Source: Clostridia bacterium
GTDB taxonomy: Bacteria; Bacillota; Clostridia; Christensenellales; Aristaeellaceae
NCBI GenBank assembly: GCA_017464305.1
Contig: JAFUDS010000007.1
Span: 1 to 64,000 of the forward strand
Direction: 5' to 3'
DNA length: 64,000 bases
A program made the translations under genes and the position numbers. The notes beneath the pieces are model-generated. The model was not told the origin of the DNA, did not search any database, and saw nothing but the letters and a program-made list of their open reading frames with translations. Positions 1 to 64,000 of the stretch are shown piece after piece (the stretch's first letter is position 1; each line of letters begins with the position of its first letter).

Positions 1-195
1 GGTGTTGATGGTAATTCCACGGGCCTTTTCTTCGGGGGCCTTGTCGATTTCATCATAGCGCATGGCCTGGGCTTCGCCCTTGGTGGCCAGGGTCATGGTG
101 ATCGCGGCGGTCAGCGTGGTCTTGCCATGGTCAACGTGACCAATCGTGCCAATGTTAACATGGGGTTTAGTCCGCTCATACTTTCCTTTAGCCAT
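1..195 (-). CDS. tuf: Elongation factor Tu, N-terminal part (runs off the window)
   Basis: EF-Tu is the GTPase that delivers aminoacyl-tRNA to the ribosome in the cytoplasm. The visible 65 residues begin [28 protein letters not shown]. They contain the G1 P-loop GHVDHGKT at about residues 19-26 and end in the switch I region near ARGITI. The start codon at 193-195 has a strong AAGGAGGAG-type ribosome binding site at 201-210. The rest of the gene lies beyond position 1. It sits 68 bases downstream of a tRNA-Gly gene and is probably co-transcribed with it, an arrangement known for tRNA-tuf operons. The family assignment is secure. Confidence 0.97.
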
Positions 196-263
196 TGGAA
201 TCTCCTCCTTAAATGTCTCGCTCAAAAGCGAAAAGATGTGCTTCCGAGCCGTTGATGCGGTAA

Positions 264-337
264 TGGAGCAGGTGATGGGAATCGAACCCACGTGACCAGC
301 TTGGGAAGCTGGAGCTCTGCCATTGAGCTACACCTGC
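264..337 (-). tRNA. tRNA-Gly (CCC anticodon)
   Basis: The minus strand folds as a full cloverleaf. The acceptor stem is GCAGGTG/CACCTGC, the D stem GCTC/GAGC, and the anticodon stem CCAGC/GCTGG. The seven-base loop TTCCCAA places CCC at positions 34-36, and the T arm contains GGTTCGATTCC. The discriminator base and CCA end (TCCA) are encoded. It reads GGG glycine codons and lies just upstream of tuf. Confidence 0.95.
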
Positions 338-380
338 ATAATCCGCATCACAAGCCCCTGAAGACTTGCGAACAAAATGT

Positions 381-409
381 ATTTTATCCGCTTTTCTCTC
401 CCCTGTCAA
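381..409 (-). promoter_or_regulatory. Promoter of the tRNA-Gly-tuf unit
   Basis: On the minus strand TTGACA (404-409) is followed, after exactly 17 bases, by TAAAAT (381-386). This is about 44 bases upstream of the tRNA 5' end, so it would drive tRNA-Gly and then tuf. The match to the housekeeping sigma consensus is near perfect. Confidence 0.8.
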
Positions 410-558
410 GCCCTTTTCAATACACTGGAAAAACAATTTTCCGACAAATGGATTCTCTTCGCCAACGCGAGCCCCCTTGCCAAGGGACAGGATCCCATTT
501 TGTCAACCCTGCCCCTTTGCAAGGGTTTTTCGCTCCGCTGACTATCATCCATCTTCTC

Positions 559-3303
559 TTATGCCTTGACCCTGGCGCCCTCCGGCAATTTTTTCGGTGC
601 CTCCTGGGGCTTTTTCTGTTCCCGAATGACGATTTCTCCGCCCCGGACCCCCAGCCGGATGGGCTCGCCCAGGCGCACCTTCCCTTCCAGCAAGGCTTCG
701 GACAGGGTGTCCTCCACCGTCCGCTGAATCAGCCGCCGCAGGGGCCGGGCGCCGAATTTGGGATCATAGCCCTCCTTCGCCAGCTTCTCCCGCACCGGCT
801 TATCCCAGGTCAGCTTGATGTCCCGCTCGGCCAGCCTTTCAGCCACCTGGCGCAGCATCAGCTCCGTAATCTGCAGGATATCCTCCTCCGCCAGGGCGTG
901 GAAGACGATCAACTCATCCACCCGGTTGATGAATTCCGGCCGGAACAGGTCCTTCACTTCCTTCATCACCGCATCCTTCATGGCCTCATAGTCCTTCAGG
1001 CTGCGGGGCCCTTCCGCCCCGAAGCCCATGGCCTTGTGGCTGGCGATGGAATGAGCCCCGGCGTTGGAGGTCATGACCACGATGGTGTTCTGGAAGGAAA
1101 CCACCCGCCCGGTGTTGTCCGTCAGCCGGCCATCCTCCAGAATCTGCAGCAAAATATTGAATACATCCGGGTGGGCCTTTTCCACCTCGTCCAGCAGCAC
1201 CACGCTATAGGGCTTCCGGCGGACCGCCTCCGTCAGCTGGCCGCCCTCCTCATAGCCCACATATCCGGGGGGCGAACCCACCAGCCGGGATACCGTGTGT
1301 TTTTCCATATATTCGCTCATGTCCAGCCGGATCACCGCGTCCTCGTCCCCGAACATGGCCTCCCCCAGGGCGCGGCACAGCTCGGTCTTGCCCACGCCGG
1401 TAGGCCCCAGGAAAATGAAGCTGCCGATGGGCCGCTTCGGATCCTTCAAGCCCGCCCGGGCCCGGCGAATGGCCCGAGCTACGGCGGAGATGGCCTCCTC
1501 CTGGCCCACCAGTCGCTGATGCAGGGTCTTTTCCAGCTTCATCAGGCGATGGGCTTCCTTCTCGGTCATCTTCTGCACGGGGATCCCCGTCCACAGGGAC
1601 ACCACCTGGGCGATGTCCTCCTCCGTCACCACATCCTTCGCCGTGGTCTGGCTCTTATTCCAGGCGTTGCGCTTCTTTTGAATCTCCCGGGTCAGGCTCT
1701 GCTCCTGATCCCGCAAGGAAGCCGCCTTTTCGAAATCCTGATGGGCGATGGCTTCCTTTTTCTCGATCTGGACGGCTTCCAGCTTCTTTTCCTGCTCCCG
1801 CACATCCGGCGGGGTGGTACAAGCCTGAATGCGAACCCGGCTGGCCGCCTCGTCCATCAGGTCCACCGCCTTGTCCGGCAGGAACCGATCGGAAATATAC
1901 CGATCGCTCAGCTTCACCGCCGCCGCCAGGGCCTCGTCCGTAATGCGAACCTTGTGGTGGGCCTCATAGCGATCCCGCAGGCCGTAAAGGATGCTCAGGG
2001 CCTCCTCCGCCGTGGGCTCGCCCACCGTCACCGGCTGGAACCGGCGCTCCAGGGCCGCGTCCTTCTCGATGTGCTTCCGGTATTCCTCCAGGGTGGTGGC
2101 GCCGATGCACTGAATCTCCCCCCGGCTCAGGGCCGGCTTCAGCATGTTGGCTGCGTCCAGGCTGCCCTCGCTGTTCCCCGCGCCGATGATGGTATGCATT
2201 TCGTCCATGAACAGCAGCACATTGCCGGCCTTTTTCAGCTCGTCCATGACGTTCTTCAGCCGCTCCTCGAATTCTCCGCGGTACTTGGTGCCCGCCACCA
2301 AGCTGCCCATATCCAGGCTCAGCACCCGCTTGCCCACCAGCATATCTGGCACATTGCCCTGCACGATCCGCTGGGCCAGCCCTTCCGCCACGGCGCTCTT
2401 GCCCACGCCGGGCTCCCCGATGAGCACGGGGTTGTTCTTCGTCCGGCGAATCAGAATCTGGATAATCCGCTGGATTTCCGCGTCCCGGCCGATGACCGGG
2501 TCCAGCTCGTTCTTCTCCGCTGCCAGGGTCAAATCCCGGCAGAACTGGTCCAGGGCCGTCTTCTGTCCGCCCCGCTCCTGGCCCCCGTTTCCGCGCTGGA
2601 ACTGGGCCATGAAGGGCATGAAGCCAGGCGCCTTCCGCTCCCCTTCGCCGGAGGCGGCGTTGTCCCGCATCTGCTGCAGAAGCTCCTCCCGTGCAGCGGA
2701 GAGGTCCACCCCCGCCTTGCGCAGCAGCGCCCCGGCCACCCCGTCGTCGCTGCCCAGCAGAGCCAGCCAGAAGTGCTCCACCGTCACATAGTTCTGTCCC
2801 AGCTTGTGGGATTCCAATACGCTGGTTTCCAGCAGCTTTTTCGCCCGGGGGCTCAGCTCAATCCGGGTCCCCTGATCCGCCAGATCCTCCTCGCTCAGCC
2901 GCTCCCGAATTTCCTCCACAGCGCTGTCAAAGCTCATGCGGCTGGAAACCGCCGCGGGCACAGAGGCATTGGTTTTCAGCAGGGCCAGCAGGATATGCTC
3001 CGTCCCCACATAGGACATCTGCAAATCTGAGGCCATCCGCTGGGCCAGCTGCAGGGTCTGCTGGGCCCGCTGGGTAAATCGTCCGAAAATGGGCATGGAA
3101 AATTCCTTTCTGTCTCCCTTATTCTGTCCCGCCTGCAGGGCCCCCAGCACCGTGCTCAGAAAGCTGCGCAGGTTTCCCTTCATCAGGTCGGCATTCATGC
3201 GGCTCATACAGTCCGCGCAAAGGCGGCGGGTCCTGGTTTCCTCCCCCGACACCACCGAGATGGTAAAGTTCGCTTCGTTGTTATGGCATTGCTCGCACAG
3301 CAC
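559..3303 (-). CDS. clpC: ClpC-type AAA+ unfoldase with an N-terminal McsA-like zinc finger
   Basis: This is a 914-residue ClpC/Hsp100 ATPase that unfolds proteins for ClpP. Residues 1-35 are unlike normal ClpC. They carry C3-x2-C6 and C29-x2-C32, the pattern of the first zinc finger of McsA. From M70 (MPIFGRFTQRAQQ) the chain is ordinary ClpC: Clp_N repeats (about 72-215), AAA1 with Walker A GEPGVGKS, a UVR-like middle segment (EKKEAIAHQDFEKAASLRD), AAA2 with GPTGVGKTE, and a D2-small C-terminus. The first start is GTG at 3303 with AGAGGAG upstream. M70 (codon 3094-3096) also has its own AAAGGA site. It lies 16 bases after ctsR. No separate mcsA or mcsB (arginine kinase) gene is present here, so the fused finger may be what remains of that operon. 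A short and a long protein are both possible. Confidence 0.93.
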   Translation of the reverse strand: MLCEQCHNNEANFTISVVSGEETRTRRLCADCMSRMNADLMKGNLRSFLSTVLGALQAGQNKGDRKEFSMPIFGRFTQRAQQTLQLAQRMASDLQMSYVGTEHILLALLKTNASVPAAVSSRMSFDSAVEEIRERLSEEDLADQGTRIELSPRAKKLLETSVLESHKLGQNYVTVEHFWLALLGSDDGVAGALLRKAGVDLSAAREELLQQMRDNAASGEGERKAPGFMPFMAQFQRGNGGQERGGQKTALDQFCRDLTLAAEKNELDPVIGRDAEIQRIIQILIRRTKNNPVLIGEPGVGKSAVAEGLAQRIVQGNVPDMLVGKRVLSLDMGSLVAGTKYRGEFEERLKNVMDELKKAGNVLLFMDEMHTIIGAGNSEGSLDAANMLKPALSRGEIQCIGATTLEEYRKHIEKDAALERRFQPVTVGEPTAEEALSILYGLRDRYEAHHKVRITDEALAAAVKLSDRYISDRFLPDKAVDLMDEAASRVRIQACTTPPDVREQEKKLEAVQIEKKEAIAHQDFEKAASLRDQEQSLTREIQKKRNAWNKSQTTAKDVVTEEDIAQVVSLWTGIPVQKMTEKEAHRLMKLEKTLHQRLVGQEEAISAVARAIRRARAGLKDPKRPIGSFIFLGPTGVGKTELCRALGEAMFGDEDAVIRLDMSEYMEKHTVSRLVGSPPGYVGYEEGGQLTEAVRRKPYSVVLLDEVEKAHPDVFNILLQILEDGRLTDNTGRVVSFQNTIVVMTSNAGAHSIASHKAMGFGAEGPRSLKDYEAMKDAVMKEVKDLFRPEFINRVDELIVFHALAEEDILQITELMLRQVAERLAERDIKLTWDKPVREKLAKEGYDPKFGARPLRRLIQRTVEDTLSEALLEGKVRLGEPIRLGVRGGEIVIREQKKPQEAPKKLPEGARVKA

Positions 3304-3319
3304 GGCGCGTCTCCTCTCT

Positions 3320-3790
3320 CTATTTCTGTTCTTTATTGGCCAGGGCCAAGATCATGGATTTCAGCATGCGAGCCCGCAGGGCGTTCTTGATCTCCGGGCT
3401 CAGGGGCACCGCCAGGGCCTTGCCGCTGAGGGCTGCGGCCATCAGGGAGGCTTCGTCCCCCGTGGCCATGCCGCTGTCCCGCAGATGGGCGATGATCCGC
3501 AGGGCCTCCTCCTCGCTGAGGCTGTCGCCGATGCGGTCCCGCACCAGGTAGGCCATCTTCTGGGGCCCGGTTTCTACCACCCGAACGATGCGGATATATC
3601 CCCCGCCGCCCCGGCGGCTCTCCGTCAGATATCCCTGGGAGGGGGAAAAACGGGTGGCCAGGACATAATTAATCTGGCTGGGGGCGCAGCCAAAATATTC
3701 CGCCAGCTCGTTGCGCTTGAGCTCCACCTCGGGGCTGTCCTCCCCCAGCATCTCTTTAATAAACTGCTCAATGGAATCGCTGATTCTCAT
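3320..3790 (-). CDS. ctsR: CtsR, heat-shock repressor of clp genes
   Basis: CtsR is the Firmicute dimeric winged-helix repressor of class III heat-shock genes. The 156-residue protein has the typical start (MRISDSIEQFIKEML), the helix-turn-helix LAEYFGCAPSQINYVLATRF (about residues 29-48), and the glycine-rich wing tip RRGGGGYIRI (about 59-68) that inserts into the operator minor groove and senses heat. The length matches the family. It is first in an operon with clpC, 16 bases apart, and a CtsR operator precedes it, which indicates autoregulation. The usual mcsA and mcsB genes between ctsR and clpC are missing. Confidence 0.96.
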   Translation of the reverse strand: MRISDSIEQFIKEMLGEDSPEVELKRNELAEYFGCAPSQINYVLATRFSPSQGYLTESRRGGGGYIRIVRVVETGPQKMAYLVRDRIGDSLSEEEALRIIAHLRDSGMATGDEASLMAAALSGKALAVPLSPEIKNALRARMLKSMILALANKEQK

Positions 3791-3818
3791 GCTCCACGCT
3801 TCCTTTCGTCAAAAAGTG

Positions 3819-3835
3819 ATTGACTATCTTTGACT
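3819..3835 (-). promoter_or_regulatory. CtsR operator
   Basis: The minus strand reads AGTCAAAGATAGTCAAT, a tandem direct heptad matching the published CtsR box (RGTCAAANANRGTCAAA) at all but the last base. It lies immediately downstream of the -10 of the ctsR promoter, where bound repressor would block transcription. Confidence 0.88.
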
Positions 3836-3840
3836 TTGTT

Positions 3841-3869
3841 ATCTTATCATACTTTTTTCGCTTTTGCAA
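3841..3869 (-). promoter_or_regulatory. Promoter of the ctsR-clpC operon
   Basis: On the minus strand TTGCAA (3864-3869) and TAAGAT (3841-3846) are separated by 17 bases. The CtsR operator follows directly. An overlapping TATGAT three bases further upstream is an alternative -10. Confidence 0.6.
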
Positions 3870-3921
3870 CCTCTGCGAAAAGGAATCGTGGAATCCATCG
3901 GCAGTTTCTCCGATCAGGGTC

Positions 3922-3946
3922 AAAAAAAGCGCCTTTTCAGGCGCTT
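3922..3946 (-). terminator. Rho-independent terminator of the fused ABC transporter gene
   Basis: On the minus strand GCGCC-loop-GGCGC is followed by seven T residues. The stem overlaps the TAA stop codon at 3945-3947, so transcription ends directly after the gene. Confidence 0.8.
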
Positions 3947-6734
3947 ATTCGCTGCGAAGGGCCTCCACCGGATCCTGCTTCGCGGCCTTCCGAGCCGGGA
4001 TAAACCCGCCCAGGAGCGTCAGCAGAATGCATAGCAAGATCAGGATGCCTCCCGCTCCCGCCGGCAGGAAGGCCCGGACACCCTCCTGGTCCGTCAGGGC
4101 ATGAATCACGTAATTGATAGGAATCTGCAGCAGCAGGGTCAGCCCGATGCCGAAGGCCCCCGCCAGCAGGCCGATGATAAAGGTTTCCGCGTTGAACACC
4201 TGAATCACGTTCCGCTTGGAAGCCCCCATGGCCCGCAGGATGCCGATCTCCTTCCGCCGCTCCAGCACGGAGATGTAGGTAATGATGCCAATCATGATGG
4301 AGGACACCACCAGCGACACCGCCACAAAGGCGATCAGCACATAGGTAATGACGTCGATAATCGTCGTTACAGAGGACATCAGCGCCCCCACGTAGTCCGT
4401 GTAGGCGATGGCCTTCTCCGGATAGCCATTCTCCTTCATCACCTGGTTATAGGCCTCCAGCAGGCGGATCACCTCATACTTGCTTTCATAATCCTTGGGA
4501 TAGAAGGTGATCATAATGGGCTTTTCACCCTCCGCGTAGCCGAATTTCAGCAGGTTTCCCGCCAAGGTGGCGCTGCGAGCGGAAGCCCGGGAGGCAAAGT
4601 ATTCCTGCAGCCGGGCCTCCCCCATCTCCAGGGAGATGGCCTTTCCCAGCTGCGCCTCGTCGATCTGGATCAGGTCCAGCAGCAGGGGAATCCCCGCTTC
4701 CACCATGCCCCGCAGGGTTTCCGATTCCCCGGCGCGCCGGATTTCCCGGAGAATCTTCACCAGCCGGCCAGCGGTCATCCGGGTCTCCTCCGTCTCCAGG
4801 CTGTCCAGATCCTCCCATCGGAAATCCACCGCCTCCGCCAGCTGGTCCGGATGGATCTCGATCATATCCTTCAGGAAGCCAAAGCCAGTTTCCGGCGCCT
4901 CTCCAAAGGCCGCCCCGGTCAGCACGTCCTTTCCCTCCGCTGCCAGCTGCGCCCGCACCACCGGGCTCTCCGCCGCCTCGGCCATCAAGCGGGGAATCAA
5001 TCTGGCGGGGTACTCAATCCCCAGCTCCAGAATGCCGAAGGAGGTTCCCTCCTTGGGCCGGACCACGCCGGTGATCCGCATCTCCTGGCCCTTTTCCGCC
5101 AGCAGGCGCAGCATCTCCGCCTCGACCTCCTTGCCGTCGGTCCAAATGCCCAGCACCTCGTCGTAACGGAAGCGCTCATGGGCCGGCAGCAGCCGGAAGG
5201 TAATTCCAAGGAAGTCCTCCGGGGCATAGGTCCGGGTGGCGGTCAGGCTGGTGTCCACATTAGCCCCGGCCACGACCCCCTCGATCATGGCGTCCAGCTG
5301 ATCCCCATCCCGCAGGCCCATGGTGTAAAGCATGATGTCCGGAATTTTGCCGCTGCCCGTAAGCACCACCACACAGTCCGTGTCCTTCTGGGGCCAGGTT
5401 CCGGCCATCAGGTCATATTCATCTATATATAGCTCCTCGTTTTCCGGCAGAGCTCGGAAAATCTCGTTGGCACCATAATTGGAAAAGATGCCCGTCAGGC
5501 TGTCGTCCACCTGGACGCCGAAAGCGGACAGGGTTTGGTCCGGATTCACCTGGCGATAGCTGTCCTCCCGGGTCAGATAGATCTGGGGCGTGATGCCGTA
5601 GGAGTAGGTCACCCCCCGGGTGTAATCCTCCACCCCGCTGTATCCGCTGTCCAGCCACTTTTTCAAGGAGGCCAGATCGTTGGTGGCGGCGGAGGCCATG
5701 AACCCGCCCATCATCTGCTGCTCCTGGATGCTGCCGTCCTCCCCGGCGGAGGCGGCCTCCTGTCGCAGCTGGGCGAAGGCGGCCAGGCTGTCCGCCATGG
5801 AGAAGGTGGAGCTCATGATCTGCAGGGGATATTGGCTCAGGCTCTCCTGCTCCATCCGCCGAATATAGGCGTTGGCTCCGTTGGACAGGCTCAGGATCAG
5901 GGCGATGCCCACGATGCCGATGGAGGCCGCGAAGGCCACCAGGATGGTCCTTGCCTTCTTGGACCAAAGGTTAGCCAGGGAAAGGCTTAGGGAGGTCAAA
6001 TAGGACATGGAGGGCTTCCGCAGCCGCTTCCCTGCCTCCTCCGCCCGGGGCATCTCCTCGTATGGGTCGGAGTCCTTGGTAATCACGCCGTCCTTCAGCT
6101 TCACGATGCGGGTGGCGTATTTCTTGGCCAGCTTCGGGTTGTGGGTCACCATGATGACCAGATGATCCTTGGCCACTTCCTTCAGCAGCTCCATCACCTG
6201 CTTGCCCGTGTCCGTATCCAGGGCGCCGGTGGGCTCGTCCGCCAGCAGAATGGCAGGCCGGTTCACTAAGGCCCGGGCGATGGCCACCCGCTGCATCTGG
6301 CCGCCGGAAAGCTGAGCTGGTTTCTTCTGCGCCTGCTCCTTCAGCCCCACCCGGTCCAGGGCCTCCAGGGCCCGGCTTCTCCGCTCCTCCCGGCTAACCC
6401 CGTTCAGGGTCAGGGCCAGCTCCACGTTGGCCAGCAGCGTCTGATGGGGAATCAGGTTGTAGCTCTGGAAGATGAAGCCCACCGTGTGGTTCCGATAGGT
6501 GTCCCAGTCCCGGTCGCTGTATTTCTTCGTGGATACGCCCCGGATCAGCAGATCGCCGCTGTCGTATCGATCCAGCCCGCCGATCATGTTCAGCAGCGTC
6601 GTCTTCCCGGAACCGGAGGGCCCCAGAATCGCCACGAACTCATTCTCGCGGAAGGACACAGAAACCCCGTCCAGCGCTTTCTGGACCAGGGTTCCGGTGC
6701 GATATTCCTTTCTCAGGTTCTGAATTGTCAGCAT
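3945..6734 (-). CDS. MacB/LolD-like ABC transporter, ATPase fused to FtsX-type permease
   Basis: This 929-residue protein carries a whole transporter half in one chain. Residues 1-225 are an ABC ATPase with Walker [10 protein letters not shown] (about 39-47), signature LSGGQ (about 142-146) and Walker B ILLADEPT, of the MacB/LolD class. A membrane helix follows at about 262-285 ([22 protein letters not shown]). Next is a large extracytoplasmic region of about 480 residues. Three C-terminal helices of the FtsX fold (about 780-925) contain the family-typical [16 protein letters not shown]. Members export peptides or lipoproteins, or act mechanically on envelope partners instead of transporting bulk substrate. 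No partner gene or two-component system is adjacent, so the substrate is unknown. The gene appears monocistronic, closed by its own terminator. Confidence 0.9.
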
Positions 6735-6753
6735 ACTGTCTCCTGATAAAGAA

Positions 6754-6774
6754 GGCGCCCGAGATCGGGGCGCC
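6754..6774 (-). terminator. Hairpin downstream of the small secreted protein gene
   Basis: On the minus strand GGGCGCC-loop-GGCGCCC is followed by TTCTTTATC. It lies between the 127-residue secreted protein gene and the ABC transporter gene, and probably terminates the former. The T tract is imperfect. Confidence 0.5.
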
Positions 6775-6793
6775 CGTCAAAATAGGTCACACA

Positions 6794-6943
6794 ATAATGC
6801 GAAGGGATGTTTCACTCCGGGGCCCTTGGAAGACGTCGGCACTTAGCGGGTGACGAGGGCTTGCCCGAAGTCAGCCACTTTGTGCCGCTACGTCTGGAAC
6901 GGAGCGAGAGCGTGCCCCGGAGGGGAACTCCCGCGCGCATTAT
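6794..6943. repeat. Palindromic MITE-like element, copy 1 (about 150 bp)
   Basis: The element is bounded by a perfect 8-base terminal inverted repeat, ATAATGCG...CGCATTAT. The outer 28 bases of each end are inverted repeats at 21 positions. An inner stem is visible (AGACGT-CGGCAC against GTGCCG-CTACGTCT), so the whole unit can fold into one long hairpin. Its right end overlaps the stop codon of the 127-residue gene (6940-6942). The outer ends match a second element at 9878-10068, while the cores differ. It encodes no convincing protein. Confidence 0.75.
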
Positions 6944-7323
6944 CCATTCACAGGTTCATCGGGGCCGGGCTTCTCTTCCTCTTCCACAGTTTCGGGGGCC
7001 TCTTCCGTTTCCACCTCCTCGGCGCCGAACTTTTCCTCCACCCGATCCTTAGCGTCCTCATAGACCTTGTTCAGATCCTTCAAGGTCTCCTCCGCCACGT
7101 CCTGAACATCCTGGATGAACTGCTCCGCTTCCTGCACCCGCTCATCGTTCCGGATCTCGTCCGTGATCTCGTCCACAATGGCGGCGCCTTCGTCCACGAT
7201 GGTGTCAATGTGCTCCTGCACCCGGTTGCGCAGTTCCTCATCCGACTTTTGGGACTCCGTCGTGGTTCCCGCGCCCAGATTGAAGGCAAAAATCAGACTC
7301 AATATCCATGCCAGAAACTTCAT
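6940..7323 (-). CDS. Small secreted acidic coiled-coil protein, function unknown
   Basis: I do not recognise this 127-residue protein. An N-terminal signal peptide (MKFLAWILSLIFAFNLGAG) is followed by a long, highly charged helical stretch rich in Glu, Asp, Val and Ile with heptad-like spacing (about 28-100), then a Glu/Pro-rich tail (about 101-127). This suggests an exported helical or coiled-coil protein. The start has a good AAGGAG site, and a promoter overlaps the end of the upstream helicase gene. Its stop codon is formed within the terminal repeat of the palindromic element, so the C-terminus may have been reshaped by insertion of that element. Confidence 0.7.
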   Translation of the reverse strand: MKFLAWILSLIFAFNLGAGTTTESQKSDEELRNRVQEHIDTIVDEGAAIVDEITDEIRNDERVQEAEQFIQDVQDVAEETLKDLNKVYEDAKDRVEEKFGAEEVETEEAPETVEEEEKPGPDEPVNG

Positions 7324-7370
7324 TTCTCTTTCACTCCTTTTCTGTTCCTTCCGCGGTCTCGCCGCGAAAA

Positions 7371-9806
7371 TTATTGTACTCCCCTGCCCCTCGTTTTACA
7401 ACCCGCTCCAAAAGATTTCAAACTTTTGTCACATTCATCCCGCCGGTAATGGAAGCAATGGTCACAGATGGAATAGGGCCAGTTCCAGGACAGGCGTTTT
7501 CCACACTGGCGGCACTTCCGCCCCGGCAGCTTCTGGGTGGAAAGGACGTGAATAATCCCGGAGGAAATCAGGTCCTTCCGCTGCTGGATGGTCATTAGCA
7601 GGCTCTCCGGCTCCGGCAGGAACCGCCGGGCATAGTTGTAGCATAGGTCGCACAGCCGATAATGCCCCTCCAGCCGGTCCAGCATGGACACGGTGCAGCT
7701 CTCCGGGTCCAGCAGGTCCGGCAGAATCTCCGTCACATCGTAATGCCCGCCGGTGCTCTCCGCGTGATACATATTCTTCCATTCCGCCAGCAGGGTAGGA
7801 TCCTCCTCGTCGAAGGGGATGCACAGAAATTCGTACAGCAGGCGCTTGTCCGTGTTCCGGGTTTCCATCCGGGCCGCCAGGCTCATCATCCGCATGGTGG
7901 ACGCCTTGGAAAAATAGCTTTTGTCCTTCATGCTGATCCATTGGTTCAGGGTTTCCGTCAGGGAAAGGGGCAACCCCAGCAGGGATTCCGGAAAGCGAAT
8001 CACCGCCGTGGTCAGGGGCAGGGCCGGTCTTTCCAGGGCCGCCACCACCGCGGGCTTGAAGCCATAGGCGTTGACATAGCCGATGTCGTACTGGCCGTAT
8101 CGCCCCGCCCGGCCGGCAATCTGCCGAATTTCCGAGTCCGTCAGCTGGCGGGTGATATCCCCGTCGTACTTCTCCCCTTCCATGAACACCACCCGGGCGA
8201 TGGGCAGATTCATGCCCATGGCGATGGCGTCCGTAGTAACGACGATGTCCGTCTCCCCCTGGCGGAAGCGCTCCGCCTGGTTCCGCCGCACGTCCGGCGG
8301 CAGGGCACCGTAAATCAGGGAAACCCGATAGCCCATCTGCTTCAATTCCGCCGCCAGGGCATGGACCCTGGCCTTGGAAAAGACGATGAGGGCGTCCCCC
8401 TTCCGCACTCCAGAGGGAAAATGGAAGCCTCCCTCCTCTACCACCAGGGGCGCCATCCGCTCATGCCGCACGATGGTCATCTCGTCCCCGCAGTCCGCGA
8501 TCATGGCCGTCAGGAGCCTTTCCGCGTCCGGGGAGGCGCAGAGATGAATCTCCTCCGCGCAAAGCCCCAGCACCGCGGCGCTCCAGGCGCCACCCCGGTC
8601 CCGGTCCGAAATCATCTGGCATTCGTCCACTACGGCGATATCGTATTCATCCTCCAGGTCCGCCATCTCGATGGTGGAGGACTGAACCCGGCTGCCGGGC
8701 ACCAGGATGCGTTCCTCCCCTGTCACCAGGGAGCAGGGCACATCCGCCAGGTTCATCCCCTCGAATTGCTCGAAGGCCAGCAGCCGCAGGGGGCCCAGAT
8801 AGATGCCGTGGCTGGCGGTCTGCAGGCGCTGGATGCTTTCCCAGGTCTTGCCGGAATTGGTGGGCCCCAGATGCAGAATGAACCGACGGTGCAGGTTCCG
8901 GGCCAGGGGATACAGATCCTTCATCTCCTCAGGAATCGCCTTCAGCAGCGCCTCCCGCAGGTTTTTCCGGTCGCTCTGGGTTCGCTCCCGCTGCCGCTGC
9001 ATGGCCCGCAGGGTGGGGTTCTGCTTCAGGTGCTTCCGCAGCCGGCCCTGGGGAAAATGGGCCTGCACTGCCCGGAGAATATTCCCCTGGGCGCTTCGAA
9101 TCTGCTCCCGGGTCAGGCTCTCCACGGAGCCCTCCTCCAGGTGCAGCCCACGGCAGTTCTTCAGGGCAGGATAGGCCTCCCAGATTCGCTGCTCCAGGTT
9201 CCGCTCCAGGCTGCCCTCGGGCAAGGCTTCCTCTAAAATCCGCAGGGGCACCCCCTGGCGGAACACGCTTTTCATCAGGCTTTCCGCCACGGAGCCATGG
9301 ATCTCCTCCCGCCGTTGCAGGTGGGTCAGATCCCCCTTGGTCAGATAGACCATCAGATCATGATCCAGATCCCCGGCGATGCGGCCGGCGTTCCGCCGCA
9401 AAAAGTGAATGGGCTGCTGATCCTGCAGGCATTTCCGGGCCTGCCTGGCCTCCCGCAGGGGGCGATGAATCCGGGTCACGGATTTCAGGAAGGGCAGCTC
9501 CACCGGATGTCCGCTCTTCAGCTCCGTCTGAATCAGGGGCCGCAGCCGACGGTATTCCGCCTCATAGTCCTCCGGGAAATCCCCCTGCACCAGGGTCTGG
9601 TAAACCCTGTCCTTCTTTCGCGTCTGGTTCAGCGCGTTCTGAAAAGCCCGGCTCTGCAAATATTCCGCCTTCTCGCCGGGCTTCATGCTGCGGGTAATGA
9701 CCTCCGCCTTTTTCAGCGTCCGCTGATAAATGTCCCGCTCCATCTCCCGCAGGATGCCCTGCTGATAGGCTTCGCGGCTGCGCTGTTCCAGTTCCTGCTC
9801 GTTCAA
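7371..9806 (-). CDS. SUV3-like DExH RNA helicase with C-terminal zinc ribbon
   Basis: This superfamily 2 RNA helicase resembles the SUV3 family (mitochondrial degradosome helicase). The TTG start at 9804-9806 is chosen because AGGAGG lies six bases upstream. The longer open frame upstream runs through repeat DNA. The product is 811 residues. The first 300 residues are helical and unlike known domains. The helicase core has motif I GPTNSGKT (about 313-320), a DECQM Walker B (about 392, compare DEIQM in SUV3), a TTDAIAMGMNLP segment and motif VI QIAGRAGRYG (about 559). The C-terminus has a CRQC...CDHC zinc-binding pair (about 765-785). It could unwind structured or RNA-DNA duplexes, perhaps with a 3'-exonuclease. 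No nuclease gene is adjacent. Palindromic elements lie on both sides. Confidence 0.85.
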   Translation of the reverse strand: MNEQELEQRSREAYQQGILREMERDIYQRTLKKAEVITRSMKPGEKAEYLQSRAFQNALNQTRKKDRVYQTLVQGDFPEDYEAEYRRLRPLIQTELKSGHPVELPFLKSVTRIHRPLREARQARKCLQDQQPIHFLRRNAGRIAGDLDHDLMVYLTKGDLTHLQRREEIHGSVAESLMKSVFRQGVPLRILEEALPEGSLERNLEQRIWEAYPALKNCRGLHLEEGSVESLTREQIRSAQGNILRAVQAHFPQGRLRKHLKQNPTLRAMQRQRERTQSDRKNLREALLKAIPEEMKDLYPLARNLHRRFILHLGPTNSGKTWESIQRLQTASHGIYLGPLRLLAFEQFEGMNLADVPCSLVTGEERILVPGSRVQSSTIEMADLEDEYDIAVVDECQMISDRDRGGAWSAAVLGLCAEEIHLCASPDAERLLTAMIADCGDEMTIVRHERMAPLVVEEGGFHFPSGVRKGDALIVFSKARVHALAAELKQMGYRVSLIYGALPPDVRRNQAERFRQGETDIVVTTDAIAMGMNLPIARVVFMEGEKYDGDITRQLTDSEIRQIAGRAGRYGQYDIGYVNAYGFKPAVVAALERPALPLTTAVIRFPESLLGLPLSLTETLNQWISMKDKSYFSKASTMRMMSLAARMETRNTDKRLLYEFLCIPFDEEDPTLLAEWKNMYHAESTGGHYDVTEILPDLLDPESCTVSMLDRLEGHYRLCDLCYNYARRFLPEPESLLMTIQQRKDLISSGIIHVLSTQKLPGRKCRQCGKRLSWNWPYSICDHCFHYRRDECDKSLKSFGAGCKTRGRGVQ
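7373..7401 (-). promoter_or_regulatory. Promoter of the small secreted protein gene
   Basis: On the minus strand TTGTAA (7396-7401) and TACAAT (7373-7378) are 17 bases apart. It lies inside the last codons of the helicase gene, 50 bases upstream of the start at 7323. Confidence 0.6.
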
Positions 9807-9877
9807 AATGCTCCTCCTCGCGCGCGAGGCGGCTCCCCGCGCTGCGGATAGTCTACCACAGAACTGGCCCATATTTC

Positions 9878-10068
9878 AATGCGAAGGGATGTTTCACTCA
9901 GGGGCCCATGGACGTCTGGAACGGGCGAACCTCTGGCGACCGCCAGTGGCGGAAATTTCGCCAGAGGTGAGGTCAACCGAAAGGAAGCGAGCTCCCCTGT
10001 GGGGAGTTGCGACCATTGAGGTTGCGGATAGAGAGCGTGCCCCGGAGGGGAACTCCCTCGCGCATAAT
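9878..10068. repeat. Palindromic MITE-like element, copy 2 (about 190 bp)
   Basis: It shares its left 36 bases (AATGCGAAGGGATG..., up to TGGA) and right about 40 bases (GAGAGCGTGCCCCGGAGG..., up to CGCAT) almost identically with the element at 6794-6943. The core differs. It contains its own hairpins, CCTCTGGCGA...TCGCCAGAGG and CTCCCC-TGT-GGGGAG. Both copies also share GACGTCTGGAACGG-like text, but in different positions. It lies between the helicase gene and the lone winged-helix gene. Confidence 0.75.
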
Positions 10069-10077
10069 AAAGTACAG

Positions 10078-10097
10078 AACCCGGCTTTCGCCGGGCT
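10078..10097 (-). terminator. Hairpin after the winged-helix gene
   Basis: A stem AGCCCGG-CGAAAG-CCGGGTT lies just after the last gene of the gntR operon on the minus strand, followed by a loose T-rich stretch (TTCTGTACTTTATT). It is probably the operon terminator. The run of T is poor. Confidence 0.5.
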
Positions 10098-10104
10098 CCG
10101 TCTT

Positions 10105-10362
10105 TTATACCGTCAGTACATATCCCTTTCCATAGATGGTCTGGATGGCGCCGAATCCAATCTTCGCCCGCAGCCGGCGGATGCACATATCCACCGACCG
10201 GGTGTCCGCCCCCCGGGGAAATCCCCATACATTCCGCAGCAGCGCCTCCCGGGAAACTACCCTCCCCCGTTGGGTCCGCATGCATTCATACAATTCATAC
10301 TCCGTCCGGGTCAGCCGGCAGTCCTTTCCATTGACCCGAATCTGCCGTTCCTCCGACTTCAT
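10105..10362 (-). CDS. Lone OmpR/PhoB-type winged-helix DNA-binding domain
   Basis: This 85-residue protein consists only of the OmpR/PhoB C-terminal effector domain (LTRTEYELYECMRTQRGRVV, then R-S-V-D-x2-I-x-R-L-R-x-K-I and a terminal Y-G-K-G-Y). The receiver domain is absent. The start at 10360-10362 has GGAGGAG seven bases upstream. The longer in-frame start lacks such a site. It is the last gene of the gntR-ABC operon, 29 bases after the permease, and so probably acts as a phosphorylation-independent regulator. It could be a decayed response regulator, but the domain is intact and well translated. Confidence 0.8.
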   Translation of the reverse strand: MKSEERQIRVNGKDCRLTRTEYELYECMRTQRGRVVSREALLRNVWGFPRGADTRSVDMCIRRLRAKIGFGAIQTIYGKGYVLTV

Positions 10363-10391
10363 GCTCGCTCCTCCTCTCCTGTGGGATGTTT

Positions 10392-12485
10392 TTATTCCTT
10401 CACATAGGTGTACGTACTTCCCCAAACGTTATCATATTCCGGCAGATGGCTGATCACCTCCGGATCCTCCAGATCCAGCTCCAGCGTACCGTAGCCCACC
10501 TGGTCCTGCAGATTGCTCAGGGAATAGACCCGAACCTGATATCTTCGATCCCTGGGCCGATAGAAGATTTCCTCCTCGCATCTGTCCACATGGCTCATCC
10601 ATTCCAGAACCTGGTTTTCGTCCTCCGCCATCTGGTAGGACTTCAGCTCCCATTTGGTATCCTTCTCCTCAAATTCGCACAGGAAAACCCGCAGGTTCTC
10701 GCTTTTCGCGAATCCACCCCGGACGTAATCCAGCCACTTTTCCTTCTCCTCCCCCAGGATCAAGTCCAGCAGGTGCTGATCCCCGGCAGTAACGTTGTAT
10801 CCGCTGTAATCATAGCGATAGGTGCCGGTTTCTTCGTCCATCCCCTCCATGTATAGATTCAGCAGCGTAGGCTCCTGCAGGGTGTCGAAGGTGCGGGCCT
10901 GCAGATCCTGCCGCAGGGCTTCCCGAACCTCCTTCACGTTCAGGTAAGAAAACCGGTCATTGCTGCGGAAAAAGCCGAAGGTTGCCATGAATTCCTGGGT
11001 ATCCAGCCCGTAGGTGGGGATGGAACCGTAGCAATAAGCATTCCCTACCTGGGGGATTTCCTCGCTCCGCTGCTGAGAATATTTTTCCGCCATGATCCGC
11101 AGCTCGGGCAGCACCGCCTCCTGATCCACCGGATACATATACTGCCGGTGCACCTCCCGGCCCTGTTGATCCTCAAAGATCACCTCCACGGACCGGTGCA
11201 GGGATTGCTGGAAGGGGTACTTTTCCTTATCCGCCAGCAGCTCCTGGCGCATCTGCCCGATCCACCCCAAGGTGGCCTCCAGGCTCTCCGGATCCTCAAA
11301 GCGCATTTCCCGCTGGGATTCATGCCCGGGCCAAACCCGCACCCGGGCCAGCTGATCCGCTGTCGGCGCGTAGCGGTCGAATCCGGTGATGTCCATCCGC
11401 AGCCCCAGCAGGGCCAAGATCATGACCAGGGTCGCCGCCGCCGGGATTTTCCATTGCTTCCAATGGAGGCCAATCCGCTGATCCAGCAGCATCCGAGCCA
11501 ACAGGCTCAGGGCCAGGGCGCCTAAAATCAGCCCCAAATACAGGATGATCTCCCGGCCCAAGTACAGCACCAGCGCCAGGGCGCCGGCGGTTCCGCCCAG
11601 CACGGCCGCCCAGGCTACCAGGAGGGGCTCCAGCTTTTTCTGGATCAGGGTATGCCCCGCATGCTCCGGCCGGCCCTTGCGATAGGCCAGGAAGGCCAGG
11701 GCCAGGAAAATCACCGCAGCCACGAGCCCCGGCCAGGGGCCGTAATCCCCCGGCTGATAGAAGCTCTTATACAGGCTGTAAATCGGGGAAAAGACCAGCA
11801 TGGATCGAATCGCCTGATCCACGAACAGGGAATGAAGATAGGTGGCGGCGAAGCGAATCCAGATCATCAAGGCCACTTCCACCGACCCGGCCATCAGCAG
11901 GCTTCCCAGGGCCGCGGACCAAATGGTGCCGAACAGGGTGGCGCTCAGGGTCCCCAATGCAAAGCCGTACAGATTGATCAGCAGGCTCAGCCCCGCCCGG
12001 CGCAGATAGGCCGTCAGGCTGAAATATTCCCCCAGGCCCTTGACCCATACCGCCAGGGGATTGATGGCCATGCAAAGCACCATGGGCGCCACGCACCAGA
12101 CCCCATAGACCCCCAGCCGCAGCAGGAAGCTCTTCCCCCGGGTCATGGGCAGGCTGGCAATCATCATCCCCTGCTTCCGGGAAAACAGATGGCGGAACAG
12201 CACCATAGCCGCCACATATCCCATGCCGCCAAAGAGCAGGCACAGCACCTCCAGGTTCAGGGGAGAATAGATAAAGTCCTGGCTCAGCTGCCGGGTGTAA
12301 TACTCCCTCTGCACCTGCTCCATCGGCTCCGTCATCCGAGAGAGCGTCTGGGAGGTGGAAAGAATCCGCATCATTCCCTGCATGGGGAACAGGGCGAAGC
12401 AAATCACCGTTACCACCACGAACAGGAAGAAATATCTTTTCAGCATCCACCGGAAGGGGGACGCCTGTGTGTTCTTATTGCGCAT
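10392..12485 (-). CDS. ABC-2-type permease of a GntR-controlled transporter
   Basis: The 697-residue membrane protein starts with a cytoplasmic segment and a helix (YFFLFVVVTVICFALFPM, about 18-35). Further hydrophobic segments lie between about residues 60 and 370. A soluble domain of about 330 residues with no obvious homology follows. It overlaps the upstream ATPase gene by 11 bases, so the two are translationally coupled and form one exporter. The organisation (GntR, ATPase, large permease) resembles YtrABC-type systems that respond to cell-wall stress. The cargo is not evident. The large C-terminal soluble part is unusual for simple ABC-2 permeases. Confidence 0.75.
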   Translation of the reverse strand: MRNKNTQASPFRWMLKRYFFLFVVVTVICFALFPMQGMMRILSTSQTLSRMTEPMEQVQREYYTRQLSQDFIYSPLNLEVLCLLFGGMGYVAAMVLFRHLFSRKQGMMIASLPMTRGKSFLLRLGVYGVWCVAPMVLCMAINPLAVWVKGLGEYFSLTAYLRRAGLSLLINLYGFALGTLSATLFGTIWSAALGSLLMAGSVEVALMIWIRFAATYLHSLFVDQAIRSMLVFSPIYSLYKSFYQPGDYGPWPGLVAAVIFLALAFLAYRKGRPEHAGHTLIQKKLEPLLVAWAAVLGGTAGALALVLYLGREIILYLGLILGALALSLLARMLLDQRIGLHWKQWKIPAAATLVMILALLGLRMDITGFDRYAPTADQLARVRVWPGHESQREMRFEDPESLEATLGWIGQMRQELLADKEKYPFQQSLHRSVEVIFEDQQGREVHRQYMYPVDQEAVLPELRIMAEKYSQQRSEEIPQVGNAYCYGSIPTYGLDTQEFMATFGFFRSNDRFSYLNVKEVREALRQDLQARTFDTLQEPTLLNLYMEGMDEETGTYRYDYSGYNVTAGDQHLLDLILGEEKEKWLDYVRGGFAKSENLRVFLCEFEEKDTKWELKSYQMAEDENQVLEWMSHVDRCEEEIFYRPRDRRYQVRVYSLSNLQDQVGYGTLELDLEDPEVISHLPEYDNVWGSTYTYVKE

Positions 12486-13359
12486 ATCCCTGTTCCTCCA
12501 TTTCCAGAATGAATACCTCCTCCAGCGTCAGGGGAAGAGCCTCGCAGAATTCCGGCCCAAAGGTAGCAATCTTCCGCAGGGCCGTTTCCTGGTCCCCCCG
12601 CAGGGTCACGACGCACAGCCGCCCCTGCCGCTGGCTCCGCAGGGGATGCAGCGCCTGCAGTTCCTCCTCCGGGATGGGCTCCGCCGTGGCGAACTGGACC
12701 CGGAAAATGCCGCTGACCACGGATTCCATGTCCCCCACGGTGGTCAGCCGGCCCTGATGCAGGAAGCCCACGCTGTCGCAGATGTCCTCCATCTCCTGCT
12801 GGTTATGCCCCGCCAGGATGGTCATCATCCCCCGATCCCAGGTTTCCTCGCTGATGGTCTTTCGAAAGGCCTCCCGCATCACCGGGTCCAACCCGTCGAA
12901 GGTCTCGTCGCACAGAAGGGCCTGAGGCCGTCGGGCCAGGGCCAGGCAGACCTGCACCCGCTTCTGGGTGCCCTTGGAAAAGCCGCTGATCTTCTCTTCC
13001 ATGGGCAGATCGAACCGCTTGCACAGCTCCTTCAGCCGCTCCGGGTCATGGGTGGGGTACCAGGCCCGCTGGAAGGCCCCCATCTCCTGGATGGAGGCGG
13101 CATGCAGGAAGGTGGGGTCGTCGCTCAGATAGCATATTTCCGCCTTCGCCGCCGGGTTTTCGAACACCCTTTGCTCCCCCAGGTATACCTCTCCCCGGTC
13201 CGCCTGTAAGATGCCGGAGATAATCCGCAGCAAGGTGGATTTCCCCGCGCCGTTGGTTCCCAACAGTCCGAAGATATGCCCACCCTCCAGCTCCAGGCTG
13301 ATCCCTTCCAGCACCTGCCTTCCGCCGAAGCTCTTGTCAATCTCCACCGTTTTCAGCAT
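12475..13359 (-). CDS. ABC transporter ATP-binding protein (YtrB-like)
   Basis: This 294-residue ATPase powers the permease encoded directly downstream. It has Walker A GTNGAGKST (about 34-42), a signature region FSKGTQKRVQV in place of canonical LSGGQ, Walker B ALLCDETFDGLDP and a switch His in AGHNQQEME. The Walker B reads CDET, not DEP, a variation seen in the YtrB/YxlF-like group. The start at 13359 is preceded by GGGAG. The gene lies 143 bases after gntR in the same direction. Confidence 0.88.
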   Translation of the reverse strand: MLKTVEIDKSFGGRQVLEGISLELEGGHIFGLLGTNGAGKSTLLRIISGILQADRGEVYLGEQRVFENPAAKAEICYLSDDPTFLHAASIQEMGAFQRAWYPTHDPERLKELCKRFDLPMEEKISGFSKGTQKRVQVCLALARRPQALLCDETFDGLDPVMREAFRKTISEETWDRGMMTILAGHNQQEMEDICDSVGFLHQGRLTTVGDMESVVSGIFRVQFATAEPIPEEELQALHPLRSQRQGRLCVVTLRGDQETALRKIATFGPEFCEALPLTLEEVFILEMEEQGYAQ

Positions 13360-13502
13360 GGGTATTGCTCCCTTCTACAATCCTTCGTTTTCCTTGAAAA
13401 GCGGCTTCCTTCATATCCCGTCCGAAACGGTCCGCCTTTGCCGCCTGCCTCCAAGGTTTTCCCGTCCTCCATCTAATAGACTCATTTCAGACGGAAAATG
13501 TT

Positions 13503-13868
13503 TCATTCCTGAAAAATCTCCTGGGTCAAGCCTTCTACCCGCTCCCGGGAAATTCCCATCTCCTTCGCCTTCCGAATCTCCTTCTCCAGCAGCGCCATCT
13601 GGCTGTCCTGCTGCTTCTGGCGCTGTTCCCCCGTGGCCGGGGTCACGAAGCTCCCCCGCCCCGGCTGGGAATAGATCAACCCCTCCTGCTCCATCTCCCG
13701 GTAGGCCTTCTGAATCGTGTTGGGATTGATGCCCAATTCCCCGCTCAGCTTGCGAACCGAGGGCAGCGGCTCCTCCGGCGCCAGAAACCCCATGGTGATT
13801 TGCCACCGCAGCTGATCCCGCAGCTGCTCATAGATGGGCGCCTTGCTCCGCGGATCGATCACAAACAA
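13503..13868 (-). CDS. GntR-family regulator, YtrA subfamily
   Basis: This 121-residue regulator has only a winged helix-turn-helix (PIYEQLRDQLRWQITMGFL through LPSVRKLSGELGINPNTIQKAYREMEQEG) and a short C-terminal helix for dimerisation, the layout of YtrA. The start is taken as TTG at 13866-13868. AAGGAG lies nine bases upstream and the family begins at this point (M-x-x-I-D-P-R-S-x-x-P-I-Y). An ATG 54 bases earlier is possible but would add an atypical tail. It is the first gene of a four-gene operon with an ABC ATPase, a permease and a lone winged-helix protein. YtrA-type regulators usually repress their own operon. Confidence 0.88.
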   Translation of the reverse strand: MFVIDPRSKAPIYEQLRDQLRWQITMGFLAPEEPLPSVRKLSGELGINPNTIQKAYREMEQEGLIYSQPGRGSFVTPATGEQRQKQQDSQMALLEKEIRKAKEMGISRERVEGLTQEIFQE

Positions 13869-13973
13869 GGTCCATCGCTCCTTTCCCCTACGTCCTGTCT
13901 CATACTCCCGCATACCAACCACGCGCGTCGTTCACTTTCGTCTCAACTGCACTATCACAATTAGTACACTTTC

Positions 13974-14002
13974 ATCATACACTCCCTATCCCCGCCTGTC
14001 AA
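13974..14002 (-). promoter_or_regulatory. Promoter of the gntR-ABC operon with operator-like dyad
   Basis: On the minus strand TTGACA (13997-14002), 17 bases, TATGAT (13974-13979) is a strong promoter about 105 bases upstream of the chosen start. Immediately downstream of it an imperfect dyad, GTGTACTAATTGTGATAGTGC (13950-13970), is placed where a YtrA-type repressor would bind. Confidence 0.75.
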
Positions 14003-14264
14003 CCCCGGAGACAAACTGTTACAATTGCGAATTCAATTTTCAACCCCTTGTAGCACAAGGAAAGTTCAATAAATTCAACATATTCCGGTTGATTCAGTCT
14101 CCGTAGGTCTTCCCCGTGTATAACACAAATACAACACAGCTTTTCTAAACGTGTATAGCAGGGGTAACAGCTTCACAAAGGAAGTTGTTTCTTGCATCAT
14201 AAATCTATTGTTCACCCTTTCCAGGGTAGGGAATTCGGTTCCTTGCCTTGTCGGTGACACATTG
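14003..14264. other. AT-rich intergenic stretch, nothing recognised
   Basis: This stretch is clearly richer in A and T than the flanking genes. I see no supported gene, RNA or repeat. Short open frames are present but have no ribosome binding site and no recognisable sequence. It separates the gntR promoter from the prophage relics. Confidence 0.5.
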
Positions 14265-14405
14265 CTAGTTTTGTACGCCAGTCCCGGCCAGATGGAAGGT
14301 GGACTCGGCTTCCTTGATCTGCTGGTTGATGGTGCGCATATTGCGCGAGAAATTGCTGGAGTCCAGCGACAGCGCGACTACCAATTCACGCAGGGTTTCA
14401 GCCAT
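14265..14405 (-). pseudogene. Phage tail tape-measure protein, N-terminal relic
   Basis: A 46-codon frame starts at ATG (14403-14405) behind AAGAAGGTGAA. It encodes the typical N-terminus of clostridial phage tape-measure proteins (MAETLRELVVALSLDSSNF, then RNMRTINQQIKEAESTFHLA) and stops after GVQN at TAG. Full tape-measure proteins have many hundreds of residues, so this is a truncated remnant. It lies on the same strand and downstream of tail-chaperone relics, the normal tail gene order, but with about 520 bases and an opposite-strand gene in between. Confidence 0.8.
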
Positions 14406-14515
14406 GAATGTTCACCTTCTTTTTCGATATGGGCAGGATTATAAATGGCATCTGGAGAAATAGAGCGTTAGGTGTGAAATAGTTCACGCCAGAAACACTA
14501 ATGGAGAGGTGTTGA

Positions 14516-14920
14516 ATGATGCCCAAGAAATTGATTTCATTATTAACGTTAATCATAATGCTCGTTGTAATGGGAACAAGCACGGCTTTCGCAGTTCAGG
14601 ACAGCAGCCCTGTTTCTCCAGTTATCTACTTGCCAAATTTGGGGAGCGGAGAATGGATAACTAAGGATGAAAATCTGCCTGTGCGGATCGAAACAAAGGA
14701 TTTTACAATCAACGAGAGCAATCCATCAGAAAAGGTGTATGTTTTTCAGCTTTACGGAGAGTCTCCTGGTAAATGCTTTATTCATGCGGATTTAATTCGT
14801 CATGAAGAAGCTGTTTTCTACATTGATGCAGAAATATTGGTTGATGAAAATCTCAATGTTCTAATTGTTCATGTCGAGGCTGTTCCAGTTAATAGCATGA
14901 ACAAAGAAGATGAAGAATAA
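14516..14920 (+). CDS. Small predicted secreted protein, function unknown
   Basis: The 134-residue product has a signal peptide (KKLISLLTLIIMLVVMGTSTAFA, cleavage near residue 27) and a mature part of about 108 residues with alternating beta-like segments (VYVFQLYGES, AVFYIDAEILVDENLNVLIVHVEAV). The start at 14516 follows GGAGAGG. It is on the opposite strand inside a decayed phage tail module and ends five bases from the end of the tail-chaperone relic. Its base composition is visibly lower in GC than the core genes, so it is likely a recent insertion or phage-borne cargo gene. I cannot assign a family. Confidence 0.7.
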   Translation: MMPKKLISLLTLIIMLVVMGTSTAFAVQDSSPVSPVIYLPNLGSGEWITKDENLPVRIETKDFTINESNPSEKVYVFQLYGESPGKCFIHADLIRHEEAVFYIDAEILVDENLNVLIVHVEAVPVNSMNKEDEE

Positions 14921-14925
14921 TCAGC

Positions 14926-15551
14926 TTATGGCTTTATCCCCGGCCAGACTTCATCAATGAAGCGCTGCCGGGGCTTTTTCTTTTCCTGCTCCCTGGTTGC
15001 ATCCCATGCCCGCAGGCGCAGGAAGCCCAGCATGTCCATTTCGTCAATTTCCATCATGCGCCAGCCATTCTTCATCAGTTCGTTGTAGGTGGAATAGATG
15101 TATTCCGGCAGGGACAGGCTTCATGCGGAATCGTCACTTCCGGATTCTCCGCCTCCGCCAGAATCTGCTCCGCTTCCTGCACCGCCGGAATCGTAGGGAA
15201 AGTGTCCAGCACCTCCGTGGTCTGGGTCTGCACGGCCATCAGGGCCAGCGCGATGTCATGCATCAGGCGATCGGCGGGATAGTTGTCATAGACCTCATCC
15301 GGGGTAAACTGGTTACCAAACAGGATGCAGAACCACTTCACCATGGTGTCCAGGGCGTCAGTCACGGTCAGCTGCTCTTGGGAGACGTCCTTGCCCTCAG
15401 TCGCGTCCTGGGACAGGCGCACCAGCCTGCCGTACATTTTAGAAGCAGGCTCCATTTCGCGCAGGGCTCTGCCGGAAACGAAGTCCACGGTATATTTCTT
15501 TTCACCGAGTGTACAGGTGATCATATCTGCTTCATCGTGCCCTCCGCTCAT
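14926..15551 (-). pseudogene. Phage tail assembly chaperone pair (gpG/gpT-like), decayed
   Basis: Two overlapping frames are seen. The first (15075-15551) encodes YTVDFVSGRALREMEPASK, then LTVTDALDTMVKWFCILFGNQFTPDEVY, typical of siphophage tail chaperones. The second, in the -1 frame (14926-15117), continues as LSLPEYIYSTYNELMKNGW and ends RFIDEVWPGIKP. In living phages the two are joined by programmed -1 frameshifting. Here the overlap around 15115-15125 shows no classical XXXYYYZ slippery heptamer. The 5' end also looks damaged, because a good GGAGGG site precedes an ATG that is out of frame with the protein. The next tail gene survives only as the tape-measure relic at 14265-14405. Confidence 0.75.
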
Positions 15552-15599
15552 CTTGGAAAACTGGAATTTATTCGTCTATTTTTAAAATATATGAAGCGA

Positions 15600-16079
15600 T
15601 TATCTCTGCAGTTTCTTCTTCAGTTTTTCTGTGTTATCTATAAACAACTGAAATTTCGATTTGTTCTTTGCAAACCATTTGTTATACTCGATATGCGGTT
15701 TTATGATTTCATCAGAAGTAAACCCTCTATCGGCAGGTCTTGCTTTAAGTCTTTGTTCAATAACCTCGTCACTTGGACATAATGCAATAAAGTGTGTTGC
15801 CTCAATTTCTTCTGGCACATCTGTTTTTTGGAAGTAATCCATTGGATTTAGGCAGCTTACAAAGATCACATTTTTTCCTTCCGCCATTTTCACAGCACGC
15901 TTCAAAGTGTCTTCACCATATTTTGATTCTTTTTCAGTTCCAGCATAATCCCACCAGTTCAGACCAACCTCGTCGCTATCAACAGGCGAATATCGCTCGC
16001 TATTTAACTTTATTGATAAATAATCCTTCGCCGTTGATTTCCCCGCGCCACAAGTTCCTGTTATTACAAATAGTTTCAT
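15600..16079 (-). CDS. P-loop nucleotide kinase-like protein
   Basis: This 159-residue protein has a Walker A GTCGAGKST (residues 8-16) and an Asp-rich strand (VDSDEVG). A lid-like RLKARPADRGFTSDE segment has the arginines expected of a small nucleoside, shikimate or gluconate kinase-like fold (AAA_33/AAA_18 class). Similar proteins are annotated broadly as AAA family ATPases or adenylate kinase-like enzymes, and the substrate cannot be told. It lies between the phage tail relics and a small HTH gene and is lower in GC than the core genes, so it is probably acquired. Confidence 0.72.
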   Translation of the reverse strand: MKLFVITGTCGAGKSTAKDYLSIKLNSERYSPVDSDEVGLNWWDYAGTEKESKYGEDTLKRAVKMAEGKNVIFVSCLNPMDYFQKTDVPEEIEATHFIALCPSDEVIEQRLKARPADRGFTSDEIIKPHIEYNKWFAKNKSKFQLFIDNTEKLKKKLQR

Positions 16080-16116
16080 CTTGTTATCCCCTGTTTCCTA
16101 TCTACAAATTCCGATT

Positions 16117-16335
16117 TTACTCAGCGGTTTCCCGCTTCTCATAGGTCAGCCGCACATCGTATCCCAGCCGTTCCATCATAGCCAGAAAGATCTTGTTGAC
16201 GATCTTCTCCGGGTGATTGATTAGCCTGGAAACATATGGGCCGGATGTTCCAATGTCCCCGCCAACCTGCTGCTGGCTAACCTTCTCCTCAATGCATTTC
16301 GTTTTTACGTCCAGTTCTATGTTGTTTAATAGCAT
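16117..16335 (-). CDS. Small XRE-like helix-turn-helix protein
   Basis: The 72-residue product reads as a lambda-repressor-type HTH: KTKCIEEKVSQQQVGGDIGTSGPYVSRLINHPEKIV, with the turn around GTSGPYVSRL. The start at 16335 is preceded by CAGGAGG. A longer open frame upstream has no such signal. It is typical of small phage or mobile-element regulators. A broken second copy of the same gene lies 8 kb away on the other strand (24226-24312). Confidence 0.75.
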   Translation of the reverse strand: MLLNNIELDVKTKCIEEKVSQQQVGGDIGTSGPYVSRLINHPEKIVNKIFLAMMERLGYDVRLTYEKRETAE

Positions 16336-16551
16336 ACAATCCTCCTGAAAAAGCACGAATCTTGTACAATTCATCCAAGTTATTGTACCATATTGAGAGC
16401 CCAAAATCCACCACAAAAATAAGCGTCCCACCCGAAGGTAAAGCGGCGCGTGATTCATCGCGTCGGCAAAAGAGCATTTGAATTCTGCGAAAATGCCATC
16501 GTGGCGACTATAATTCTTCGAATTTTATAGTTGGAAAAACATTAATTATGG
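16336..16551. other. Divergent intergenic region, no gene seen
   Basis: This is an AT-rich stretch between the HTH gene and the ATPase gene. No coding, RNA or repeat signal can be supported. The regulatory signals of the ATPase operon start at 16552. Confidence 0.5.
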
Positions 16552-16577
16552 TCTAAAATTACAATTTATATTTTAGA
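16552..16577. promoter_or_regulatory. Operator-like palindrome upstream of the DUF4143-GH95 operon
   Basis: A perfect 8-base inverted repeat, TCTAAAAT and ATTTTAGA, has a 10-base spacer and ends 10 bases before the -35 box. It resembles, but is not identical to, the ACTAAAT operator family seen elsewhere in the locus. Its binding protein is unknown. Confidence 0.45.
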
Positions 16578-16587
16578 ACAAACAAAA

Positions 16588-16616
16588 TTGACATAATTCA
16601 TCCAGCGTGATATACT
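16588..16616 (+). promoter_or_regulatory. Promoter of the DUF4143 ATPase-GH95 operon
   Basis: TTGACA (16588-16593), 17 bases, TATACT (16611-16616) lies 57 bases upstream of the ATG at 16674. It is a near-consensus housekeeping promoter. Confidence 0.78.
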
Positions 16617-16673
16617 GTTAAGCGAACAAGAGCAATTCGTGAGGTGCTCGTATATTTTATCAGGGGAGGGAAA

Positions 16674-18002
16674 ATGGGAGTGCAGGAAAGAGATGGGCTG
16701 TATCCTCGTCCGGACTATCTCAGCCGGCTGAGCAGCTTTGCAAACACTGAGCCAATAAAGGTGATTACAGGGATTCGCAGATGCGGAAAGTCCAGCTTGA
16801 TGCTGCTGATGCAGCAACAATTGTTGGCGGAAGGAGTTGCGCCAGAACAGATAGTTTCCATGAATTTTGAATCCATGAAATACCGAAACTTGACTGTACA
16901 ATCATTCTATAAAGAAGTCATCGAGAGGCGGATTCCCGGAAAGCGAATGTACCTTTTCTTTGATGAGTTACAGAGAATGAAGGGCTGGGAGGATGCTGTC
17001 AATTCCTTTCGGGTGGATTTGGATTGTGATATTTATATTACCGGATCAAACGCCTATTTATTGTCCTCGGAATATGCGACATATCTGGCAGGACGATATG
17101 TGGAAATCAAAATGCTGCCGCTTTCCTTTCGCGAATATGTTCAGTTCAGAGGCTATCATATCCAGGATGTTGAGATTATATCCGGCGATACATCTCCGAT
17201 AGCTTATAACAAGGAAAATCAGCCTCAGGACTGGAACATGCTGCTGGATCAATATATTCGATACGGCGGAATGCCTGGAGCAGTGGAACTGGGAACTGTG
17301 CAGCACAAGGCTTTTACCTTACTGGATGGAATTTACAATACGGTAGTCATGCGGGATATTCTCGGCCGGGAAAGGAATCACGGAAAGCCGCAGATTACGG
17401 AGCCGGAGCTGCTTCAACGAATCGTAATGTTTTTGGCAGATAACATTGGGAATGAGACCTCCTTCAATACAATCGCGAAGGCTTTGGTGGAAGAGAACCT
17501 CATAGAATATATGGATGACCAAAAGAAACCGGCAGTTTCCACCATCTCGGCTTATGTAAGAGCATTAACAGAGGCATATCTCTTCTATCCCGTGAGGCGA
17601 TATGATATCAAGGGAAAAGAAGAACTAAAATCCTTGGGGAAATACTATATCGTGGATTGTGGGCTCAGAAACTACTTGCTTGGATATCGAAATCTGGATA
17701 CGGGACACACGATTGAAAATATCGTATTTCTGGAATTGCTGCGCCGTGGATATGATGTGAAGACTGGGAAAAATGGCACGAAGGAGGTTGATTTTATTGC
17801 AACCTCGGATGAGGAGGTTATCTATTATCAAGTAACGGAGGATTTATCAGCAGAGAGTACAAGAAAAAGGGAGTTGGAACCTTTATTGAATATCCGGGAT
17901 CATTATCCCAAGGTAGTCATTGCGCTAAGCGCACCGGTCACAGCGCCTGTCGCGGGGATTCGAATCGTTCGGCTGATTGATTTCCTGCTGGAAAGGAGAT
18001 AA
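16674..18002 (+). CDS. AAA+ ATPase with DUF4143 (PD-(D/E)XK-like) C-terminus
   Basis: This protein belongs to the AAA_14/DUF4143 family, widespread in gut anaerobes and without a firmly established function. The 442-residue product has Walker A GIRRCGKSSLM (about 30-40), a Walker B LFFDELQR, and a sensor Asn in ITGSNAYLLS. A C-terminal nuclease-like motif (GTKEVDFIA...YYQVTE, about 378-405) is typical of DUF4143. The ATG at 16674 follows GGGGAGGG. A GTG 30 bases earlier is weaker. The next gene, a GH95 fucosidase, starts 11 bases downstream, so both are on one transcript. That pairing could be incidental or reflect an insertion upstream of the glycan locus. Confidence 0.85.
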   Translation: MGVQERDGLYPRPDYLSRLSSFANTEPIKVITGIRRCGKSSLMLLMQQQLLAEGVAPEQIVSMNFESMKYRNLTVQSFYKEVIERRIPGKRMYLFFDELQRMKGWEDAVNSFRVDLDCDIYITGSNAYLLSSEYATYLAGRYVEIKMLPLSFREYVQFRGYHIQDVEIISGDTSPIAYNKENQPQDWNMLLDQYIRYGGMPGAVELGTVQHKAFTLLDGIYNTVVMRDILGRERNHGKPQITEPELLQRIVMFLADNIGNETSFNTIAKALVEENLIEYMDDQKKPAVSTISAYVRALTEAYLFYPVRRYDIKGKEELKSLGKYYIVDCGLRNYLLGYRNLDTGHTIENIVFLELLRRGYDVKTGKNGTKEVDFIATSDEEVIYYQVTEDLSAESTRKRELEPLLNIRDHYPKVVIALSAPVTAPVAGIRIVRLIDFLLERR

Positions 18003-18013
18003 GGGGACGAAGC

Positions 18014-20236
18014 ATGTGCATGAAACAATTGTTATTTCATCAGCCCGCGGATGAGCGGGTATGGACGCAGGCCTTGCCTCTGGGAAATGGTTCCCTGGGG
18101 GCCATGGTCTATGGCGGAATTTCCGCAGAGCATTTCCAGATCAATCAGGAATCCGTCTGGTCCAAAGGGTTTCAGAATCGCGTGAACCCCGAAGGGAAAA
18201 CCTATCTGGAGAAGATCAGGAAGCTGCTTTTTCAGGGAGAGGCGGTGGCGGCAGAGCAGGAGGTCTATGAACATCTGCTGAATCCTGCGGTGGAATTAGG
18301 GCATTATGAGCCCCTCTGCGATCTACGGATCTTTTATGATCGTCGAATTCCACCTGTCAGCGAGCGGTTCCATCCAATCCCCATCGAATATAGCCATTAT
18401 TCGCGGACGCTGGATCTGGCAAATGCCCTCTATCGCTGCGAGTTTGAGCAGGCGGGAAGGCATTATCAGCGGGAAGCCCTGATTTCCTATCCGGATCAGA
18501 CGCTGGCGATTCAGCTGACAGCGGACACACCCATGAGTCTCCGGCTGGAGCTGGGCCGGGAAGGTGCTTGCGAGTCCGTGACAGCCGAGGGGAATGGGCT
18601 GACGCTAATGGGTCGGACGGCAGGAGTGGGCTTTGTTGCCCACGCCCAGGTAACCTGTGATGGGCAGGTGGAGGGCACCGGGAATTACCTCTTCGTAGAG
18701 AATGCCAGGAGAGTTCAGATCTATCTGGCGGGGCGCACGGATTTTTATGGAGAAGATCCCGAAACATGGTGCAGGGAACAGGTGCGACAAGCCCTCCAGA
18801 AGGGATATGAAGCCCTGCGGCAGGAGCATGTTCAGGATTATCGTGGGTTGTTCGATCGGATGGATTTGACTCTGGAGGGAAATGAAGAAGTTCAGAAAGC
18901 GGAAACCTTCTTCCACTTTGGCAGATATTTGCTGATTGCCAGCAGTCGGCCAGGAAGCCTGCCGGCGAACCTACAGGGATTATGGAATCGGGATTTCAAG
19001 CCGGCCTGGAATTCGGGATATACCCTGAATATTAACCTGGAGATGAATTATTGGCTGGCGGAGGCGGCAAACCTTTCCGAATGTCATTTGCCGCTGATGG
19101 ACCATATCCATCGCATGATTCCCCATGGGCAGGATGTGGCTGCACGCCTCTATGGCTGCCGGGGTGCAGTGGCCTTTCATAACACGGATATTTATGGAGA
19201 CTGCGCTCCCTGCGAAAGCTGGATGCCCGCCTCTGCGTGGCCCATGGGGCTGGCCTGGTTGGCAACGCACATCATGGAACACTATCGCTATACGGAGGAT
19301 ATGGAGTTCCTGCGGGAGCATTATGAGGATCTGCGGGAAGTCGCGCTATTCTTCGTGGATTTTCTGGTGGAATCGCCGGATGGAACCCTGGTCACCTGCC
19401 CTTCCTCCTCCCCGGAAAACACCTATGTTCTGCCCAATGGGCAGAAGGGGACGATTTGCTACGGGCCGGCCATGGACAGCCAGATCCTGCGGGAGGTATG
19501 GGGTGGAATGATCGAAGCTGCCGCCGCCCTGGGGAAGGAATCCGACCCGCTAATCCGGACGATTCAGAAACGGATGCCTTTGCTGGCGCGGGATCGAATC
19601 GGCGGGCATGGTCAACTGCTGGAATGGCCAGAGGAATGGGGAGAGGAGGAGCCGGGACATCGGCATATCTCCCACCTTTTCGGTCTCTATCCGGGAAAAA
19701 CCATCAGCCGCGCCAGAACGCCACGTTTGGCGGAGGCCGCCAGGGTGACCCTGCGTGACCGGCTGGCCGGCGGCGGGGGACAGACGGGATGGTCCCGGGG
19801 ATGGCTGATCAACCTTTGGGCCCGGCTCGGAAATGGACAGGAGGCCTGGAACAACCTGGCCACCCTGCTGCGGGAGCAGACAGCGGAGAATCTGTTCGAT
19901 CTGCATCCCCCTCTGTCGCCCGCCATGCCGACCGTGTTCCAGATCGACGGCAATTTCGGCGGGGCGGCTGGGATGCTGGAAATGCTGATGCAGAGCCAGG
20001 AGGGGAGAATTCAGCTGCTGCCAGCCCTTCCGAAGGAATGGAAAAGCGGCTCTCTTCGAGGCGTAAGGGCGAGAGGAAACATGACAATCGACCTGTCGTG
20101 GCAGGATGGCCAGGTGACCGCTTGGAAGATTCGATCCCCAGAGGTTAAACGGGTGAAGGTGGAAATGAACGGAGAGGTTCAGGAATGGACGGTAGGCCCT
20201 CAGGGAAAAATGAGTAAAATAATCAATGAGGAATGA
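18014..20236 (+). CDS. GH95 family alpha-L-fucosidase/galactosidase
   Basis: This 740-residue enzyme belongs to glycoside hydrolase family 95, inverting enzymes that remove terminal L-fucose (or L-galactose) from xyloglucan, milk oligosaccharide or pectin-type glycans. The N-terminal beta-sandwich starts at LGNGSLGAMVYGG, followed by an alpha/alpha barrel. Residues matching the active site of characterised AfcA are visible: N339 and N341 (TLNINLEMNYW), E468 in SSPENTY, and D645 in QIDGNFGG. HISHLFGLYPG is also conserved. There is no signal peptide, so it acts on imported oligosaccharides. An AAGGAG site precedes the start. A damaged second copy of the gene start is found at 34440-34585. It converges on a GH3 gene. 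Confidence 0.92.
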   Translation: MCMKQLLFHQPADERVWTQALPLGNGSLGAMVYGGISAEHFQINQESVWSKGFQNRVNPEGKTYLEKIRKLLFQGEAVAAEQEVYEHLLNPAVELGHYEPLCDLRIFYDRRIPPVSERFHPIPIEYSHYSRTLDLANALYRCEFEQAGRHYQREALISYPDQTLAIQLTADTPMSLRLELGREGACESVTAEGNGLTLMGRTAGVGFVAHAQVTCDGQVEGTGNYLFVENARRVQIYLAGRTDFYGEDPETWCREQVRQALQKGYEALRQEHVQDYRGLFDRMDLTLEGNEEVQKAETFFHFGRYLLIASSRPGSLPANLQGLWNRDFKPAWNSGYTLNINLEMNYWLAEAANLSECHLPLMDHIHRMIPHGQDVAARLYGCRGAVAFHNTDIYGDCAPCESWMPASAWPMGLAWLATHIMEHYRYTEDMEFLREHYEDLREVALFFVDFLVESPDGTLVTCPSSSPENTYVLPNGQKGTICYGPAMDSQILREVWGGMIEAAAALGKESDPLIRTIQKRMPLLARDRIGGHGQLLEWPEEWGEEEPGHRHISHLFGLYPGKTISRARTPRLAEAARVTLRDRLAGGGGQTGWSRGWLINLWARLGNGQEAWNNLATLLREQTAENLFDLHPPLSPAMPTVFQIDGNFGGAAGMLEMLMQSQEGRIQLLPALPKEWKSGSLRGVRARGNMTIDLSWQDGQVTAWKIRSPEVKRVKVEMNGEVQEWTVGPQGKMSKIINEE

Positions 20237-20251
20237 TCTGTTCGATCATTC

Positions 20252-20276
20252 AAAAAGGCTGCTCTTTCGAGCAGCC
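20252..20276 (-). terminator. Terminator of the inverted GH3 gene
   Basis: On the minus strand GGCTGCTC-GAAA-GAGCAGCC is followed by TTTTTG. It serves the GH3 gene ending at 20321. Confidence 0.75.
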
Positions 20277-20277
20277 C

Positions 20278-20301
20278 GAGGGGGACAATCCCTCTTTTTT
20301 T
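20278..20301 (+). terminator. Terminator of the GH95 operon
   Basis: GAGGG-loop-CCCTC is followed by seven T residues on the plus strand, 41 bases after the GH95 stop codon. It forms a back-to-back pair with the GH3 terminator. Confidence 0.7.
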
Positions 20302-20320
20302 CGAATATTGTTGGTTTGCT

Positions 20321-22939
20321 TTATTTCTCCTGAGCGAAGGTTATGCACTTTCCAGGCACCTGGGCGCCATAGGGCTGATTTGCGTAGAGGTGGGTGCGCA
20401 GCATCAAGGTCAGGATATTCCGGGCATTGCGCTCCAGATGGGCCCGGGTAATCACTCCATGGGCCAGCCCCTCCAGAATGCGGTCGAAATCCGCTTTTTC
20501 TCCGGGCTCCACCAGGTCATTCTGGGCCTTTACGCAGAGGGCCGCGTCGGATTTGTCGTACTTCACTTCCGATGTCGCCGCCAGGTGCTTGCTCAGGTCG
20601 CTGGTGGTGAGCCAGTCGGTCATCACCATGCCCTGGAATCCCCATTCATCCCGCAGCAGATGGGTCACAGAATCCACATTGTTGGCGGAATGAACGCCAT
20701 TCACCAGGTTATAGGACGTCATCAGGGACATGGGCTGGGCTTCCTCCACGGTGATCTGGAAATTCCGGGCATAGATTTCCCGAATCGCCCGCTCGGAGAT
20801 ATGGGAATTGGTAAACATCCGGTTGTCTTCCTGATTGTTGGCCAGGAAGTGCTTAATCGTCGTACCGTATCCGGGGTGCCGTTGCACGCCCTCCGTATCC
20901 GCGGCCGCGCATTTTCCCGCCAGCAGGGGATCCTCGGAATAGTATTCGAAGTTTCTTCCGCACAGGGGGTTCCGGTGGATATTCATGCCCGGCGCCAGCC
21001 ACAGCGTCGCGCCAAATTCCTCCATCTCCGACCCGACCAGGTCACCCATCTCGGCGATCAGATCCAGATCCCAGGAGGAGGCCAGATTCAGGGCGATGGG
21101 AATGGCGGTCAGATATTGATAATGCCGGATGCCCTCGGCCTTTTCATCTCCCCCAAAGGTCATTCCGCCCAGGCCGATGGCCGTGCCATCCGCCTGCTCA
21201 ATATACTCCGGCGTCAGCCGAAGCCCCGCCGGGCCGTCGCACAGCTCCATCTGCTTCAGGCCATATTTATCCTCCAGCTTGCCGGTGGTTTCTCCCGCCG
21301 CACCGGGCAGCGTCTTGGCTGCGGAGCCCAGCACGCTGGCGAAACCGACGTTATCCACGGAATTGCCCACCATCAGATAGGCCAGTTCTTCCTCTGTCAG
21401 CTGGGCGATGAAGTCATCCAGGGATGCCTGGCCCTCCGCCACCTCCTGGAAGGGGATCACCCGATCCGGCTTCTTTGCCAGCGCGTCAGCCAGTGGCGCA
21501 TATTCCGCCACGGTGCAGGCGATGGCCGCGGGATCCAGCGTCAGCTTGACCGCATTCGCGATCTGCTCCGCTTCCCCGGGCAGAATCCTGCCCTCCTGGG
21601 GTGGCGTGATTTCCTGTAGGGAGGTATCATGATCCTGGAACAGGGGCCGTACCTGATTCACCGTCACGTTTTGAGCCAGCTGAATCACCGCCGCCACCTT
21701 GGTGTTCCGGGAGCTATTGCCCACCCGCAGGAGGTAATCTCCGCTTTCCAGCACCCAGGCGGATTCCGCTGGGCTGAAGCTGGCCAGGGAGGCCGCCCGA
21801 ATGCGAATCTTCAGCAGCTCCTCCTCGCCGGGGGTCAGCATGCGGGTTTTGGCAAAGCCCCGCAGCTCCTGCCAGGGCTTGGGAAGCTCCTTCTGAGGGG
21901 CGGACACGTACACCTGCACCACCTCGCGACCCGCGTATGTCTTCCCCACATTCCGAACCAGGACTTTCGCCAGGATATCGCTCCCCTCCAGGGAAATTTC
22001 CTGGGTCTGGATTTCGAAATCGGTATAGCTCCGTCCAAAGCCGAATTCGTAGGCCGGTTTCACCTGAAAGGTGTCGAAGTAACGATATCCCACATAGACG
22101 CCTTCAGTATAGTATTCATCGCTGACGTCCCCATCGTTGTGGCTGAAGCCAGCGGAGGAGGGATAATCCCCATAATTTTCTGCCCAGGTGTCCGTCAGCT
22201 TGCCGGAGGGAATCGCCTTTCCGGTCAACAGGTCCGCTACTGCCAGGCCTGTGGTGTTCCCCATCTGGCCGATGAGCACCAGGGCATTGATGCCAGGGAT
22301 ATGCCGCAGAGGCTTGGTGTCGATGACTCCGCCGACGTTCAGCAGCACGATCGTCTGAGCATATTTTTCCGCTAGGAAGCGAAGAGCCGCAACCTCCGCA
22401 TCGGACAGTTCATAATCTCCGGGCTCCGCACTGCGGTCCTTGCCCTCCCCGCTGTTCCGAGCTAGCACGAAAACCGCCGTATCGGTGTCGGAGGTCTGCA
22501 CATCCTCTTCCGTGATCTCCGCCAGGGCTTTCGGCGTCAGAGGATTGAGCATCATCATGGTATGGGCAGCTTCCGGCGGTTGTCCCGCTGCGATGGCCGC
22601 GTCAATGGCCGCCTGTTCATAGGCCTGTTTCTCCGCTGCGGCAGCCAGCTCCTGTCGATCCAGCCAAGGGCCGGTGGTCACCTGGAAGCCCTCCCGCCGG
22701 AGACCCTCTTCGATGTTGATGGTCTCCCTTACATATACATCCCCGGAGCCCGTGCCGCCCTTCACCGTTGCCCGGGCACCATTGCCATATAGCGCAATAT
22801 TTCCCTTTTCCTTCAGCGGCAGCGTGCCGTCGTTCTCCAGCAGAACCATGCAGTCGCCAGCGATAGCCCGAACCCGGGCCTGGTTTTTTGTCTCCCGCTC
22901 CGTAATTTCAGGGGAAGTAGGTGCTAAAAACTTGGACAT
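20321..22939 (-). CDS. GH3 glycosidase with inverted domain order
   Basis: The 872-residue protein belongs to glycoside hydrolase family 3 (beta-glucosidase/xylosidase-like), but its domains are permuted. The GH3 C-terminal-type alpha/beta domain comes first (LLENDGTLPL at about 35, through about 260). A fibronectin III-like domain follows (about 290-380, GREVVQVYVSAP). The catalytic TIM-barrel-type domain comes last (about 480-800), with LAPGMNIHRNPLCGRNFEYYSEDP and the nucleophile Asp near residue 775 in VMTDW. This order is known from some Ruminococcus and Clostridium enzymes. There is no signal peptide. The start at 22939 is chosen for AAGGAGG five bases upstream. It is divergent from lacI and shares an operator-rich promoter region with it. 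Confidence 0.92.
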   Translation of the reverse strand: MSKFLAPTSPEITERETKNQARVRAIAGDCMVLLENDGTLPLKEKGNIALYGNGARATVKGGTGSGDVYVRETINIEEGLRREGFQVTTGPWLDRQELAAAAEKQAYEQAAIDAAIAAGQPPEAAHTMMMLNPLTPKALAEITEEDVQTSDTDTAVFVLARNSGEGKDRSAEPGDYELSDAEVAALRFLAEKYAQTIVLLNVGGVIDTKPLRHIPGINALVLIGQMGNTTGLAVADLLTGKAIPSGKLTDTWAENYGDYPSSAGFSHNDGDVSDEYYTEGVYVGYRYFDTFQVKPAYEFGFGRSYTDFEIQTQEISLEGSDILAKVLVRNVGKTYAGREVVQVYVSAPQKELPKPWQELRGFAKTRMLTPGEEELLKIRIRAASLASFSPAESAWVLESGDYLLRVGNSSRNTKVAAVIQLAQNVTVNQVRPLFQDHDTSLQEITPPQEGRILPGEAEQIANAVKLTLDPAAIACTVAEYAPLADALAKKPDRVIPFQEVAEGQASLDDFIAQLTEEELAYLMVGNSVDNVGFASVLGSAAKTLPGAAGETTGKLEDKYGLKQMELCDGPAGLRLTPEYIEQADGTAIGLGGMTFGGDEKAEGIRHYQYLTAIPIALNLASSWDLDLIAEMGDLVGSEMEEFGATLWLAPGMNIHRNPLCGRNFEYYSEDPLLAGKCAAADTEGVQRHPGYGTTIKHFLANNQEDNRMFTNSHISERAIREIYARNFQITVEEAQPMSLMTSYNLVNGVHSANNVDSVTHLLRDEWGFQGMVMTDWLTTSDLSKHLAATSEVKYDKSDAALCVKAQNDLVEPGEKADFDRILEGLAHGVITRAHLERNARNILTLMLRTHLYANQPYGAQVPGKCITFAQEK

Positions 22940-23071
22940 CTGTTCCTCCTTCATCCGTGTTAAAATTGCTTATTCTTTTTTCGTCCGGCTTTCAGGGGCA
23001 CTCCGAAGAATGCCTTCTTCCGAGCCAGCGGGAGAATATCTCCCCATACAGGTGCAGAATACCAAATGCAC

Positions 23072-23098
23072 AACTAAATTTGAATGAAAAATTTAGTT
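23072..23098. promoter_or_regulatory. Operator-like palindrome between GH3 and lacI (site A)
   Basis: A perfect 10-base inverted repeat, AACTAAATTT and AAATTTAGTT, has a 7-base spacer and lies between the divergent GH3 and lacI genes. The ACTAAAT/ATTTAGT half site recurs at 23103-23124, 34381-34402 and 46054-46086. It probably binds the LacI-family protein encoded next to it. Confidence 0.65.
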
Positions 23099-23102
23099 CC
23101 TA

Positions 23103-23130
23103 TTGACTAAATTTACTAAATCTGTAAAAT
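23103..23130 (+). promoter_or_regulatory. lacI promoter overlapping operator repeats (site B)
   Basis: TTGACT (23103-23108), 16 bases, TAAAAT (23125-23130) forms the likely lacI promoter. The spacer is filled by two direct ACTAAAT heptads, so a regulator bound there would cover the polymerase site. The sequence is nearly repeated upstream of the GH78 gene (34381-34402). Confidence 0.65.
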
Positions 23131-23153
23131 GAAAAGCACAGGGAGGGATGCAT

Positions 23154-24173
23154 ATGAATTCGATTACTGCCAAAGAGCTGGCTGCACGTCTCCATCTTTC
23201 CGAGTCCGCCGTGTCCTTGGCGCTGAATGACAAGCCCGGCGTCAGCCGGGAAACCCGCCGCAGGGTGCTGGAGGCTGCTCAGGAATATGGATACGATTTT
23301 TCCCGGAAGGCCGTCGCCCGGGATCAGAAGAAGGGCACCGTCTGCTTCGCGGTTTATCGGAAAAGCGGCGCGGTTGTAGGAGATACCCCCTTTTTCTCCG
23401 AGCTGACAGATGGGATCTCCATCCATTGTCGCCGGGAAGGGTATGAATGCGTCATTCGATATCTATACGAAGGAGAGGACTTGAGCGATCAAATCTATGA
23501 GCTGCGCGCGGCAGCCTTCGCGGGGATCATCGTCCTGGCCACGGAGATGGAGGAGCAGACCCTTTCCCTGTTTGACCGGGTGGAGATTCCCTTGGTTTTT
23601 CTGGACGCCTATTTCGAGCGGTCGGAGTTTAACTTCATTCTGATCAATAACTCCCAGGGGGCTTATCAGGCCACCAAATACCTGATTCGAAAATGCAGAA
23701 CCCAGCCAGGCTACCTCCGCTCCTCCTACTGGATCAGCAATTTTGACGCCCGGGCGGATGGGTTTTATAAGGCCATTCGGGAGGCGGGTATGTCCACCTC
23801 TCATTCCCTGGTGCATCGCCTGGCCCCCTCTCAAGAAGGCGCCTACGCGGACATGAAGGAGCTGCTGAAAACAGAAAAGCCCGTAAAGTGTTACTTTGCG
23901 GACAATGATTTGATCGCCATTGGCGCGATACAGGCCCTGAAGGAAGCGGGCTTCCGAATTCCGGAGGACGTGTCCATCGTTGGCTTTGACGATATCTCCG
24001 CCGCGGAATATGTCAGCCCACCCCTAACCACCATGGAGGTGCCCAAAACCTATTTGGGCGAGGTGGCGGTAGAGCGGGTGGTTCAGATGATTGAAGGCCG
24101 CAGCCTCCAGCCGGTGAAGGTAGAAATCTTCACCCGGCTCATCCCTCGCAAAAGCGTCGCCTGCGCGAAGTAA
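23154..24173 (+). CDS. LacI-family transcriptional regulator
   Basis: This 339-residue regulator has the LacI HTH and hinge at its N-terminus (TAKELAARLHLSESAVSLALNDKPGVSRETRRRVLEAA) and a periplasmic-binding-protein-like effector domain. That domain ends with the family-typical VSIVGFDDISAAEYVSPPLTTMEVP. The second of two in-frame ATGs (23154) is preferred because the GGGAGGG site lies directly against the first. It lies divergent from the inverted GH3, with at least two ACTAAAT-type sites in between. The same sites recur before GH78 and the isomerase-transketolase operon, so it may be a regulator of the whole locus, sensing a released sugar. Confidence 0.92.
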   Translation: MNSITAKELAARLHLSESAVSLALNDKPGVSRETRRRVLEAAQEYGYDFSRKAVARDQKKGTVCFAVYRKSGAVVGDTPFFSELTDGISIHCRREGYECVIRYLYEGEDLSDQIYELRAAAFAGIIVLATEMEEQTLSLFDRVEIPLVFLDAYFERSEFNFILINNSQGAYQATKYLIRKCRTQPGYLRSSYWISNFDARADGFYKAIREAGMSTSHSLVHRLAPSQEGAYADMKELLKTEKPVKCYFADNDLIAIGAIQALKEAGFRIPEDVSIVGFDDISAAEYVSPPLTTMEVPKTYLGEVAVERVVQMIEGRSLQPVKVEIFTRLIPRKSVACAK

Positions 24174-24225
24174 GCCCACCGCCTTGGAGATGGCGGGATA
24201 TTCCACAATGGCAGTAAGGCACTAA

Positions 24226-24312
24226 AACATCGGCACTTCGGGAACATACATTTCCCGTTTGATCAATCATCCGGAGAAGATCGTAAACAAGACCTTTCTC
24301 GCTATGATGGAA
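24226..24312 (+). pseudogene. Fragment of the small XRE-like HTH gene
   Basis: In frame this reads NIGTSGTYISRLINHPEKIVNKTFLAMME. It matches residues around GDIGTSGPYVSRLINHPEKIVNKIFLAMME of the intact gene at 16117-16335. Neither a start nor the C-terminal end (RLGYDVRLTYEK) is preserved. It is on the opposite strand from the intact copy, 8 kb away, with the GH95/GH3/lacI genes in between. Confidence 0.8.
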
Positions 24313-24462
24313 CCAAACTGCGGGCCTTCTGCTTTATCGAATATAAATTTCTGCCAGATTGTGCGCCATTTTGCTCTACGCATCTCATTCATCCTACAAA
24401 CTCCAATAAAAGGAAAGTGCCCTGCCGAAAAGCAAAGCACTTAGATCATAAGAATGCAGCTT
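24313..24462. other. Intergenic remnant, nothing recognised
   Basis: This is noncoding by eye. It continues from the broken HTH copy and is probably decayed mobile DNA. No RNA, repeat or promoter is supported. Confidence 0.4.
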
Positions 24463-24660
24463 TCATTCACGGTCTCCCGCTACGATGACTTCTGGTAAGC
24501 TGCCACCGTCGTTCGTCTCCACCGTCGCTGATGTCATCCCAGCTCGGCTTCGCAGACATTCAAAGCATCCGTTTATCGTGTGTAGTGTTCCGCGGCTCAC
24601 ATCTCTGTTTGCAAAGACGGTATAGCAATCAGCGCCCTTCTTGTCACCTTCGTTTTGCAT
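24463..24660 (-). CDS. Doubtful short ORF or gene remnant, 65 residues
   Basis: An open frame from ATG at 24658-24660 encodes MQNEGDKKGADCYTVF..., then ATVETNDGGSLPEVIVAGDRE. I do not recognise it and see no clear ribosome binding site. It sits beside the broken HTH gene and 14 bases from the end of the GH106-like gene. It may be the tail of a lost phage or mobile-element gene, or not coding at all. Confidence 0.25.
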   Translation of the reverse strand: MQNEGDKKGADCYTVFANRDVSRGTLHTINGCFECLRSRAGMTSATVETNDGGSLPEVIVAGDRE

Positions 24661-24674
24661 TGAATTTCCAACGA

Positions 24675-27311
24675 TCACCCCAGAATATGCAGCGTTACCT
24701 TCCCTGTCAATCCGCTGCCGCTGGACGGCACCGGGGCCAGCATCTTGTGGTATCCCTCCAGCAGGGGATAGCATTCCCTTTCCAGCGTCGTCGCCACTTC
24801 AATTCGCAGATGGTTGACACCCTTCTGGCCGGAAAGCTCGTACACCATGGGCGGGGCGATTTGAATACCGTGGCTCTCCCCGTTCAGGAAAACCTCCACG
24901 CCCTCCTGGGCATCCTCGATATTCAGCCGCAGCCGGGCGTCCTCGGGCAGCTCAAAATCGCATTCATACCGGACAAAGCCGGAGAATTCTGGCTGCTCCG
25001 CCGCCAACTGGTCTCCGTCGGGCAGGAGGGTTTCCACCGCTTCGGAGAAGGCAGGATATTCCGCCCCTTCGCAGGTGGAACGCCGCCAGCCCTGCAGTGA
25101 GATTTCCTTTCCCGGAGTCTCCGGCCCACGCAGCACTTCATCGCAACCGCCGCTGACCAGGAACAGGGACTTCAGGGGATGCACCGTCAGTTGATAGCCA
25201 TCCTCCGCTTGTTCCACCGGCAGACAACGGTTTTCCCAGGGATCATACAGGAAAGCCCCTTCCATAGAAATAGAAGGCTTCAATACACCCTGCCAGGGAT
25301 CGGTCCCCTCATTGACGATCATCGCCAGGGGCGTATCCCCCTGAATCTCCAGCAAGCGAATCCGCGGATTCGCCGGGGAAATGGCCGGCAAGGAGACACC
25401 CAAGGTGCGAACCTGCACCGCCAGGTGATCCACCGAAATCACTGGGCAGCCCTGCAGCGTCTCCGGCAGGGCGTCGCCGGTTTCGCTAATGAAGTCCGGC
25501 TTCCGCTCCACAAAGAACACGGGCACGCCCGCCTCCGCCAATCGTGCCAGGCCCCTGGCTGCGGCCACGCACAAGCTTGCACTTCCCGGCACGATCATGA
25601 CCTGATACTTCTGTCCATTGATCTGGAAGCTTCGATCGCTCGAGGTCTGGCATGTGTGATCATCCCCCAGCAGCTCCGCGGGCAGCACATGGTAATCAAT
25701 CTGGGCGTCATACAGCGCTCGTCCAGGAATCTCAAAGGCCATGGCCTTCGAATCGCACCATTCCGCTTCCCCATGGTACAGGATCCCAACGGGAATCTGG
25801 TGCCTGCCGGAGGAGGTCAGCTCCGCCACACGATTCATGTAAGCGATCAATTGACCAAAGTGCCGATATTGGGGATTATGCCCATGGGCATAGAAATGGG
25901 GCGGGCAGTCCGGGTCCGGGAAGGCTTTGCCGGTAAAGGCATGGGGCACAAAATAGTTGATGCCCCGCACCAGGAAATGATCCGCCAGATATTTCTCCAG
26001 CCGGACGCCTTCCTCCCAGCCATAGTTGCCGAAGATTTCGCACATGGCGCGGCCCTGCTTCCGAGGCTCCAACGCTGCTGGACTCTGGCCCAGCTTGGCC
26101 AGGCCGTAATGATAGAAAACACCGTCCCTGGCCGCGCCCATGGAATTCTGCCGGGGCTCTTCCTCGCCCTGGGGCAGCACCTGACCGCCGATATCATCAA
26201 TGCCAGCCATATCCTGCCCGCTCAGTCCCCGGAAATAATGCCCCAGGCTGGAGCCGGTCTTGCAATGATGCCCATTATCCTCAATCACGTGGCCAATGTA
26301 CATCACACCGTGCTCCCGACACCAGGAGCCGATCTGCTCGCTGAAGTTCTGGCTGACCAGGCGGGTCAGGCAGTCCATATAAGCCATATGCACCTGAGCG
26401 GTTTCCGGGTCCTTCTCCTGGCTCCATAGTCTGTTCAGCCGCGCAGCCCAGTTCTCTCCCAGGGTTTCCGCCACCGCGGCCTCCAGCTCCTGCCCCCAGG
26501 GCAAATCCTGCCGACAGCCCAGGGGATTATTTGTGTCATACATGAACCCATTGCCCAGCTCCGGTTCATCGGAGAAGAAGCCCACCAGGGTCTTTCCGAA
26601 GTCCGCCTGGTAATGTTGCCAATGGGCCTCGTACACCTCATCAATCAGCACCCGCACGCTGTCCCGCTGGGTCATGTTGATATAATCCCGATGGTATCCC
26701 GCGTTCCGGCTGATGACGGTCACCTGCAGCTTCGCCTCTCCGGGCGTTTTCCGGAAGGATACAGTTTCACCGGAGAACCGATCCGTCAGGTCTGTCACTT
26801 TCCCTCCCTGCACCAGCGCCACCCGCAGGATGCGATCATCCTCAAAGGTCCGGGCCGGGGGAATGCTGAACAGATGTTGTTCCATGAGATTGGCGGGCGT
26901 CCTGGTGGGAGCCTTCATCAAGCCTTCCGCCCGAAGATCCACCGTCACTTCCTCCACCTCGGTCGGAACATCCCAGGTGTTCAGAAAAATGCTTTGCCGG
27001 CAGAGGGCATCCGGCTTGTCCTTCAAGGCGCCATTGGCAAAGCCGGTGGGGAAATGGCTGTCATCCAGCACCCAAACCTTCATCCCCCGCTTCCGGGCCT
27101 CGTCCAGGATGACGTCCATATCCTGCCACCACTTAGGCCCACAGAAATCGGGATGGGGCCGGCTCTCCACGCATACCGCGCCGCAGTTGGCCCCATGAAT
27201 CACCTCCATCATTTTCCGCAGGGTGGCTTCGTCCTCCCCATGCTGCCAGAAGAAGGGAAGAATGTGGTTCTCTGCCTGCCCAGCCAATACCTTCTGAATT
27301 GTTTGGTTCAT
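24675..27311 (-). CDS. Large glycoside hydrolase, GH106-like
   Basis: This 878-residue intracellular protein has the arrangement of GH106-type alpha-L-rhamnosidases and relatives. An N-terminal barrel begins with FFWQHGEDEATLRKMMEVIHGANCGAVCVESRPHPDFCGPKWW and continues with MKVWVLDDSHFPTGFANG. Central EQIGSWCREHGVMYIGHVIEDNGHH is a candidate catalytic region. The C-terminal galactose-binding-like beta-sandwich (about 745-860) contains FSGFVRYECDFELPEDARLRLNIEDAQEGVEVFLNGE. There is no signal peptide. The start at 27311 is chosen for AGAGGGG upstream and because the N-terminus is conserved-looking from here. A longer frame runs into the upstream gene. It lies 17 bases after a DUF1593 gene, so it is operonic. 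The exact substrate (rhamnose, arabinose or similar) is not known. Confidence 0.65.
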   Translation of the reverse strand: MNQTIQKVLAGQAENHILPFFWQHGEDEATLRKMMEVIHGANCGAVCVESRPHPDFCGPKWWQDMDVILDEARKRGMKVWVLDDSHFPTGFANGALKDKPDALCRQSIFLNTWDVPTEVEEVTVDLRAEGLMKAPTRTPANLMEQHLFSIPPARTFEDDRILRVALVQGGKVTDLTDRFSGETVSFRKTPGEAKLQVTVISRNAGYHRDYINMTQRDSVRVLIDEVYEAHWQHYQADFGKTLVGFFSDEPELGNGFMYDTNNPLGCRQDLPWGQELEAAVAETLGENWAARLNRLWSQEKDPETAQVHMAYMDCLTRLVSQNFSEQIGSWCREHGVMYIGHVIEDNGHHCKTGSSLGHYFRGLSGQDMAGIDDIGGQVLPQGEEEPRQNSMGAARDGVFYHYGLAKLGQSPAALEPRKQGRAMCEIFGNYGWEEGVRLEKYLADHFLVRGINYFVPHAFTGKAFPDPDCPPHFYAHGHNPQYRHFGQLIAYMNRVAELTSSGRHQIPVGILYHGEAEWCDSKAMAFEIPGRALYDAQIDYHVLPAELLGDDHTCQTSSDRSFQINGQKYQVMIVPGSASLCVAAARGLARLAEAGVPVFFVERKPDFISETGDALPETLQGCPVISVDHLAVQVRTLGVSLPAISPANPRIRLLEIQGDTPLAMIVNEGTDPWQGVLKPSISMEGAFLYDPWENRCLPVEQAEDGYQLTVHPLKSLFLVSGGCDEVLRGPETPGKEISLQGWRRSTCEGAEYPAFSEAVETLLPDGDQLAAEQPEFSGFVRYECDFELPEDARLRLNIEDAQEGVEVFLNGESHGIQIAPPMVYELSGQKGVNHLRIEVATTLERECYPLLEGYHKMLAPVPSSGSGLTGKVTLHILG

Positions 27312-27328
27312 CTTATTTCCCCTCTCCC

Positions 27329-28816
27329 TTATTGCACTCGAAGAATCGCCTGCTGATAATAGGTCAAACGATAATGCCCTCCTGCCTGGGCCTTGAAAAC
27401 CACATGCAGAGTATCTCCCGGGGCGGCCTCCTTCGGAATCGATACGGTAAACTCCTCCCCCTCCTGCAACACCTGGGCCTTTTCCGCCCATGGGGCGCTG
27501 GCTTCCGGGTAGATCCGGGCTGTTACCTTGACCTCCGTCTCGTCAGGAGACGTGGCCTGGGCATGCAGCGTCAGGTCTTCTCCCGCCTTCACGGCGTGAT
27601 TCAGCCCTTCCGCAATGGTCAGCCGCGGGGCATGCTCCCCCTCCGCGAAGGTAGCGGCATCCACCCAGCCCACTCGGGCTGCGAAGTCCCGCTGCACGTC
27701 CGCCACATAGGGCCACATGGATTCCACCTCGGAGGTCTGGCCCGCCCGGTCCGTATAGTGATCCAGGGCCACGTCCCAAAGATTCAGCTTTTCCCCCTTG
27801 GAATTAAATTGATCCTCGATGGGCCGATACCGCCCCGCCATGCCTCCCCAGGCAAAGTTTTCCAGCGTCCGGAACCCCCAGGGGAACAGACAGATGTAGG
27901 TGGGGGAATCTCCCTCGGAGAGAAAATCATATTTTTCCGGCTTGAATCCCATCTTCGCCCCAAACCATTCGTTGACGATATTCGGGTTCGCGCCGAACTG
28001 ACCCGCCGGGCCCTCTCCTTCGTATTCGTGGCCGTCCAGCCAGGTGCAGTACCCCGCCGTCAGGGCGCTGCGCCCATCCAGAATCTCCTTCTTCATGAAA
28101 TCGGCTCGCAGGGTATCCTTGCTCTCTCCCTCCGGCATCACGAACCAGGGATAGGCATAGCTCCGCATCTGGAGGGTTTTAATGAAGGAGATTCCCGGCC
28201 AGCTTTCCGCCACATATTGCCGATAAGCCGGGTCCTGCTCGCCGCAGGCGGTGATGATCACCTTCTGGGTAATCTTCTCATGCAGTGCAGGCCACTCCGG
28301 GCTTTCCCCAAATTCATTTTCGATATCCATCAGTGCCCGGGCGATGGTATTGGTTCCGCCCCAAACCTGTAGATAGAGAGGCCGCTCATCCTCATCCAGA
28401 ATGTGAGTGCGAATCAGCTCCGAACCCTCGCTGGGGGCTTCCATCTCGCCCTCGTAGCCGATATTGCCAATCTTGGTGATGGACCGCAGATATTCCGGCG
28501 TCGGATACCCCTCCGCATGCTTTACCAACTGGGGATAATCCTTCTCATAATCGTCGATGACCTGCATCATCCAGTCCGTCCCCGGCCAGCGATAGGGCGC
28601 GTCATAGGGTCCGCTATCCTCGCTGGAGCCAAAGTCATCCTCCCGGATGTTCTTCGGTTTCACCGCGCCGGGAACCCCCTGCCAATGGAATTTAGAGGAG
28701 GTCTGCACAATGCCCTGCAGCTCTACCTCGTTTGCATAAAATAGAAAGTGGCGCAGTGAGTTCTGGTCGTCCACCTCTGCGTCCTGGGTAATGATGGTTC
28801 GAATCTTCTGGTCCAT
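27329..28816 (-). CDS. DUF1593 nucleoside-hydrolase-like protein
   Basis: This 495-residue protein starts with RTIITQDAEVDDQNSLRHFLFYANEVELQGIVQTSS. The Asp-rich D-x-E-V-D-D segment is diagnostic of the DUF1593 relatives of inosine-uridine nucleoside hydrolases, which bind Ca2+. The C-terminal part (about 400-495) is a beta-sandwich of the type found after this domain in cellulose-binding proteins. Family members sit in polysaccharide loci and may hydrolyse glycosidic bonds of odd sugars, but a reaction has not been firmly assigned. The start at 28816 follows AAGGAGG. There is no signal peptide. It is flanked by a GH3 gene 79 bases upstream and the GH106-like gene downstream. Confidence 0.85.
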   Translation of the reverse strand: MDQKIRTIITQDAEVDDQNSLRHFLFYANEVELQGIVQTSSKFHWQGVPGAVKPKNIREDDFGSSEDSGPYDAPYRWPGTDWMMQVIDDYEKDYPQLVKHAEGYPTPEYLRSITKIGNIGYEGEMEAPSEGSELIRTHILDEDERPLYLQVWGGTNTIARALMDIENEFGESPEWPALHEKITQKVIITACGEQDPAYRQYVAESWPGISFIKTLQMRSYAYPWFVMPEGESKDTLRADFMKKEILDGRSALTAGYCTWLDGHEYEGEGPAGQFGANPNIVNEWFGAKMGFKPEKYDFLSEGDSPTYICLFPWGFRTLENFAWGGMAGRYRPIEDQFNSKGEKLNLWDVALDHYTDRAGQTSEVESMWPYVADVQRDFAARVGWVDAATFAEGEHAPRLTIAEGLNHAVKAGEDLTLHAQATSPDETEVKVTARIYPEASAPWAEKAQVLQEGEEFTVSIPKEAAPGDTLHVVFKAQAGGHYRLTYYQQAILRVQ

Positions 28817-28895
28817 CAACAATCTCCTCCTTATTTTCGCGAAATGTATTTTCTTTCCTTTCCCTGGGCGGGGCAGGCTTTTTATTTTCTATTCA

Positions 28896-30593
28896 TCACA
28901 GATGGGCGTCCCATTTCCCGCAGAAGGGATCCACAGGATTCTGCCCCTGGAAGGAGCCCCGGCCCATCAGCTTTTCCACCAGCTGATGGATGCAATGATC
29001 GTTGTTGGAATAGCAGTTGATATAGGTCTTGACTCTCGGGAAATCCAGCAGATGGTAAGGATTTTCCAGGGAGACGAACACCGTCGGCACATCGTTGATG
29101 TAATGCCCGCAGTCCGCGCCCATGGGCTGTTTCCATTCGATGCGAACCACCGTCTGATTGCTCTTGGTGGAAAGATTGGCCACGTACAAAATCAGATCAT
29201 AATTCTGCACAATCTCTTCATATTTGGTCGTGAAGCCTTCCCCATAGGGCTGGGGAACAAAATCGTCCACCTGGAAGCCTTCCTTCTCCAGCAGCCCACG
29301 CACCTTGGCACAGGCGGCCGCCACCTTGTAATTTCCTTCTCCACCTGCCGGGGGCTCGATGGTGTAGAACAGAATACGCTTATATTTCTCCGGCGTCAGG
29401 GGCAGCACCCCGGGCTGCTCCTTCACCAGGGCAATGCCCTTCTCCGCGCATTCCTCCGCCCAGGCATGGTGCTGCGCGCAGCCCACGATCTCCTTGGCTT
29501 TCTCGGCGTTCACTTCCTTTACGCCCCGGTGCAGCCCCAGGGCCGCCTTCACCGCCAGAATCCGCGTTACGGCTTCATCCAGCCGCTCCGGCGTAATCAC
29601 GCCCTTGCGGATTCCCTCCAGCATGAAGCCATAATCCTCCTCCAGGTTCCGGGCGAACAGGAACATATCGCATCCCGCCGCGATGGAGGCGGGCACCGCG
29701 TCCCGTCGGCTCATGGCCAAGGTGTATCCCGCCATGGTGGTAGCGTCGGTGCAGATCAGCCCATTGAACCCCAGCTCTCCCCGCAGCAGCCCCTGCAGCA
29801 GCTCCGGGCTCAGGGAGCCAGGCAGCATCTCCTCGTCCCGAATCGTCGGATTCAGCCTCCTGGTCCAGGCGGGCTGCAGGATATGGCCAATCATGGCCGT
29901 CAGGGAGCCCGCCTCGATGCCTGCCTTGTAGGCAGCGCCATAGGTCTCCATCCAGGTGTCGCAATCCATGCTGTTGATGGAGGTCACCAGATGCTGATCC
30001 CGCTCGTCCTGCCCATCTCCAGGGAAGTGCTTGATGGAAGCTGCCAACCCCCGCGCCTGTACCGTGCGGACATAGGCAGCCCCCATCCGCCGAACCCGCT
30101 CCGGATCGCTGCCAAAGGTCCGGGTGTTGGTAATCGGATTGCGGAAATTGCTGTCGATATCGATGATCGGCGCGAAGGCCCAGTTCGCCCCTACGGCCTT
30201 TGCCTCCTCCGCGCAGACAGCGGCCATTTTCTCCGCCATAGCGGTCTCATCCGTGGCGGCAATCTCCATGGGAGAGCCCACCAGGGTTCCCTCAGAAACG
30301 ATGCCATTGCCGCCCTTTTCCAGGTTGGCGGCGATCAGCAGCGGAATCCTGCTGCGCTGCTGCAGCGTGTTGGTCGCCTGAACTGCCCGCTCCGTGGGGA
30401 TGACACGGTACATGCATCCGCCGGGGGACAGAATGCTGTACACATAGTCGAACTCCTCCTGCTTGGCTTCCTTAAACAGGACACAGAATAGCTGCCCTGC
30501 CTTTTCCTCCACAGACATGGCATCCCGGGTCTGGTTCACCCAGTCAATGGCCGCGTCATCCAGAAAAAAGGGATTTGCTTTTAAATTAACCAT
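28896..30593 (-). CDS. GH3 family beta-N-acetylhexosaminidase-like hydrolase
   Basis: The 565-residue enzyme contains a classical GH3 N-terminal barrel (about 25-345). It has ANWAFAPIIDID, the NagZ-type loop KHFPGDG (about 188-194) with following D-E-R-D-Q-H, and the nucleophile Asp in GLICTDATTM. A shorter C-terminal alpha/beta domain of about 200 residues follows. The KHFPG-x-G loop, whose His acts as acid/base in NagZ enzymes, supports a hexosaminidase or phosphorylase-like activity and not a plain beta-glucosidase. There is no signal peptide. It heads the three-gene run GH3, DUF1593, GH106-like. The start has AGGAGG upstream. Confidence 0.85.
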   Translation of the reverse strand: MVNLKANPFFLDDAAIDWVNQTRDAMSVEEKAGQLFCVLFKEAKQEEFDYVYSILSPGGCMYRVIPTERAVQATNTLQQRSRIPLLIAANLEKGGNGIVSEGTLVGSPMEIAATDETAMAEKMAAVCAEEAKAVGANWAFAPIIDIDSNFRNPITNTRTFGSDPERVRRMGAAYVRTVQARGLAASIKHFPGDGQDERDQHLVTSINSMDCDTWMETYGAAYKAGIEAGSLTAMIGHILQPAWTRRLNPTIRDEEMLPGSLSPELLQGLLRGELGFNGLICTDATTMAGYTLAMSRRDAVPASIAAGCDMFLFARNLEEDYGFMLEGIRKGVITPERLDEAVTRILAVKAALGLHRGVKEVNAEKAKEIVGCAQHHAWAEECAEKGIALVKEQPGVLPLTPEKYKRILFYTIEPPAGGEGNYKVAAACAKVRGLLEKEGFQVDDFVPQPYGEGFTTKYEEIVQNYDLILYVANLSTKSNQTVVRIEWKQPMGADCGHYINDVPTVFVSLENPYHLLDFPRVKTYINCYSNNDHCIHQLVEKLMGRGSFQGQNPVDPFCGKWDAHL

Positions 30594-30675
30594 ATGTTCT
30601 CCTCCTGAAACTCCTTGAGGATTTGCTTTTCTTCATTTTATACCCTGCGTCTTGTTTCGTCAAATGCATCGAAGC

Positions 30676-30827
30676 ATGCATCCGCCATGCTGCTGCACAC
30701 CCGAACCTCCGTAGCGGACATTGGTTACATGGTTGGTTATGAAAATCCAGAATCCTTCATCCGCGCTTTCCAGAAGGTTTATGGCTGTTCCCCTTCCGTG
30801 TATCGAAAGAACGGCAATCCATCGTGA
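30676..30827 (+). pseudogene. AraC-family regulator, C-terminal relic
   Basis: The plus frame encodes the second HTH of AraC regulators: AMLLHTRTSVADIGYMVGYENPESFIRAFQKVYGCSPSVYRKNG, then a stop. The upstream DNA does not extend the domain in frame and lacks the other five-sixths of the protein, so this is a remnant. It sits between the GH3-DUF1593 run and the convergent GH78 gene. Confidence 0.8.
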
Positions 30828-30834
30828 TAAACAG

Positions 30835-30874
30835 CGACGCCCTGGAGGGATTTCTTCTCCCAGGGCGTCGTTTT
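30835..30874. terminator. Strong hairpin at the end of the GH78 gene and AraC relic
   Basis: An 11-base stem, CGACGCCCTGG and CCAGGGCGTCG, is followed by TTTT on the plus strand. On the minus strand it follows the GH78 stop, with weak T residues. It is probably used in both directions. Confidence 0.65.
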
Positions 30875-30885
30875 GTCATGTTCTC

Positions 30886-33800
30886 CTACAGCTGAAACTC
30901 GTAAGTACCCGCCTGCAGGGCAAAGATCGCTTTTTCCTGGCCATGGTGTTCCCTCCTGCCCAGGAAGCGAGCGCCCTCCATCGCAGGGATCCGGGCCGCT
31001 GCTTCCTTCGAAATCGGCAGATACAGTGTCGCCGTCGTATTGGCCGGTACCACGGCCCGATAAGACGTCAGTTTCCCTTGCTCCGCTGTCCATTCCGAAT
31101 GAATCGTGCCATAAATAGAATCGTAGGAGGCCTTCAGCCAGGCAAAGCTTCCCCCTGGCGTGGGCTGCAGCAGGAAGCTTTGGAAGCCGGACACATCCTC
31201 CCGCTGGATCCCCGCCTGATATTCTATCATCCAGGAAGCCACCGCTCCCAGCGAATAATGATTAAAGGAATTCATGCCGTTCTGGCCGCCAAAGCCATTT
31301 TCAATCGTATAGGAATTCCACCGTTCCCAGACGGAGGTGGCCCCATTGAGCACCGGATAGAACCAGGAGGGGTAGTTGGTCTGTTCGAACAGCCGATAGG
31401 CCGTCTCTGCCTCTCCTCCCCGCGTCAGCGCCGGCAGCAACGGCCCGGTGCCCATGAATCCCGTCGTCATGGTATATCCCGTTCTTTCGCAGGCCGCCTG
31501 CAAACGCTGGTTCGCCCGGGCCTTGTTTTCCTCCGTAAACACCTCGCACATCAGCGGCAGCGCATAGGACGCCTGCGTATCCTGAATTGTCCCATCCGCT
31601 GCCTGGGTTTGACCTTCGTCATTCACAAAGGTAAGATTCCATTCCGTCTGCAGCCCATCCCCATACTCCAGAAAGCGCTGTGCGTCCGCATCGATTCCCA
31701 GCAGCCTGGCCATCCGTTCCGCAATCCGTACGCTGCGATAGAACTGGGCATTGTCCATCAGCATGCAATCCGTATCCTGCAGGGACAAATGATCTCCCAG
31801 AAAGCCAATATGACTCGTCAGATATTGTTTCCCCGGTGCTTTTTCCATCATCATCCCTTCGATGTGCCGCCGCACACTGGGATAATTCTCCTCCAGGGTC
31901 TTCCGATCCCCATACTGCAGGAAGGTCTGCCAGGGGATCACCACCCCCGCCGCGTTCCAGGTATATCCCAGCGCGAAGGCCTCGCCCGCCTCCATGTAAG
32001 GGGGTGCATAGAGATGGAAGGTGCCATCCCTCCCCTGGGCATCCCGTTGCAGCAGATTATAGAATCCATAGAAGGCGGACATATCCGCCAGATAGGTGGC
32101 AGTTTCGCTGAAAACCTGGGCGTCCCCTGCCCATCCCAGCCGCTCATCCCGCTGGGGGCAATCCGTAGGGATGGAAAGATGATTTCCCACAGTGGAGCGG
32201 AGGCAATTGGTAAACAGCTGATTGGCCAGGGGATGGGAGGATTCATATTGGGCCGTTTCATGAACAGAGCTCAGCACAATACCTCGGATGTTTTCCGCCG
32301 GCAGGGGCGCGGAGAGCCCGGAGATTTCCACATAGCGATAGCCATGGAAGGTATAAACCGGGCAAAATACCTCGTCCTTCTCCCCCTTCATGGTATACCG
32401 ATCCGTCGCCAGGGCGCCCCGCAGATTCTCTGTCAAAATCATTCCGGCCAAGTCGCCATAGCAATAGGGGTTATCCGCTGGCAGGCGGGGATAGAGAATC
32501 TCCGCGTAGCGAATGGTCACCTTTCGGCCAGCCTCCCCCTGGGGGAAGGTGATCTCCGGGATTCCGACCATGTTGATTCCCATATCATATAGATATACCG
32601 TGTCCTGATCCTCTCCCCGGGTCTCCGTGCCCACATAGGACGCAGAAAGCGTTTCCGTGTGGAAAATCCCCGAATCGGGCTTGGCCTGCAGCAGGGGCTC
32701 CCGGCCCCGCACCCGGTTCTCCATTCGGCAGGCGCCACGCCATCCTTCCGCGGAGAAGCCAGGGCAATCCCATCCCGCCACGTTTTTCTCCCGGGTGGCG
32801 TCGTAAATCTCCCCATTGAAATTGCCAGCATAGCGGACGGGCCCCTGCCCGAAATACTGCCAGCTGCAATCGCTGGGAAGGTACGCTTTCCGGCCATCGC
32901 GGTAAGTAACTACCAGCAGCGCCAGCAGCCCCTCCCGGTCTCCATACCAGTTCTGAAACTCCAGGGAATAAAACAGCTGATCCTGATACCATCCTGAGGC
33001 CAGGGTTGCCCCCAGGGCATTCTGTCCCGCCTGCAGAAGGGAGGTTACTTCATAAGCGGTATAGAAGATCCGGGAGCAGAAATCCATATCCCCATTGGCC
33101 AGGTATTCTTCTCCCACCTTCTGCCCATTGATCCGCATCTCATAGATTCCCCGGGCCGCCACATACAGCCGGGCGGAGGCCACCTCCCCTTCCAGGGAGA
33201 ATTCCCGGCGCAGCATGGGCTGGCTGCCATAGGAAGGATCCGCATAGGCCAGCGTTCCCGGAGAAACCAGCATCTGATCCTCCTGCAGGGCGACACCCGT
33301 CCGGCCCTCGAAGATGGCATAAGTAGCGCCTGTCTCGGCGCCAAAGATCTGTGCCTGCTCCCCGCCGTAATGATGAATGGTATAATCCGAAAATACCGCG
33401 GTGGTCTGTTCATCTGTCGTAAATCCCACCTGGCATAGCCGGGGATAAACGGGGACATCCAATACCTTGCGCAGGGGATTCAGAATCAAATGGGTATGCT
33501 CCGTGACCTGGCGCATGTTGGTGCTCACCATCCGAGGATCCTCCCTTGTTTCCAAGGGAACACCATCAATGGTCATGACCTCCATCTGGTTGCCGGAAAC
33601 CACAATCTCAAAGGCATGCTCTTCGAAGCGATTCTCCGCGTGGATTACCTCCAGGGGAACCTTCATGGTCTCAATGACCCTCTCCTCCTGCTCTCCAGGG
33701 GCATAGCCCTTTCGGCTCACCATGACCTGGGCGGGCAGCTCTGACACGTCGAGGCGATAAGCGATGTAGTTTTCGCCATGAATCAGGTAATTATTCTTCG

Positions 33801-34296
33801 TGGAGGAATTCAGCCGGGGATCGCTGGCGCCAAAAACGATGCCGGCTCTTTTTCCTCCTGGCTGCATCTGCATTTTATATTTGATTCGAAAAACCGGCAG
33901 CGTCTCCGCCGCGAGGGCGATCTCATCCGGGCCAATCCACTCCGCTCCATGCCAGGCTGCCAGGGTCCGGCCCATGAGTCCGGTGGAAAAATGGGAGGAG
34001 GCCTCCAGCGCCTCTCCCAACTCATCCCAGACGGTGACCTGCCAGGTGTAATCCGTCTCCGGTTGAAGGGGAACTGCTGTTTCCGGATAGCGAATACCTA
34101 CGGAACGGCTCTTCTCCACCCTTCCGCTATCCCAGGTTATGCTGTTTCCAGACTGGACCGTCACGCGATATGCTTTCTGACAGGCGCCGTGGCACGCAGC
34201 ATTCATTTGCCAGGAAAAGGAAGGGTGTGGATCATCCACAGCAAGCGGTTCCACCCGATGGTTCGTTCTCAAATTCAGGATCGTTCTCTCTTTCAT
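30886..34296 (-). CDS. GH78 alpha-L-rhamnosidase
   Basis: This 1136-residue enzyme belongs to glycoside hydrolase family 78, which removes alpha-linked L-rhamnose from pectin rhamnogalacturonan, flavonoids or glycolipids. It shows N-terminal beta-sandwich domains (about 10-470), a carbohydrate-binding-like module with GIYEMRINGQKVGEEYLANG, and the (alpha/alpha)6 barrel. The barrel starts near SIPTDCPQRDERLGWAGDAQ and carries the conserved acidic cluster of bacterial rhamnosidases. A C-terminal beta-sandwich closes the chain. There is no signal peptide. The start at 34296 is chosen for GGAGGAAGGA upstream. A longer frame runs through a GH95 relic and is not used. An ACTAAAT-type site lies 85 bases upstream, linking it to the LacI regulon. 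Confidence 0.93.
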   Translation of the reverse strand: MKERTILNLRTNHRVEPLAVDDPHPSFSWQMNAACHGACQKAYRVTVQSGNSITWDSGRVEKSRSVGIRYPETAVPLQPETDYTWQVTVWDELGEALEASSHFSTGLMGRTLAAWHGAEWIGPDEIALAAETLPVFRIKYKMQMQPGGKRAGIVFGASDPRLNSSTKNNYLIHGENYIAYRLDVSELPAQVMVSRKGYAPGEQEERVIETMKVPLEVIHAENRFEEHAFEIVVSGNQMEVMTIDGVPLETREDPRMVSTNMRQVTEHTHLILNPLRKVLDVPVYPRLCQVGFTTDEQTTAVFSDYTIHHYGGEQAQIFGAETGATYAIFEGRTGVALQEDQMLVSPGTLAYADPSYGSQPMLRREFSLEGEVASARLYVAARGIYEMRINGQKVGEEYLANGDMDFCSRIFYTAYEVTSLLQAGQNALGATLASGWYQDQLFYSLEFQNWYGDREGLLALLVVTYRDGRKAYLPSDCSWQYFGQGPVRYAGNFNGEIYDATREKNVAGWDCPGFSAEGWRGACRMENRVRGREPLLQAKPDSGIFHTETLSASYVGTETRGEDQDTVYLYDMGINMVGIPEITFPQGEAGRKVTIRYAEILYPRLPADNPYCYGDLAGMILTENLRGALATDRYTMKGEKDEVFCPVYTFHGYRYVEISGLSAPLPAENIRGIVLSSVHETAQYESSHPLANQLFTNCLRSTVGNHLSIPTDCPQRDERLGWAGDAQVFSETATYLADMSAFYGFYNLLQRDAQGRDGTFHLYAPPYMEAGEAFALGYTWNAAGVVIPWQTFLQYGDRKTLEENYPSVRRHIEGMMMEKAPGKQYLTSHIGFLGDHLSLQDTDCMLMDNAQFYRSVRIAERMARLLGIDADAQRFLEYGDGLQTEWNLTFVNDEGQTQAADGTIQDTQASYALPLMCEVFTEENKARANQRLQAACERTGYTMTTGFMGTGPLLPALTRGGEAETAYRLFEQTNYPSWFYPVLNGATSVWERWNSYTIENGFGGQNGMNSFNHYSLGAVASWMIEYQAGIQREDVSGFQSFLLQPTPGGSFAWLKASYDSIYGTIHSEWTAEQGKLTSYRAVVPANTTATLYLPISKEAAARIPAMEGARFLGRREHHGQEKAIFALQAGTYEFQL

Positions 34297-34380
34297 TCTT
34301 CCTTCCTCCGTTCTTATTGTCGGTAAGTCCATTCTATTCAATTTTCCTGGAAAAAGAATGTCCGAATGAATCAATTCTCG

Positions 34381-34402
34381 TTGACCAAATTTATTAACTC
34401 TG
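34381..34402 (+). promoter_or_regulatory. ACTAAAT-type operator upstream of GH78 (site D)
   Basis: This site matches 18 of 22 bases of the lacI promoter/operator at 23103-23124 (TTGACYAAATTTAYTAA core). It lies 85 bases upstream of the GH78 start but in the opposite orientation. As a dyad-like protein site it could serve the GH78 promoter. No -10 box is clear in this orientation. Confidence 0.5.
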
Positions 34403-34439
34403 TGTTTTTTCTGTCCCATGCTTATTTCCGGAGTCTTCC

Positions 34440-34585
34440 CCCGGATTTCTGCATTCACCAGCCAGATGCCTAATTGCTCTAAAAATGCTTTGTTTCTATG
34501 CCACGATAGACCATCGCCCCCAGGGAACCATCCCCCAGGGGCAAGGCCTGCGTCCATGCCCGCTCCTCCGCGGGCTGATCAAAGG
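34440..34585 (-). pseudogene. GH95 gene relic
   Basis: Read on the minus strand, 34498-34579 matches the start of the intact GH95 gene (18041-18122) at 73 of 82 bases, counted by eye. It encodes DQPAEERAWTQALPLGDGSL and GAMVYRGI against HQPADERVWTQALPLGNGSL and GAMVYGGI. Resemblance fades toward 34440, where a stop codon and small losses break the frame. It is the leftover 5' end of a second fucosidase gene between the esterase and GH78 genes. Confidence 0.85.
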
Positions 34586-34606
34586 TTTACGCTTTCGTGG
34601 TTTTGT

Positions 34607-35893
34607 TCACTTTTTCTGGGCCGCCAGCCACTCCATCAGGGTGACCTCTTTTCCTTCCCAATGAACGGGCTGGCCATCAAAATCCACCCGGCAGTCGTCG
34701 TTAAACACGGGAATCCAGGCGAAATGGCCCATGTATTCCCAGGGCTCGCCCTGCTCGTTCTTAAACCCGGCATGAATGTCCATGATCTTTTCCCAATAGG
34801 TCATGTGGCAATTCTTGGCCCCGGCGGCCATCAGCCGCTGATAGGTGGGTAGGGCGTAATCTGCCGGCTTCACGATGGGGTCGTTTTGCGCATGGGTGAA
34901 CCAGAGGGGAATTTCCTTCAGATGGGCAATGTCCTCCTCCGTGATCCGGGCGTCCAGCATGGCCTCGCAGATGGGGAACGCCGCTGTGAAGAAATCCGGA
35001 TAGCTCATCAGCATCCGCATGGTCATAAATCCGCCGTTGGAATCCCCGCCCAGATAGATGCGCGTCCGGTCGATCACCGCCGGGAACCGCTCCAGGAATT
35101 GGTCGATCAGGGTCTTCAGCGCTTCCGTATATTTGGATTTTCCGGAATTTCCATACTTTCCGCTGCCGTCATCCAGCCACATGGTGTCGCACTGGGGCAC
35201 CAGCACAAAGGCGCCACCAAACTTCTCCTGCAGCCAGGGCTCGGTGAATTCCGTCACCTTGTTGCCGGACCAGGCGATGGGAAGATCCTGTCCGCCCTCT
35301 CCCGCACCATGTAGGAAGATGATGAGGGGCTTGGGGCCCTCTATCCTCTCCGGCACGAAATAGCCATAGCGGATAGGCAGCTCTGGATGGCAGGAGACCC
35401 CCGTCAGGAATCGATCTGCCTGGGGGTTGAATTCTCCCGCGGGCTTATCAAACACCAGCCCCTGCAGGGCCTTGTCTCCCTCCCCTATGGTTCCCACCAT
35501 GGTCACCCGATAATCCCGAATGGTATAGCTTTCGTGGCCATTGATGTTCTTGAAATTGGCCGCCAGGGCGGAGGAGCATTTGTAGATGGGCCCATAGGGC
35601 ATCTCCAGCGCCACAAAGACGCTCTTTCCCTCTACCTTGTTTCCCCGCGGGTCGCTGGGATGGGCGGCGCAGACGGGGCGATAGCCCCGGCTGGGCACGA
35701 ACTCATCCCGCTGGATGAAGCTCTTGGGCATTTCCACCTGGGTGCCATCCTTGTTCAGGATGGTTACATACACGCTGAAGGCCTCCGGGGAAAGCTCCGC
35801 TGCCTCCACCTCCCGGGGCATGGCCAGCACCAGCTTGGTCACATAGGGGCCAAAGTCAGTGACCTGTATCACTTGATAATACAGCAATCCCAT
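34607..35893 (-). CDS. Carbohydrate esterase / PHB-depolymerase-like alpha-beta hydrolase
   Basis: The 428-residue protein combines an N-terminal Ig-like domain (about 1-160, beta-rich) with an alpha/beta hydrolase (about 170-428). The oxyanion strand is PLIIFLHGAGEGG. The nucleophile elbow GGDSNGG (about 297-303) has Ser in a G-D-S-N-G context. A later Asp lies in HAQNDPIV and a His in HAGF or GHFAW. This is the predicted-peptidase/LpqC/CE1-like architecture, probably removing acetyl or feruloyl groups from imported oligosaccharides. There is no signal peptide. It is the last gene of the CUT1-GH39 run, 16 bases after GH39. Confidence 0.82.
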   Translation of the reverse strand: MGLLYYQVIQVTDFGPYVTKLVLAMPREVEAAELSPEAFSVYVTILNKDGTQVEMPKSFIQRDEFVPSRGYRPVCAAHPSDPRGNKVEGKSVFVALEMPYGPIYKCSSALAANFKNINGHESYTIRDYRVTMVGTIGEGDKALQGLVFDKPAGEFNPQADRFLTGVSCHPELPIRYGYFVPERIEGPKPLIIFLHGAGEGGQDLPIAWSGNKVTEFTEPWLQEKFGGAFVLVPQCDTMWLDDGSGKYGNSGKSKYTEALKTLIDQFLERFPAVIDRTRIYLGGDSNGGFMTMRMLMSYPDFFTAAFPICEAMLDARITEEDIAHLKEIPLWFTHAQNDPIVKPADYALPTYQRLMAAGAKNCHMTYWEKIMDIHAGFKNEQGEPWEYMGHFAWIPVFNDDCRVDFDGQPVHWEGKEVTLMEWLAAQKK

Positions 35894-35909
35894 AATGATT
35901 CTCCCTCTC

Positions 35910-37526
35910 TTACTTTTCGATCTGGAAGAAGTAGACGTCGTTCACGCCCAGCTCCGCCTCGAGCTTCAGCACGCCGTTTTCATAGGTAAAGGGCCATGCT
36001 TCCTCCGTCACCGCGCTGTCCTGCCGGATCTTCTCCACCTCCTGGCGATTCAGGGAAACAGGGCACCCCATGGCTTCCCACAGCTTCAGGGGATTGCCAT
36101 GATCCTCATCCACCCGGCGCAGGGTGACCTTGCCCGGCTTCGCATCCAGCTCCAGGCAAACCACAGCCTTTTCCTTCGGCAGATCCAGGTTCTTCATCTT
36201 CTGGCGGAACAGCAGCACCTGGGTGCTCTCCGGCTGCTGGAAGGCCGCGATGCCAATTTCGCCCAGGGTAGCGTCCTTCCCCAGATCCAGCCGTTGATCC
36301 CCGGCGTCCGCCAGCATCTTCATGGCATGGTATACCGGCTTGGGAATGCCGTTTTGCGTCAGCATGCCGAATCCGCCATGGAATTCCTCCGGGAAGGGAT
36401 GCAGCTCCTCAAAGATATCCGAGAAGCACCAGATAGAGGATCCATCCACGTTCTCCGCCACATCCAGGGCCGTTTTCACGTCATAGGCCGCCACCTTCCG
36501 GGTGTCATTGGTGTAGGAGGAGAAGCCCGCGTTCTCGTTCCATTCCGTGTAATACAGGGGCTTATCTCCCGCCTGCTGGCGGACGATGGCGGAGTTCTGA
36601 ATGAACACATCGTTGGGAATCTCCGTCGTTTCCGATTTATCGGGCATGAAATGCCGGAACCCGTTAAGCAGCGTCTTTTCCTTGATCTCGCTCATGGTCT
36701 GGGCCTGGCGCATCATGGTTTCCCGCATGGAGTCCCCGATTTCGTCCTTCCCCGTTTCCTCGTCGTTTTTCGGATCTCCCTGATCCTCCACGCCGCCCAG
36801 GGGATCCCCGGCGTATTGATGGGTGGAAACGAAATCTACCGGCACCTGGTGCTCTTCGCAGAAGCGCAGGAAGGATTTGACCCATTTGCTGCCGCTGGTG
36901 GAGGGGCCGCCCACGGGGATCTGATCATCGATCTCCTTGATGGCCCGGGCCGTCACCTCATACAGATGGAAATACTCCTCCCGGGTGCCGTTGAAGAAAG
37001 CCACGGGCAAATCCGGCTCATTCCAGACCTCGAAGCTCCAGGTGCGAATCTCCTCCAGGCCATACCGATGGATCAGGAACCGCAGGAAGGCCTGAATATA
37101 CTCCCTCCAGGCTTCGTCCTCCTCCGGGGGCACCACGATGGGCTTATAGAAGAACATCCCTTCCTTGGGCCGGCCTTCCTCCCGGTTCATCAGCTTCTTC
37201 GGCATGAAGGAAAGCTCCACGAAGGGCTTCATCCCCGCCTCCAGCACATTATCATAGGCCACGCCGCAGGCATTGAAATTGTACTCCTTGAACTGCTCTC
37301 CGCCGGGAATGGGGAACACATCGCTCAGATCGTTGATGGTCCGCATGTCGTCGTCAAAGATGCCATGGAACCGCACCCGCTGGATGCCCAGGGTATCATG
37401 AATATATTTCAGCTGCCGGGTATAGTCCGTCCGCAGGGCCAAAAGCGCATGCCCGGAGCCCACGCAGAATTGCCAGTGCTTCTTGTGGGGGATGGTGGGG
37501 GTATCCTTCCGAATCAGAAAGTCCAT
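35910..37526 (-). CDS. GH39 beta-xylosidase-like glycosidase
   Basis: The 538-residue intracellular enzyme is of glycoside hydrolase family 39 (retaining beta-xylosidase, alpha-L-iduronidase and relatives). The acid/base is E170 in FEVWNEPDL and the nucleophile E328 in YYTEWNE, both on expected strand ends of the (beta/alpha)8 barrel. A C-terminal beta-sandwich (about 410-538) closes the chain. The start at 37526 follows GAGAGGAG. It lies 93 bases downstream of the CUT1 permease with a hairpin in between, and 16 bases upstream of the esterase gene. Its likely job is to cut beta-xyloside or related units delivered by the adjacent transporter. Confidence 0.9.
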   Translation of the reverse strand: MDFLIRKDTPTIPHKKHWQFCVGSGHALLALRTDYTRQLKYIHDTLGIQRVRFHGIFDDDMRTINDLSDVFPIPGGEQFKEYNFNACGVAYDNVLEAGMKPFVELSFMPKKLMNREEGRPKEGMFFYKPIVVPPEEDEAWREYIQAFLRFLIHRYGLEEIRTWSFEVWNEPDLPVAFFNGTREEYFHLYEVTARAIKEIDDQIPVGGPSTSGSKWVKSFLRFCEEHQVPVDFVSTHQYAGDPLGGVEDQGDPKNDEETGKDEIGDSMRETMMRQAQTMSEIKEKTLLNGFRHFMPDKSETTEIPNDVFIQNSAIVRQQAGDKPLYYTEWNENAGFSSYTNDTRKVAAYDVKTALDVAENVDGSSIWCFSDIFEELHPFPEEFHGGFGMLTQNGIPKPVYHAMKMLADAGDQRLDLGKDATLGEIGIAAFQQPESTQVLLFRQKMKNLDLPKEKAVVCLELDAKPGKVTLRRVDEDHGNPLKLWEAMGCPVSLNRQEVEKIRQDSAVTEEAWPFTYENGVLKLEAELGVNDVYFFQIEK

Positions 37527-37570
37527 GTGAATAATCTCCTCTCTTCTTTTCCCAAGTGGTCTATAAAGGG

Positions 37571-37596
37571 AAAACCGCACCTTGCGATGCGGTTTT
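37571..37596 (-). terminator. Terminator or attenuator after the CUT1 permease gene
   Basis: A perfect 9-base stem, AAAACCGCA and TGCGGTTTT, is symmetrical and therefore gives a T run on either strand. On the minus strand it separates the transporter genes from GH39 and the esterase, and could reduce read-through into them. Confidence 0.7.
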
Positions 37597-37619
37597 CGGT
37601 TGTGAAAGTGCTTTTGTGA

Positions 37620-38510
37620 TTATCCCTTCACACCGCCCAGGGTGATGCCCTTGACGAAGTTGTTCTGGATGAAGGGGTAAACAATGACGATGGGCAGCAC
37701 GCCTACCACGGCCATGGCCATCCGGACAGACACGCTGGGGATGGCGGCCAGGCCTTGGTTGGCGTTAGAAATGGTGCTCGAATTCTGCATCAGGAACTGA
37801 ATGTTCTGAATCATCCGGTTCAGCAGGTTCTGGATGGAATACAGATCCGTCCGCTTGGTCAGATAGATGTACCCATTCATCCAGTCATTCCAATAGCCGA
37901 TGCCGATGAACATGCCGATGGTGGCGATAATGGGCTTCGCCAGGGGCAGCGCGATCTGCACGAAGGCGCGGGTCTCTGTGGCGCCGTCGATGTACGCCGC
38001 CTCCAGCAGCGCATCGGGAATGCTGGAGACGAAGTAGGACTTCACCATCAACACATTGAAGGCATTCATCATCAAGCCGGGCACCAGCAGCGCCCAGAAG
38101 GTATTCTTGATGCCGAATACATCGGAATAGTTGATGTAGGTGGGCACCAGGCCGCCATTGAACAGCATGGTGAAGAACACCAGGAAGGTAATCACGCCGC
38201 GACCCGGCAGGAAGGGCTTGGACAGAGCATAGCCCAGCAGGGTCGTAATCGTCAGGCCCAGCAGCGTACCCACAACGGTCAGCAGAATGGAGATGCCATA
38301 GGCATGCACCACGGAGTTACCGCTGGTAAAGATATACTCATAAGCATAAGCGCTGAGCTTCTCCGGGGTGAAGGAATAGCCGTTCCGAATCAGCACGTCA
38401 TTGTCCGTAAAGGAGGAGATCAGCAGCAGAATCAGCGGCAAAATGGCGCACAGGGTAATGATAATCATCACGACATGGCCAAAGACCTGGAATCTTTTTT
38501 CCTGTTTCAT
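37620..38510 (-). CDS. CUT1 sugar ABC transporter permease (LplC/YtcP-like)
   Basis: This 296-residue membrane protein has six helices. The EAA loop that docks the ATPase is EAAYIDGATETRAFVQIALPLAKPIIATI (about 185-213). It is the C-type permease of a CUT1 importer in the branch with large (over 500 residue) binding proteins. The gene follows the B-type permease by 18 bases and the binding protein lies upstream. No ATPase gene is present. In Firmicutes such systems commonly share a genome-encoded MsmX-like ATPase. Confidence 0.93.
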   Translation of the reverse strand: MKQEKRFQVFGHVVMIIITLCAILPLILLLISSFTDNDVLIRNGYSFTPEKLSAYAYEYIFTSGNSVVHAYGISILLTVVGTLLGLTITTLLGYALSKPFLPGRGVITFLVFFTMLFNGGLVPTYINYSDVFGIKNTFWALLVPGLMMNAFNVLMVKSYFVSSIPDALLEAAYIDGATETRAFVQIALPLAKPIIATIGMFIGIGYWNDWMNGYIYLTKRTDLYSIQNLLNRMIQNIQFLMQNSSTISNANQGLAAIPSVSVRMAMAVVGVLPIVIVYPFIQNNFVKGITLGGVKG

Positions 38511-38528
38511 GTGTTCTTTCCTCCTTTC

Positions 38529-39485
38529 TCAGAATAGGGCGTTTTCGGGGTCCAGCTTGCGAACCAGCAGGTTCGCGCTCAGCACCAGCACAAAGCCCAC
38601 CAGGCTCTGATACACACCCGCCGCGGCGGACATGGTGATGTCGCCCAGCTGCAGCAGCCCGCGATACACGTAGGTATCGATGGTGTTGGTCACAGGGTAC
38701 AGGGCGCCAGAGTTCTGGGGCACCTGATAGAACAGGCCGAAGTCGGAGTAGAAAATCCGTCCAACCGCCATCAGGGTCAGCATAATGATAGTAGGCCGCA
38801 ACAAGGGCAGGGTGATCTTGGTGATCTGCTGCCACTTGGTGGCGCCATCGATGGAGGCCGCCTCGTACAGGCTGCGGTCAAAGCCGATGATGGTGGACAG
38901 ATAGATGATACAGTTGTATCCGATGCCCTTCCACAGGTTCACAAACACCAGGATGAAGGGCCAATACTTCTGCTCCTGATACCAGGCGATGGGCGCTTTC
39001 CCCAAGGGCTTCAAAATCGAGTTATTGAAGAAGCCGTTTTCAGAGGACAGGAAGGCATACACCAGATAGCTGACGATAACCGCGGAAAGCAAGTATGGCA
39101 GCAGGATCACGGATTGATAGACCTTCTTCACCTTGGAGGTCAGCTCCGACAGGATGATGGCCACGCCCACCGCGAAAATCAGGTTCACGATGATGAACAC
39201 CACATTGTATAGGATGGTGTTTCGAGTAATGATAAACGCATCCTGGGTGGAGAATAGGTACTGGAAGTTCTTCAGCCCCGCCCAGGGGGAACCATAGATG
39301 CCGAACTTGGCCTTGTAGTTCTTGAAGGCCAGGATGATGCCGGGCATGGGCATATAGTTGTTGATGAACAGATAGATCAACCCGGGCAGCGCCATCAAGT
39401 AAATGGGAATGGACCGCTTCAGCGTCGCCTGTCGCCAGGCTTTGGACATTTTAGATTTGTCCTGAGTTTTCGCCATTTCTTTCAC
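38529..39485 (-). CDS. CUT1 sugar ABC transporter permease (LplB/YteP-like)
   Basis: This 318-residue inner-membrane permease has six helices and the EAA motif EAASIDGATKWQQITKITLPLLRPTI (about 220-245). The first 20 residues are polar and cytoplasmic. It pairs with the downstream permease to form the transmembrane pore. It lies 79 bases from the binding protein gene with a strong hairpin in the gap. The substrate is presumably a plant oligosaccharide, judging from the hydrolases around it. Confidence 0.93.
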   Translation of the reverse strand: MKEMAKTQDKSKMSKAWRQATLKRSIPIYLMALPGLIYLFINNYMPMPGIILAFKNYKAKFGIYGSPWAGLKNFQYLFSTQDAFIITRNTILYNVVFIIVNLIFAVGVAIILSELTSKVKKVYQSVILLPYLLSAVIVSYLVYAFLSSENGFFNNSILKPLGKAPIAWYQEQKYWPFILVFVNLWKGIGYNCIIYLSTIIGFDRSLYEAASIDGATKWQQITKITLPLLRPTIIMLTLMAVGRIFYSDFGLFYQVPQNSGALYPVTNTIDTYVYRGLLQLGDITMSAAAGVYQSLVGFVLVLSANLLVRKLDPENALF

Positions 39486-39493
39486 CTCACAAG

Positions 39494-39530
39494 AAAACCG
39501 GGCAGGGAAAGGAATGCTCTCCCTGCCCGG
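39494..39530 (-). terminator. Attenuator hairpin between binding-protein and permease genes
   Basis: On the minus strand an 11-base GC-rich stem, CCGGGCAGGGA and TCCCTGCCCGG, is followed by TTTTCTT. It sits directly after the binding protein gene and before the permease pair. The usual purpose is to make much more binding protein than permease. Confidence 0.8.
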
Positions 39531-39564
39531 AAATCATTTTATGATATTTTCCGTGATAGCTTTC

Positions 39565-41145
39565 TTACTGGATGCCGTTGGCCTCGGCCCAGGCATTCAG
39601 CTGCGCCTGCTTCTCGGCGATGTAGTCATCCAGGCCCGCGGACTTCAGCCGTTCCACCATCTTCGGGAGGCCTTCGTCGGGGTTCAGGAAGCCCAGCTCC
39701 AGCTGCCGCTGATACTCGTTGTATACGTTGGTCAGGGCGGTGTACTCGGCGGAAACGTCGCTGTTGTCGAACACAAAGCCCATGGCCTTGCTGGTCAGCG
39801 CGTTGTCGTTCCAGTTCTGCATCCGGGTCCACAGATCCAGGCTGTCGCCTTCCCAGATACGGGCAATGAACTGGTTGGGCATCTGCCAGTTGACGTTGTT
39901 GTAGAATTCAGAATTCTGGGCATCCACGCCGTCGGCGAACTTGATGTGTCCGTCGCCAGACTCCTGCCATTCCTTGCCTTCCTCGCCCCAGCAAATCAGG
40001 GTGGACAGCTCAGGATCGGTGTACAGCAGATTCAGCACCTGCATGGCGGCCACAGGATCATCGGTGTTCTGGTTCATGGCCCAGGGCATGGTGTTGTAAG
40101 CGCTGGAGCCCTTGAAGTCCGGACCCAGCTGGAAGATGGCCACAGGAGTGCCGCACAGGTTGCTTTCCTGCTGACGGATGCCGGGCTTGGTCGCGGTCTT
40201 ATAGGCGCACAGGCTGCCCGCCTTGACCTGGGTGGTGGTGGCGTTGGTCTCAGTGATGGCATCCGGAGAAATCCAGCCATTCTGGTTCCAACGATAGAAG
40301 CGCTCGCACAGCTCATAATACATGTCGCTGGAGAACAGGTCGCTCAGCTCCAGGCTGTTGACCGGATCCAGCAGCACACCGAACATGTCGCTGGGATAGT
40401 CCATGGCCAGGATCTGGGAAACGGTGCTGCCAGGATCGGTGTAGAACACAGTCTTTTCCGGATACTGGGCATGCAGCTTGGCGAAGGTATCTTCAATGAA
40501 GTCGAAATCGGTGTAGATGATTTCGTCATCGGGATTGGCGTACATGGAGGCGTAATCCACGCCGATCTCGTCCAGATACTTGGTGGGGATGGAGATGCCG
40601 AACTTGCCGGAGGCGTCATCCTTCTTCACCGGGATGCCGTACAGGGTTCCGCCCACGCGGCAGCCGCCCAGCTCGATGGAGGTGAAGGTATCAATGATGC
40701 CCTGGCCATAGGTCGCCAGCAGGTCATCCTCCTCCAGGTCGTACAGATAGCCCTTGTTGTAGCAGGGCATGAAGCCGACGGAAACGGCGTTGAACAGATC
40801 CACCTGCTCGCCGGAGGCCAGCATCAGGTTCATGTTCTGGGCGTAGGAAGCGGAGTCCATGGGCAGCAGCTCCACGTTGACGCCGATCTTTTCCCGGGTG
40901 ATTTCGCTCATCTTTTCAGCCACGCGGTCCGTGCCCTGCAGGCGGCCAGCCCAGGTCATGAAAGCGATGACCACGGTAGGATACTTGCCGGAATCGATAC
41001 GGTCCTGGGCAGCCTTGGCAGCGGCGGAACCATCATCAGCCTTCTCCAGGCGGGGCAGATCTTCCGCCACGGCCAGGCCGCTGACGCTAAAGATCATGGT
41101 AACTGCTAACACGGTCACCAACAGCATAGAAAGAAATCTCTTCAT
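39565..41145 (-). CDS. CUT1 extracellular sugar-binding protein
   Basis: This 526-residue solute-binding protein captures a sugar outside the membrane for the two permeases downstream. It begins with a signal peptide (KRFLSMLLVTVLAVTMIFSVSGLAVA), and the mature part has the type I binding-protein fold of the LplA/YtcQ group (NAVSVGFMPCYNKGYLYDL, DYPSDMFGVLLDP). No lipobox cysteine follows the signal peptide. The normal anchor of Gram-positive binding proteins is therefore missing, as in the two oligopeptide-binding proteins of this window. The start at 41145 follows AAGGAGG. It is transcribed from its own near-consensus promoter. Confidence 0.93.
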   Translation of the reverse strand: MKRFLSMLLVTVLAVTMIFSVSGLAVAEDLPRLEKADDGSAAAKAAQDRIDSGKYPTVVIAFMTWAGRLQGTDRVAEKMSEITREKIGVNVELLPMDSASYAQNMNLMLASGEQVDLFNAVSVGFMPCYNKGYLYDLEEDDLLATYGQGIIDTFTSIELGGCRVGGTLYGIPVKKDDASGKFGISIPTKYLDEIGVDYASMYANPDDEIIYTDFDFIEDTFAKLHAQYPEKTVFYTDPGSTVSQILAMDYPSDMFGVLLDPVNSLELSDLFSSDMYYELCERFYRWNQNGWISPDAITETNATTTQVKAGSLCAYKTATKPGIRQQESNLCGTPVAIFQLGPDFKGSSAYNTMPWAMNQNTDDPVAAMQVLNLLYTDPELSTLICWGEEGKEWQESGDGHIKFADGVDAQNSEFYNNVNWQMPNQFIARIWEGDSLDLWTRMQNWNDNALTSKAMGFVFDNSDVSAEYTALTNVYNEYQRQLELGFLNPDEGLPKMVERLKSAGLDDYIAEKQAQLNAWAEANGIQ

Positions 41146-41208
41146 GGGGTACCTCCTTCTTTTTGTCCGTTTCGGGCTAAAATCGCCCAAATGAGTTTGT
41201 TGTCTACG

Positions 41209-41237
41209 ACTATACGGGAATTTTACTGGCTTGTCAA
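41209..41237 (-). promoter_or_regulatory. Promoter of the CUT1-GH39-esterase operon
   Basis: On the minus strand TTGACA (41232-41237), 17 bases, TATAGT (41209-41214) lies 63 bases upstream of the binding protein start. No ACTAAAT-type site is visible here, so this operon may be controlled differently. Confidence 0.8.
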
Positions 41238-41293
41238 GCCCCTGATACAATTTTTCCTCCTCTCGTCTCAGCATGACAGATCTTATCACCTAT

Positions 41294-42772
41294 TCATCTG
41301 CCACGGGTCCTGGCCACCGCGCCCTGCCAGCCTTCCAGCCTGGCCTGGCGATCCTCGGCGGCCATTTGGGGGGTATATTCCAGCCGGTTCAGGAGGGAGA
41401 AGACGGATGCGTCATAGATCCCAGCGGACAGCCCCGCCGCGAAGGCGGCGCCGATGCCGCTGAGCTCCTCCTGATCCGGCACACGAACCGGAATGTTCAA
41501 TAGATCGCTTTGGAACTGCATCAGATAGGCGTTCCGCGTGGGCCCGCCGTCCACCCGCAGCTCCCCGATGGGCATCCCCGCGCTCCTTCGCATGGCCTCC
41601 ACGATATCCGTAATCTGATAGGCAATGCAGTCCAGGGCAGCCCGGACAATTTCATTCTTCCCCGTGGACCGGGACATGCCCGTCAGGCTGGCGCGGGCAG
41701 CGCTGTCCCAATAGGGGGCGCCCAGCCCGCTAAAGGCGGGCACCAGATAGGTCTGATCCCCCGGGGACGCAGCCCGGGCCAGAGCCTCCGTATCTCCGGG
41801 AGAGGAGATGAGTCCCAAATCATTTTTCAGCCAGGAGATCACCGCGCCGGTGTAATTGATGTTCCCCTCCAGCACGTAGTTCACCTTTCCCCCCAGCTTC
41901 CAGGCCAGGGAGGTGACCACCCCCTGATCGCTCCAGGCGGGATTTTCCCCGATGTTCATCATGATGGAGGATCCAGTGCCATAGGTGGCCTTGATCATCC
42001 CCGGCCGCAGGCACCCCTGGCCCAGCAGTGCGCCATGGGAATCCCCCAGCACGCCCCGGATGGGAATCGGATGATCCAGCCACCCCTCCAGGTCCGTCTC
42101 GCCGAAGTCCCCGTCCGAATTCGTGACCTCCGCCATGCAGGCGGCAGGGATCCCGAAGATGGCCAACAGCTCCGGATCCCAGGCCAGGGTTTTCAAGTTA
42201 AATAATTGGGTTCGGGAAGCGTTGGAGTAATCTGTTTGATGCCGCTTTCCCCCCGTCAGCTTCCACACCAGCCAGCTGTCGATGGTTCCCACCGCCAGCT
42301 GCCCCTGCTTCGCTGCCTCCGCGGCGCTCTCCACGTGCTGAAAAATCCAGCTCAGCTTCGCCGCAGGGAAATAGGGGGACAGGGGCAAACCCGTCTTTTG
42401 CCGAACCAGGTCTCCATAGCCAGCCGCCTCCAGGCCCGCGCACAGCTCCGTTGCCCGGGCGCATTGCCAAACGATGGCGTTGCACACGGGCCGATGGGTC
42501 TCCCGATGCCAGCAGACCGAGGTTTCCCGTTGGTTGCTGATGCCCATTACCGCCAGGTCGTTCCGGTCGATGCCTGCCTTTTCCACCAGATCGCGAATCA
42601 CGCCCAGGGTATTGGCATAGATTTCCTCCGGATCGTGCTCGACCCAGCCCTGGTCGTTGGTGATCTGCCGATGAGGCCGATCCGCCCGGCACAGCAGCTC
42701 TCCCCGCTCGCTGAACAGCAGCGCCTTGGTGCCCTGGGTGCTCTGATCCACGGACAGCACATACTTCGCCAT
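41294..42772 (-). CDS. FGGY-family carbohydrate kinase
   Basis: This 492-residue kinase phosphorylates a sugar or polyol with ATP in the cytoplasm. It begins with the FGGY phosphate-1 loop VLSVDQSTQGTKALLF (about 5-20). GYG-x-GSS-type TYGTGSSIMMN (about 267) and the FGGY signature region near GELRVDGGPTRNAYLMQFQSDLL (about 405-427) are also seen. GWVEHDPEEIYANTL is shared with glycerol kinases, but many sugar kinases of this family share it too. It is the last gene of an isomerase/split-transketolase operon, 3 bases after the transketolase C-subunit. The context suggests it phosphorylates the ketose made by the upstream isomerase. A xylulo- or apulokinase is more likely here than a glycerol kinase. 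Confidence 0.85.
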   Translation of the reverse strand: MAKYVLSVDQSTQGTKALLFSERGELLCRADRPHRQITNDQGWVEHDPEEIYANTLGVIRDLVEKAGIDRNDLAVMGISNQRETSVCWHRETHRPVCNAIVWQCARATELCAGLEAAGYGDLVRQKTGLPLSPYFPAAKLSWIFQHVESAAEAAKQGQLAVGTIDSWLVWKLTGGKRHQTDYSNASRTQLFNLKTLAWDPELLAIFGIPAACMAEVTNSDGDFGETDLEGWLDHPIPIRGVLGDSHGALLGQGCLRPGMIKATYGTGSSIMMNIGENPAWSDQGVVTSLAWKLGGKVNYVLEGNINYTGAVISWLKNDLGLISSPGDTEALARAASPGDQTYLVPAFSGLGAPYWDSAARASLTGMSRSTGKNEIVRAALDCIAYQITDIVEAMRRSAGMPIGELRVDGGPTRNAYLMQFQSDLLNIPVRVPDQEELSGIGAAFAAGLSAGIYDASVFSLLNRLEYTPQMAAEDRQARLEGWQGAVARTRGR

Positions 42773-42775
42773 GCC

Positions 42776-43711
42776 TCAGCCCTCCAGCGCCTGGGAGACG
42801 GTTTTCGCAATCCCCTCCGCGTCCAGGCCATAATGGTGGAACACCTCCTGGGAGGTTCCGGTGATGACCGGGGCGTCCGGCAGGGCTAAGTTGATAACCC
42901 GCTTCGGATCGTTGGCGGAAATCACCTGCGCCACCATGCTGCCCAACCCGCCGAAGGGGGCATGCTCCTCCACGGAAACCACCAGCTTCTTCCCCGCGGC
43001 CGCCGCCAGCAGCCCTTCCTGATCCAGAGGCTTCACGCAGTACATATCCAGCACACCGGCGGAGATCCCCTGCTTCGCCAGCAGCTCCGCCGCGTCCTTG
43101 GCCGGCTTCACCATCTCCCCGCAGGCCACGATCAGCACATCGCTGCCCTGGGCGATTTCGGTGGCTTTGTTCATTTCAAAAGGAACGCAGTTTTCCTCGT
43201 ACACATCCTCCACCGGGTTTCTCCCCAGCCGGATATAGGCCGTCTGCTGATCCTGCAACAGAGCCTCAAACAGCTTCCGGGTCTGATGCCGGTCGCTGGG
43301 CAGGTATACCCGCATGCCCGGGATAGCGCTCATGGCGGCGATATCCTGGGCGGAATGATGGGTCATGCCCAGGGCACCGTAGCTGACGCCGCCGGAGATG
43401 CCCACCAGCTTTACATTCGTGTTGGAATAAGCACAGTCCACCTTGCACTGCTCATAGCTGCGGGTGGAGATGAAGGAAGCCGGGCTGACGGCAAAGGCCT
43501 TCTTTCCGCAGGAGGCCAGGCCCGCCGCGACGCTGACCAGGTTCTGCTCCGCGATGCCGATTTCCACAAACTGCGCCGGATATTCCTCCGCGAAGGAGGT
43601 CAGGGAGGCGGAGCCCCGGCTGTCGCTGCACAGCACGACCACGTCCTTATCCTGGGCCGCTGCTTCCTTCAGCACTTCGCACATCACCGCCCGATTGGCG
43701 ATTTTATTCAT
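42776..43711 (-). CDS. Transketolase, C-terminal subunit
   Basis: The 311-residue chain is the C-terminal half of a split transketolase. It contains the pyrimidine-binding Glu region (EYPAQFVEIGIAEQNLVSVAAGLASCGKKAF, about 39-70), the SGGVSYGALGMTHHSAQDIAAMSAIPGM stretch that forms the active site, and the C-terminal regulatory-like domain ending in GLDAEGIAKTV. With the N-subunit it transfers a two-carbon unit from a ketose phosphate to an aldose phosphate. It overlaps the N-subunit gene by 8 bases and is followed by the FGGY kinase. Confidence 0.95.
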   Translation of the reverse strand: MNKIANRAVMCEVLKEAAAQDKDVVVLCSDSRGSASLTSFAEEYPAQFVEIGIAEQNLVSVAAGLASCGKKAFAVSPASFISTRSYEQCKVDCAYSNTNVKLVGISGGVSYGALGMTHHSAQDIAAMSAIPGMRVYLPSDRHQTRKLFEALLQDQQTAYIRLGRNPVEDVYEENCVPFEMNKATEIAQGSDVLIVACGEMVKPAKDAAELLAKQGISAGVLDMYCVKPLDQEGLLAAAAGKKLVVSVEEHAPFGGLGSMVAQVISANDPKRVINLALPDAPVITGTSQEVFHHYGLDAEGIAKTVSQALEG

Positions 43712-44549
43712 GAGCCGCTCCTCCTTTCGCCAGGGCTTCCTTCCGCGCCTTCAAATCCCGGGAGATTTGCTCATATTCCTCCTGGTTGGGCAGATGATGG
43801 TGCCAGGAAGCCTTGTTCTCCATCAGGGGGGAGCCCTTCCCCTTCACCGTGTTGGCAATCAGGATGGTAGGCTTGCCCTTGGTGCGCTCCGCCTCCTGGA
43901 AGGCGGCTTCCAGCTGATCCACATCGTTTCCATCCGCCACGTCGATGACGTGCCAATCGAAGGCCGCGAACCGGGCGTGAAGGTCATGGTGACCCATGAC
44001 CTCCTCCGTGTTTCCGGAGATCTGCAGATGGTTCCGATCGATCACTGCGCATAGGTTGTCCAATCTATAATGCCCAGCAGCCATCAGGGCCTCCCAGATG
44101 GAGCCCTCCGCCAGCTCGCCATCCCCCATCAGGGTATACACTCGATAGGGCCGCTGATCCATCCGCCCTGCCAGCGCCATGCCGACGCAGACGGAGAGCC
44201 CATGGCCCAGGGAGCCGGAGTTCATCTCGATGCCCGGCAGGGTGTTGTGGGGATGGCCGATATATTCCGAGCCAAAGCGGGAAAACTGCGCCTTTACTTC
44301 CTCAATATCCAGGAACCCCTTGTCCGCCAGCACGGCGTACAGGGTTTCCACGCAATGCCCCTTGGACAGCACAAAGCGATCCCGGTTCGGATCCTCCGGA
44401 TGCTTGGGATCCACGTTCATCCGATGGTACAGAGTCAGCATGATCTCCATGCTGCTCATATCCCCGCCAATATGGCCTCCACCGCCGGAGACGATGATAT
44501 CCAGCACGTCCTGGCGAAGGTCATAGGCTTTTAATGCCAATGTATTCAT
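43704..44549 (-). CDS. Transketolase, N-terminal subunit
   Basis: The 281-residue chain is the thiamine diphosphate-binding N-terminal half of a split transketolase. It has the substrate-channel GGGHIGGDMSSMEI (about 20-33), KGHCVETLYAVLADKGFL, and the cofactor motif GDGELAEGSIWEALMAAGHYRLDNLCAVIDRNHLQ (about 142-176) ending in the Asn that coordinates Mg2+. It couples to the C-subunit by an 8-base overlap. It lies 21 bases after the isomerase-like gene, so the four genes form one operon. Split transketolases with a private kinase are typical of dedicated sugar pathways. Confidence 0.95.
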   Translation of the reverse strand: MNTLALKAYDLRQDVLDIIVSGGGGHIGGDMSSMEIMLTLYHRMNVDPKHPEDPNRDRFVLSKGHCVETLYAVLADKGFLDIEEVKAQFSRFGSEYIGHPHNTLPGIEMNSGSLGHGLSVCVGMALAGRMDQRPYRVYTLMGDGELAEGSIWEALMAAGHYRLDNLCAVIDRNHLQISGNTEEVMGHHDLHARFAAFDWHVIDVADGNDVDQLEAAFQEAERTKGKPTILIANTVKGKGSPLMENKASWHHHLPNQEEYEQISRDLKARKEALAKGGAAHE

Positions 44550-44570
44550 GCGCGCCTCTTTCCATTCCGT

Positions 44571-45995
44571 TTATACTTCATCAAAGACCACGTCTTCCCC
44601 GTGGAGATAAGCCTTTACCTTCTCCTCAATGGGGTCGTACAGATCCGGCTTGACGCCGATATACTTGCAGGCTTCGTAGACGATTGGCACCACATCCCCA
44701 TGAATGGCGGCCACATGATGGATGTAGGGCCCCTCCACCACCTTGGCCTCCAGCCGCTTCAGGTTGTTCACCTCTACCCAGACATAGGTTCCCTTCGTCC
44801 AGGGGCCATCAATGCCCCGGGCATGGCCCAGCAGGATGGAATATTCCCCTTCGTCCCCATCGAACCGCACCAGGCTCATGGGCCCATGCTTCGCCTCGGC
44901 GGACACCGCGCCGTTCTGCTTGAAGGCCACGGGCACGCAGATGGTGGGCTTTTCCTTGGCCACGGAGATGGGCCAGGGGCCGCAGTGCTGCAGCAGCTCG
45001 CCATTGTCGTTGTCCGGATGCCGCACTGTCCAGTCGGAGAACATCACCCGCCGCTCGTTCATGGAGGCCGCTTCCGCGATCAGCTGGGAAATAGCGCCAT
45101 GGATATCCGTCTCGCAAACCACGGGAATGCCCTCTTCGTTCAGCAGGGCGTTGGCTGCGCAGGGCATGATGTGGATCTCATCCTGCAGGGCGTTCCAGCA
45201 CTGGATGGCAATGGCGTTGCAGCCATATTTCTCTGCCAGGCTCTTCATGGCCACCTTCAGCTCCGCCACGCTCCGCAGCTGCTCGGGCACGATGCTGCAG
45301 GTCATGTTCTCCTGGCAGTAGGCCACCACCTTGTCCACCTCATTTTTCTCCGCCCGCCATTTTTTCATTTCGGCGTAGAGCTCCGGCAGCGGAATGGGGG
45401 CCAGCTGGATGTTGAATTTCTCCAGCAGCTCGCCCTCGTTGCACATGGTGGACCAGAAATCGAAGGGCCGGGGGCCGATCTGCAGCACCCGGGTATGCCG
45501 GAATACCTTGACCACATTGCACACCGCCAGGAAATCCCGAATCCCCCGTTCGAATTCCGGATCCGTCAGGTTGCAGTTGTTCATATAAGTGAAGGGGATC
45601 CGGAACCGGCGCAGCACCTTGCCCGTGGCAAACAGACCGCACTGGCTGTCCCGCAGCCGCATGCCATTCTCGTCCGGCCGCTCATCCCGGGGGCCCCACA
45701 GCAGCACGGGCACGTTCAGCTCCTTGGCCAGCCGGGCGCATTCATACTCCGTGCCGAAATTGGCATGGGGCAGGAAGAGGCCGTCCACCTTCTCCCGGCG
45801 GAATTTCTCCGCGATGGCGTACATGCCTGCATCGTCGTACAGCAGGCCTTCGTCGTTGATGTCGTCGATATCCACAAAGTCGATGTCCAGCTCCCGCAGG
45901 CGATCCGCGGTCAGCTTGCGATACTCCACCGCCGCCGGGGCGCTGAAGATGGCCCGCCGAGTGGGGGCAAAACCAAGTTTAATCTTCGCTTTCAT
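44571..45995 (-). CDS. L-fucose/L-arabinose isomerase-like sugar isomerase
   Basis: This 474-residue protein resembles the L-fucose isomerase superfamily, Mn2+-dependent ketol-isomerases that convert an aldose to a ketose. It has alternating Rossmann-type segments at the N-terminus (KLGFAPTRRAIFSAPAAVEYRKLT, VDIDDINDE, VDGLFLPHANFGTEYECARLAKEL). A central segment follows (CNAIAIQCWNALQDEIHIMPCAANALLNEEGIPVVCETDIHGAISQLI) with the acidic and His residues expected for the metal site. It heads the transketolase-kinase operon and lies 59 bases downstream of a perfect 14-base palindrome. The sugar is unknown. Fucose, arabinose, xylose or apiose would fit the gene order, but the downstream transketolase points to a pentose-type product. 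Confidence 0.75.
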   Translation of the reverse strand: MKAKIKLGFAPTRRAIFSAPAAVEYRKLTADRLRELDIDFVDIDDINDEGLLYDDAGMYAIAEKFRREKVDGLFLPHANFGTEYECARLAKELNVPVLLWGPRDERPDENGMRLRDSQCGLFATGKVLRRFRIPFTYMNNCNLTDPEFERGIRDFLAVCNVVKVFRHTRVLQIGPRPFDFWSTMCNEGELLEKFNIQLAPIPLPELYAEMKKWRAEKNEVDKVVAYCQENMTCSIVPEQLRSVAELKVAMKSLAEKYGCNAIAIQCWNALQDEIHIMPCAANALLNEEGIPVVCETDIHGAISQLIAEAASMNERRVMFSDWTVRHPDNDNGELLQHCGPWPISVAKEKPTICVPVAFKQNGAVSAEAKHGPMSLVRFDGDEGEYSILLGHARGIDGPWTKGTYVWVEVNNLKRLEAKVVEGPYIHHVAAIHGDVVPIVYEACKYIGVKPDLYDPIEEKVKAYLHGEDVVFDEV

Positions 45996-46053
45996 GGGGG
46001 TATCCCTCCTTTTGGGGGTATTTTATCACCGCAGAAGCTAAATTTCTATAAAT

Positions 46054-46086
46054 AATTTAGTAAATTATTGCTTAATTTACTAAATT
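46054..46086. promoter_or_regulatory. Operator palindrome of the isomerase-transketolase operon (site C)
   Basis: A perfect 14-base inverted repeat, AATTTAGTAAATTA and TAATTTACTAAATT, has a 5-base spacer and lies 59 bases upstream of the operon start. It contains the same ACTAAAT/ATTTAGT half sites as the lacI, GH3 and GH78 control regions. A further overlapping CTAAATT/AATTTAG pair lies just downstream (about 46037-46060). Confidence 0.7.
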
Positions 46087-46149
46087 CTATGGAATTTCGA
46101 TCGATTTGTCGGTTTGTTTACCATTATAGATACATTTTCGATATGAGAA

Positions 46150-46175
46150 GAGGGCTGCCCTTTCCAGCAGCCCTC
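46150..46175 (-). terminator. Hairpin downstream of radA
   Basis: On the minus strand GAGGGCTGC-loop-GCAGCCCTC is followed by TTCTCAT. It lies between radA and the isomerase operon. The stem is perfect but the T tract is poor. Confidence 0.6.
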
Positions 46176-46243
46176 CCAGCGGTAGGATCATATCCATTCA
46201 AGATGGATGTATCTTCCTGTTTCTTCCCTGTCTCTTGACAAAT

Positions 46244-47623
46244 TTAGAACAGCACGCTCAAAGCCTGGAGAATAGTATCCACGCCAATGATTTTAACCCC
46301 TTCCGGAGGCGTTAAAATACGGCGGGCATTCTCCCGGGGGACGATCAGAGTGGTGAACCCCAGCCTCGCGCACTCCGCCACCCGGCGTTCGCACTGGGGC
46401 ACCGTCCGAATCTCCCCTGCCAGACCCACCTCGCCCATGACGGCTACCTCTGCCCCCACGGCCTGATCCTTCAGGCTGGAAGCCACCGCCGCGCATAGGG
46501 CCAGGTCCGCCGCCGGCTCGCTGAGCTCCAGCCCCCCGGCCACGTTGATATATACATCCTGATTATAGGTCCGCTGCCCGGCTCGCTTCTCCAGCACCGC
46601 CAGCAGCATGGCGATGCGCCCGGCGTCCGCGCCGTTCACCGTCCGCCGGGGGGAATTCAAATAGCTTTGGCTGGTCAGAGCCTGCACGTCGCACAGCAGC
46701 GGCCGGCTGCCCTCCAAGCCGCAGAACACGGTGCTGCCGCTGGCCCCCTGGGCCCGGTGGCTCAGCAGCTCCTCGCTGGGATTGGGCACCACCTGCATCC
46801 CCTTGCCCGTCATGCGGAAAACCCCCAGCTCGTTCACGGAGCCGAAGCGGTTCTTCACCGCCCGCAGCAGCCGATAATCCTGCTGCCGGTCCCCTTCAAA
46901 ATACAGCACCACATCCACCATATGCTCCAGCATCCGGGGGCCGGCAATGGCGCCGTCCTTGGTGACATGGCCCACCACGAACATGGCTGTCCCCGTCTCC
47001 TTGCAGATGCGCATGAGCAGACTGGTGCTCTCCCGAATCTGGGACACAGACCCCGGGGCGGAGGCCATTTCCGGGCGATACATGGTCTGGATGGAGTCCA
47101 CCACCGCCACGTCCGGCTGCAGCTTTCGCAGCTGGGTTTCCACCGCATCCAGGGCATTCTCAGCCAGCACATACAGCCCATCGGAGGCAATTTCCAGCCG
47201 CCGGGCCCGCAGCTTGATCTGCCGGGCGCTTTCCTCCCCGGAGATGTAGAGAATTCGCTTCCCTTCCCCTGCCAGATTGGCGCAGACCTGCAGCAGCAGG
47301 GTGCTCTTGCCGATGCCCGGATCGCCGCCGATCAGCATCAGGCCCCCCTCCACAATGCCGCCCCCCAGCACCCGATCCAGCTCGCTGATGCCCGTGGGCG
47401 TCCGCAGGGTCGCGTCCTCCGGGATATCCTTCAGCAGCAGGGGGCTGGCCCCCGTGCCGGGCCGTTGATTCGCCGCCAGCTTACCCGGGGCCACCTTCTC
47501 CACCACGGCGGTCACGCTTTCCTCTAAAGTATTCCAGGCCCCGCAGCTGGGGCAGCGCCCCACCCATCGGGGCGTCTCATATCCGCAGGCCGTGCAGGCA
47601 TAAACCGATCTCGCTTTTGCCAT
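46244..47623 (-). CDS. radA: DNA repair protein RadA/Sms
   Basis: RadA is a hexameric helicase that drives branch migration in recombination and repair. The 459-residue protein has the N-terminal zinc finger C10-x2-C13...C24-x2-C27 and RecA-type Walker A GGDPGIGKSTLL (about 98-109). The family-specific KNRFG motif is in VKNRFGSVNELGVF, and the C-terminal Lon-like domain contains LELSEPAADLALCAAVASS. Length and motifs are typical. No radA-type operon partner (disA, for example) is present, and it stands alone between the sugar locus and gdhA. Confidence 0.97.
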   Translation of the reverse strand: MAKARSVYACTACGYETPRWVGRCPSCGAWNTLEESVTAVVEKVAPGKLAANQRPGTGASPLLLKDIPEDATLRTPTGISELDRVLGGGIVEGGLMLIGGDPGIGKSTLLLQVCANLAGEGKRILYISGEESARQIKLRARRLEIASDGLYVLAENALDAVETQLRKLQPDVAVVDSIQTMYRPEMASAPGSVSQIRESTSLLMRICKETGTAMFVVGHVTKDGAIAGPRMLEHMVDVVLYFEGDRQQDYRLLRAVKNRFGSVNELGVFRMTGKGMQVVPNPSEELLSHRAQGASGSTVFCGLEGSRPLLCDVQALTSQSYLNSPRRTVNGADAGRIAMLLAVLEKRAGQRTYNQDVYINVAGGLELSEPAADLALCAAVASSLKDQAVGAEVAVMGEVGLAGEIRTVPQCERRVAECARLGFTTLIVPRENARRILTPPEGVKIIGVDTILQALSVLF

Positions 47624-47721
47624 TTTTCATTCTTTCCCTTCTGGAAAGGCTCCACTGCCTTTCCCGGTAAGGATACCATGAAAGGCCCGCTGTTTCAATT
47701 TGTTTTTCCTTCCCCGGGCAT

Positions 47722-47747
47722 GAAAAATCCTCCCCCGAAGGGGAGGA
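47722..47747 (-). terminator. Terminator of gdhA
   Basis: On the minus strand TCCTCCCC-loop-GGGGAGGA is followed by TTTTTC. It lies 31 bases after the gdhA stop codon. Confidence 0.85.
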
Positions 47748-47777
47748 GAAAGGAATCGAATGGAAAATATCCGCCGA

Positions 47778-49127
<1,350 letters not shown>

Positions 49128-49175
49128 TTACATCCTTCCTCAGGCGAGCCGGATTGCCCGCCTGTTTCGGGGAAT

Positions 49176-49204
49176 ATTATGAAAAAGGAAGCCTCCAAAA
49201 TCAA
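49176..49204 (-). promoter_or_regulatory. Promoter of gdhA
   Basis: On the minus strand TTGATT (49199-49204), 17 bases, CATAAT (49176-49181) lies 60 bases upstream of the gdhA start. TAATAT two bases later is an alternative -10. Confidence 0.6.
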
Positions 49205-49361
49205 GAGGTTTCCTGTTCTTCCCGTGTTCTTTTCCAGCTCTGTGCTCCGAAGGATGGAGAGGATTATTTTCCTTCTGGGAAAGCTTCCATGGGGCGTCTG
49301 CCTTCTCTTCGTTGCTGATCCGGACCCTTGCTCGCCCCTTCTGTGTCAGCGAAATTCCGCC

Positions 49362-49904
49362 TTATGGCCGGAATTCGTGATACACTTCCCCCTCCAGGTT
49401 TTTCCACTGGAAAAGGCCCTGCTCCAGGGTCAGGTAGCTGTGAGCAGAATTCTCCTTCGGGATGGAAACGGAGCCCGGATTCAGGTAGGTATAGCTCTCC
49501 CCCTCCTCCCAGGCCGGCACGTGAGTGTGCCCATGCAACAGGATATCCCCGGGCCTCAGCGGCGGCAGATGGGCAGTATTATACACATGGCCATGGGTGG
49601 CAAAGATGGAAATCCCGTCCACCATCAGCCAGGCGTAATCCGCCAGGATGGGGAACTGCAGCACCATCTGGTCCACCTCGGTGTCGCAATTTCCCCGCAC
49701 ACACAGAATCTGATTCTTCCGCGCGTTCAGCATCCCGATGACCTCCTTGGGGGCGTACTCCCGGGGCAGGTCGTTCCGGGGCCCATGGTACAGAATATCC
49801 CCCAATAGAATCAGCCGATCCGCCCCTTCCCGATCCCAGGCGGTCAGCATCTGTCGGCAATAATAAGCAGATCCATGAATATCCGAAGCAATCATTACCT
49901 TCAT
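49362..49904 (-). CDS. YfcE-like metallophosphoesterase
   Basis: The 180-residue protein belongs to the calcineurin-like phosphodiesterases of the YfcE/MJ0936 group. Metal-binding motifs are in order: D-I-H (SDIHGSA, residues 8-12), G-D-x-L (LLGDILYHG), G-N-C-D (VRGNCDTEVD), THGHV and GHTHVP. This set binds two metal ions and hydrolyses phosphodiesters in vitro. The start at 49904 follows GGAGAAAG. A longer upstream frame lacks a site. It lies 109 bases downstream of the cyclophilin gene in the same direction. Confidence 0.9.
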   Translation of the reverse strand: MKVMIASDIHGSAYYCRQMLTAWDREGADRLILLGDILYHGPRNDLPREYAPKEVIGMLNARKNQILCVRGNCDTEVDQMVLQFPILADYAWLMVDGISIFATHGHVYNTAHLPPLRPGDILLHGHTHVPAWEEGESYTYLNPGSVSIPKENSAHSYLTLEQGLFQWKNLEGEVYHEFRP

Positions 49905-50013
49905 CGTGCGCTTTCTCCGTTCCCTACGCTGCGTATTTTCAACCACTGCAGTATAATCTCTTCTTCCAACGCTGTCAAACAACGCTGGATAGCTTTTTCT
50001 ATGTTCTCTCCGC

Positions 50014-50535
50014 TCAAGGCAGCCTTTCCACCGGTGGCAGCGGATGATCCGAGCTTACCCGGATACTTTCGATCACCGGCATTTCCAGGGGCTTATTCCA
50101 GGTATCCGGGCCGGAGGTCGGCAGCTCTGCCAGTGCGTCCAGCACCTCAAAGCCCTTGGTCATATACCCAAAGGATGCGTATCTTCCGTCCAGCTTATGG
50201 GCATCCTGATGGCAAACAAAGAACTGCGTTCCCGCCGTGTTGAAGTCATCATCCCGCGCCATGGAGATGGCTCCGCGCCGATGATCCAGCCCGGTATCCA
50301 CCCCATTTTCCGCAAACTCGCCCTTCAAATGGAAATCGCTGTCCGTCATGATATCATTATCCGGCGATCCCCCCTGAATCACATATCCCTTCACAATTCG
50401 GCAAAAGCACAGCCCGTCAAAAAAGCCCCGGTTAGCCTCCTCCGCGAAGGATGCCACGGTAATGGGCGCCTTGTCCGGAAAGAGCTCAAAGCACATCTCC
50501 TGTCCTTCCGCCATTCTGATGACACATTCCGTCAT
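50014..50535 (-). CDS. Cyclophilin-type peptidyl-prolyl isomerase
   Basis: The 173-residue protein is a cytoplasmic cyclophilin that speeds prolyl bond isomerisation. It has the fold-specific segments FFDGLCFCRIVKGYVIQGGSP (about 38-58), GAISMARDDDFNTAGTQFFVCHQD (about 88-111) and YASFGYMTKGFEVLDAL. The core isomerase residues appear in FCRIV and AGTQFFV. There is no signal peptide. It lies downstream of the first oligopeptide-binding protein gene with a strong hairpin between them, whose flank also carries its AGGAGG site. Co-transcription is possible. Confidence 0.95.
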   Translation of the reverse strand: MTECVIRMAEGQEMCFELFPDKAPITVASFAEEANRGFFDGLCFCRIVKGYVIQGGSPDNDIMTDSDFHLKGEFAENGVDTGLDHRRGAISMARDDDFNTAGTQFFVCHQDAHKLDGRYASFGYMTKGFEVLDALAELPTSGPDTWNKPLEMPVIESIRVSSDHPLPPVERLP

Positions 50536-50548
50536 ATTTCTCCTCCTG

Positions 50549-50580
50549 AAAAGCGGCCTGCCACGGGCGTGGCAGGCCGC
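50549..50580 (-). terminator. Terminator after oppA1
   Basis: On the minus strand a 12-base stem, GCGGCCTGCCAC and GTGGCAGGCCGC, with a short loop is followed by TTTTC. It marks the end of the oligopeptide transport genes. The ribosome binding site of the cyclophilin gene follows directly, so read-through may supply that gene. Confidence 0.85.
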
Positions 50581-50596
50581 AGGTTCATCCTACAGA

Positions 50597-52201
50597 TTAT
50601 TCCGCAACATACGCGGTCTTCAGCAGCAGGCCATTGGAAGTGGTGACAAAGAAGCCAGCCACCTTCTGGTTCATCAGCATCGTGTTGGCCTTGTAGTACA
50701 AGGGCAGCACCGGATATTCCGCCGCCGCGATGGCTTCCGCCTGACGCATGACCTGGAAGGCTTCCGCCGCATCGGTCATATTGGCCGCCTGCTTCACCAG
50801 CGCGTCATATTCCTCATTGGAATAGAACACATTGTTGTTCACGTCTCCGGTAACGAACAGGGCCAGGAAGGTCATGGGATGCACATAGTCGCCGCTCCAG
50901 CCCATGGCGCCGATGTCATAGTTACCGGCGATGATGTCGTCATAATACACCGCCCAGTCCGCGTTGCTGATCTTGATCTTGATGTTCAGCGCGTCCTGCA
51001 GCTGACGGGCCAGCGCTTCTACTACCTTGCCCACCGTCTCGTTGGAATAATAGCTCAGCGTGATTTCCGGGAAGCCTTCCCCGTTGGGATATCCGGCTTC
51101 CGCCAGGGCTTCGCGCGCCGCTTCCACATCCGCTTCCTCGGACAGGCCATTGTCGCTGGCGGTATCCATCAGATCCTCGCCATTGACCACATAGCCGGGC
51201 GCCATGAAGGAATAAGCAGGTTCCGCTTCCGTCTGCACCACGTCTTCAATAATCGCCAGCCGGTCCACAGCCAGGTTGAAGGCCTTCCGAACCAGCACGT
51301 TGTCGAAGGGCTCCTTGGCATTGTTGATGTCATAATACACCGTGCCGTAGGAGGGAGATACCACCACGCCCTTGTCCTCCGCCTTCAGGCGGGCCATATC
51401 CGTCGTCGGGATGGAGCTCATGCCGTCGATGTCGCCGTTTTCATAGGCCATCAGGCTGGTTCCCAGATCGGAGATGAAGCGGAAGGTAATCTTCTCCAGC
51501 TTCACAGCGTCCGCGTCATAGTAATAGGGGTTCTTTTCCAGCACAAAGCTTTCGCCCAGGTTGATTTCCGCCATCCGGAATGGGCCATTGGATACATAGG
51601 TATCCGCGGCTGCCGTCCAGCGCTCGCCATTGGCGGCGATGGTGGCTTCCTGCACGGGGCGGAAGGTCCACATGGACAGGATGTCAATCCAGTAGGGAGC
51701 GGGAGCCGCCAGGGTGAAGACCACAGTGCGGTCATCGGGCGCCGCAACGCCTACGGTGTCGAAGCCGATGGAATTGTCCGCATAGTAAGCTTCCGCACCG
51801 GCCACGTAGCCCAGCAGGAAGTCCACATACTTCGCTTCCGTGTTGGGGTCCAGGATCCGCTTCATGGCGTACACATAGTCCTGGGCGGTGTGATCGGTGC
51901 CGTCGGACCACTTCAGGCCTTCCCGCAGGGTGAAGGTATAGGTCAGGCCATCCTCAGAGATGGTCCAGGACTCCGCCTCTCCAGGAATCAGGGAGCCGTT
52001 TTCCGTAGAATAGGCCACCAGGCCTTCAAAGGCATTCTCCAGAATGGGAGAAGCGAAGGAGTTGTTGGTTACGCCGGGATCGATGCCGTCCGGTTCGTTG
52101 GACAGCGCATAGACGATCTCCTGGGCGGGATCTGCGCTGGCCAACGAGACCATGGTCATCAGCATCACAGCACACATCAGCAGACTAAGGAACTTTTTCA
52201 T
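50597..52201 (-). CDS. oppA: Oligopeptide-binding protein (SBP family 5), copy 1
   Basis: The 534-residue protein is the extracellular binding protein of the downstream-numbered oligopeptide transporter. It has a signal peptide (MKKFLSLLMCAVMLMTMVSLASA), then the family 5 pattern QEIVYALSNEPDGIDPG, LTYTFTLREGLKWSDGTDHTAQDYVYAMKRI and a C-terminal YPVLPLYYKANTMLM. As in copy 2 there is no lipobox cysteine at the cleavage site, so anchoring is unclear. It is the last gene of a five-gene set (oppB1, C1, D1, F1, A1). Confidence 0.93.
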   Translation of the reverse strand: MKKFLSLLMCAVMLMTMVSLASADPAQEIVYALSNEPDGIDPGVTNNSFASPILENAFEGLVAYSTENGSLIPGEAESWTISEDGLTYTFTLREGLKWSDGTDHTAQDYVYAMKRILDPNTEAKYVDFLLGYVAGAEAYYADNSIGFDTVGVAAPDDRTVVFTLAAPAPYWIDILSMWTFRPVQEATIAANGERWTAAADTYVSNGPFRMAEINLGESFVLEKNPYYYDADAVKLEKITFRFISDLGTSLMAYENGDIDGMSSIPTTDMARLKAEDKGVVVSPSYGTVYYDINNAKEPFDNVLVRKAFNLAVDRLAIIEDVVQTEAEPAYSFMAPGYVVNGEDLMDTASDNGLSEEADVEAAREALAEAGYPNGEGFPEITLSYYSNETVGKVVEALARQLQDALNIKIKISNADWAVYYDDIIAGNYDIGAMGWSGDYVHPMTFLALFVTGDVNNNVFYSNEEYDALVKQAANMTDAAEAFQVMRQAEAIAAAEYPVLPLYYKANTMLMNQKVAGFFVTTSNGLLLKTAYVAE

Positions 52202-52335
52202 GATGGTTTCCTCCTCTAAAAATGTATGAAATACGGCATGGCCGTTTTCATCCGTTGGAAATTGGGAATGTATGACTCAAAGCAGGCTCTTCACCCCGAT
52301 TTCGAAGCTCTCCTCCGTTTTTACCGTCGATTTCC

Positions 52336-53310
52336 CTATGAGTTCACCGCGTGGCAGGCCACAAAGTGTCCCGGCCCTGCTTCCTTCAGCTCGGGCACCT
52401 CCTGCTTGCACCGCTCGGTCGCGTAGGGACAGCGGGTGTGAAACCGGCACCCCGCCGGCGGGGCGATGGGGCTGGGCAGATCCCCCTCCAGGCCCACGGA
52501 TTCCTTTTGCCGCGCGGCCACGGGGTCCGGAATGGGCACGGAGCTCAACAGGCCCTGGGTGTAAGGGTGCAGCGGGTGGCTGTAGATTTCATCCGCTTCG
52601 CATTTCTCCACCAGCTGCCCCAGATACATTACGCCCACGTCATCGGAGACATATCTGACCATGGACAGATCGTGAGCGATGAACAGGTAGGTCAGACCCT
52701 GCTCCTCCTGGAAAGCCCGAAGCATGTTCACCACCTGGGCCTGGATGGATACATCCAGGGCAGAGATGGGCTCGTCGCAGATCACCAGCTCCGGATGCAG
52801 AATCAGCGCCCGGGCGATGCCCACCCGCTGCCGCTGGCCGCCGGAGAATTCATGGGCGTATCGGCCCGCGTGGTCCTGGTTCAGGCCCACCCGCGCCAGC
52901 ATATCGATGACCATTTCCCGCTCTTCTCCCCGGCTGGCACAGATATGGTGCGCCCGCAAGGGTTCCGCCACGATATCCTGAACGGTCATCCGGGCGTTCA
53001 GTGAAGCGTAAGGATCCTGGAAAATCATCTGCATTTTCCGCCGATGGGGCAGCATCTGCTTGGGGGTCAGGTGGGAGATCTCCTCCCCCTCCAGGAAAAT
53101 CCTTCCCGAGGTGGGCTCATATATGCGGATAATGGTCCGGGCACAGCTGCTTTTTCCGCAGCCGCTCTCCCCCACCAATCCCAGGGTTTTCCCCCGCTGG
53201 ATGGAAAAGCTTACGCCATCCACCGCGTGGACCATCTTTCCATGGCCCGCGGGGAAATGCTTTGTCAGGTTTTCTACTCGTAATACTTCCTGATCGGAGG
53301 CGGCGCTCAT
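52336..53310 (-). CDS. oppF: Oligopeptide transporter ATP-binding protein OppF, copy 1
   Basis: This 324-residue ABC ATPase is one of two that energise the importer. It has Walker A GESGCGKSS (about 44-52), signature FSGGQRQRVGIARAL (about 155), Walker B ELVICDEPISALD, and the C-terminal cysteine-rich tail CRFHTRCPYATERCKQEVP typical of OppF/DppF. The start at 53310 follows GGAGGG. The oppD1 gene just upstream overlaps it in an ATGA-type junction, so the pair is translationally coupled. Confidence 0.95.
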   Translation of the reverse strand: MSAASDQEVLRVENLTKHFPAGHGKMVHAVDGVSFSIQRGKTLGLVGESGCGKSSCARTIIRIYEPTSGRIFLEGEEISHLTPKQMLPHRRKMQMIFQDPYASLNARMTVQDIVAEPLRAHHICASRGEEREMVIDMLARVGLNQDHAGRYAHEFSGGQRQRVGIARALILHPELVICDEPISALDVSIQAQVVNMLRAFQEEQGLTYLFIAHDLSMVRYVSDDVGVMYLGQLVEKCEADEIYSHPLHPYTQGLLSSVPIPDPVAARQKESVGLEGDLPSPIAPPAGCRFHTRCPYATERCKQEVPELKEAGPGHFVACHAVNS

Positions 53311-54335
53311 GCGATTCCCTCCTTTCGCTGCTTTAGGGGATTGCCTTCCGCCGGCGCTTCCGGGTCCAGCAGCCAGCACATGCTGCGCCGGGTTTCCCCG
53401 GTAGCCACGCAGGGGGGCATCTCCTCCGTGCAGATTCTCATGGCATAGGGACAGCGGGGAGCGAAGGGGCAGCCCTTCGGCGGATGAATCATGTCCGGCG
53501 GCGAGCCGGGGATGGGCTGCAGCAGCTTCCCCTTATCCTGATTCATATCCGGGATGGAGGCCATAAGTCCCAAGGTATAAGGATGCATGGGGCGCTGGAA
53601 GATATCGATGATATCCGCCTCCTCCATGATCAATCCGCCATACATCACCGCCACGCGATCGCAAAGCTCCGCCACCACGCCCAAGTCATGGGTAATAAAC
53701 ATAATGCTCATCCCCATTTCCTTTTGCAGGGACCGCATCAGCTTTAGAATCTGATCCTGAATGGATACATCCAGGGCGGTGGTGGGCTCGTCCGCGATCA
53801 GCAGATCCGGCCGACAAGCCAGGGCCATGGCGATCATGACCCGCTGGCGCATTCCGCCGGAAAACTCATGAGGATAGGATTTCATCCGCTTTTCCGGCTC
53901 CGGAATCCGTACCATGCGGAACAGCTCCAGCACCTTCTCCCGGCGCTCCTCCTTGCTCATCTTGCGATGATGCTCCCAGAGCATCTCTCCCACCTGATCC
54001 CCCAGGGGAATCAACGGGTTCAGGGAGGTCATCGGGTCCTGAAAGATCATGGCGATCCGCTCGCCACGGATCGCTCGCATCTCCTTCCGGCTCTTCGTGG
54101 TCAGCTCCTCCCCGCCCAGGCGAATGGAGCCGGCGGTAACCTTTCCCGTCACCCCCAGCAGCTGCAGGATGGATAAGCTGGTTACGCTTTTCCCGCTGCC
54201 GCTTTCACCTACAATGCCCAGGGTCTTGCCCTTCTCTACGTCAAAGGATACTCCTCTTACCGCCTGCACTTCTCCATTGGAGGTCAGAAAGGATGTATGC
54301 AGATCCCGTACTTCTAAAATCGGTTCCATCACCAT
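53307..54335 (-). CDS. oppD: Oligopeptide transporter ATP-binding protein OppD, copy 1
   Basis: The 342-residue ABC ATPase pairs with OppF1. It carries Walker [10 protein letters not shown] (about 40-48), signature [15 protein letters not shown] (about 158), Walker [14 protein letters not shown] and the C-terminal tail [15 protein letters not shown] with four cysteines that usually holds a [4Fe-4S] cluster in these proteins. It overlaps oppF1 by four bases (ATGA). The GGAAGGG site precedes the start at 54335. Confidence 0.95.
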
Positions 54336-54349
54336 TCATCCCTTCCCTT

Positions 54350-55507
54350 TTATTTCTTGAGCTTTGGATCCAGCGCGTCCCGCAGCCCGTCGCCCACGAA
54401 GTTGAAGGCAAACATAATCAGGCAGATGACAATCGCCGGCAGGAACAGCTGATAGGGGTTCGTGCGCAGGGCGTCCGTGGCGTCGTTGCACATCGTGCCC
54501 AGGGAAGCCAAGGGCGGCGCGATCCCGATGCCGATAAAGCTCATGAAGGCTTCCATGAAAATGGCGCTGGGAATCAGCATCGTCACTGTGACCAGAATCG
54601 GTCCCATAGCGTTGGGAATCAAATGCCGGGTCAGAATCGTCCGGGTAGAGGAGCCAATGGTCTGCGCCGCCATGACGAATTCCTGATTCTTCAGGCTTAA
54701 CACCTGTCCCCGGACCACCCGGGCCATATCCACCCAATACACGCTGGACAGCGCGATGATGATGGAGAGCAGCCCATCGTCCAGACAGACCTTGATCAAA
54801 ATGACGTACAGGGTCAGGGGAATGGTGGAGATGATATCCACGATGCGCATCATGATGCTGTCCGTACGACCCCCCAGATATCCGGCGATGCCGCCATAGA
54901 AGATCCCGATAACCATGTTCACCAGGGCCGCGATGAAGGCCACCATCAGGGAAATCCGGGTGCCGTACATCAACCGGCTCAAAATATCCCGCCCCAGGTG
55001 GTCCGTGCCCAGAAGATAGGTCTTGTTCCATAACCGCTTGGTCTCGGAAATCCGGTTCCCCTCCGCGTCCTGGATGGCCGCGGGGGTCTGGGAATAATCC
55101 AGCGTCACGGTTAGTCCGTCCCCATAGGGATAGACCGTAACCTTGTTCGCCGCGTCATCCTTTCCCTTTCGGAGCTGCTGTACCAGATTCCCCTGCTCAT
55201 CCACCTCGACCACCTTCAACGCCTTGGTGATATACAGCCAATGGCCATCCGGCGCAGGATAAACCTGCAGCACCGCGGGAATATTCGCAAATTTCGTGTT
55301 CTGATCGTCGTAGCCATAGGGCGTAATGAACGGCCCCACCACCGCGAACAGGATCAGCACCGCGATAATGATCAACCCCAACAGCGCGGTGGGCTTGTGG
55401 CGGAAGCGAAACCAAACGTCCCCCGCAAAGGATCTTGGCTTGGAATACAGCCGATCCGCTTCCCCAATCCCAGACGCAACCCGCTCCCATTTACTGGCAG
55501 CCTGCAT
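54350..55507 (-). CDS. oppC: Oligopeptide transporter permease OppC, copy 1
   Basis: This 385-residue inner-membrane permease is of the DppC/OppC type. TM1 (LLGLIIIAVLILFAVVGPFI, about 43-62) is followed by an outward insert of about 105 residues (to about 170). After that come the conserved YLLGTDHLGRDILSRLMYG and the core helices. The docking loop is VMAAQTIGSSTRTILTRHLIPNAMG. Copy 2 has only a short loop at the same place, so the insert (VYPYGDGLTVTLDYSQTP and similar) may contact OppA1. It lies 14 bases before oppD1. Confidence 0.93.
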   Translation of the reverse strand: MQAASKWERVASGIGEADRLYSKPRSFAGDVWFRFRHKPTALLGLIIIAVLILFAVVGPFITPYGYDDQNTKFANIPAVLQVYPAPDGHWLYITKALKVVEVDEQGNLVQQLRKGKDDAANKVTVYPYGDGLTVTLDYSQTPAAIQDAEGNRISETKRLWNKTYLLGTDHLGRDILSRLMYGTRISLMVAFIAALVNMVIGIFYGGIAGYLGGRTDSIMMRIVDIISTIPLTLYVILIKVCLDDGLLSIIIALSSVYWVDMARVVRGQVLSLKNQEFVMAAQTIGSSTRTILTRHLIPNAMGPILVTVTMLIPSAIFMEAFMSFIGIGIAPPLASLGTMCNDATDALRTNPYQLFLPAIVICLIMFAFNFVGDGLRDALDPKLKK

Positions 55508-55530
55508 GGTAAAAAGCCCCTCCTTTTCCC

Positions 55531-56448
55531 TCAGTCATACTTGATCCGAGGATCGATCAGGCAATAGAACAGATCCACGATGAACACCATCGCGATCAAA
55601 AACGCCGCGTAGAAAACCGTCATACCCATGATCGTCGTATAATCCCGCTGGGTCACGCTGTTTACAAAATACCCGCCCATGCCCGGGATGGCAAAGATCT
55701 TCTCGATGACGAAGGAGCCCGTCAGCAGGTTGGCCACCGTCGGCCCCAGCACGGTGATCACGGGGATCAGGGCATTTCGCAGCGCATGCTTCAAAATCAC
55801 CCGAGTTTCGCTGATCCCCTTGGCCCGAGCCGTCCGAATATAATCCTGGCCCATGACGTCCAACAGGGAGGAACGCATCAACCGGGCCAGGAAGCTGACG
55901 GAATATCCCCCCATGGCAATGACCGGCAGGATGTAGCCCTGCCATTTGTCCACGCCGTAAACGGGGGTCCAGCCCAATTTGAAGGAAAAGAAATAAATCA
56001 GTCCCGTGGCGATAACGAAAGAGGGAATCGTCACTCCCACGGTGGCCAGCGCCATGACCAGCATATCCTGCCATTTCCCATTGCGCAGGGCGGAAATGAT
56101 CCCCATGGGGATGCTGGCGCAAAGCACAAACACCAGCGTTATGGCGCCCAGCTTCGCCGAATAGGGCAGGCCATTGGAAATGAAATCGTTGACGGTCTTC
56201 CCCTGATATTTGAAGGAAGGCCCCAGATCAAACCGCACCAGCCCCCGCATATAATCCAGGAATTGCTTCCAGAGGGGATCGTTCAGCTTGTACTTTTCGT
56301 TCAGAGCGTCCATGACCGCCTTGGATACCTGCTTGTCGCTGGTAAAGGGGCCGCCGGGAACCGCATGCATCAGCACGAAGGTCAACAGCGCGATTAAAAA
56401 CAGCGTTACGATCATCATCCCAATTCGTTTCACTAAAAACCGGGTCAA
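55531..56448 (-). CDS. oppB: Oligopeptide transporter permease OppB, copy 1
   Basis: The 305-residue permease begins with the N-terminal helix MTRFLVKRIGMMIVTLFLIALLTFVLMHAVPGGPF and has the EAA-type docking loop TARAKGISETRVILKHALRNALIPVITVLGPTVANLLTGSFVIEKIF (about 195-240). It pairs with OppC1 in the pore. The gene follows oppF2 by 57 bases, so the two transporters are probably read as one long transcript. No distinct promoter was seen in the gap. Confidence 0.95.
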   Translation of the reverse strand: MTRFLVKRIGMMIVTLFLIALLTFVLMHAVPGGPFTSDKQVSKAVMDALNEKYKLNDPLWKQFLDYMRGLVRFDLGPSFKYQGKTVNDFISNGLPYSAKLGAITLVFVLCASIPMGIISALRNGKWQDMLVMALATVGVTIPSFVIATGLIYFFSFKLGWTPVYGVDKWQGYILPVIAMGGYSVSFLARLMRSSLLDVMGQDYIRTARAKGISETRVILKHALRNALIPVITVLGPTVANLLTGSFVIEKIFAIPGMGGYFVNSVTQRDYTTIMGMTVFYAAFLIAMVFIVDLFYCLIDPRIKYD

Positions 56449-56505
56449 GATCGTCTCCTCCTTCCGCGAAAATCAGCCTTTGCCTTTCGAATCCATCGGC
56501 CTCTT

Positions 56506-57444
56506 TCACTGTTTCTGCCATCTCCGGATGTCTTCGTCCGTCCCCAGCACCGTGTGAGTTCCGCCCACGTTGTGCTCCGTGCCCGCGGCATAATCCAGGC
56601 CGCTGGAGGCATAATCATAGGTGATGGCCTTCCGGCGCTTTTCCACCTCCGGGTTCGGATGGGGAATTGCGCTCAGCAGGGATTTGGTGTAGGGGTGCAC
56701 GGGATTGGAAAAAATCTCTTCCTTCGTGCCCGACTCCACCATGTATCCCAGATGCAGCACGCCAATCCGGTCCGAAATGTACTTCACCATGCTCAGGTCA
56801 TGGGCGATGAACAGATAGGCGCAGTGGGTCTCCTCCTGAATATCCCTCATCAGATTGACCACCTGGGCCTGAATGGACACATCCAAGGCGGAGATGCATT
56901 CGTCCGCGATGATCAGCTTCGGGTTCATAATCAGCGCCCGGGCGATGCCCACCCGTTGGCGCTGTCCGCCGGAGAACTGATGGGGATATCTGGCAGCATG
57001 CTCCGGGCTCAACCCCACCTTCTTGAGCATATCACCGATCAAGGCCTGCCGCTCCTGTTTGGAAGCGCCAATATGATGGATCTCCAACCCTTCGCCGATG
57101 ATATCCTCTACCTTTTTCCGCGGGTTCAAGCTGGCCATAGGGTCCTGGAAGATCATCTGCATATCCTTCCGCAGCATCTCCCGGGTTTTCCCATCCAGCT
57201 TTCCCGTAATATCCTGCCCCTGAAACAGCATCTGCCCCCCGGTGGGGTTATACAGCCGAATCACGCTGCGGCCAATGGTGGTTTTCCCGGAGCCGCTCTC
57301 CCCCACCAGCCCATAGGTTTCCCCCGGGCGGATATAGAAGGAAACGCCGTTTACCGCCTTCACCGTGAAGGATCGGGAAATGGGAAAATGCTGCACCAAA
57401 TTCTGTACCTGGAGCAAGGGCTCCTTCAGATTGATTTCGCTCAT
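56506..57444 (-). CDS. oppF: Oligopeptide transporter ATP-binding protein OppF, copy 2
   Basis: This 312-residue ATPase has Walker A GESGSGKTT (about 44-52), signature FSGGQRQRVGIARAL (about 155) and Walker B KLIIADECISALD. Its C-terminus is atypical. The usual cysteine-rich tail of OppF (CxFxxRCPxA) is replaced by RKAITYDYASSGLDYAAGTEHNVGG, without cysteines. The start at 57444 is a four-base ATGA overlap with oppD2. A longer open frame is not used. It forms a transporter with the upstream permeases. Confidence 0.93.
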   Translation of the reverse strand: MSEINLKEPLLQVQNLVQHFPISRSFTVKAVNGVSFYIRPGETYGLVGESGSGKTTIGRSVIRLYNPTGGQMLFQGQDITGKLDGKTREMLRKDMQMIFQDPMASLNPRKKVEDIIGEGLEIHHIGASKQERQALIGDMLKKVGLSPEHAARYPHQFSGGQRQRVGIARALIMNPKLIIADECISALDVSIQAQVVNLMRDIQEETHCAYLFIAHDLSMVKYISDRIGVLHLGYMVESGTKEEIFSNPVHPYTKSLLSAIPHPNPEVEKRRKAITYDYASSGLDYAAGTEHNVGGTHTVLGTDEDIRRWQKQ

Positions 57445-58550
57445 AGGTATTTCTCCGCCTCCTTCCTGGCCCGGGCCAAGCGCGCCACCAGCTCCGGCGG
57501 CATCTCCACCTTCGGCGCGTCCGGATGCAGCAGCCAGGTCGCCGCCCAATGAGTCGGGCTGATCTGGAACAGCGGCGGCTCCGCTTTTTCATCGATCGCC
57601 AGGGCGAACTGGTTCCGGGCCGCAAACGCGTCTCCCTTGGGCTCCCGCAGCAGGTTCGGTGGGCTGCCAGGAATGGAATACAAGCGGTCATCATCGGTTT
57701 CCAGGTCTGGCATGGCGGAAAGCAGGCCCCAGGTATAGGGATGCTTGGGCTCGAAGAAGATCTCGTTTACATTGCCCACTTCCACGATTTTGCCAGCGTA
57801 CATGACGTCCACATAGTCCGCCACCTTTGCCACCACCCCCAGGTCATGGGTAATATAAACCACGCTCAAGCCCATCTTCTGCTGAATTTCCATAATCAGC
57901 TCCAGGATTCTCGCCTGAATCGTCACATCCAGGGCGGTGGTGGGCTCGTCGCAGATCAGGATATCCGGGTTCGCGCTCAGGGCAATGGCGATAACCACCC
58001 GCTGCCGCATGCCACCGGACAGCTGGTGCGGATAATTCTTGAAGCGCTTCTCCGCGTCCGGAATGCCTACCAGCTCCAGCAGCTCCAGCGCCCGGGCTTT
58101 TGCCGCCTCCTTGTCCATCTGCAGATGCAGAAACATGCTTTCCATGATCTGCTTCCCAATGGTCATGGTGGGGTCCAGGCTGGTCATGGGGTCCTGAAAC
58201 ACCATGGCGATGCGCTGCCCGTTGAAATTCTGCCGCAGCTGTTTCTTCGGCAGCTTCAGCAAATCTACCGTCGCTTCCTGCCCCTTCTCGTCCGTGTAGG
58301 TATACAGAATTTCCCCGCTGTTGACGGTGGCATTGCTGTCCAGCAGCCCCATCACCGCCTTCATAGTCACGGATTTCCCGGATCCGCTCTCCCCCACGAT
58401 GGCCACAGTTTCGCCTTTGCACAGGTCCAAATTGACCCCACGGATCGCATGAATGGTGCCCGCGTTGGTCTGGAAGGAGATATCCAGATTTTTGATGTCC
58501 AGGATTTTCTTATTCGCGGAGGGATTCCCTACGACCTTAGCTTCGCTCAT
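57441..58550 (-). CDS. oppD: Oligopeptide transporter ATP-binding protein OppD, copy 2
   Basis: The 369-residue ATPase has Walker [10 protein letters not shown] (about 53-61), signature [15 protein letters not shown] (about 172) and Walker [14 protein letters not shown]. The C-terminal tail, [15 protein letters not shown], lacks the usual CxFxxRCPxA cysteines seen in copy 1. Both ATPases of this transporter therefore lack the metal-binding tail. It follows oppC2 by 13 bases and overlaps oppF2 by 4. Confidence 0.93.
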
Positions 58551-58563
58551 GTCCTTTCCCTCC

Positions 58564-59595
58564 TTACATATCTTCCAGCTTCGGCGCTAAGGCTTCCCGC
58601 AGCCCATCGCCGATGAAGTTGAAGCCCAGCATCAGCAGCGCCAGCACCAGAATGGGCGGCAGAATCTGATAGGGCAGCGTCGTAATGTTGTTGAATCCAT
58701 CCTCAATCAAGGTACCCACCGAGCACTGCGGTAGGGCAATACCTACGCCCACAAAGCTCAGGAAGGCTTCCGTGAAGATGGCCGTGGGGATGGAGAACAT
58801 GACCTGGGTAATAATGGGCCCGATGGTGTTGGGCAGAATCTGTTTAAAGATGATATGCCCGTTCCGCGCCCCCAGGGTCCGGCTGGCCAGTACATATTCC
58901 TGTTCCTTCGTCTTGAGCATCTCCGCCCGGGCGATTTTGCTCATGCCGATCCATTCCGTCAGCAGCAACGCCACAATGACCAGCCCCATGCCCTTAGGCA
59001 TGAAGATGGCCAGCACGGAGACGATGACCAGCCGGGGAACAGAGTTGGCGATTTCCACAAAGCGCTGCATGATCTGATCCGTCACTCCGCCGAAATATCC
59101 CGAAATCAGGCCATAGCTCATGCCGATCAGCATGTCGATAAAGATGGTTACAAAGGCGATGATCAGGGAGACCCGCGCACCATACCAGGTTCGGGTCCAC
59201 AGATCCCGCCCCAAATCGTCCGTGCCAAAAAGGAAGGTCAGATCAGCGAAATCGTCCTCATAGCTCTCGCCGGTGAGCATTTGGTGCAAGGCCGGGATGC
59301 GGGGGGCAATTCCCTTCGCCACCACCTTTTTGTTGTTCTCATTCCGGAAGGACACGATGTCCCGATAGCCGTAGCTGTTGATCATCGGGCCAAAGATGCT
59401 CAGCAGGATGATGGCCACGATGATAATCAGCCCAATGACCGCCTTCTTATCCTTGAAGAAATGAATCGCGACGCCCTTCCAATAGCTGATGGAGGCAAAG
59501 TTTTTGTCCGTAGCGATATCCCGATCCGGCAGGAAGGTGAAATCGCCAGGCTGAGGCACATAGCCGCTCTTGTTTCCATTCACCTGCATTTCCAT
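58564..59595 (-). CDS. oppC: Oligopeptide transporter permease OppC, copy 2
   Basis: This 343-residue membrane protein has an N-terminal cytoplasmic tail of about 45 residues and TM1 AVIGLIIIVAIILLSIFGPMI. A medium loop and FGTDDLGRDLWTRTWYGARVSLI follow, then the remaining helices with the docking loop SRTLGARNGHIIFKQILPNTIGPIITQVMF. It overlaps the oppB2 stop by one base (TAATG). With OppB2 it forms the pore. Confidence 0.94.
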   Translation of the reverse strand: MEMQVNGNKSGYVPQPGDFTFLPDRDIATDKNFASISYWKGVAIHFFKDKKAVIGLIIIVAIILLSIFGPMINSYGYRDIVSFRNENNKKVVAKGIAPRIPALHQMLTGESYEDDFADLTFLFGTDDLGRDLWTRTWYGARVSLIIAFVTIFIDMLIGMSYGLISGYFGGVTDQIMQRFVEIANSVPRLVIVSVLAIFMPKGMGLVIVALLLTEWIGMSKIARAEMLKTKEQEYVLASRTLGARNGHIIFKQILPNTIGPIITQVMFSIPTAIFTEAFLSFVGVGIALPQCSVGTLIEDGFNNITTLPYQILPPILVLALLMLGFNFIGDGLREALAPKLEDM

Positions 59596-60545
59596 TAAGC
59601 GTCACCAGCCTTTCCCTGAACCCGAATCCGGGGATCCAAAATGCCGTAGAGAATATCCACCACCAGCATGATGCCGATATACAGCGTGGAATACAGAATG
59701 CCCAGCGCCAGCACATAATTGTAATCGATGCCTTCGCCGGTAATGGCGTCCACCATCAGCTTGCCGATGCCGTTGATGCCATAGATTTTTTCCACCACCA
59801 AAGCGCCTGTCAGCAGGTCCACGATCAGGGGCGCCAAAACCGTCACGATGGGAATCAGCGCGTTGCGCAGCACATGCCGCCGGACCAGGCTGTTACCATA
59901 CAGGCCCTTCGACTCCGCCAGGCGCACATAATCGCTGTCCATGACCTCCACCATCTCGTTCCGGGTAAACCGGGCGATGGTGGAAAGCGTAAACAGGCTC
60001 AGGGACAGGGAGGGGATAATGGAGGAAAAGAGGAACCGTTTTGCGTCGAAGAAATAAGGGAAGAAGGGAATCTTGAAGCTGAAATAATATTGCAGGAAGA
60101 TCAAAAACACGTAGGACGGCACGCATACCCCGATGATGGAAAGCACCGTGCAGAACCCATCCAGAAATTTCCCCTTATGCAGCGCCGCCGTAATGCCCAG
60201 GATCAGCCCCAGGGCGGTGCCAATCAGGATGGCCAAGCCGCCAATCCGGAAGGAATTGGACATACAGGAGGAGAGCACCGTATTGATCGGCACCCCGTAA
60301 TACAGGGAGGTTCCGTTACCAAAATCCCCCTCCAGCAGCAGCTTGCGAATATAATCCACAAACTGCACCAGGATCGGGTTATCCAGCCCCATCTCCGCCC
60401 GTTTGTTCGCGATCTGATCCGCACTCATCCGCTCCGAGGGGAAGGGATTGCCAGGCATAATTCGAACCAGCAAGAACAGCAGAAAAGTGATGATCAGCAG
60501 CGTCAAAAGCGCCATGCCAACCCGCTTCAGGATATACTTTGTCAT
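59595..60545 (-). CDS. oppB: Oligopeptide transporter permease OppB, copy 2
   Basis: The 316-residue permease begins MTKYILKRVGMALLTLLIITFLLFLLVRIMPGNPF and shows the docking loop RLAESKGLYGNSLVRRHVLRNALIPIVTVLAPLIVDLLTGALVVEKIY (about 205-252). It is separated from its binding protein gene by a strong hairpin and overlaps oppC2 by one base. Confidence 0.95.
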   Translation of the reverse strand: MTKYILKRVGMALLTLLIITFLLFLLVRIMPGNPFPSERMSADQIANKRAEMGLDNPILVQFVDYIRKLLLEGDFGNGTSLYYGVPINTVLSSCMSNSFRIGGLAILIGTALGLILGITAALHKGKFLDGFCTVLSIIGVCVPSYVFLIFLQYYFSFKIPFFPYFFDAKRFLFSSIIPSLSLSLFTLSTIARFTRNEMVEVMDSDYVRLAESKGLYGNSLVRRHVLRNALIPIVTVLAPLIVDLLTGALVVEKIYGINGIGKLMVDAITGEGIDYNYVLALGILYSTLYIGIMLVVDILYGILDPRIRVQGKAGDA

Positions 60546-60611
60546 CTTGATTTCACTTTCTTCTTCCTATCATTTTACCATCTTCAGGGTCACGCCCCCG
60601 AAAATGATCCG

Positions 60612-60653
60612 AAAAAAACCAGTCAGAGCGGTCCCCTAAGACCGCTCTGACTG
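60612..60653 (-). terminator. Attenuator between oppA2 and oppB2
   Basis: On the minus strand a perfect 14-base stem, CAGTCAGAGCGGTC and GACCGCTCTGACTG, is followed by seven T residues. It would end most transcripts after the binding protein gene and let only a minority reach the permease and ATPase genes. Confidence 0.88.
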
Positions 60654-60670
60654 AAAATGAACTGGATCAA

Positions 60671-62311
60671 TTACTTCGTAGCGTTCTTATACACACGGTT
60701 CAGCGCCACAGGATGGAACGCAACGCCTTCCACGCCTTCGGAGATCAGGTTCGCGTTGGCCTTGGTGTACAGGGGCGCGATGACCGCTTCCTGCATGACC
60801 AGGGTTTCCGCCTGCAGCATCGCTTCCCAGCGGGCATCATAATCGGTGATGTAGGCGCCGGTGGTGCAATCCGCGATCAGCTGATCGTATTCCGCGTTGG
60901 ACCAGAAGCCGTAGTTGTTGGAGTTGTTGGTGATCCACATGCCCAGATAGGTCATCGGGTCGGCGTAGTCAGGGCCCCAGCGGGTCAGCGCAATGTCGTA
61001 GTTATCATTCTGCATCTTGTCCAGACGCTCGGTCTTGGTCATGCTCTGCAGATTGATGGTCACGCCGGGCAGCAGGTCTTCCACATCTTCCTTGATGGCC
61101 TGAGCCACCTTGGCCACTTCGTCGCCCTCGTTGGAGCCATAGATCATGGTAAAGGTGAACTCTTCGCGGCCCAGCTCTTCCTGCGCGGCGGCCAGATATT
61201 CGGCAGCCTTGTCAGGATTGAAGCCTACATAATCCGCAAAGCGGGTCTGATCAGCGGAGAAATCCTCGCCGGTGGTGGCGCTGGCAGCGAACTGCGGGGG
61301 CACCGCGGTATAGGTGGCCAGGGAGCCATCCATCACGTAGTTATCCACCAGGTTGTCCCGATCGATGGCGTTGGAGATAGCCAGGCGCAGATTCGCGTTG
61401 GCCAGGGCGCCGTTATCAGCGTTCTTTTCGGTCTGGCTGAAGGACAGGTACCACATGTAGCCAGCACCGGTCACGGTCAGCTTGGAGGACAGATCCGCGT
61501 CCTTTTTCGCCGCGTCTACCTGGCTGCCGTTGATCATAACGATATCCAGGGTGCCGGAGCGGAAAGCGGTCAGCGCGTTGTCAGAGGAACCAACCACCTG
61601 ATAGTTGATGCCCGCCAGCTTCACGTTCTCCGCGTCCCAGTAATCAGCGTTCTTCTTTACGCTGAAGCTGGCCGCGCCGGGAGTGTAAGCTTCCAGGGTG
61701 AAGGCGCCGTTGCTCAGGAAGGTTTCCGGGCTGGTACCATAGGCTTCGCCCACGCTGTTGTAGAATTCCTCATTGATGGGATAGAAGGTGGGGAAATACA
61801 TCAGGCTGGGGAAGAAGGACACAGGCACTTCCAGCTCGACCACGAAGGTCTTGTCGTCCTCCGCCTTGACGGCCAGGGTCTCGGGATCCGCGCCGTCATG
61901 AATGATCGCGGCCGCGCCCTTGATGTTGCCGATTTCGTCCAGCATGTAGGCATATTCGCCAGCTTCCTTGGCGATCCGCCGCCAGGCGAATACAAAGTCG
62001 TTGGCGGTCACAGCCGCGCCGTTGGTCCACTTCGCATCCCGCAGATGGAAGGTATAGGTCAGTCCATCGTCGGACAGGTCATAGCTCTCCGCCAGGGCGG
62101 GGATCGCAGCGCCTTCGTCGTCCATCTGAGTCAGACCGTCAATGCAGTCTGCGATGACTTCGAAGGAATCGCCGTCAGTCGCCAGGTTGGTGTCCAGGCT
62201 CATGACGTTGGAGCTCAGCATCACGCCCAGATAAGCATCTTCCGCGGAAGCGAAAGAAACAACGCTCATCAGCATGACGGCTGCCAGAATCAGGGAAAGA
62301 ATCTTTTTCAT
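60671..62311 (-). CDS. oppA: Oligopeptide-binding protein (SBP family 5), copy 2
   Basis: The 546-residue protein has a signal peptide (MKKILSLILAAVMLMSVVSFASA) and family 5 segments: SSNVMSLDTNLATDGDSFEV, then ESYDLSDDGLTYTFHLRDAKWTNGAAVTANDFVFAWRRIA, and a C-terminal AVIAPLYTKANANLI. It captures peptides for the OppB2-C2-D2-F2 importer. No lipobox Cys is present. It is first in the array, behind a TTTACA-17-TATAAT promoter, and followed by a strong attenuator. Confidence 0.94.
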   Translation of the reverse strand: MKKILSLILAAVMLMSVVSFASAEDAYLGVMLSSNVMSLDTNLATDGDSFEVIADCIDGLTQMDDEGAAIPALAESYDLSDDGLTYTFHLRDAKWTNGAAVTANDFVFAWRRIAKEAGEYAYMLDEIGNIKGAAAIIHDGADPETLAVKAEDDKTFVVELEVPVSFFPSLMYFPTFYPINEEFYNSVGEAYGTSPETFLSNGAFTLEAYTPGAASFSVKKNADYWDAENVKLAGINYQVVGSSDNALTAFRSGTLDIVMINGSQVDAAKKDADLSSKLTVTGAGYMWYLSFSQTEKNADNGALANANLRLAISNAIDRDNLVDNYVMDGSLATYTAVPPQFAASATTGEDFSADQTRFADYVGFNPDKAAEYLAAAQEELGREEFTFTMIYGSNEGDEVAKVAQAIKEDVEDLLPGVTINLQSMTKTERLDKMQNDNYDIALTRWGPDYADPMTYLGMWITNNSNNYGFWSNAEYDQLIADCTTGAYITDYDARWEAMLQAETLVMQEAVIAPLYTKANANLISEGVEGVAFHPVALNRVYKNATK

Positions 62312-62376
62312 GCAGGGTCATCCTTTCTAATGAAATAAAATCATTGTGCAGCGGCTTACCGCTTTCACAAGGTGCT

Positions 62377-62405
62377 ATTATAGAGTTCCACTTTACCTTT
62401 GTAAA
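62377..62405 (-). promoter_or_regulatory. Promoter of the opp array
   Basis: On the minus strand TTTACA (62400-62405), 17 bases, TATAAT (62377-62382) lies 65 bases upstream of oppA2. It probably drives all ten opp genes, thinned by the hairpin at 60612. A small hairpin (AGCGG-CCGCT) lies in the leader. Confidence 0.82.
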
Positions 62406-62420
62406 GCGATAAACATTGAA

Positions 62421-62455
62421 AAAACAAAAAATGACAGCTCGGTGCTGCCATTTTT
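62421..62455 (-). terminator. Terminator of the M24 peptidase gene
   Basis: A stem AAAAATG-CAGC against GCTG-CATTTTT (with one mismatch) is flanked by T runs on either strand. It lies between the peptidase gene and the opp promoter. Confidence 0.7.
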
Positions 62456-62579
62456 GTTCGATGAACAATCAGGAATAAAATGGATTGATCAGATTTTCCG
62501 TTCCCCCGGTTCGCAGGGATCCTTTCACCAGTGTTTGCCGATATATGCAGGAAGGTAAATTTACAGATTCAGTGTCGGT

Positions 62580-63647
62580 TTATCCAATGATCCGCCAGTG
62601 CTTATCCGCCTTGTTCAGCACCTCGCAGCCATCCTCCGTTACCAGCACCAGATCCTCCACCCGGACGCCGTGCTGCCCTGGCAGATAGATGCCCGGCTCG
62701 ATGGAGAAGATCATTCCCGGCTCCGCCACGCGATGGTTGGCGCTGGAAACGTCGCCCTTCTCGTGATCCGTCTGGCCAATGAAATGGCCCAGCCGGTGAT
62801 TGAAGTATTCCCCATAGCCCGCTTCGGTAATCAGATCCCGGGCCACCGCGTCGATGTCGCAGAAGCGCACACCCGGCTTGATGATGCTCTCCGCCCGTTC
62901 ATTGGCCTCCCGCACCAGGTCGTGAATTTTCGTCTGCTCCGGGTCCGCCTTGCGGAAGTAGAAGGTACGGGTCATATCGGAGCAGTACCGCTGATACACG
63001 CAGCCCATGTCGATCAGCACACAATCCCCTTCCTTCACCCGGGTATCATCCGGCTCGTGATGAGGGTCCGCCGCGTTGGCGCCAAAGGACACGATGCTGG
63101 TAAAGCTATTTCCGGAGGCACCGTGCTCCAGGAAGGTCCGGTCAATGAAGGCCGCCACTTCCTTTTCCGTCATGCCCTCCCGCACGTACTCCGACGCCAG
63201 GGTGTTCACGGTATCATTGATTTCGGAGGCCTTTTTCATCAGTGCGATCTCCGCCGCGTCCTTTACCGCCCGGCAATCGTCCACGCAGTCGGAGCCCAGC
63301 ACTGGCCGCATCTCCGGCAAGCGCTCCATCAGGGGGATCAGGAACCCCGCCTTCCATTCCTTGTCGATGCCTACCCGGCCGCCGTTGCCGATCTTCTCCG
63401 CCATCAGGCCGATGTAATCATCCGTGTCACTGAACCAGACCTCCTCCAGGCCGGTGTTGGACACATTGTACAGCTTGTTCAGGAAGAAGGTATGCTTTCC
63501 CTCCGCGCTGACCCGCAGGGCGAACAGCCGCTCAAAGGGCTCCACATCCACCCCCGTCAGATACCAGATGCTCTTGGGGTCGGACACCACCAGCTGCTCC
63601 AGCCCCGCCGCCTTCATTTTCTCGATGACCCGATCAATCCGATTCAT
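62580..63647 (-). CDS. M24 family aminopeptidase (Xaa-Pro aminopeptidase-like)
   Basis: The 355-residue enzyme belongs to peptidase family M24 (creatinase/pita-bread fold). It has a short N-terminal creatinase domain (1-125) and a catalytic domain. Five metal ligands are in the right order: D213 (VLIDMG), D224 (CSDMTRTF), H288 (GHFIG), E317 (FSIEPGI) and E331 (VRVEDLV). The usual GHGIG loop reads GHFIG. It would trim N-terminal residues next to proline from imported peptides, which fits its place beside the opp array. The start at 63647 is chosen for GGAAAGGAAC upstream. A GTG at 63722 lies too close to the promoter to be used easily. Confidence 0.9.
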   Translation of the reverse strand: MNRIDRVIEKMKAAGLEQLVVSDPKSIWYLTGVDVEPFERLFALRVSAEGKHTFFLNKLYNVSNTGLEEVWFSDTDDYIGLMAEKIGNGGRVGIDKEWKAGFLIPLMERLPEMRPVLGSDCVDDCRAVKDAAEIALMKKASEINDTVNTLASEYVREGMTEKEVAAFIDRTFLEHGASGNSFTSIVSFGANAADPHHEPDDTRVKEGDCVLIDMGCVYQRYCSDMTRTFYFRKADPEQTKIHDLVREANERAESIIKPGVRFCDIDAVARDLITEAGYGEYFNHRLGHFIGQTDHEKGDVSSANHRVAEPGMIFSIEPGIYLPGQHGVRVEDLVLVTEDGCEVLNKADKHWRIIG

Positions 63648-63733
63648 TTTTCTGTTCCTTTCCTTCCATTTTCGATCTCTGGAGCGCCCCGGGTAGGCGA
63701 AATTGCTCCCCAGCACGATCACAAATCCTCCGA

Positions 63734-63762
63734 ATTATATCTCATCCTGCCCTCTCTCGCAA
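63734..63762 (-). promoter_or_regulatory. Promoter of the M24 peptidase gene
   Basis: On the minus strand TTGCGA (63757-63762), 17 bases, TATAAT (63734-63739). The distance to the ATG at 63647 leaves a leader of about 80 bases. Confidence 0.7.
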
Positions 63763-63815
63763 ATATGCGATGAAAAAAGCCATCAAAAAAACGGGAGAGT
63801 CCCCTCCCCCGCTTC

Positions 63816-63843
63816 AAAAACCCCGCCGCTTTCGCGGCGGGGG
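63816..63843 (-). terminator. Terminator of the hydrogenase gene
   Basis: On the minus strand CCCCGCCGC-GAAA-GCGGCGGGG is followed by TTTTTG. It lies 14 bases after the hydrogenase stop codon. Confidence 0.88.
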
Positions 63844-63856
63844 AAAAGTTATATTT

Positions 63857-64000
63857 TTACTTGGAATACTTGGCCCGGGCCACATAGGTGGTATGCAGCA
63901 GCTCATGGGCCTTATGGCCGTTGGGCTCGCCCAGATAGTCACGATAGGCCGCCTGGATAGAGGGATTCTCGTGGCTCTTCCGGATGGGCTTGCCAGCATC
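63857..64000 (-). CDS. [FeFe]-hydrogenase, C-terminal end (runs off the window)
   Basis: The last 47 codons on the minus strand read DAGKPIRKSHENPSIQAAYRDYLGEPNGHKAHELLHTTYVARAKYSK, then TAA at 63857-63859. This matches the small-subunit-like C-terminal domain of clostridial [FeFe]-hydrogenases (RKSHENP-x(5)-Y, then H-x-LLHTTY). The catalytic H-cluster domain lies beyond the window, so the subgroup (monomeric ferredoxin or NADH-bifurcating type) cannot be told. It implies fermentative, anaerobic metabolism. Confidence 0.85.
   Translation of the reverse strand, partial: DAGKPIRKSHENPSIQAAYRDYLGEPNGHKAHELLHTTYVARAKYSK

Follow-up and report, generated by a model that had tools for sequence, protein, structure and literature searches.

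A 64,000-nucleotide stretch of DNA from a Clostridia gut bacterium, here called the window, encodes a minus-strand operon of four genes which, judged from sequence, very probably serves the catabolism of D-apiose by the non-oxidative route. Five observations point to D-apiose and support what had been the central guess of the first-pass annotation, a dedicated pathway for this sugar: a transketolase C-subunit of the AptB type, a kinase pocket resembling that of AplK, an apiose-type transporter and apiosidase-family neighbours at related loci, and an isomerase swap within an otherwise equivalent gene set. Gene content, conservation, clades, pocket residues and gene linkages were observed directly. 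The four open reading frames were confirmed at the following positions:

44571..45995, minus strand: isomerase (called type 1), proposed D-apiose isomerase; 474 aa, L-fucose/L-arabinose isomerase superfamily
43704..44549, minus strand: split transketolase N-terminal (thiamine diphosphate) subunit, AptA-like; 281 aa, PF00456 192 bits
42776..43711, minus strand: split transketolase C-terminal subunit, AptB-like; 311 aa, PF02779 and PF02780, motif SYGALGMTHH
41294..42772, minus strand: GlpK-like FGGY kinase, proposed D-apulose kinase; 492 aa, PF00370 and PF02782

The genes are tightly spaced, with a 21-nt gap between isomerase and N-subunit, an 8-nt overlap between both transketolase subunits and a 3-nt gap before the kinase.

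Proposed pathway

Apiose is present in pectic rhamnogalacturonan II (RG-II) and in many plant glycosides. From the observations above we infer the substrate, every single reaction and the regulation of the cassette; the reaction scheme follows the published apiose pathway, reportedly that of Carter et al. 2018. The isomerase would convert D-apiose to D-apulose. C3 of apulose bears two CH2OH groups, one of which the kinase would phosphorylate to yield apulose 4-phosphate. This end of apulose resembles glycerol with a substituent on C2, a likeness that would account for a kinase built on the glycerol-kinase scaffold. Next, the split transketolase would take a two-carbon ketol unit off apulose 4-phosphate and pass it to glyceraldehyde 3-phosphate; since the products would be xylulose 5-phosphate and dihydroxyacetone phosphate, no further special enzyme should be required. 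According to PMC13001218, degradation of apiose by Clostridia had already been demonstrated in the 2018 paper.

Distribution of the cassette

We collected 80 loci related by the isomerase and searched for the partner genes within 8 kb of it. Isomerase, split transketolase and GlpK-like kinase occurred together in 57 of the 80 loci, and the cassette was complete in 39 of the 43 loci with at least 3 kb of upstream and at least 5 kb of downstream sequence, an association exceeding chance. The four genes are thus a portable cassette. Incomplete loci included L103 and L144 (no kinase), L118 (no transketolase) and those of genome G264 (L035/L123), in which the isomerase lies on an 11-kb contig without transketolase or kinase and with just 1.8 kb left downstream. 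Named carriers include Blautia parvula (NBRC 113351) and Butyrivibrio sp. strains MB2005, WCD3002 and LC3010. One locus, L084, is nearly identical to the window.

Apiose-type transporter and apiosidase linkage

In 20 of the 80 loci we found an ABC transporter ATPase grouping with those of enterobacterial apiose clusters (clade of 27 rows, support 100/100), with RbsA, AlsA, XylG, MglA and YtfR falling outside; the binding proteins grouped likewise (22 rows, 99/99), both in trees with long branches flagged by the tree program. Locus L038 additionally carries a DUF2291 gene beside the transporter, as in E. coli. No apiose-type transporter was seen in the other 60 loci, some of which are interrupted by contig ends, and the window itself holds neither this transporter nor a PF13204 gene. 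Strains with the E. coli-type cluster grow on D-apiose, as reported in PMC13001218.

The apiosidase family PF13204 adjoins the cassette in L034 (= L117; 243 bits) and L037 (54 bits), and phmmer relatives of these genes lie within 10 kb in 8 of the 80 loci, two of them weaker. A match above cut-off to PF13204, a broad family, is present in five of the eight genomes with a type-1 isomerase and in 25 of the 388 others (Fisher p = 8.6e-5, with relatedness ignored and four of the eight carriers belonging to one family); genomes G079, G077 and G111 had no match.

Split transketolase

The C-subunit tree, from which five mostly fused rows of the motif set had been excluded beforehand, contains one clade of 26 rows (support 98/90) set apart from 20 other transketolases. 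It unites the window, 17 cassette relatives and four related pairs with AptB of E. coli, Sodalis, Rahnella and Rhizobium. All 26 rows carry Leu at the Asp position of the GEDGPTH motif of fused transketolases, as do 2 of 25 others. The placement among transketolases of the AptA/AptB type, which the first-pass annotation had proposed as a check, was obtained for the C-subunit and not for the N-subunit: the latter shares 40-43% identity with apiose-cluster AptA proteins, and its tree, in which one row (L118) is a 49-residue fragment, gave no resolution between AptA and the window clade.

Isomerase

The window isomerase is a distant member of the fucose-isomerase family, judging from profile scores. 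Pfam Fucose_iso_C matched with 26.9 bits (gathering score 29.3), and the sole NCBIfam match was the sulfoquinovose isomerase model NF048012 with 105 bits (cut-off 700). Its residues E295, D321 and H427 align to the metal ligands E337, D361 and H528 of E. coli FucI. Among solved structures, phmmer found no match at E up to 1 and a profile search returned L-arabinose isomerase only (E 0.006); the Sodalis apiose-cluster isomerase matched none at E up to 0.1.

The first-pass annotation had regarded a FucI-like isomerase as a departure from known apiose pathways. At the level of the family this does not hold, because plasmid clusters of Sodalis, Rahnella and Klebsiella, otherwise matching the apiose cluster, encode a FucI-family isomerase as well. 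At the level of the clade it does: identity to these three enzymes is 27-29%, and type-1 and enterobacterial apiose-cluster isomerases form two separate clades (100/100 each) which have the superfamily alone in common and do not group as orthologues. Both types nevertheless occur with the same partners. Three loci from the same taxonomic order as the window (L221, L222 and L224) combine both transketolase subunits and a kinase with the serine pair described below with a Sodalis-like isomerase (44-46% identity), and in two of the three an apiosidase-family gene lies alongside.

As far as could be seen, a second and diverged clade of isomerases, present in more than one phylum, is new; our literature search returned no paper pairing apiose with fucose isomerase and none using apulose. 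We lean slightly towards the view that D-apiose isomerases were recruited twice within the FucI/AraA superfamily, with type 1 as the second, separate family. Along with an apulose kinase sister to GlpK, this family would have spread horizontally between Bacillota, Synergistota and Actinomycetota, largely in ruminant guts, where it would be interchangeable with the enterobacterial-type isomerase.

Kinase and alternative substrates

The window kinase shares 42.5% identity with E. coli GlpK and scored 589 bits on NF000756 (cut-off 498) and 581 bits on TIGR01311, under its cut-off of 590, while remaining far under the cut-offs of the xylulokinase, ribulokinase and fuculokinase models. A separate GlpK is encoded on contig C1 of the same genome. 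In the window kinase, Ser replaces both Gln247 and Phe271 of GlpK (E. coli numbering including Met), two residues of the glycerol pocket. The same Ser/Ser pocket was present in all 60 isomerase-linked kinases longer than 400 aa and in five of five apiose-cluster kinases, with E. coli AplK among the kinases devoid of both glycerol-pocket residues. Among 25 comparison kinases from the same order, Gln was kept in 24 and Phe in 23; the only one without either, L065, adjoins a transketolase pair with the same Leu motif.

In the kinase tree, the window clade is sister to GlpK and not to AplK. Orthology to AplK is hence not borne out by the tree, and we retain the pocket argument alone; the Ser/Ser pocket common to both could be an ancestral trait and not one specific to apulose. 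Clustering with glycerol kinases, which the first-pass annotation had named as a finding against apiose, does not count against it, since E. coli AplK is itself GlpK-like and both kinases lack the two glycerol-pocket residues.

This position beside the glycerol kinases also fits a pathway for another small or branched aldose with a glycerol-like ketose end, for instance a tetrose (erythrose or threose via erythrulose), which would follow the same isomerase-kinase-transketolase logic; the separate clade of the type-1 isomerase and the restriction of the apiose-type transporter to 20 of 80 loci agree with it too. We nevertheless consider it improbable, as apiose is indicated by the clade of the transporter, the linkage to apiosidase-family genes, the AptB clade and the isomerase swap alike. 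A still smaller chance is given to ordinary use of D-arabinose, L-fucose, L-arabinose or D-xylose, in which case the transketolase would accompany these genes to serve the pentose phosphate pathway. The isomerase does belong to the FucI/AraA superfamily, and split transketolases occur commonly within the order, a match in an open frame of fewer than 330 residues being present in 13 of 26 genomes; however, the four genes include neither aldolase nor epimerase, the kinase scores poorly on the models for such sugars, and both motif and clade set this transketolase apart from the other split ones that were sampled. The sulfo-TK pathway for sulfoquinovose, with a glycerol kinase for the glycerol of sulfoquinovosyl glycerol, likewise relies on an isomerase together with a transketolase of two subunits (PMC11659671), but we rejected it as hardly credible, because the sole NCBIfam match of the isomerase is superfamily-level (the Sodalis apiose-cluster isomerase reaches 119 bits on the same model) and the kinase lacks the glycerol-pocket residues.

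Neighbouring genes and upstream elements

Around the proposed D-apiose cassette, the window holds the following features:

46054..46086, no strand: 33-bp inverted repeat, AATTTAGTAAATTA-5-TAATTTACTAAATT, upstream of the isomerase
41209..41237, minus strand: promoter-like TTGACA-17-TATAGT between kinase and transporter genes, 11/12 consensus
39565..41289, minus strand: ABC importer solute-binding protein, oligosaccharide-type (DUF3502), partner downstream of the cassette in the window's genome
38529..39485, minus strand: ABC importer permease 1, open reading frame with homologues in relatives
37620..38510, minus strand: ABC importer permease 2, from family search
35910-37580: GH39
34607..35893, minus strand: esterase (EstA_Ig_like and Abhydrolase_2), putative
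30886-34557: GH78
18014-20236: GH95

The true start of the solute-binding protein is probably near 41145. Homologues of this importer cluster were found in 4 of the 80 loci and esterase homologues near the cassette in 7, L084 included in both cases. The carbohydrate-active neighbours listed by the first-pass annotation were mostly recovered: GH39, GH78, GH95 and the esterase are present, 'adjacent' is loose for GH95 as it lies 21 kb away, and the 'GH106-like' gene (24675-27491) matches a rhamnosidase model at only 25 bits and nothing in Pfam at E up to 1e-5. RG-II, likewise suggested as the source, is unproven, because the carbohydrate-active neighbours vary between loci; the PF13204 matches in the window's genome lie on contigs C1 and C8 only and none on the window's contig C4.

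The inverted repeat, of which none were expected from shuffles of the window, is a possible operator. Its half-site TTTAGTAAA or the reverse recurs within 330 bases ahead of the isomerase gene at 8 of 80 loci (L084 included), a weak lead given 9 of 3469 control tiles overall but 12 of 398 AT-rich tiles. The promoter-like site is weak as well, since six such sites were found in 34500-46300 where 5.7 were expected.

Significance and comparison with known systems

If our reading is correct, a common gene set that generic models name glycerol kinase, transketolase and fucose/arabinose-type isomerase would signify apiose catabolism in many gut genomes, with three marker residues, of which two lie in the kinase and one in the transketolase. 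It would also provide a natural case in which isomerases of several types carry out the same step of one pathway, with Blautia parvula and Butyrivibrio sp. as named strains.

The closest known system is the non-oxidative D-apiose pathway of Enterobacterales, composed of apsI, aplK, aptA and aptB together with a ribose-type transporter with DUF2291. Both share the enzyme classes, the AptB-clade transketolase and the AplK-like kinase pocket, and the enterobacterial transporter type reappears among the relatives, whereas the window's own transporter is of the oligosaccharide type. They differ in the clades of isomerase and kinase, and a LacI-type gene lies close by in most of the window's relatives. 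An apiose-like cluster of Rhizobium sp. CC-CFT758 (L168) likewise contains AptA/AptB, a GlpK-like Ser/Ser kinase and a DUF2291 transporter, but a TIM-barrel (PF01261) protein takes the place of the isomerase. With the sulfoquinovose isomerases SftI/SqvD and sulfo-TK, the cassette has the isomerase superfamily and a two-subunit transketolase in common, while its isomerase is far under the SftI cut-off and the partner genes differ. GlpK, finally, shares most of its sequence with the window kinase, in which both pocket residues have become Ser.

The operon and its genome

The four genes that the first-pass annotation had placed at 41294-45995 were confirmed at these positions, on the minus strand, and the family names it gave them match our family searches:

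44571-45995, minus strand: isomerase (type 1), a remote member of the L-fucose/L-arabinose isomerase superfamily
43704-44549, minus strand: N-subunit of a transketolase made of two separate subunits
42776-43711, minus strand: C-subunit of this transketolase
41294-42772, minus strand: glycerol-kinase-like kinase

Packing is tight, with a 21-nt gap, an 8-nt overlap and a 3-nt gap between successive genes. The host assembly is incomplete (2.53 Mb, 51 contigs); a near-identical locus (L084, 99%) occurs in Clostridia bacterium RGIG4436, a MAG from roe-deer omasum. Since the host genome holds a separate glycerol kinase (contig C1, 44% identity to the cassette kinase) and two more split-type N-subunits (C32, C51), the kinase and transketolase of the operon are extra copies. 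A promoter-like site between kinase and transporter genes, where such sites are no more frequent than in shuffles, would fit two transcription units.

Conservation and spread of the cassette

Within the order, an isomerase at least 69% identical was found in 8 of 396 genomes. A scan of named genomes yielded 464 related stretches, and the 80 best of them (77-99% identity) were retained; all counts out of 80 refer to these best 80 of 464. Counted by eye, 27/80 titles mention the rumen or a ruminant host, and a further 26/80 belong to RUG assemblies, a set of rumen MAGs. The 80 loci also include Blautia parvula and three Butyrivibrio strains. Within 8 kb of the isomerase lie the N-subunit in 71/80, the C-subunit in 68/80, the kinase in 60/80 and all three in 57/80, and a LacI-type gene is nearby in 57/80. 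In 43 of these loci the flanks reach 3 kb or more upstream and 5 kb or more downstream, and 39 of the 43 have all three partners inside the 8 kb; of the four misses, L103 and L144 are without kinase, L118 is without transketolase and the kinase of L160 lies slightly past the 8-kb limit. The isomerase stands alone in genome G264 (L035, same contig as L123), where 1.8 kb remain downstream. Neighbours vary, comprising GH78 relatives in 17 of the 80 loci, GH2, GH29, GH42 or GH127 in some, and esterase and SDE182-like genes in Butyrivibrio, so that the conserved unit is the cassette and not the CAZyme set of the window.

The type-1 isomerase extends from Bacillota to Synergistota MAGs (L108, L119, L122, L124, L128, L131; 88-91% identity to that of the window) and a Coriobacteriaceae MAG of the Actinomycetota (L160; 77%). 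Cassette genes adjoin it in most of these loci; the contig of L108 stops right after the isomerase. Barring MAG binning error, this looks like transfer between phyla.

Three further observations concern other features of the window. Ahead of the isomerase gene, a 33-bp inverted repeat (46054-46086) is a possible operator; a half-site, TTTAGTAAA, occurs upstream of the isomerase in 8/80 loci. An Sde182-like protein with a nucleoside-hydrolase-like domain (27329-28822) has relatives of 63-66% identity near the cassette in 5/80 loci (L086, L149, L150, L154, L155); as an open guess, it may cleave furanosides, perhaps apiofuranosides. The GH3 enzyme at 20321-22954 has a reversed Pfam domain order: GH3 C-domain (36-290), Fn3-like (344-415), GH3 N-domain (607-850).

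Evidence pointing towards D-apiose

In the known pathway, D-apiose is degraded via apulose and apulose 4-phosphate to xylulose 5-phosphate and dihydroxyacetone phosphate. In the cassette, the isomerase would convert D-apiose to D-apulose, the kinase would form apulose 4-phosphate, and the transketolase would turn this and glyceraldehyde 3-phosphate into xylulose 5-phosphate and dihydroxyacetone phosphate. The host might obtain its apiose from RG-II, from a different pectin or from plant glycosides.

Transporter linkage is the first of five lines towards D-apiose. According to PMC13001218, E. coli and E. fergusonii strains bearing aplK-aptA-aptB grow on D-apiose and K-12 does not; the cluster of E. 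coli SE15, the query of that study, includes a ribose-type importer and a DUF2291 gene. An importer of this type lies near the cassette in 20/80 loci, its ATPase 46-49% identical to that of E. coli. Cassette-linked, enterobacterial and rhizobial importers form one clade in the ATPase tree (27 rows, 100/100), with RbsA, AlsA, XylG, MglA and YtfR outside, and the binding-protein tree agrees (22 rows, 99/99); both trees carry long-branch warnings. A DUF2291 gene is also present in L038 (150 bits). In L160, a single run comprises the isomerase, the two transketolase subunits, the binding protein, DUF2291, the ATPase, the permease and the kinase. The window's own importer is of the oligosaccharide type.

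Genes of the apiosidase family (Pfam PF13204, 'Apiosidase') accompany several cassettes. In L034, which shares its contig with L117, one adjoins LacI, kinase, isomerase and transketolase (243 bits); in L037 the kinase is followed by a member of the DUF5060/DUF5605 type (54 bits); and in Blautia parvula (L162) one lies upstream with a LacI gene intervening. Relatives of these genes detected by phmmer occur within 10 kb in 8/80 loci, more weakly in L098 and L143. A PF13204 member above cut-off was found in 5/8 genomes with type-1 isomerase versus 25/388 others of the order (p = 8.6e-5, kinship not corrected for); G079, G077 and G111 are the type-1 genomes with none. The window holds no PF13204 gene; its genome has one on C1 and C8 (64.7 bits), whose best match among the loci is that of L090, within 4 kb of the L090 isomerase. 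The positions C1 9000-18000 and C8 15407-24407 are the same 9001 bases (100% identical, PF13204 gene included), either an assembly duplicate or a genuine duplication. At L223 (G090, 6436-13245), an isomerase of a third group (38% to that of the window) is separated by 4 kb from a gene of the apiosidase family; the 20 kb inspected there show no labelled transketolase or kinase of the cassette kind.

The C-subunit of the window clusters with AptB of E. coli, Sodalis, Rahnella and Rhizobium (clade of 26, 98/90), and 20 other transketolases fall outside; the N-subunit tree gives no resolution. Fused transketolases of the order carry GEDGPTH or a close variant, the Asp of which corresponds to Asp469 of E. 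coli TktA, a residue that reads a hydroxyl of the substrate close to the carbon that reacts. Every one of the 26 AptB-clade members has Leu at this position, within YGxLxx(T/S)HH, versus 2/25 others; Asp or Asn is present in 20 of these 25. Mechanistically, the Asp might leave too little room for a quaternary C3 that bears a second CH2OH.

Next to the apiose group, the C-subunit tree places a second family of split transketolases (94/76), whose motif, YGxxGMSHH, is similar (L203, at 258091-258885 of contig C51 in the host genome, G000; L179). Perhaps a further variant, L229 (G094, 8880-12102) has a transketolase pair with the apiose-type motif and a kinase with Ser at both altered pocket positions (see below) beside a ribose-type importer, with no isomerase labelled.

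The residues by which E. coli GlpK binds glycerol include Arg84, Glu85, Trp104, Tyr136, Asp246, Gln247 and Phe271. All 60 cassette kinases retain Arg84, Glu85, Trp104 and Asp246, and 53 retain Tyr136 (Phe in 7); Gln247 and Phe271 are both replaced by Ser in 60/60, as in 5/5 apiose-cluster kinases inspected. Among 25 other kinases of the order, Gln is kept in 24 and Phe in 23. A tree rooted on distant xylulokinase and fuculokinase pairs the window clade with GlpK as its sister and leaves AplK outside, so the Ser/Ser pocket may be ancestral and GlpK derived; judged by these residues, the cassette pocket is not glycerol-type in either case. The first-pass annotation had counted clustering with glycerol kinases against apiose. 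Such clustering was indeed found, yet carries no weight on the apiose question because AplK itself scores 490-495 bits on glycerol kinase models.

Comparison with known apiose pathways

The D-apiose pathway itself is already known, and PMC13001218 credits a 2018 paper with showing apiose degradation in Clostridia as well. In the literature searched, we found no mention of the clade of type-1 isomerases, of the kinase sister to GlpK or of their spread over Bacillota, Synergistota and Actinomycetota, which does not prove them unpublished.

The fifth line towards D-apiose is a natural exchange of one isomerase type for another. In apiose-type plasmid clusters of Sodalis praecaptivus, Rahnella aquatilis and Klebsiella pneumoniae, a protein annotated as 'L-fucose/L-arabinose isomerase family' or 'fucose isomerase', which we infer to be ApsI, sits between aptB and the kinase. 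L221, L222 and L224, from the window's order, have an isomerase 44-46% identical to that of Sodalis together with both transketolase subunits (43-54% to those of the window, C-subunits within the AptB clade) and a kinase of GlpK-like sequence with the Ser/Ser pocket (40-45%). An apiosidase-family gene is present as well in L221 and L222, and the LacI of L221 is 54% identical to that of the window. Either isomerase type thus seems able to fill the step, although the plasmid-cluster isomerases are only 27-29% identical to that of the window and form a separate clade. A TIM-barrel protein occupies the place of the isomerase in the apiose-like cluster of one Rhizobium, and the E. coli cluster has two SDR genes instead of an isomerase.
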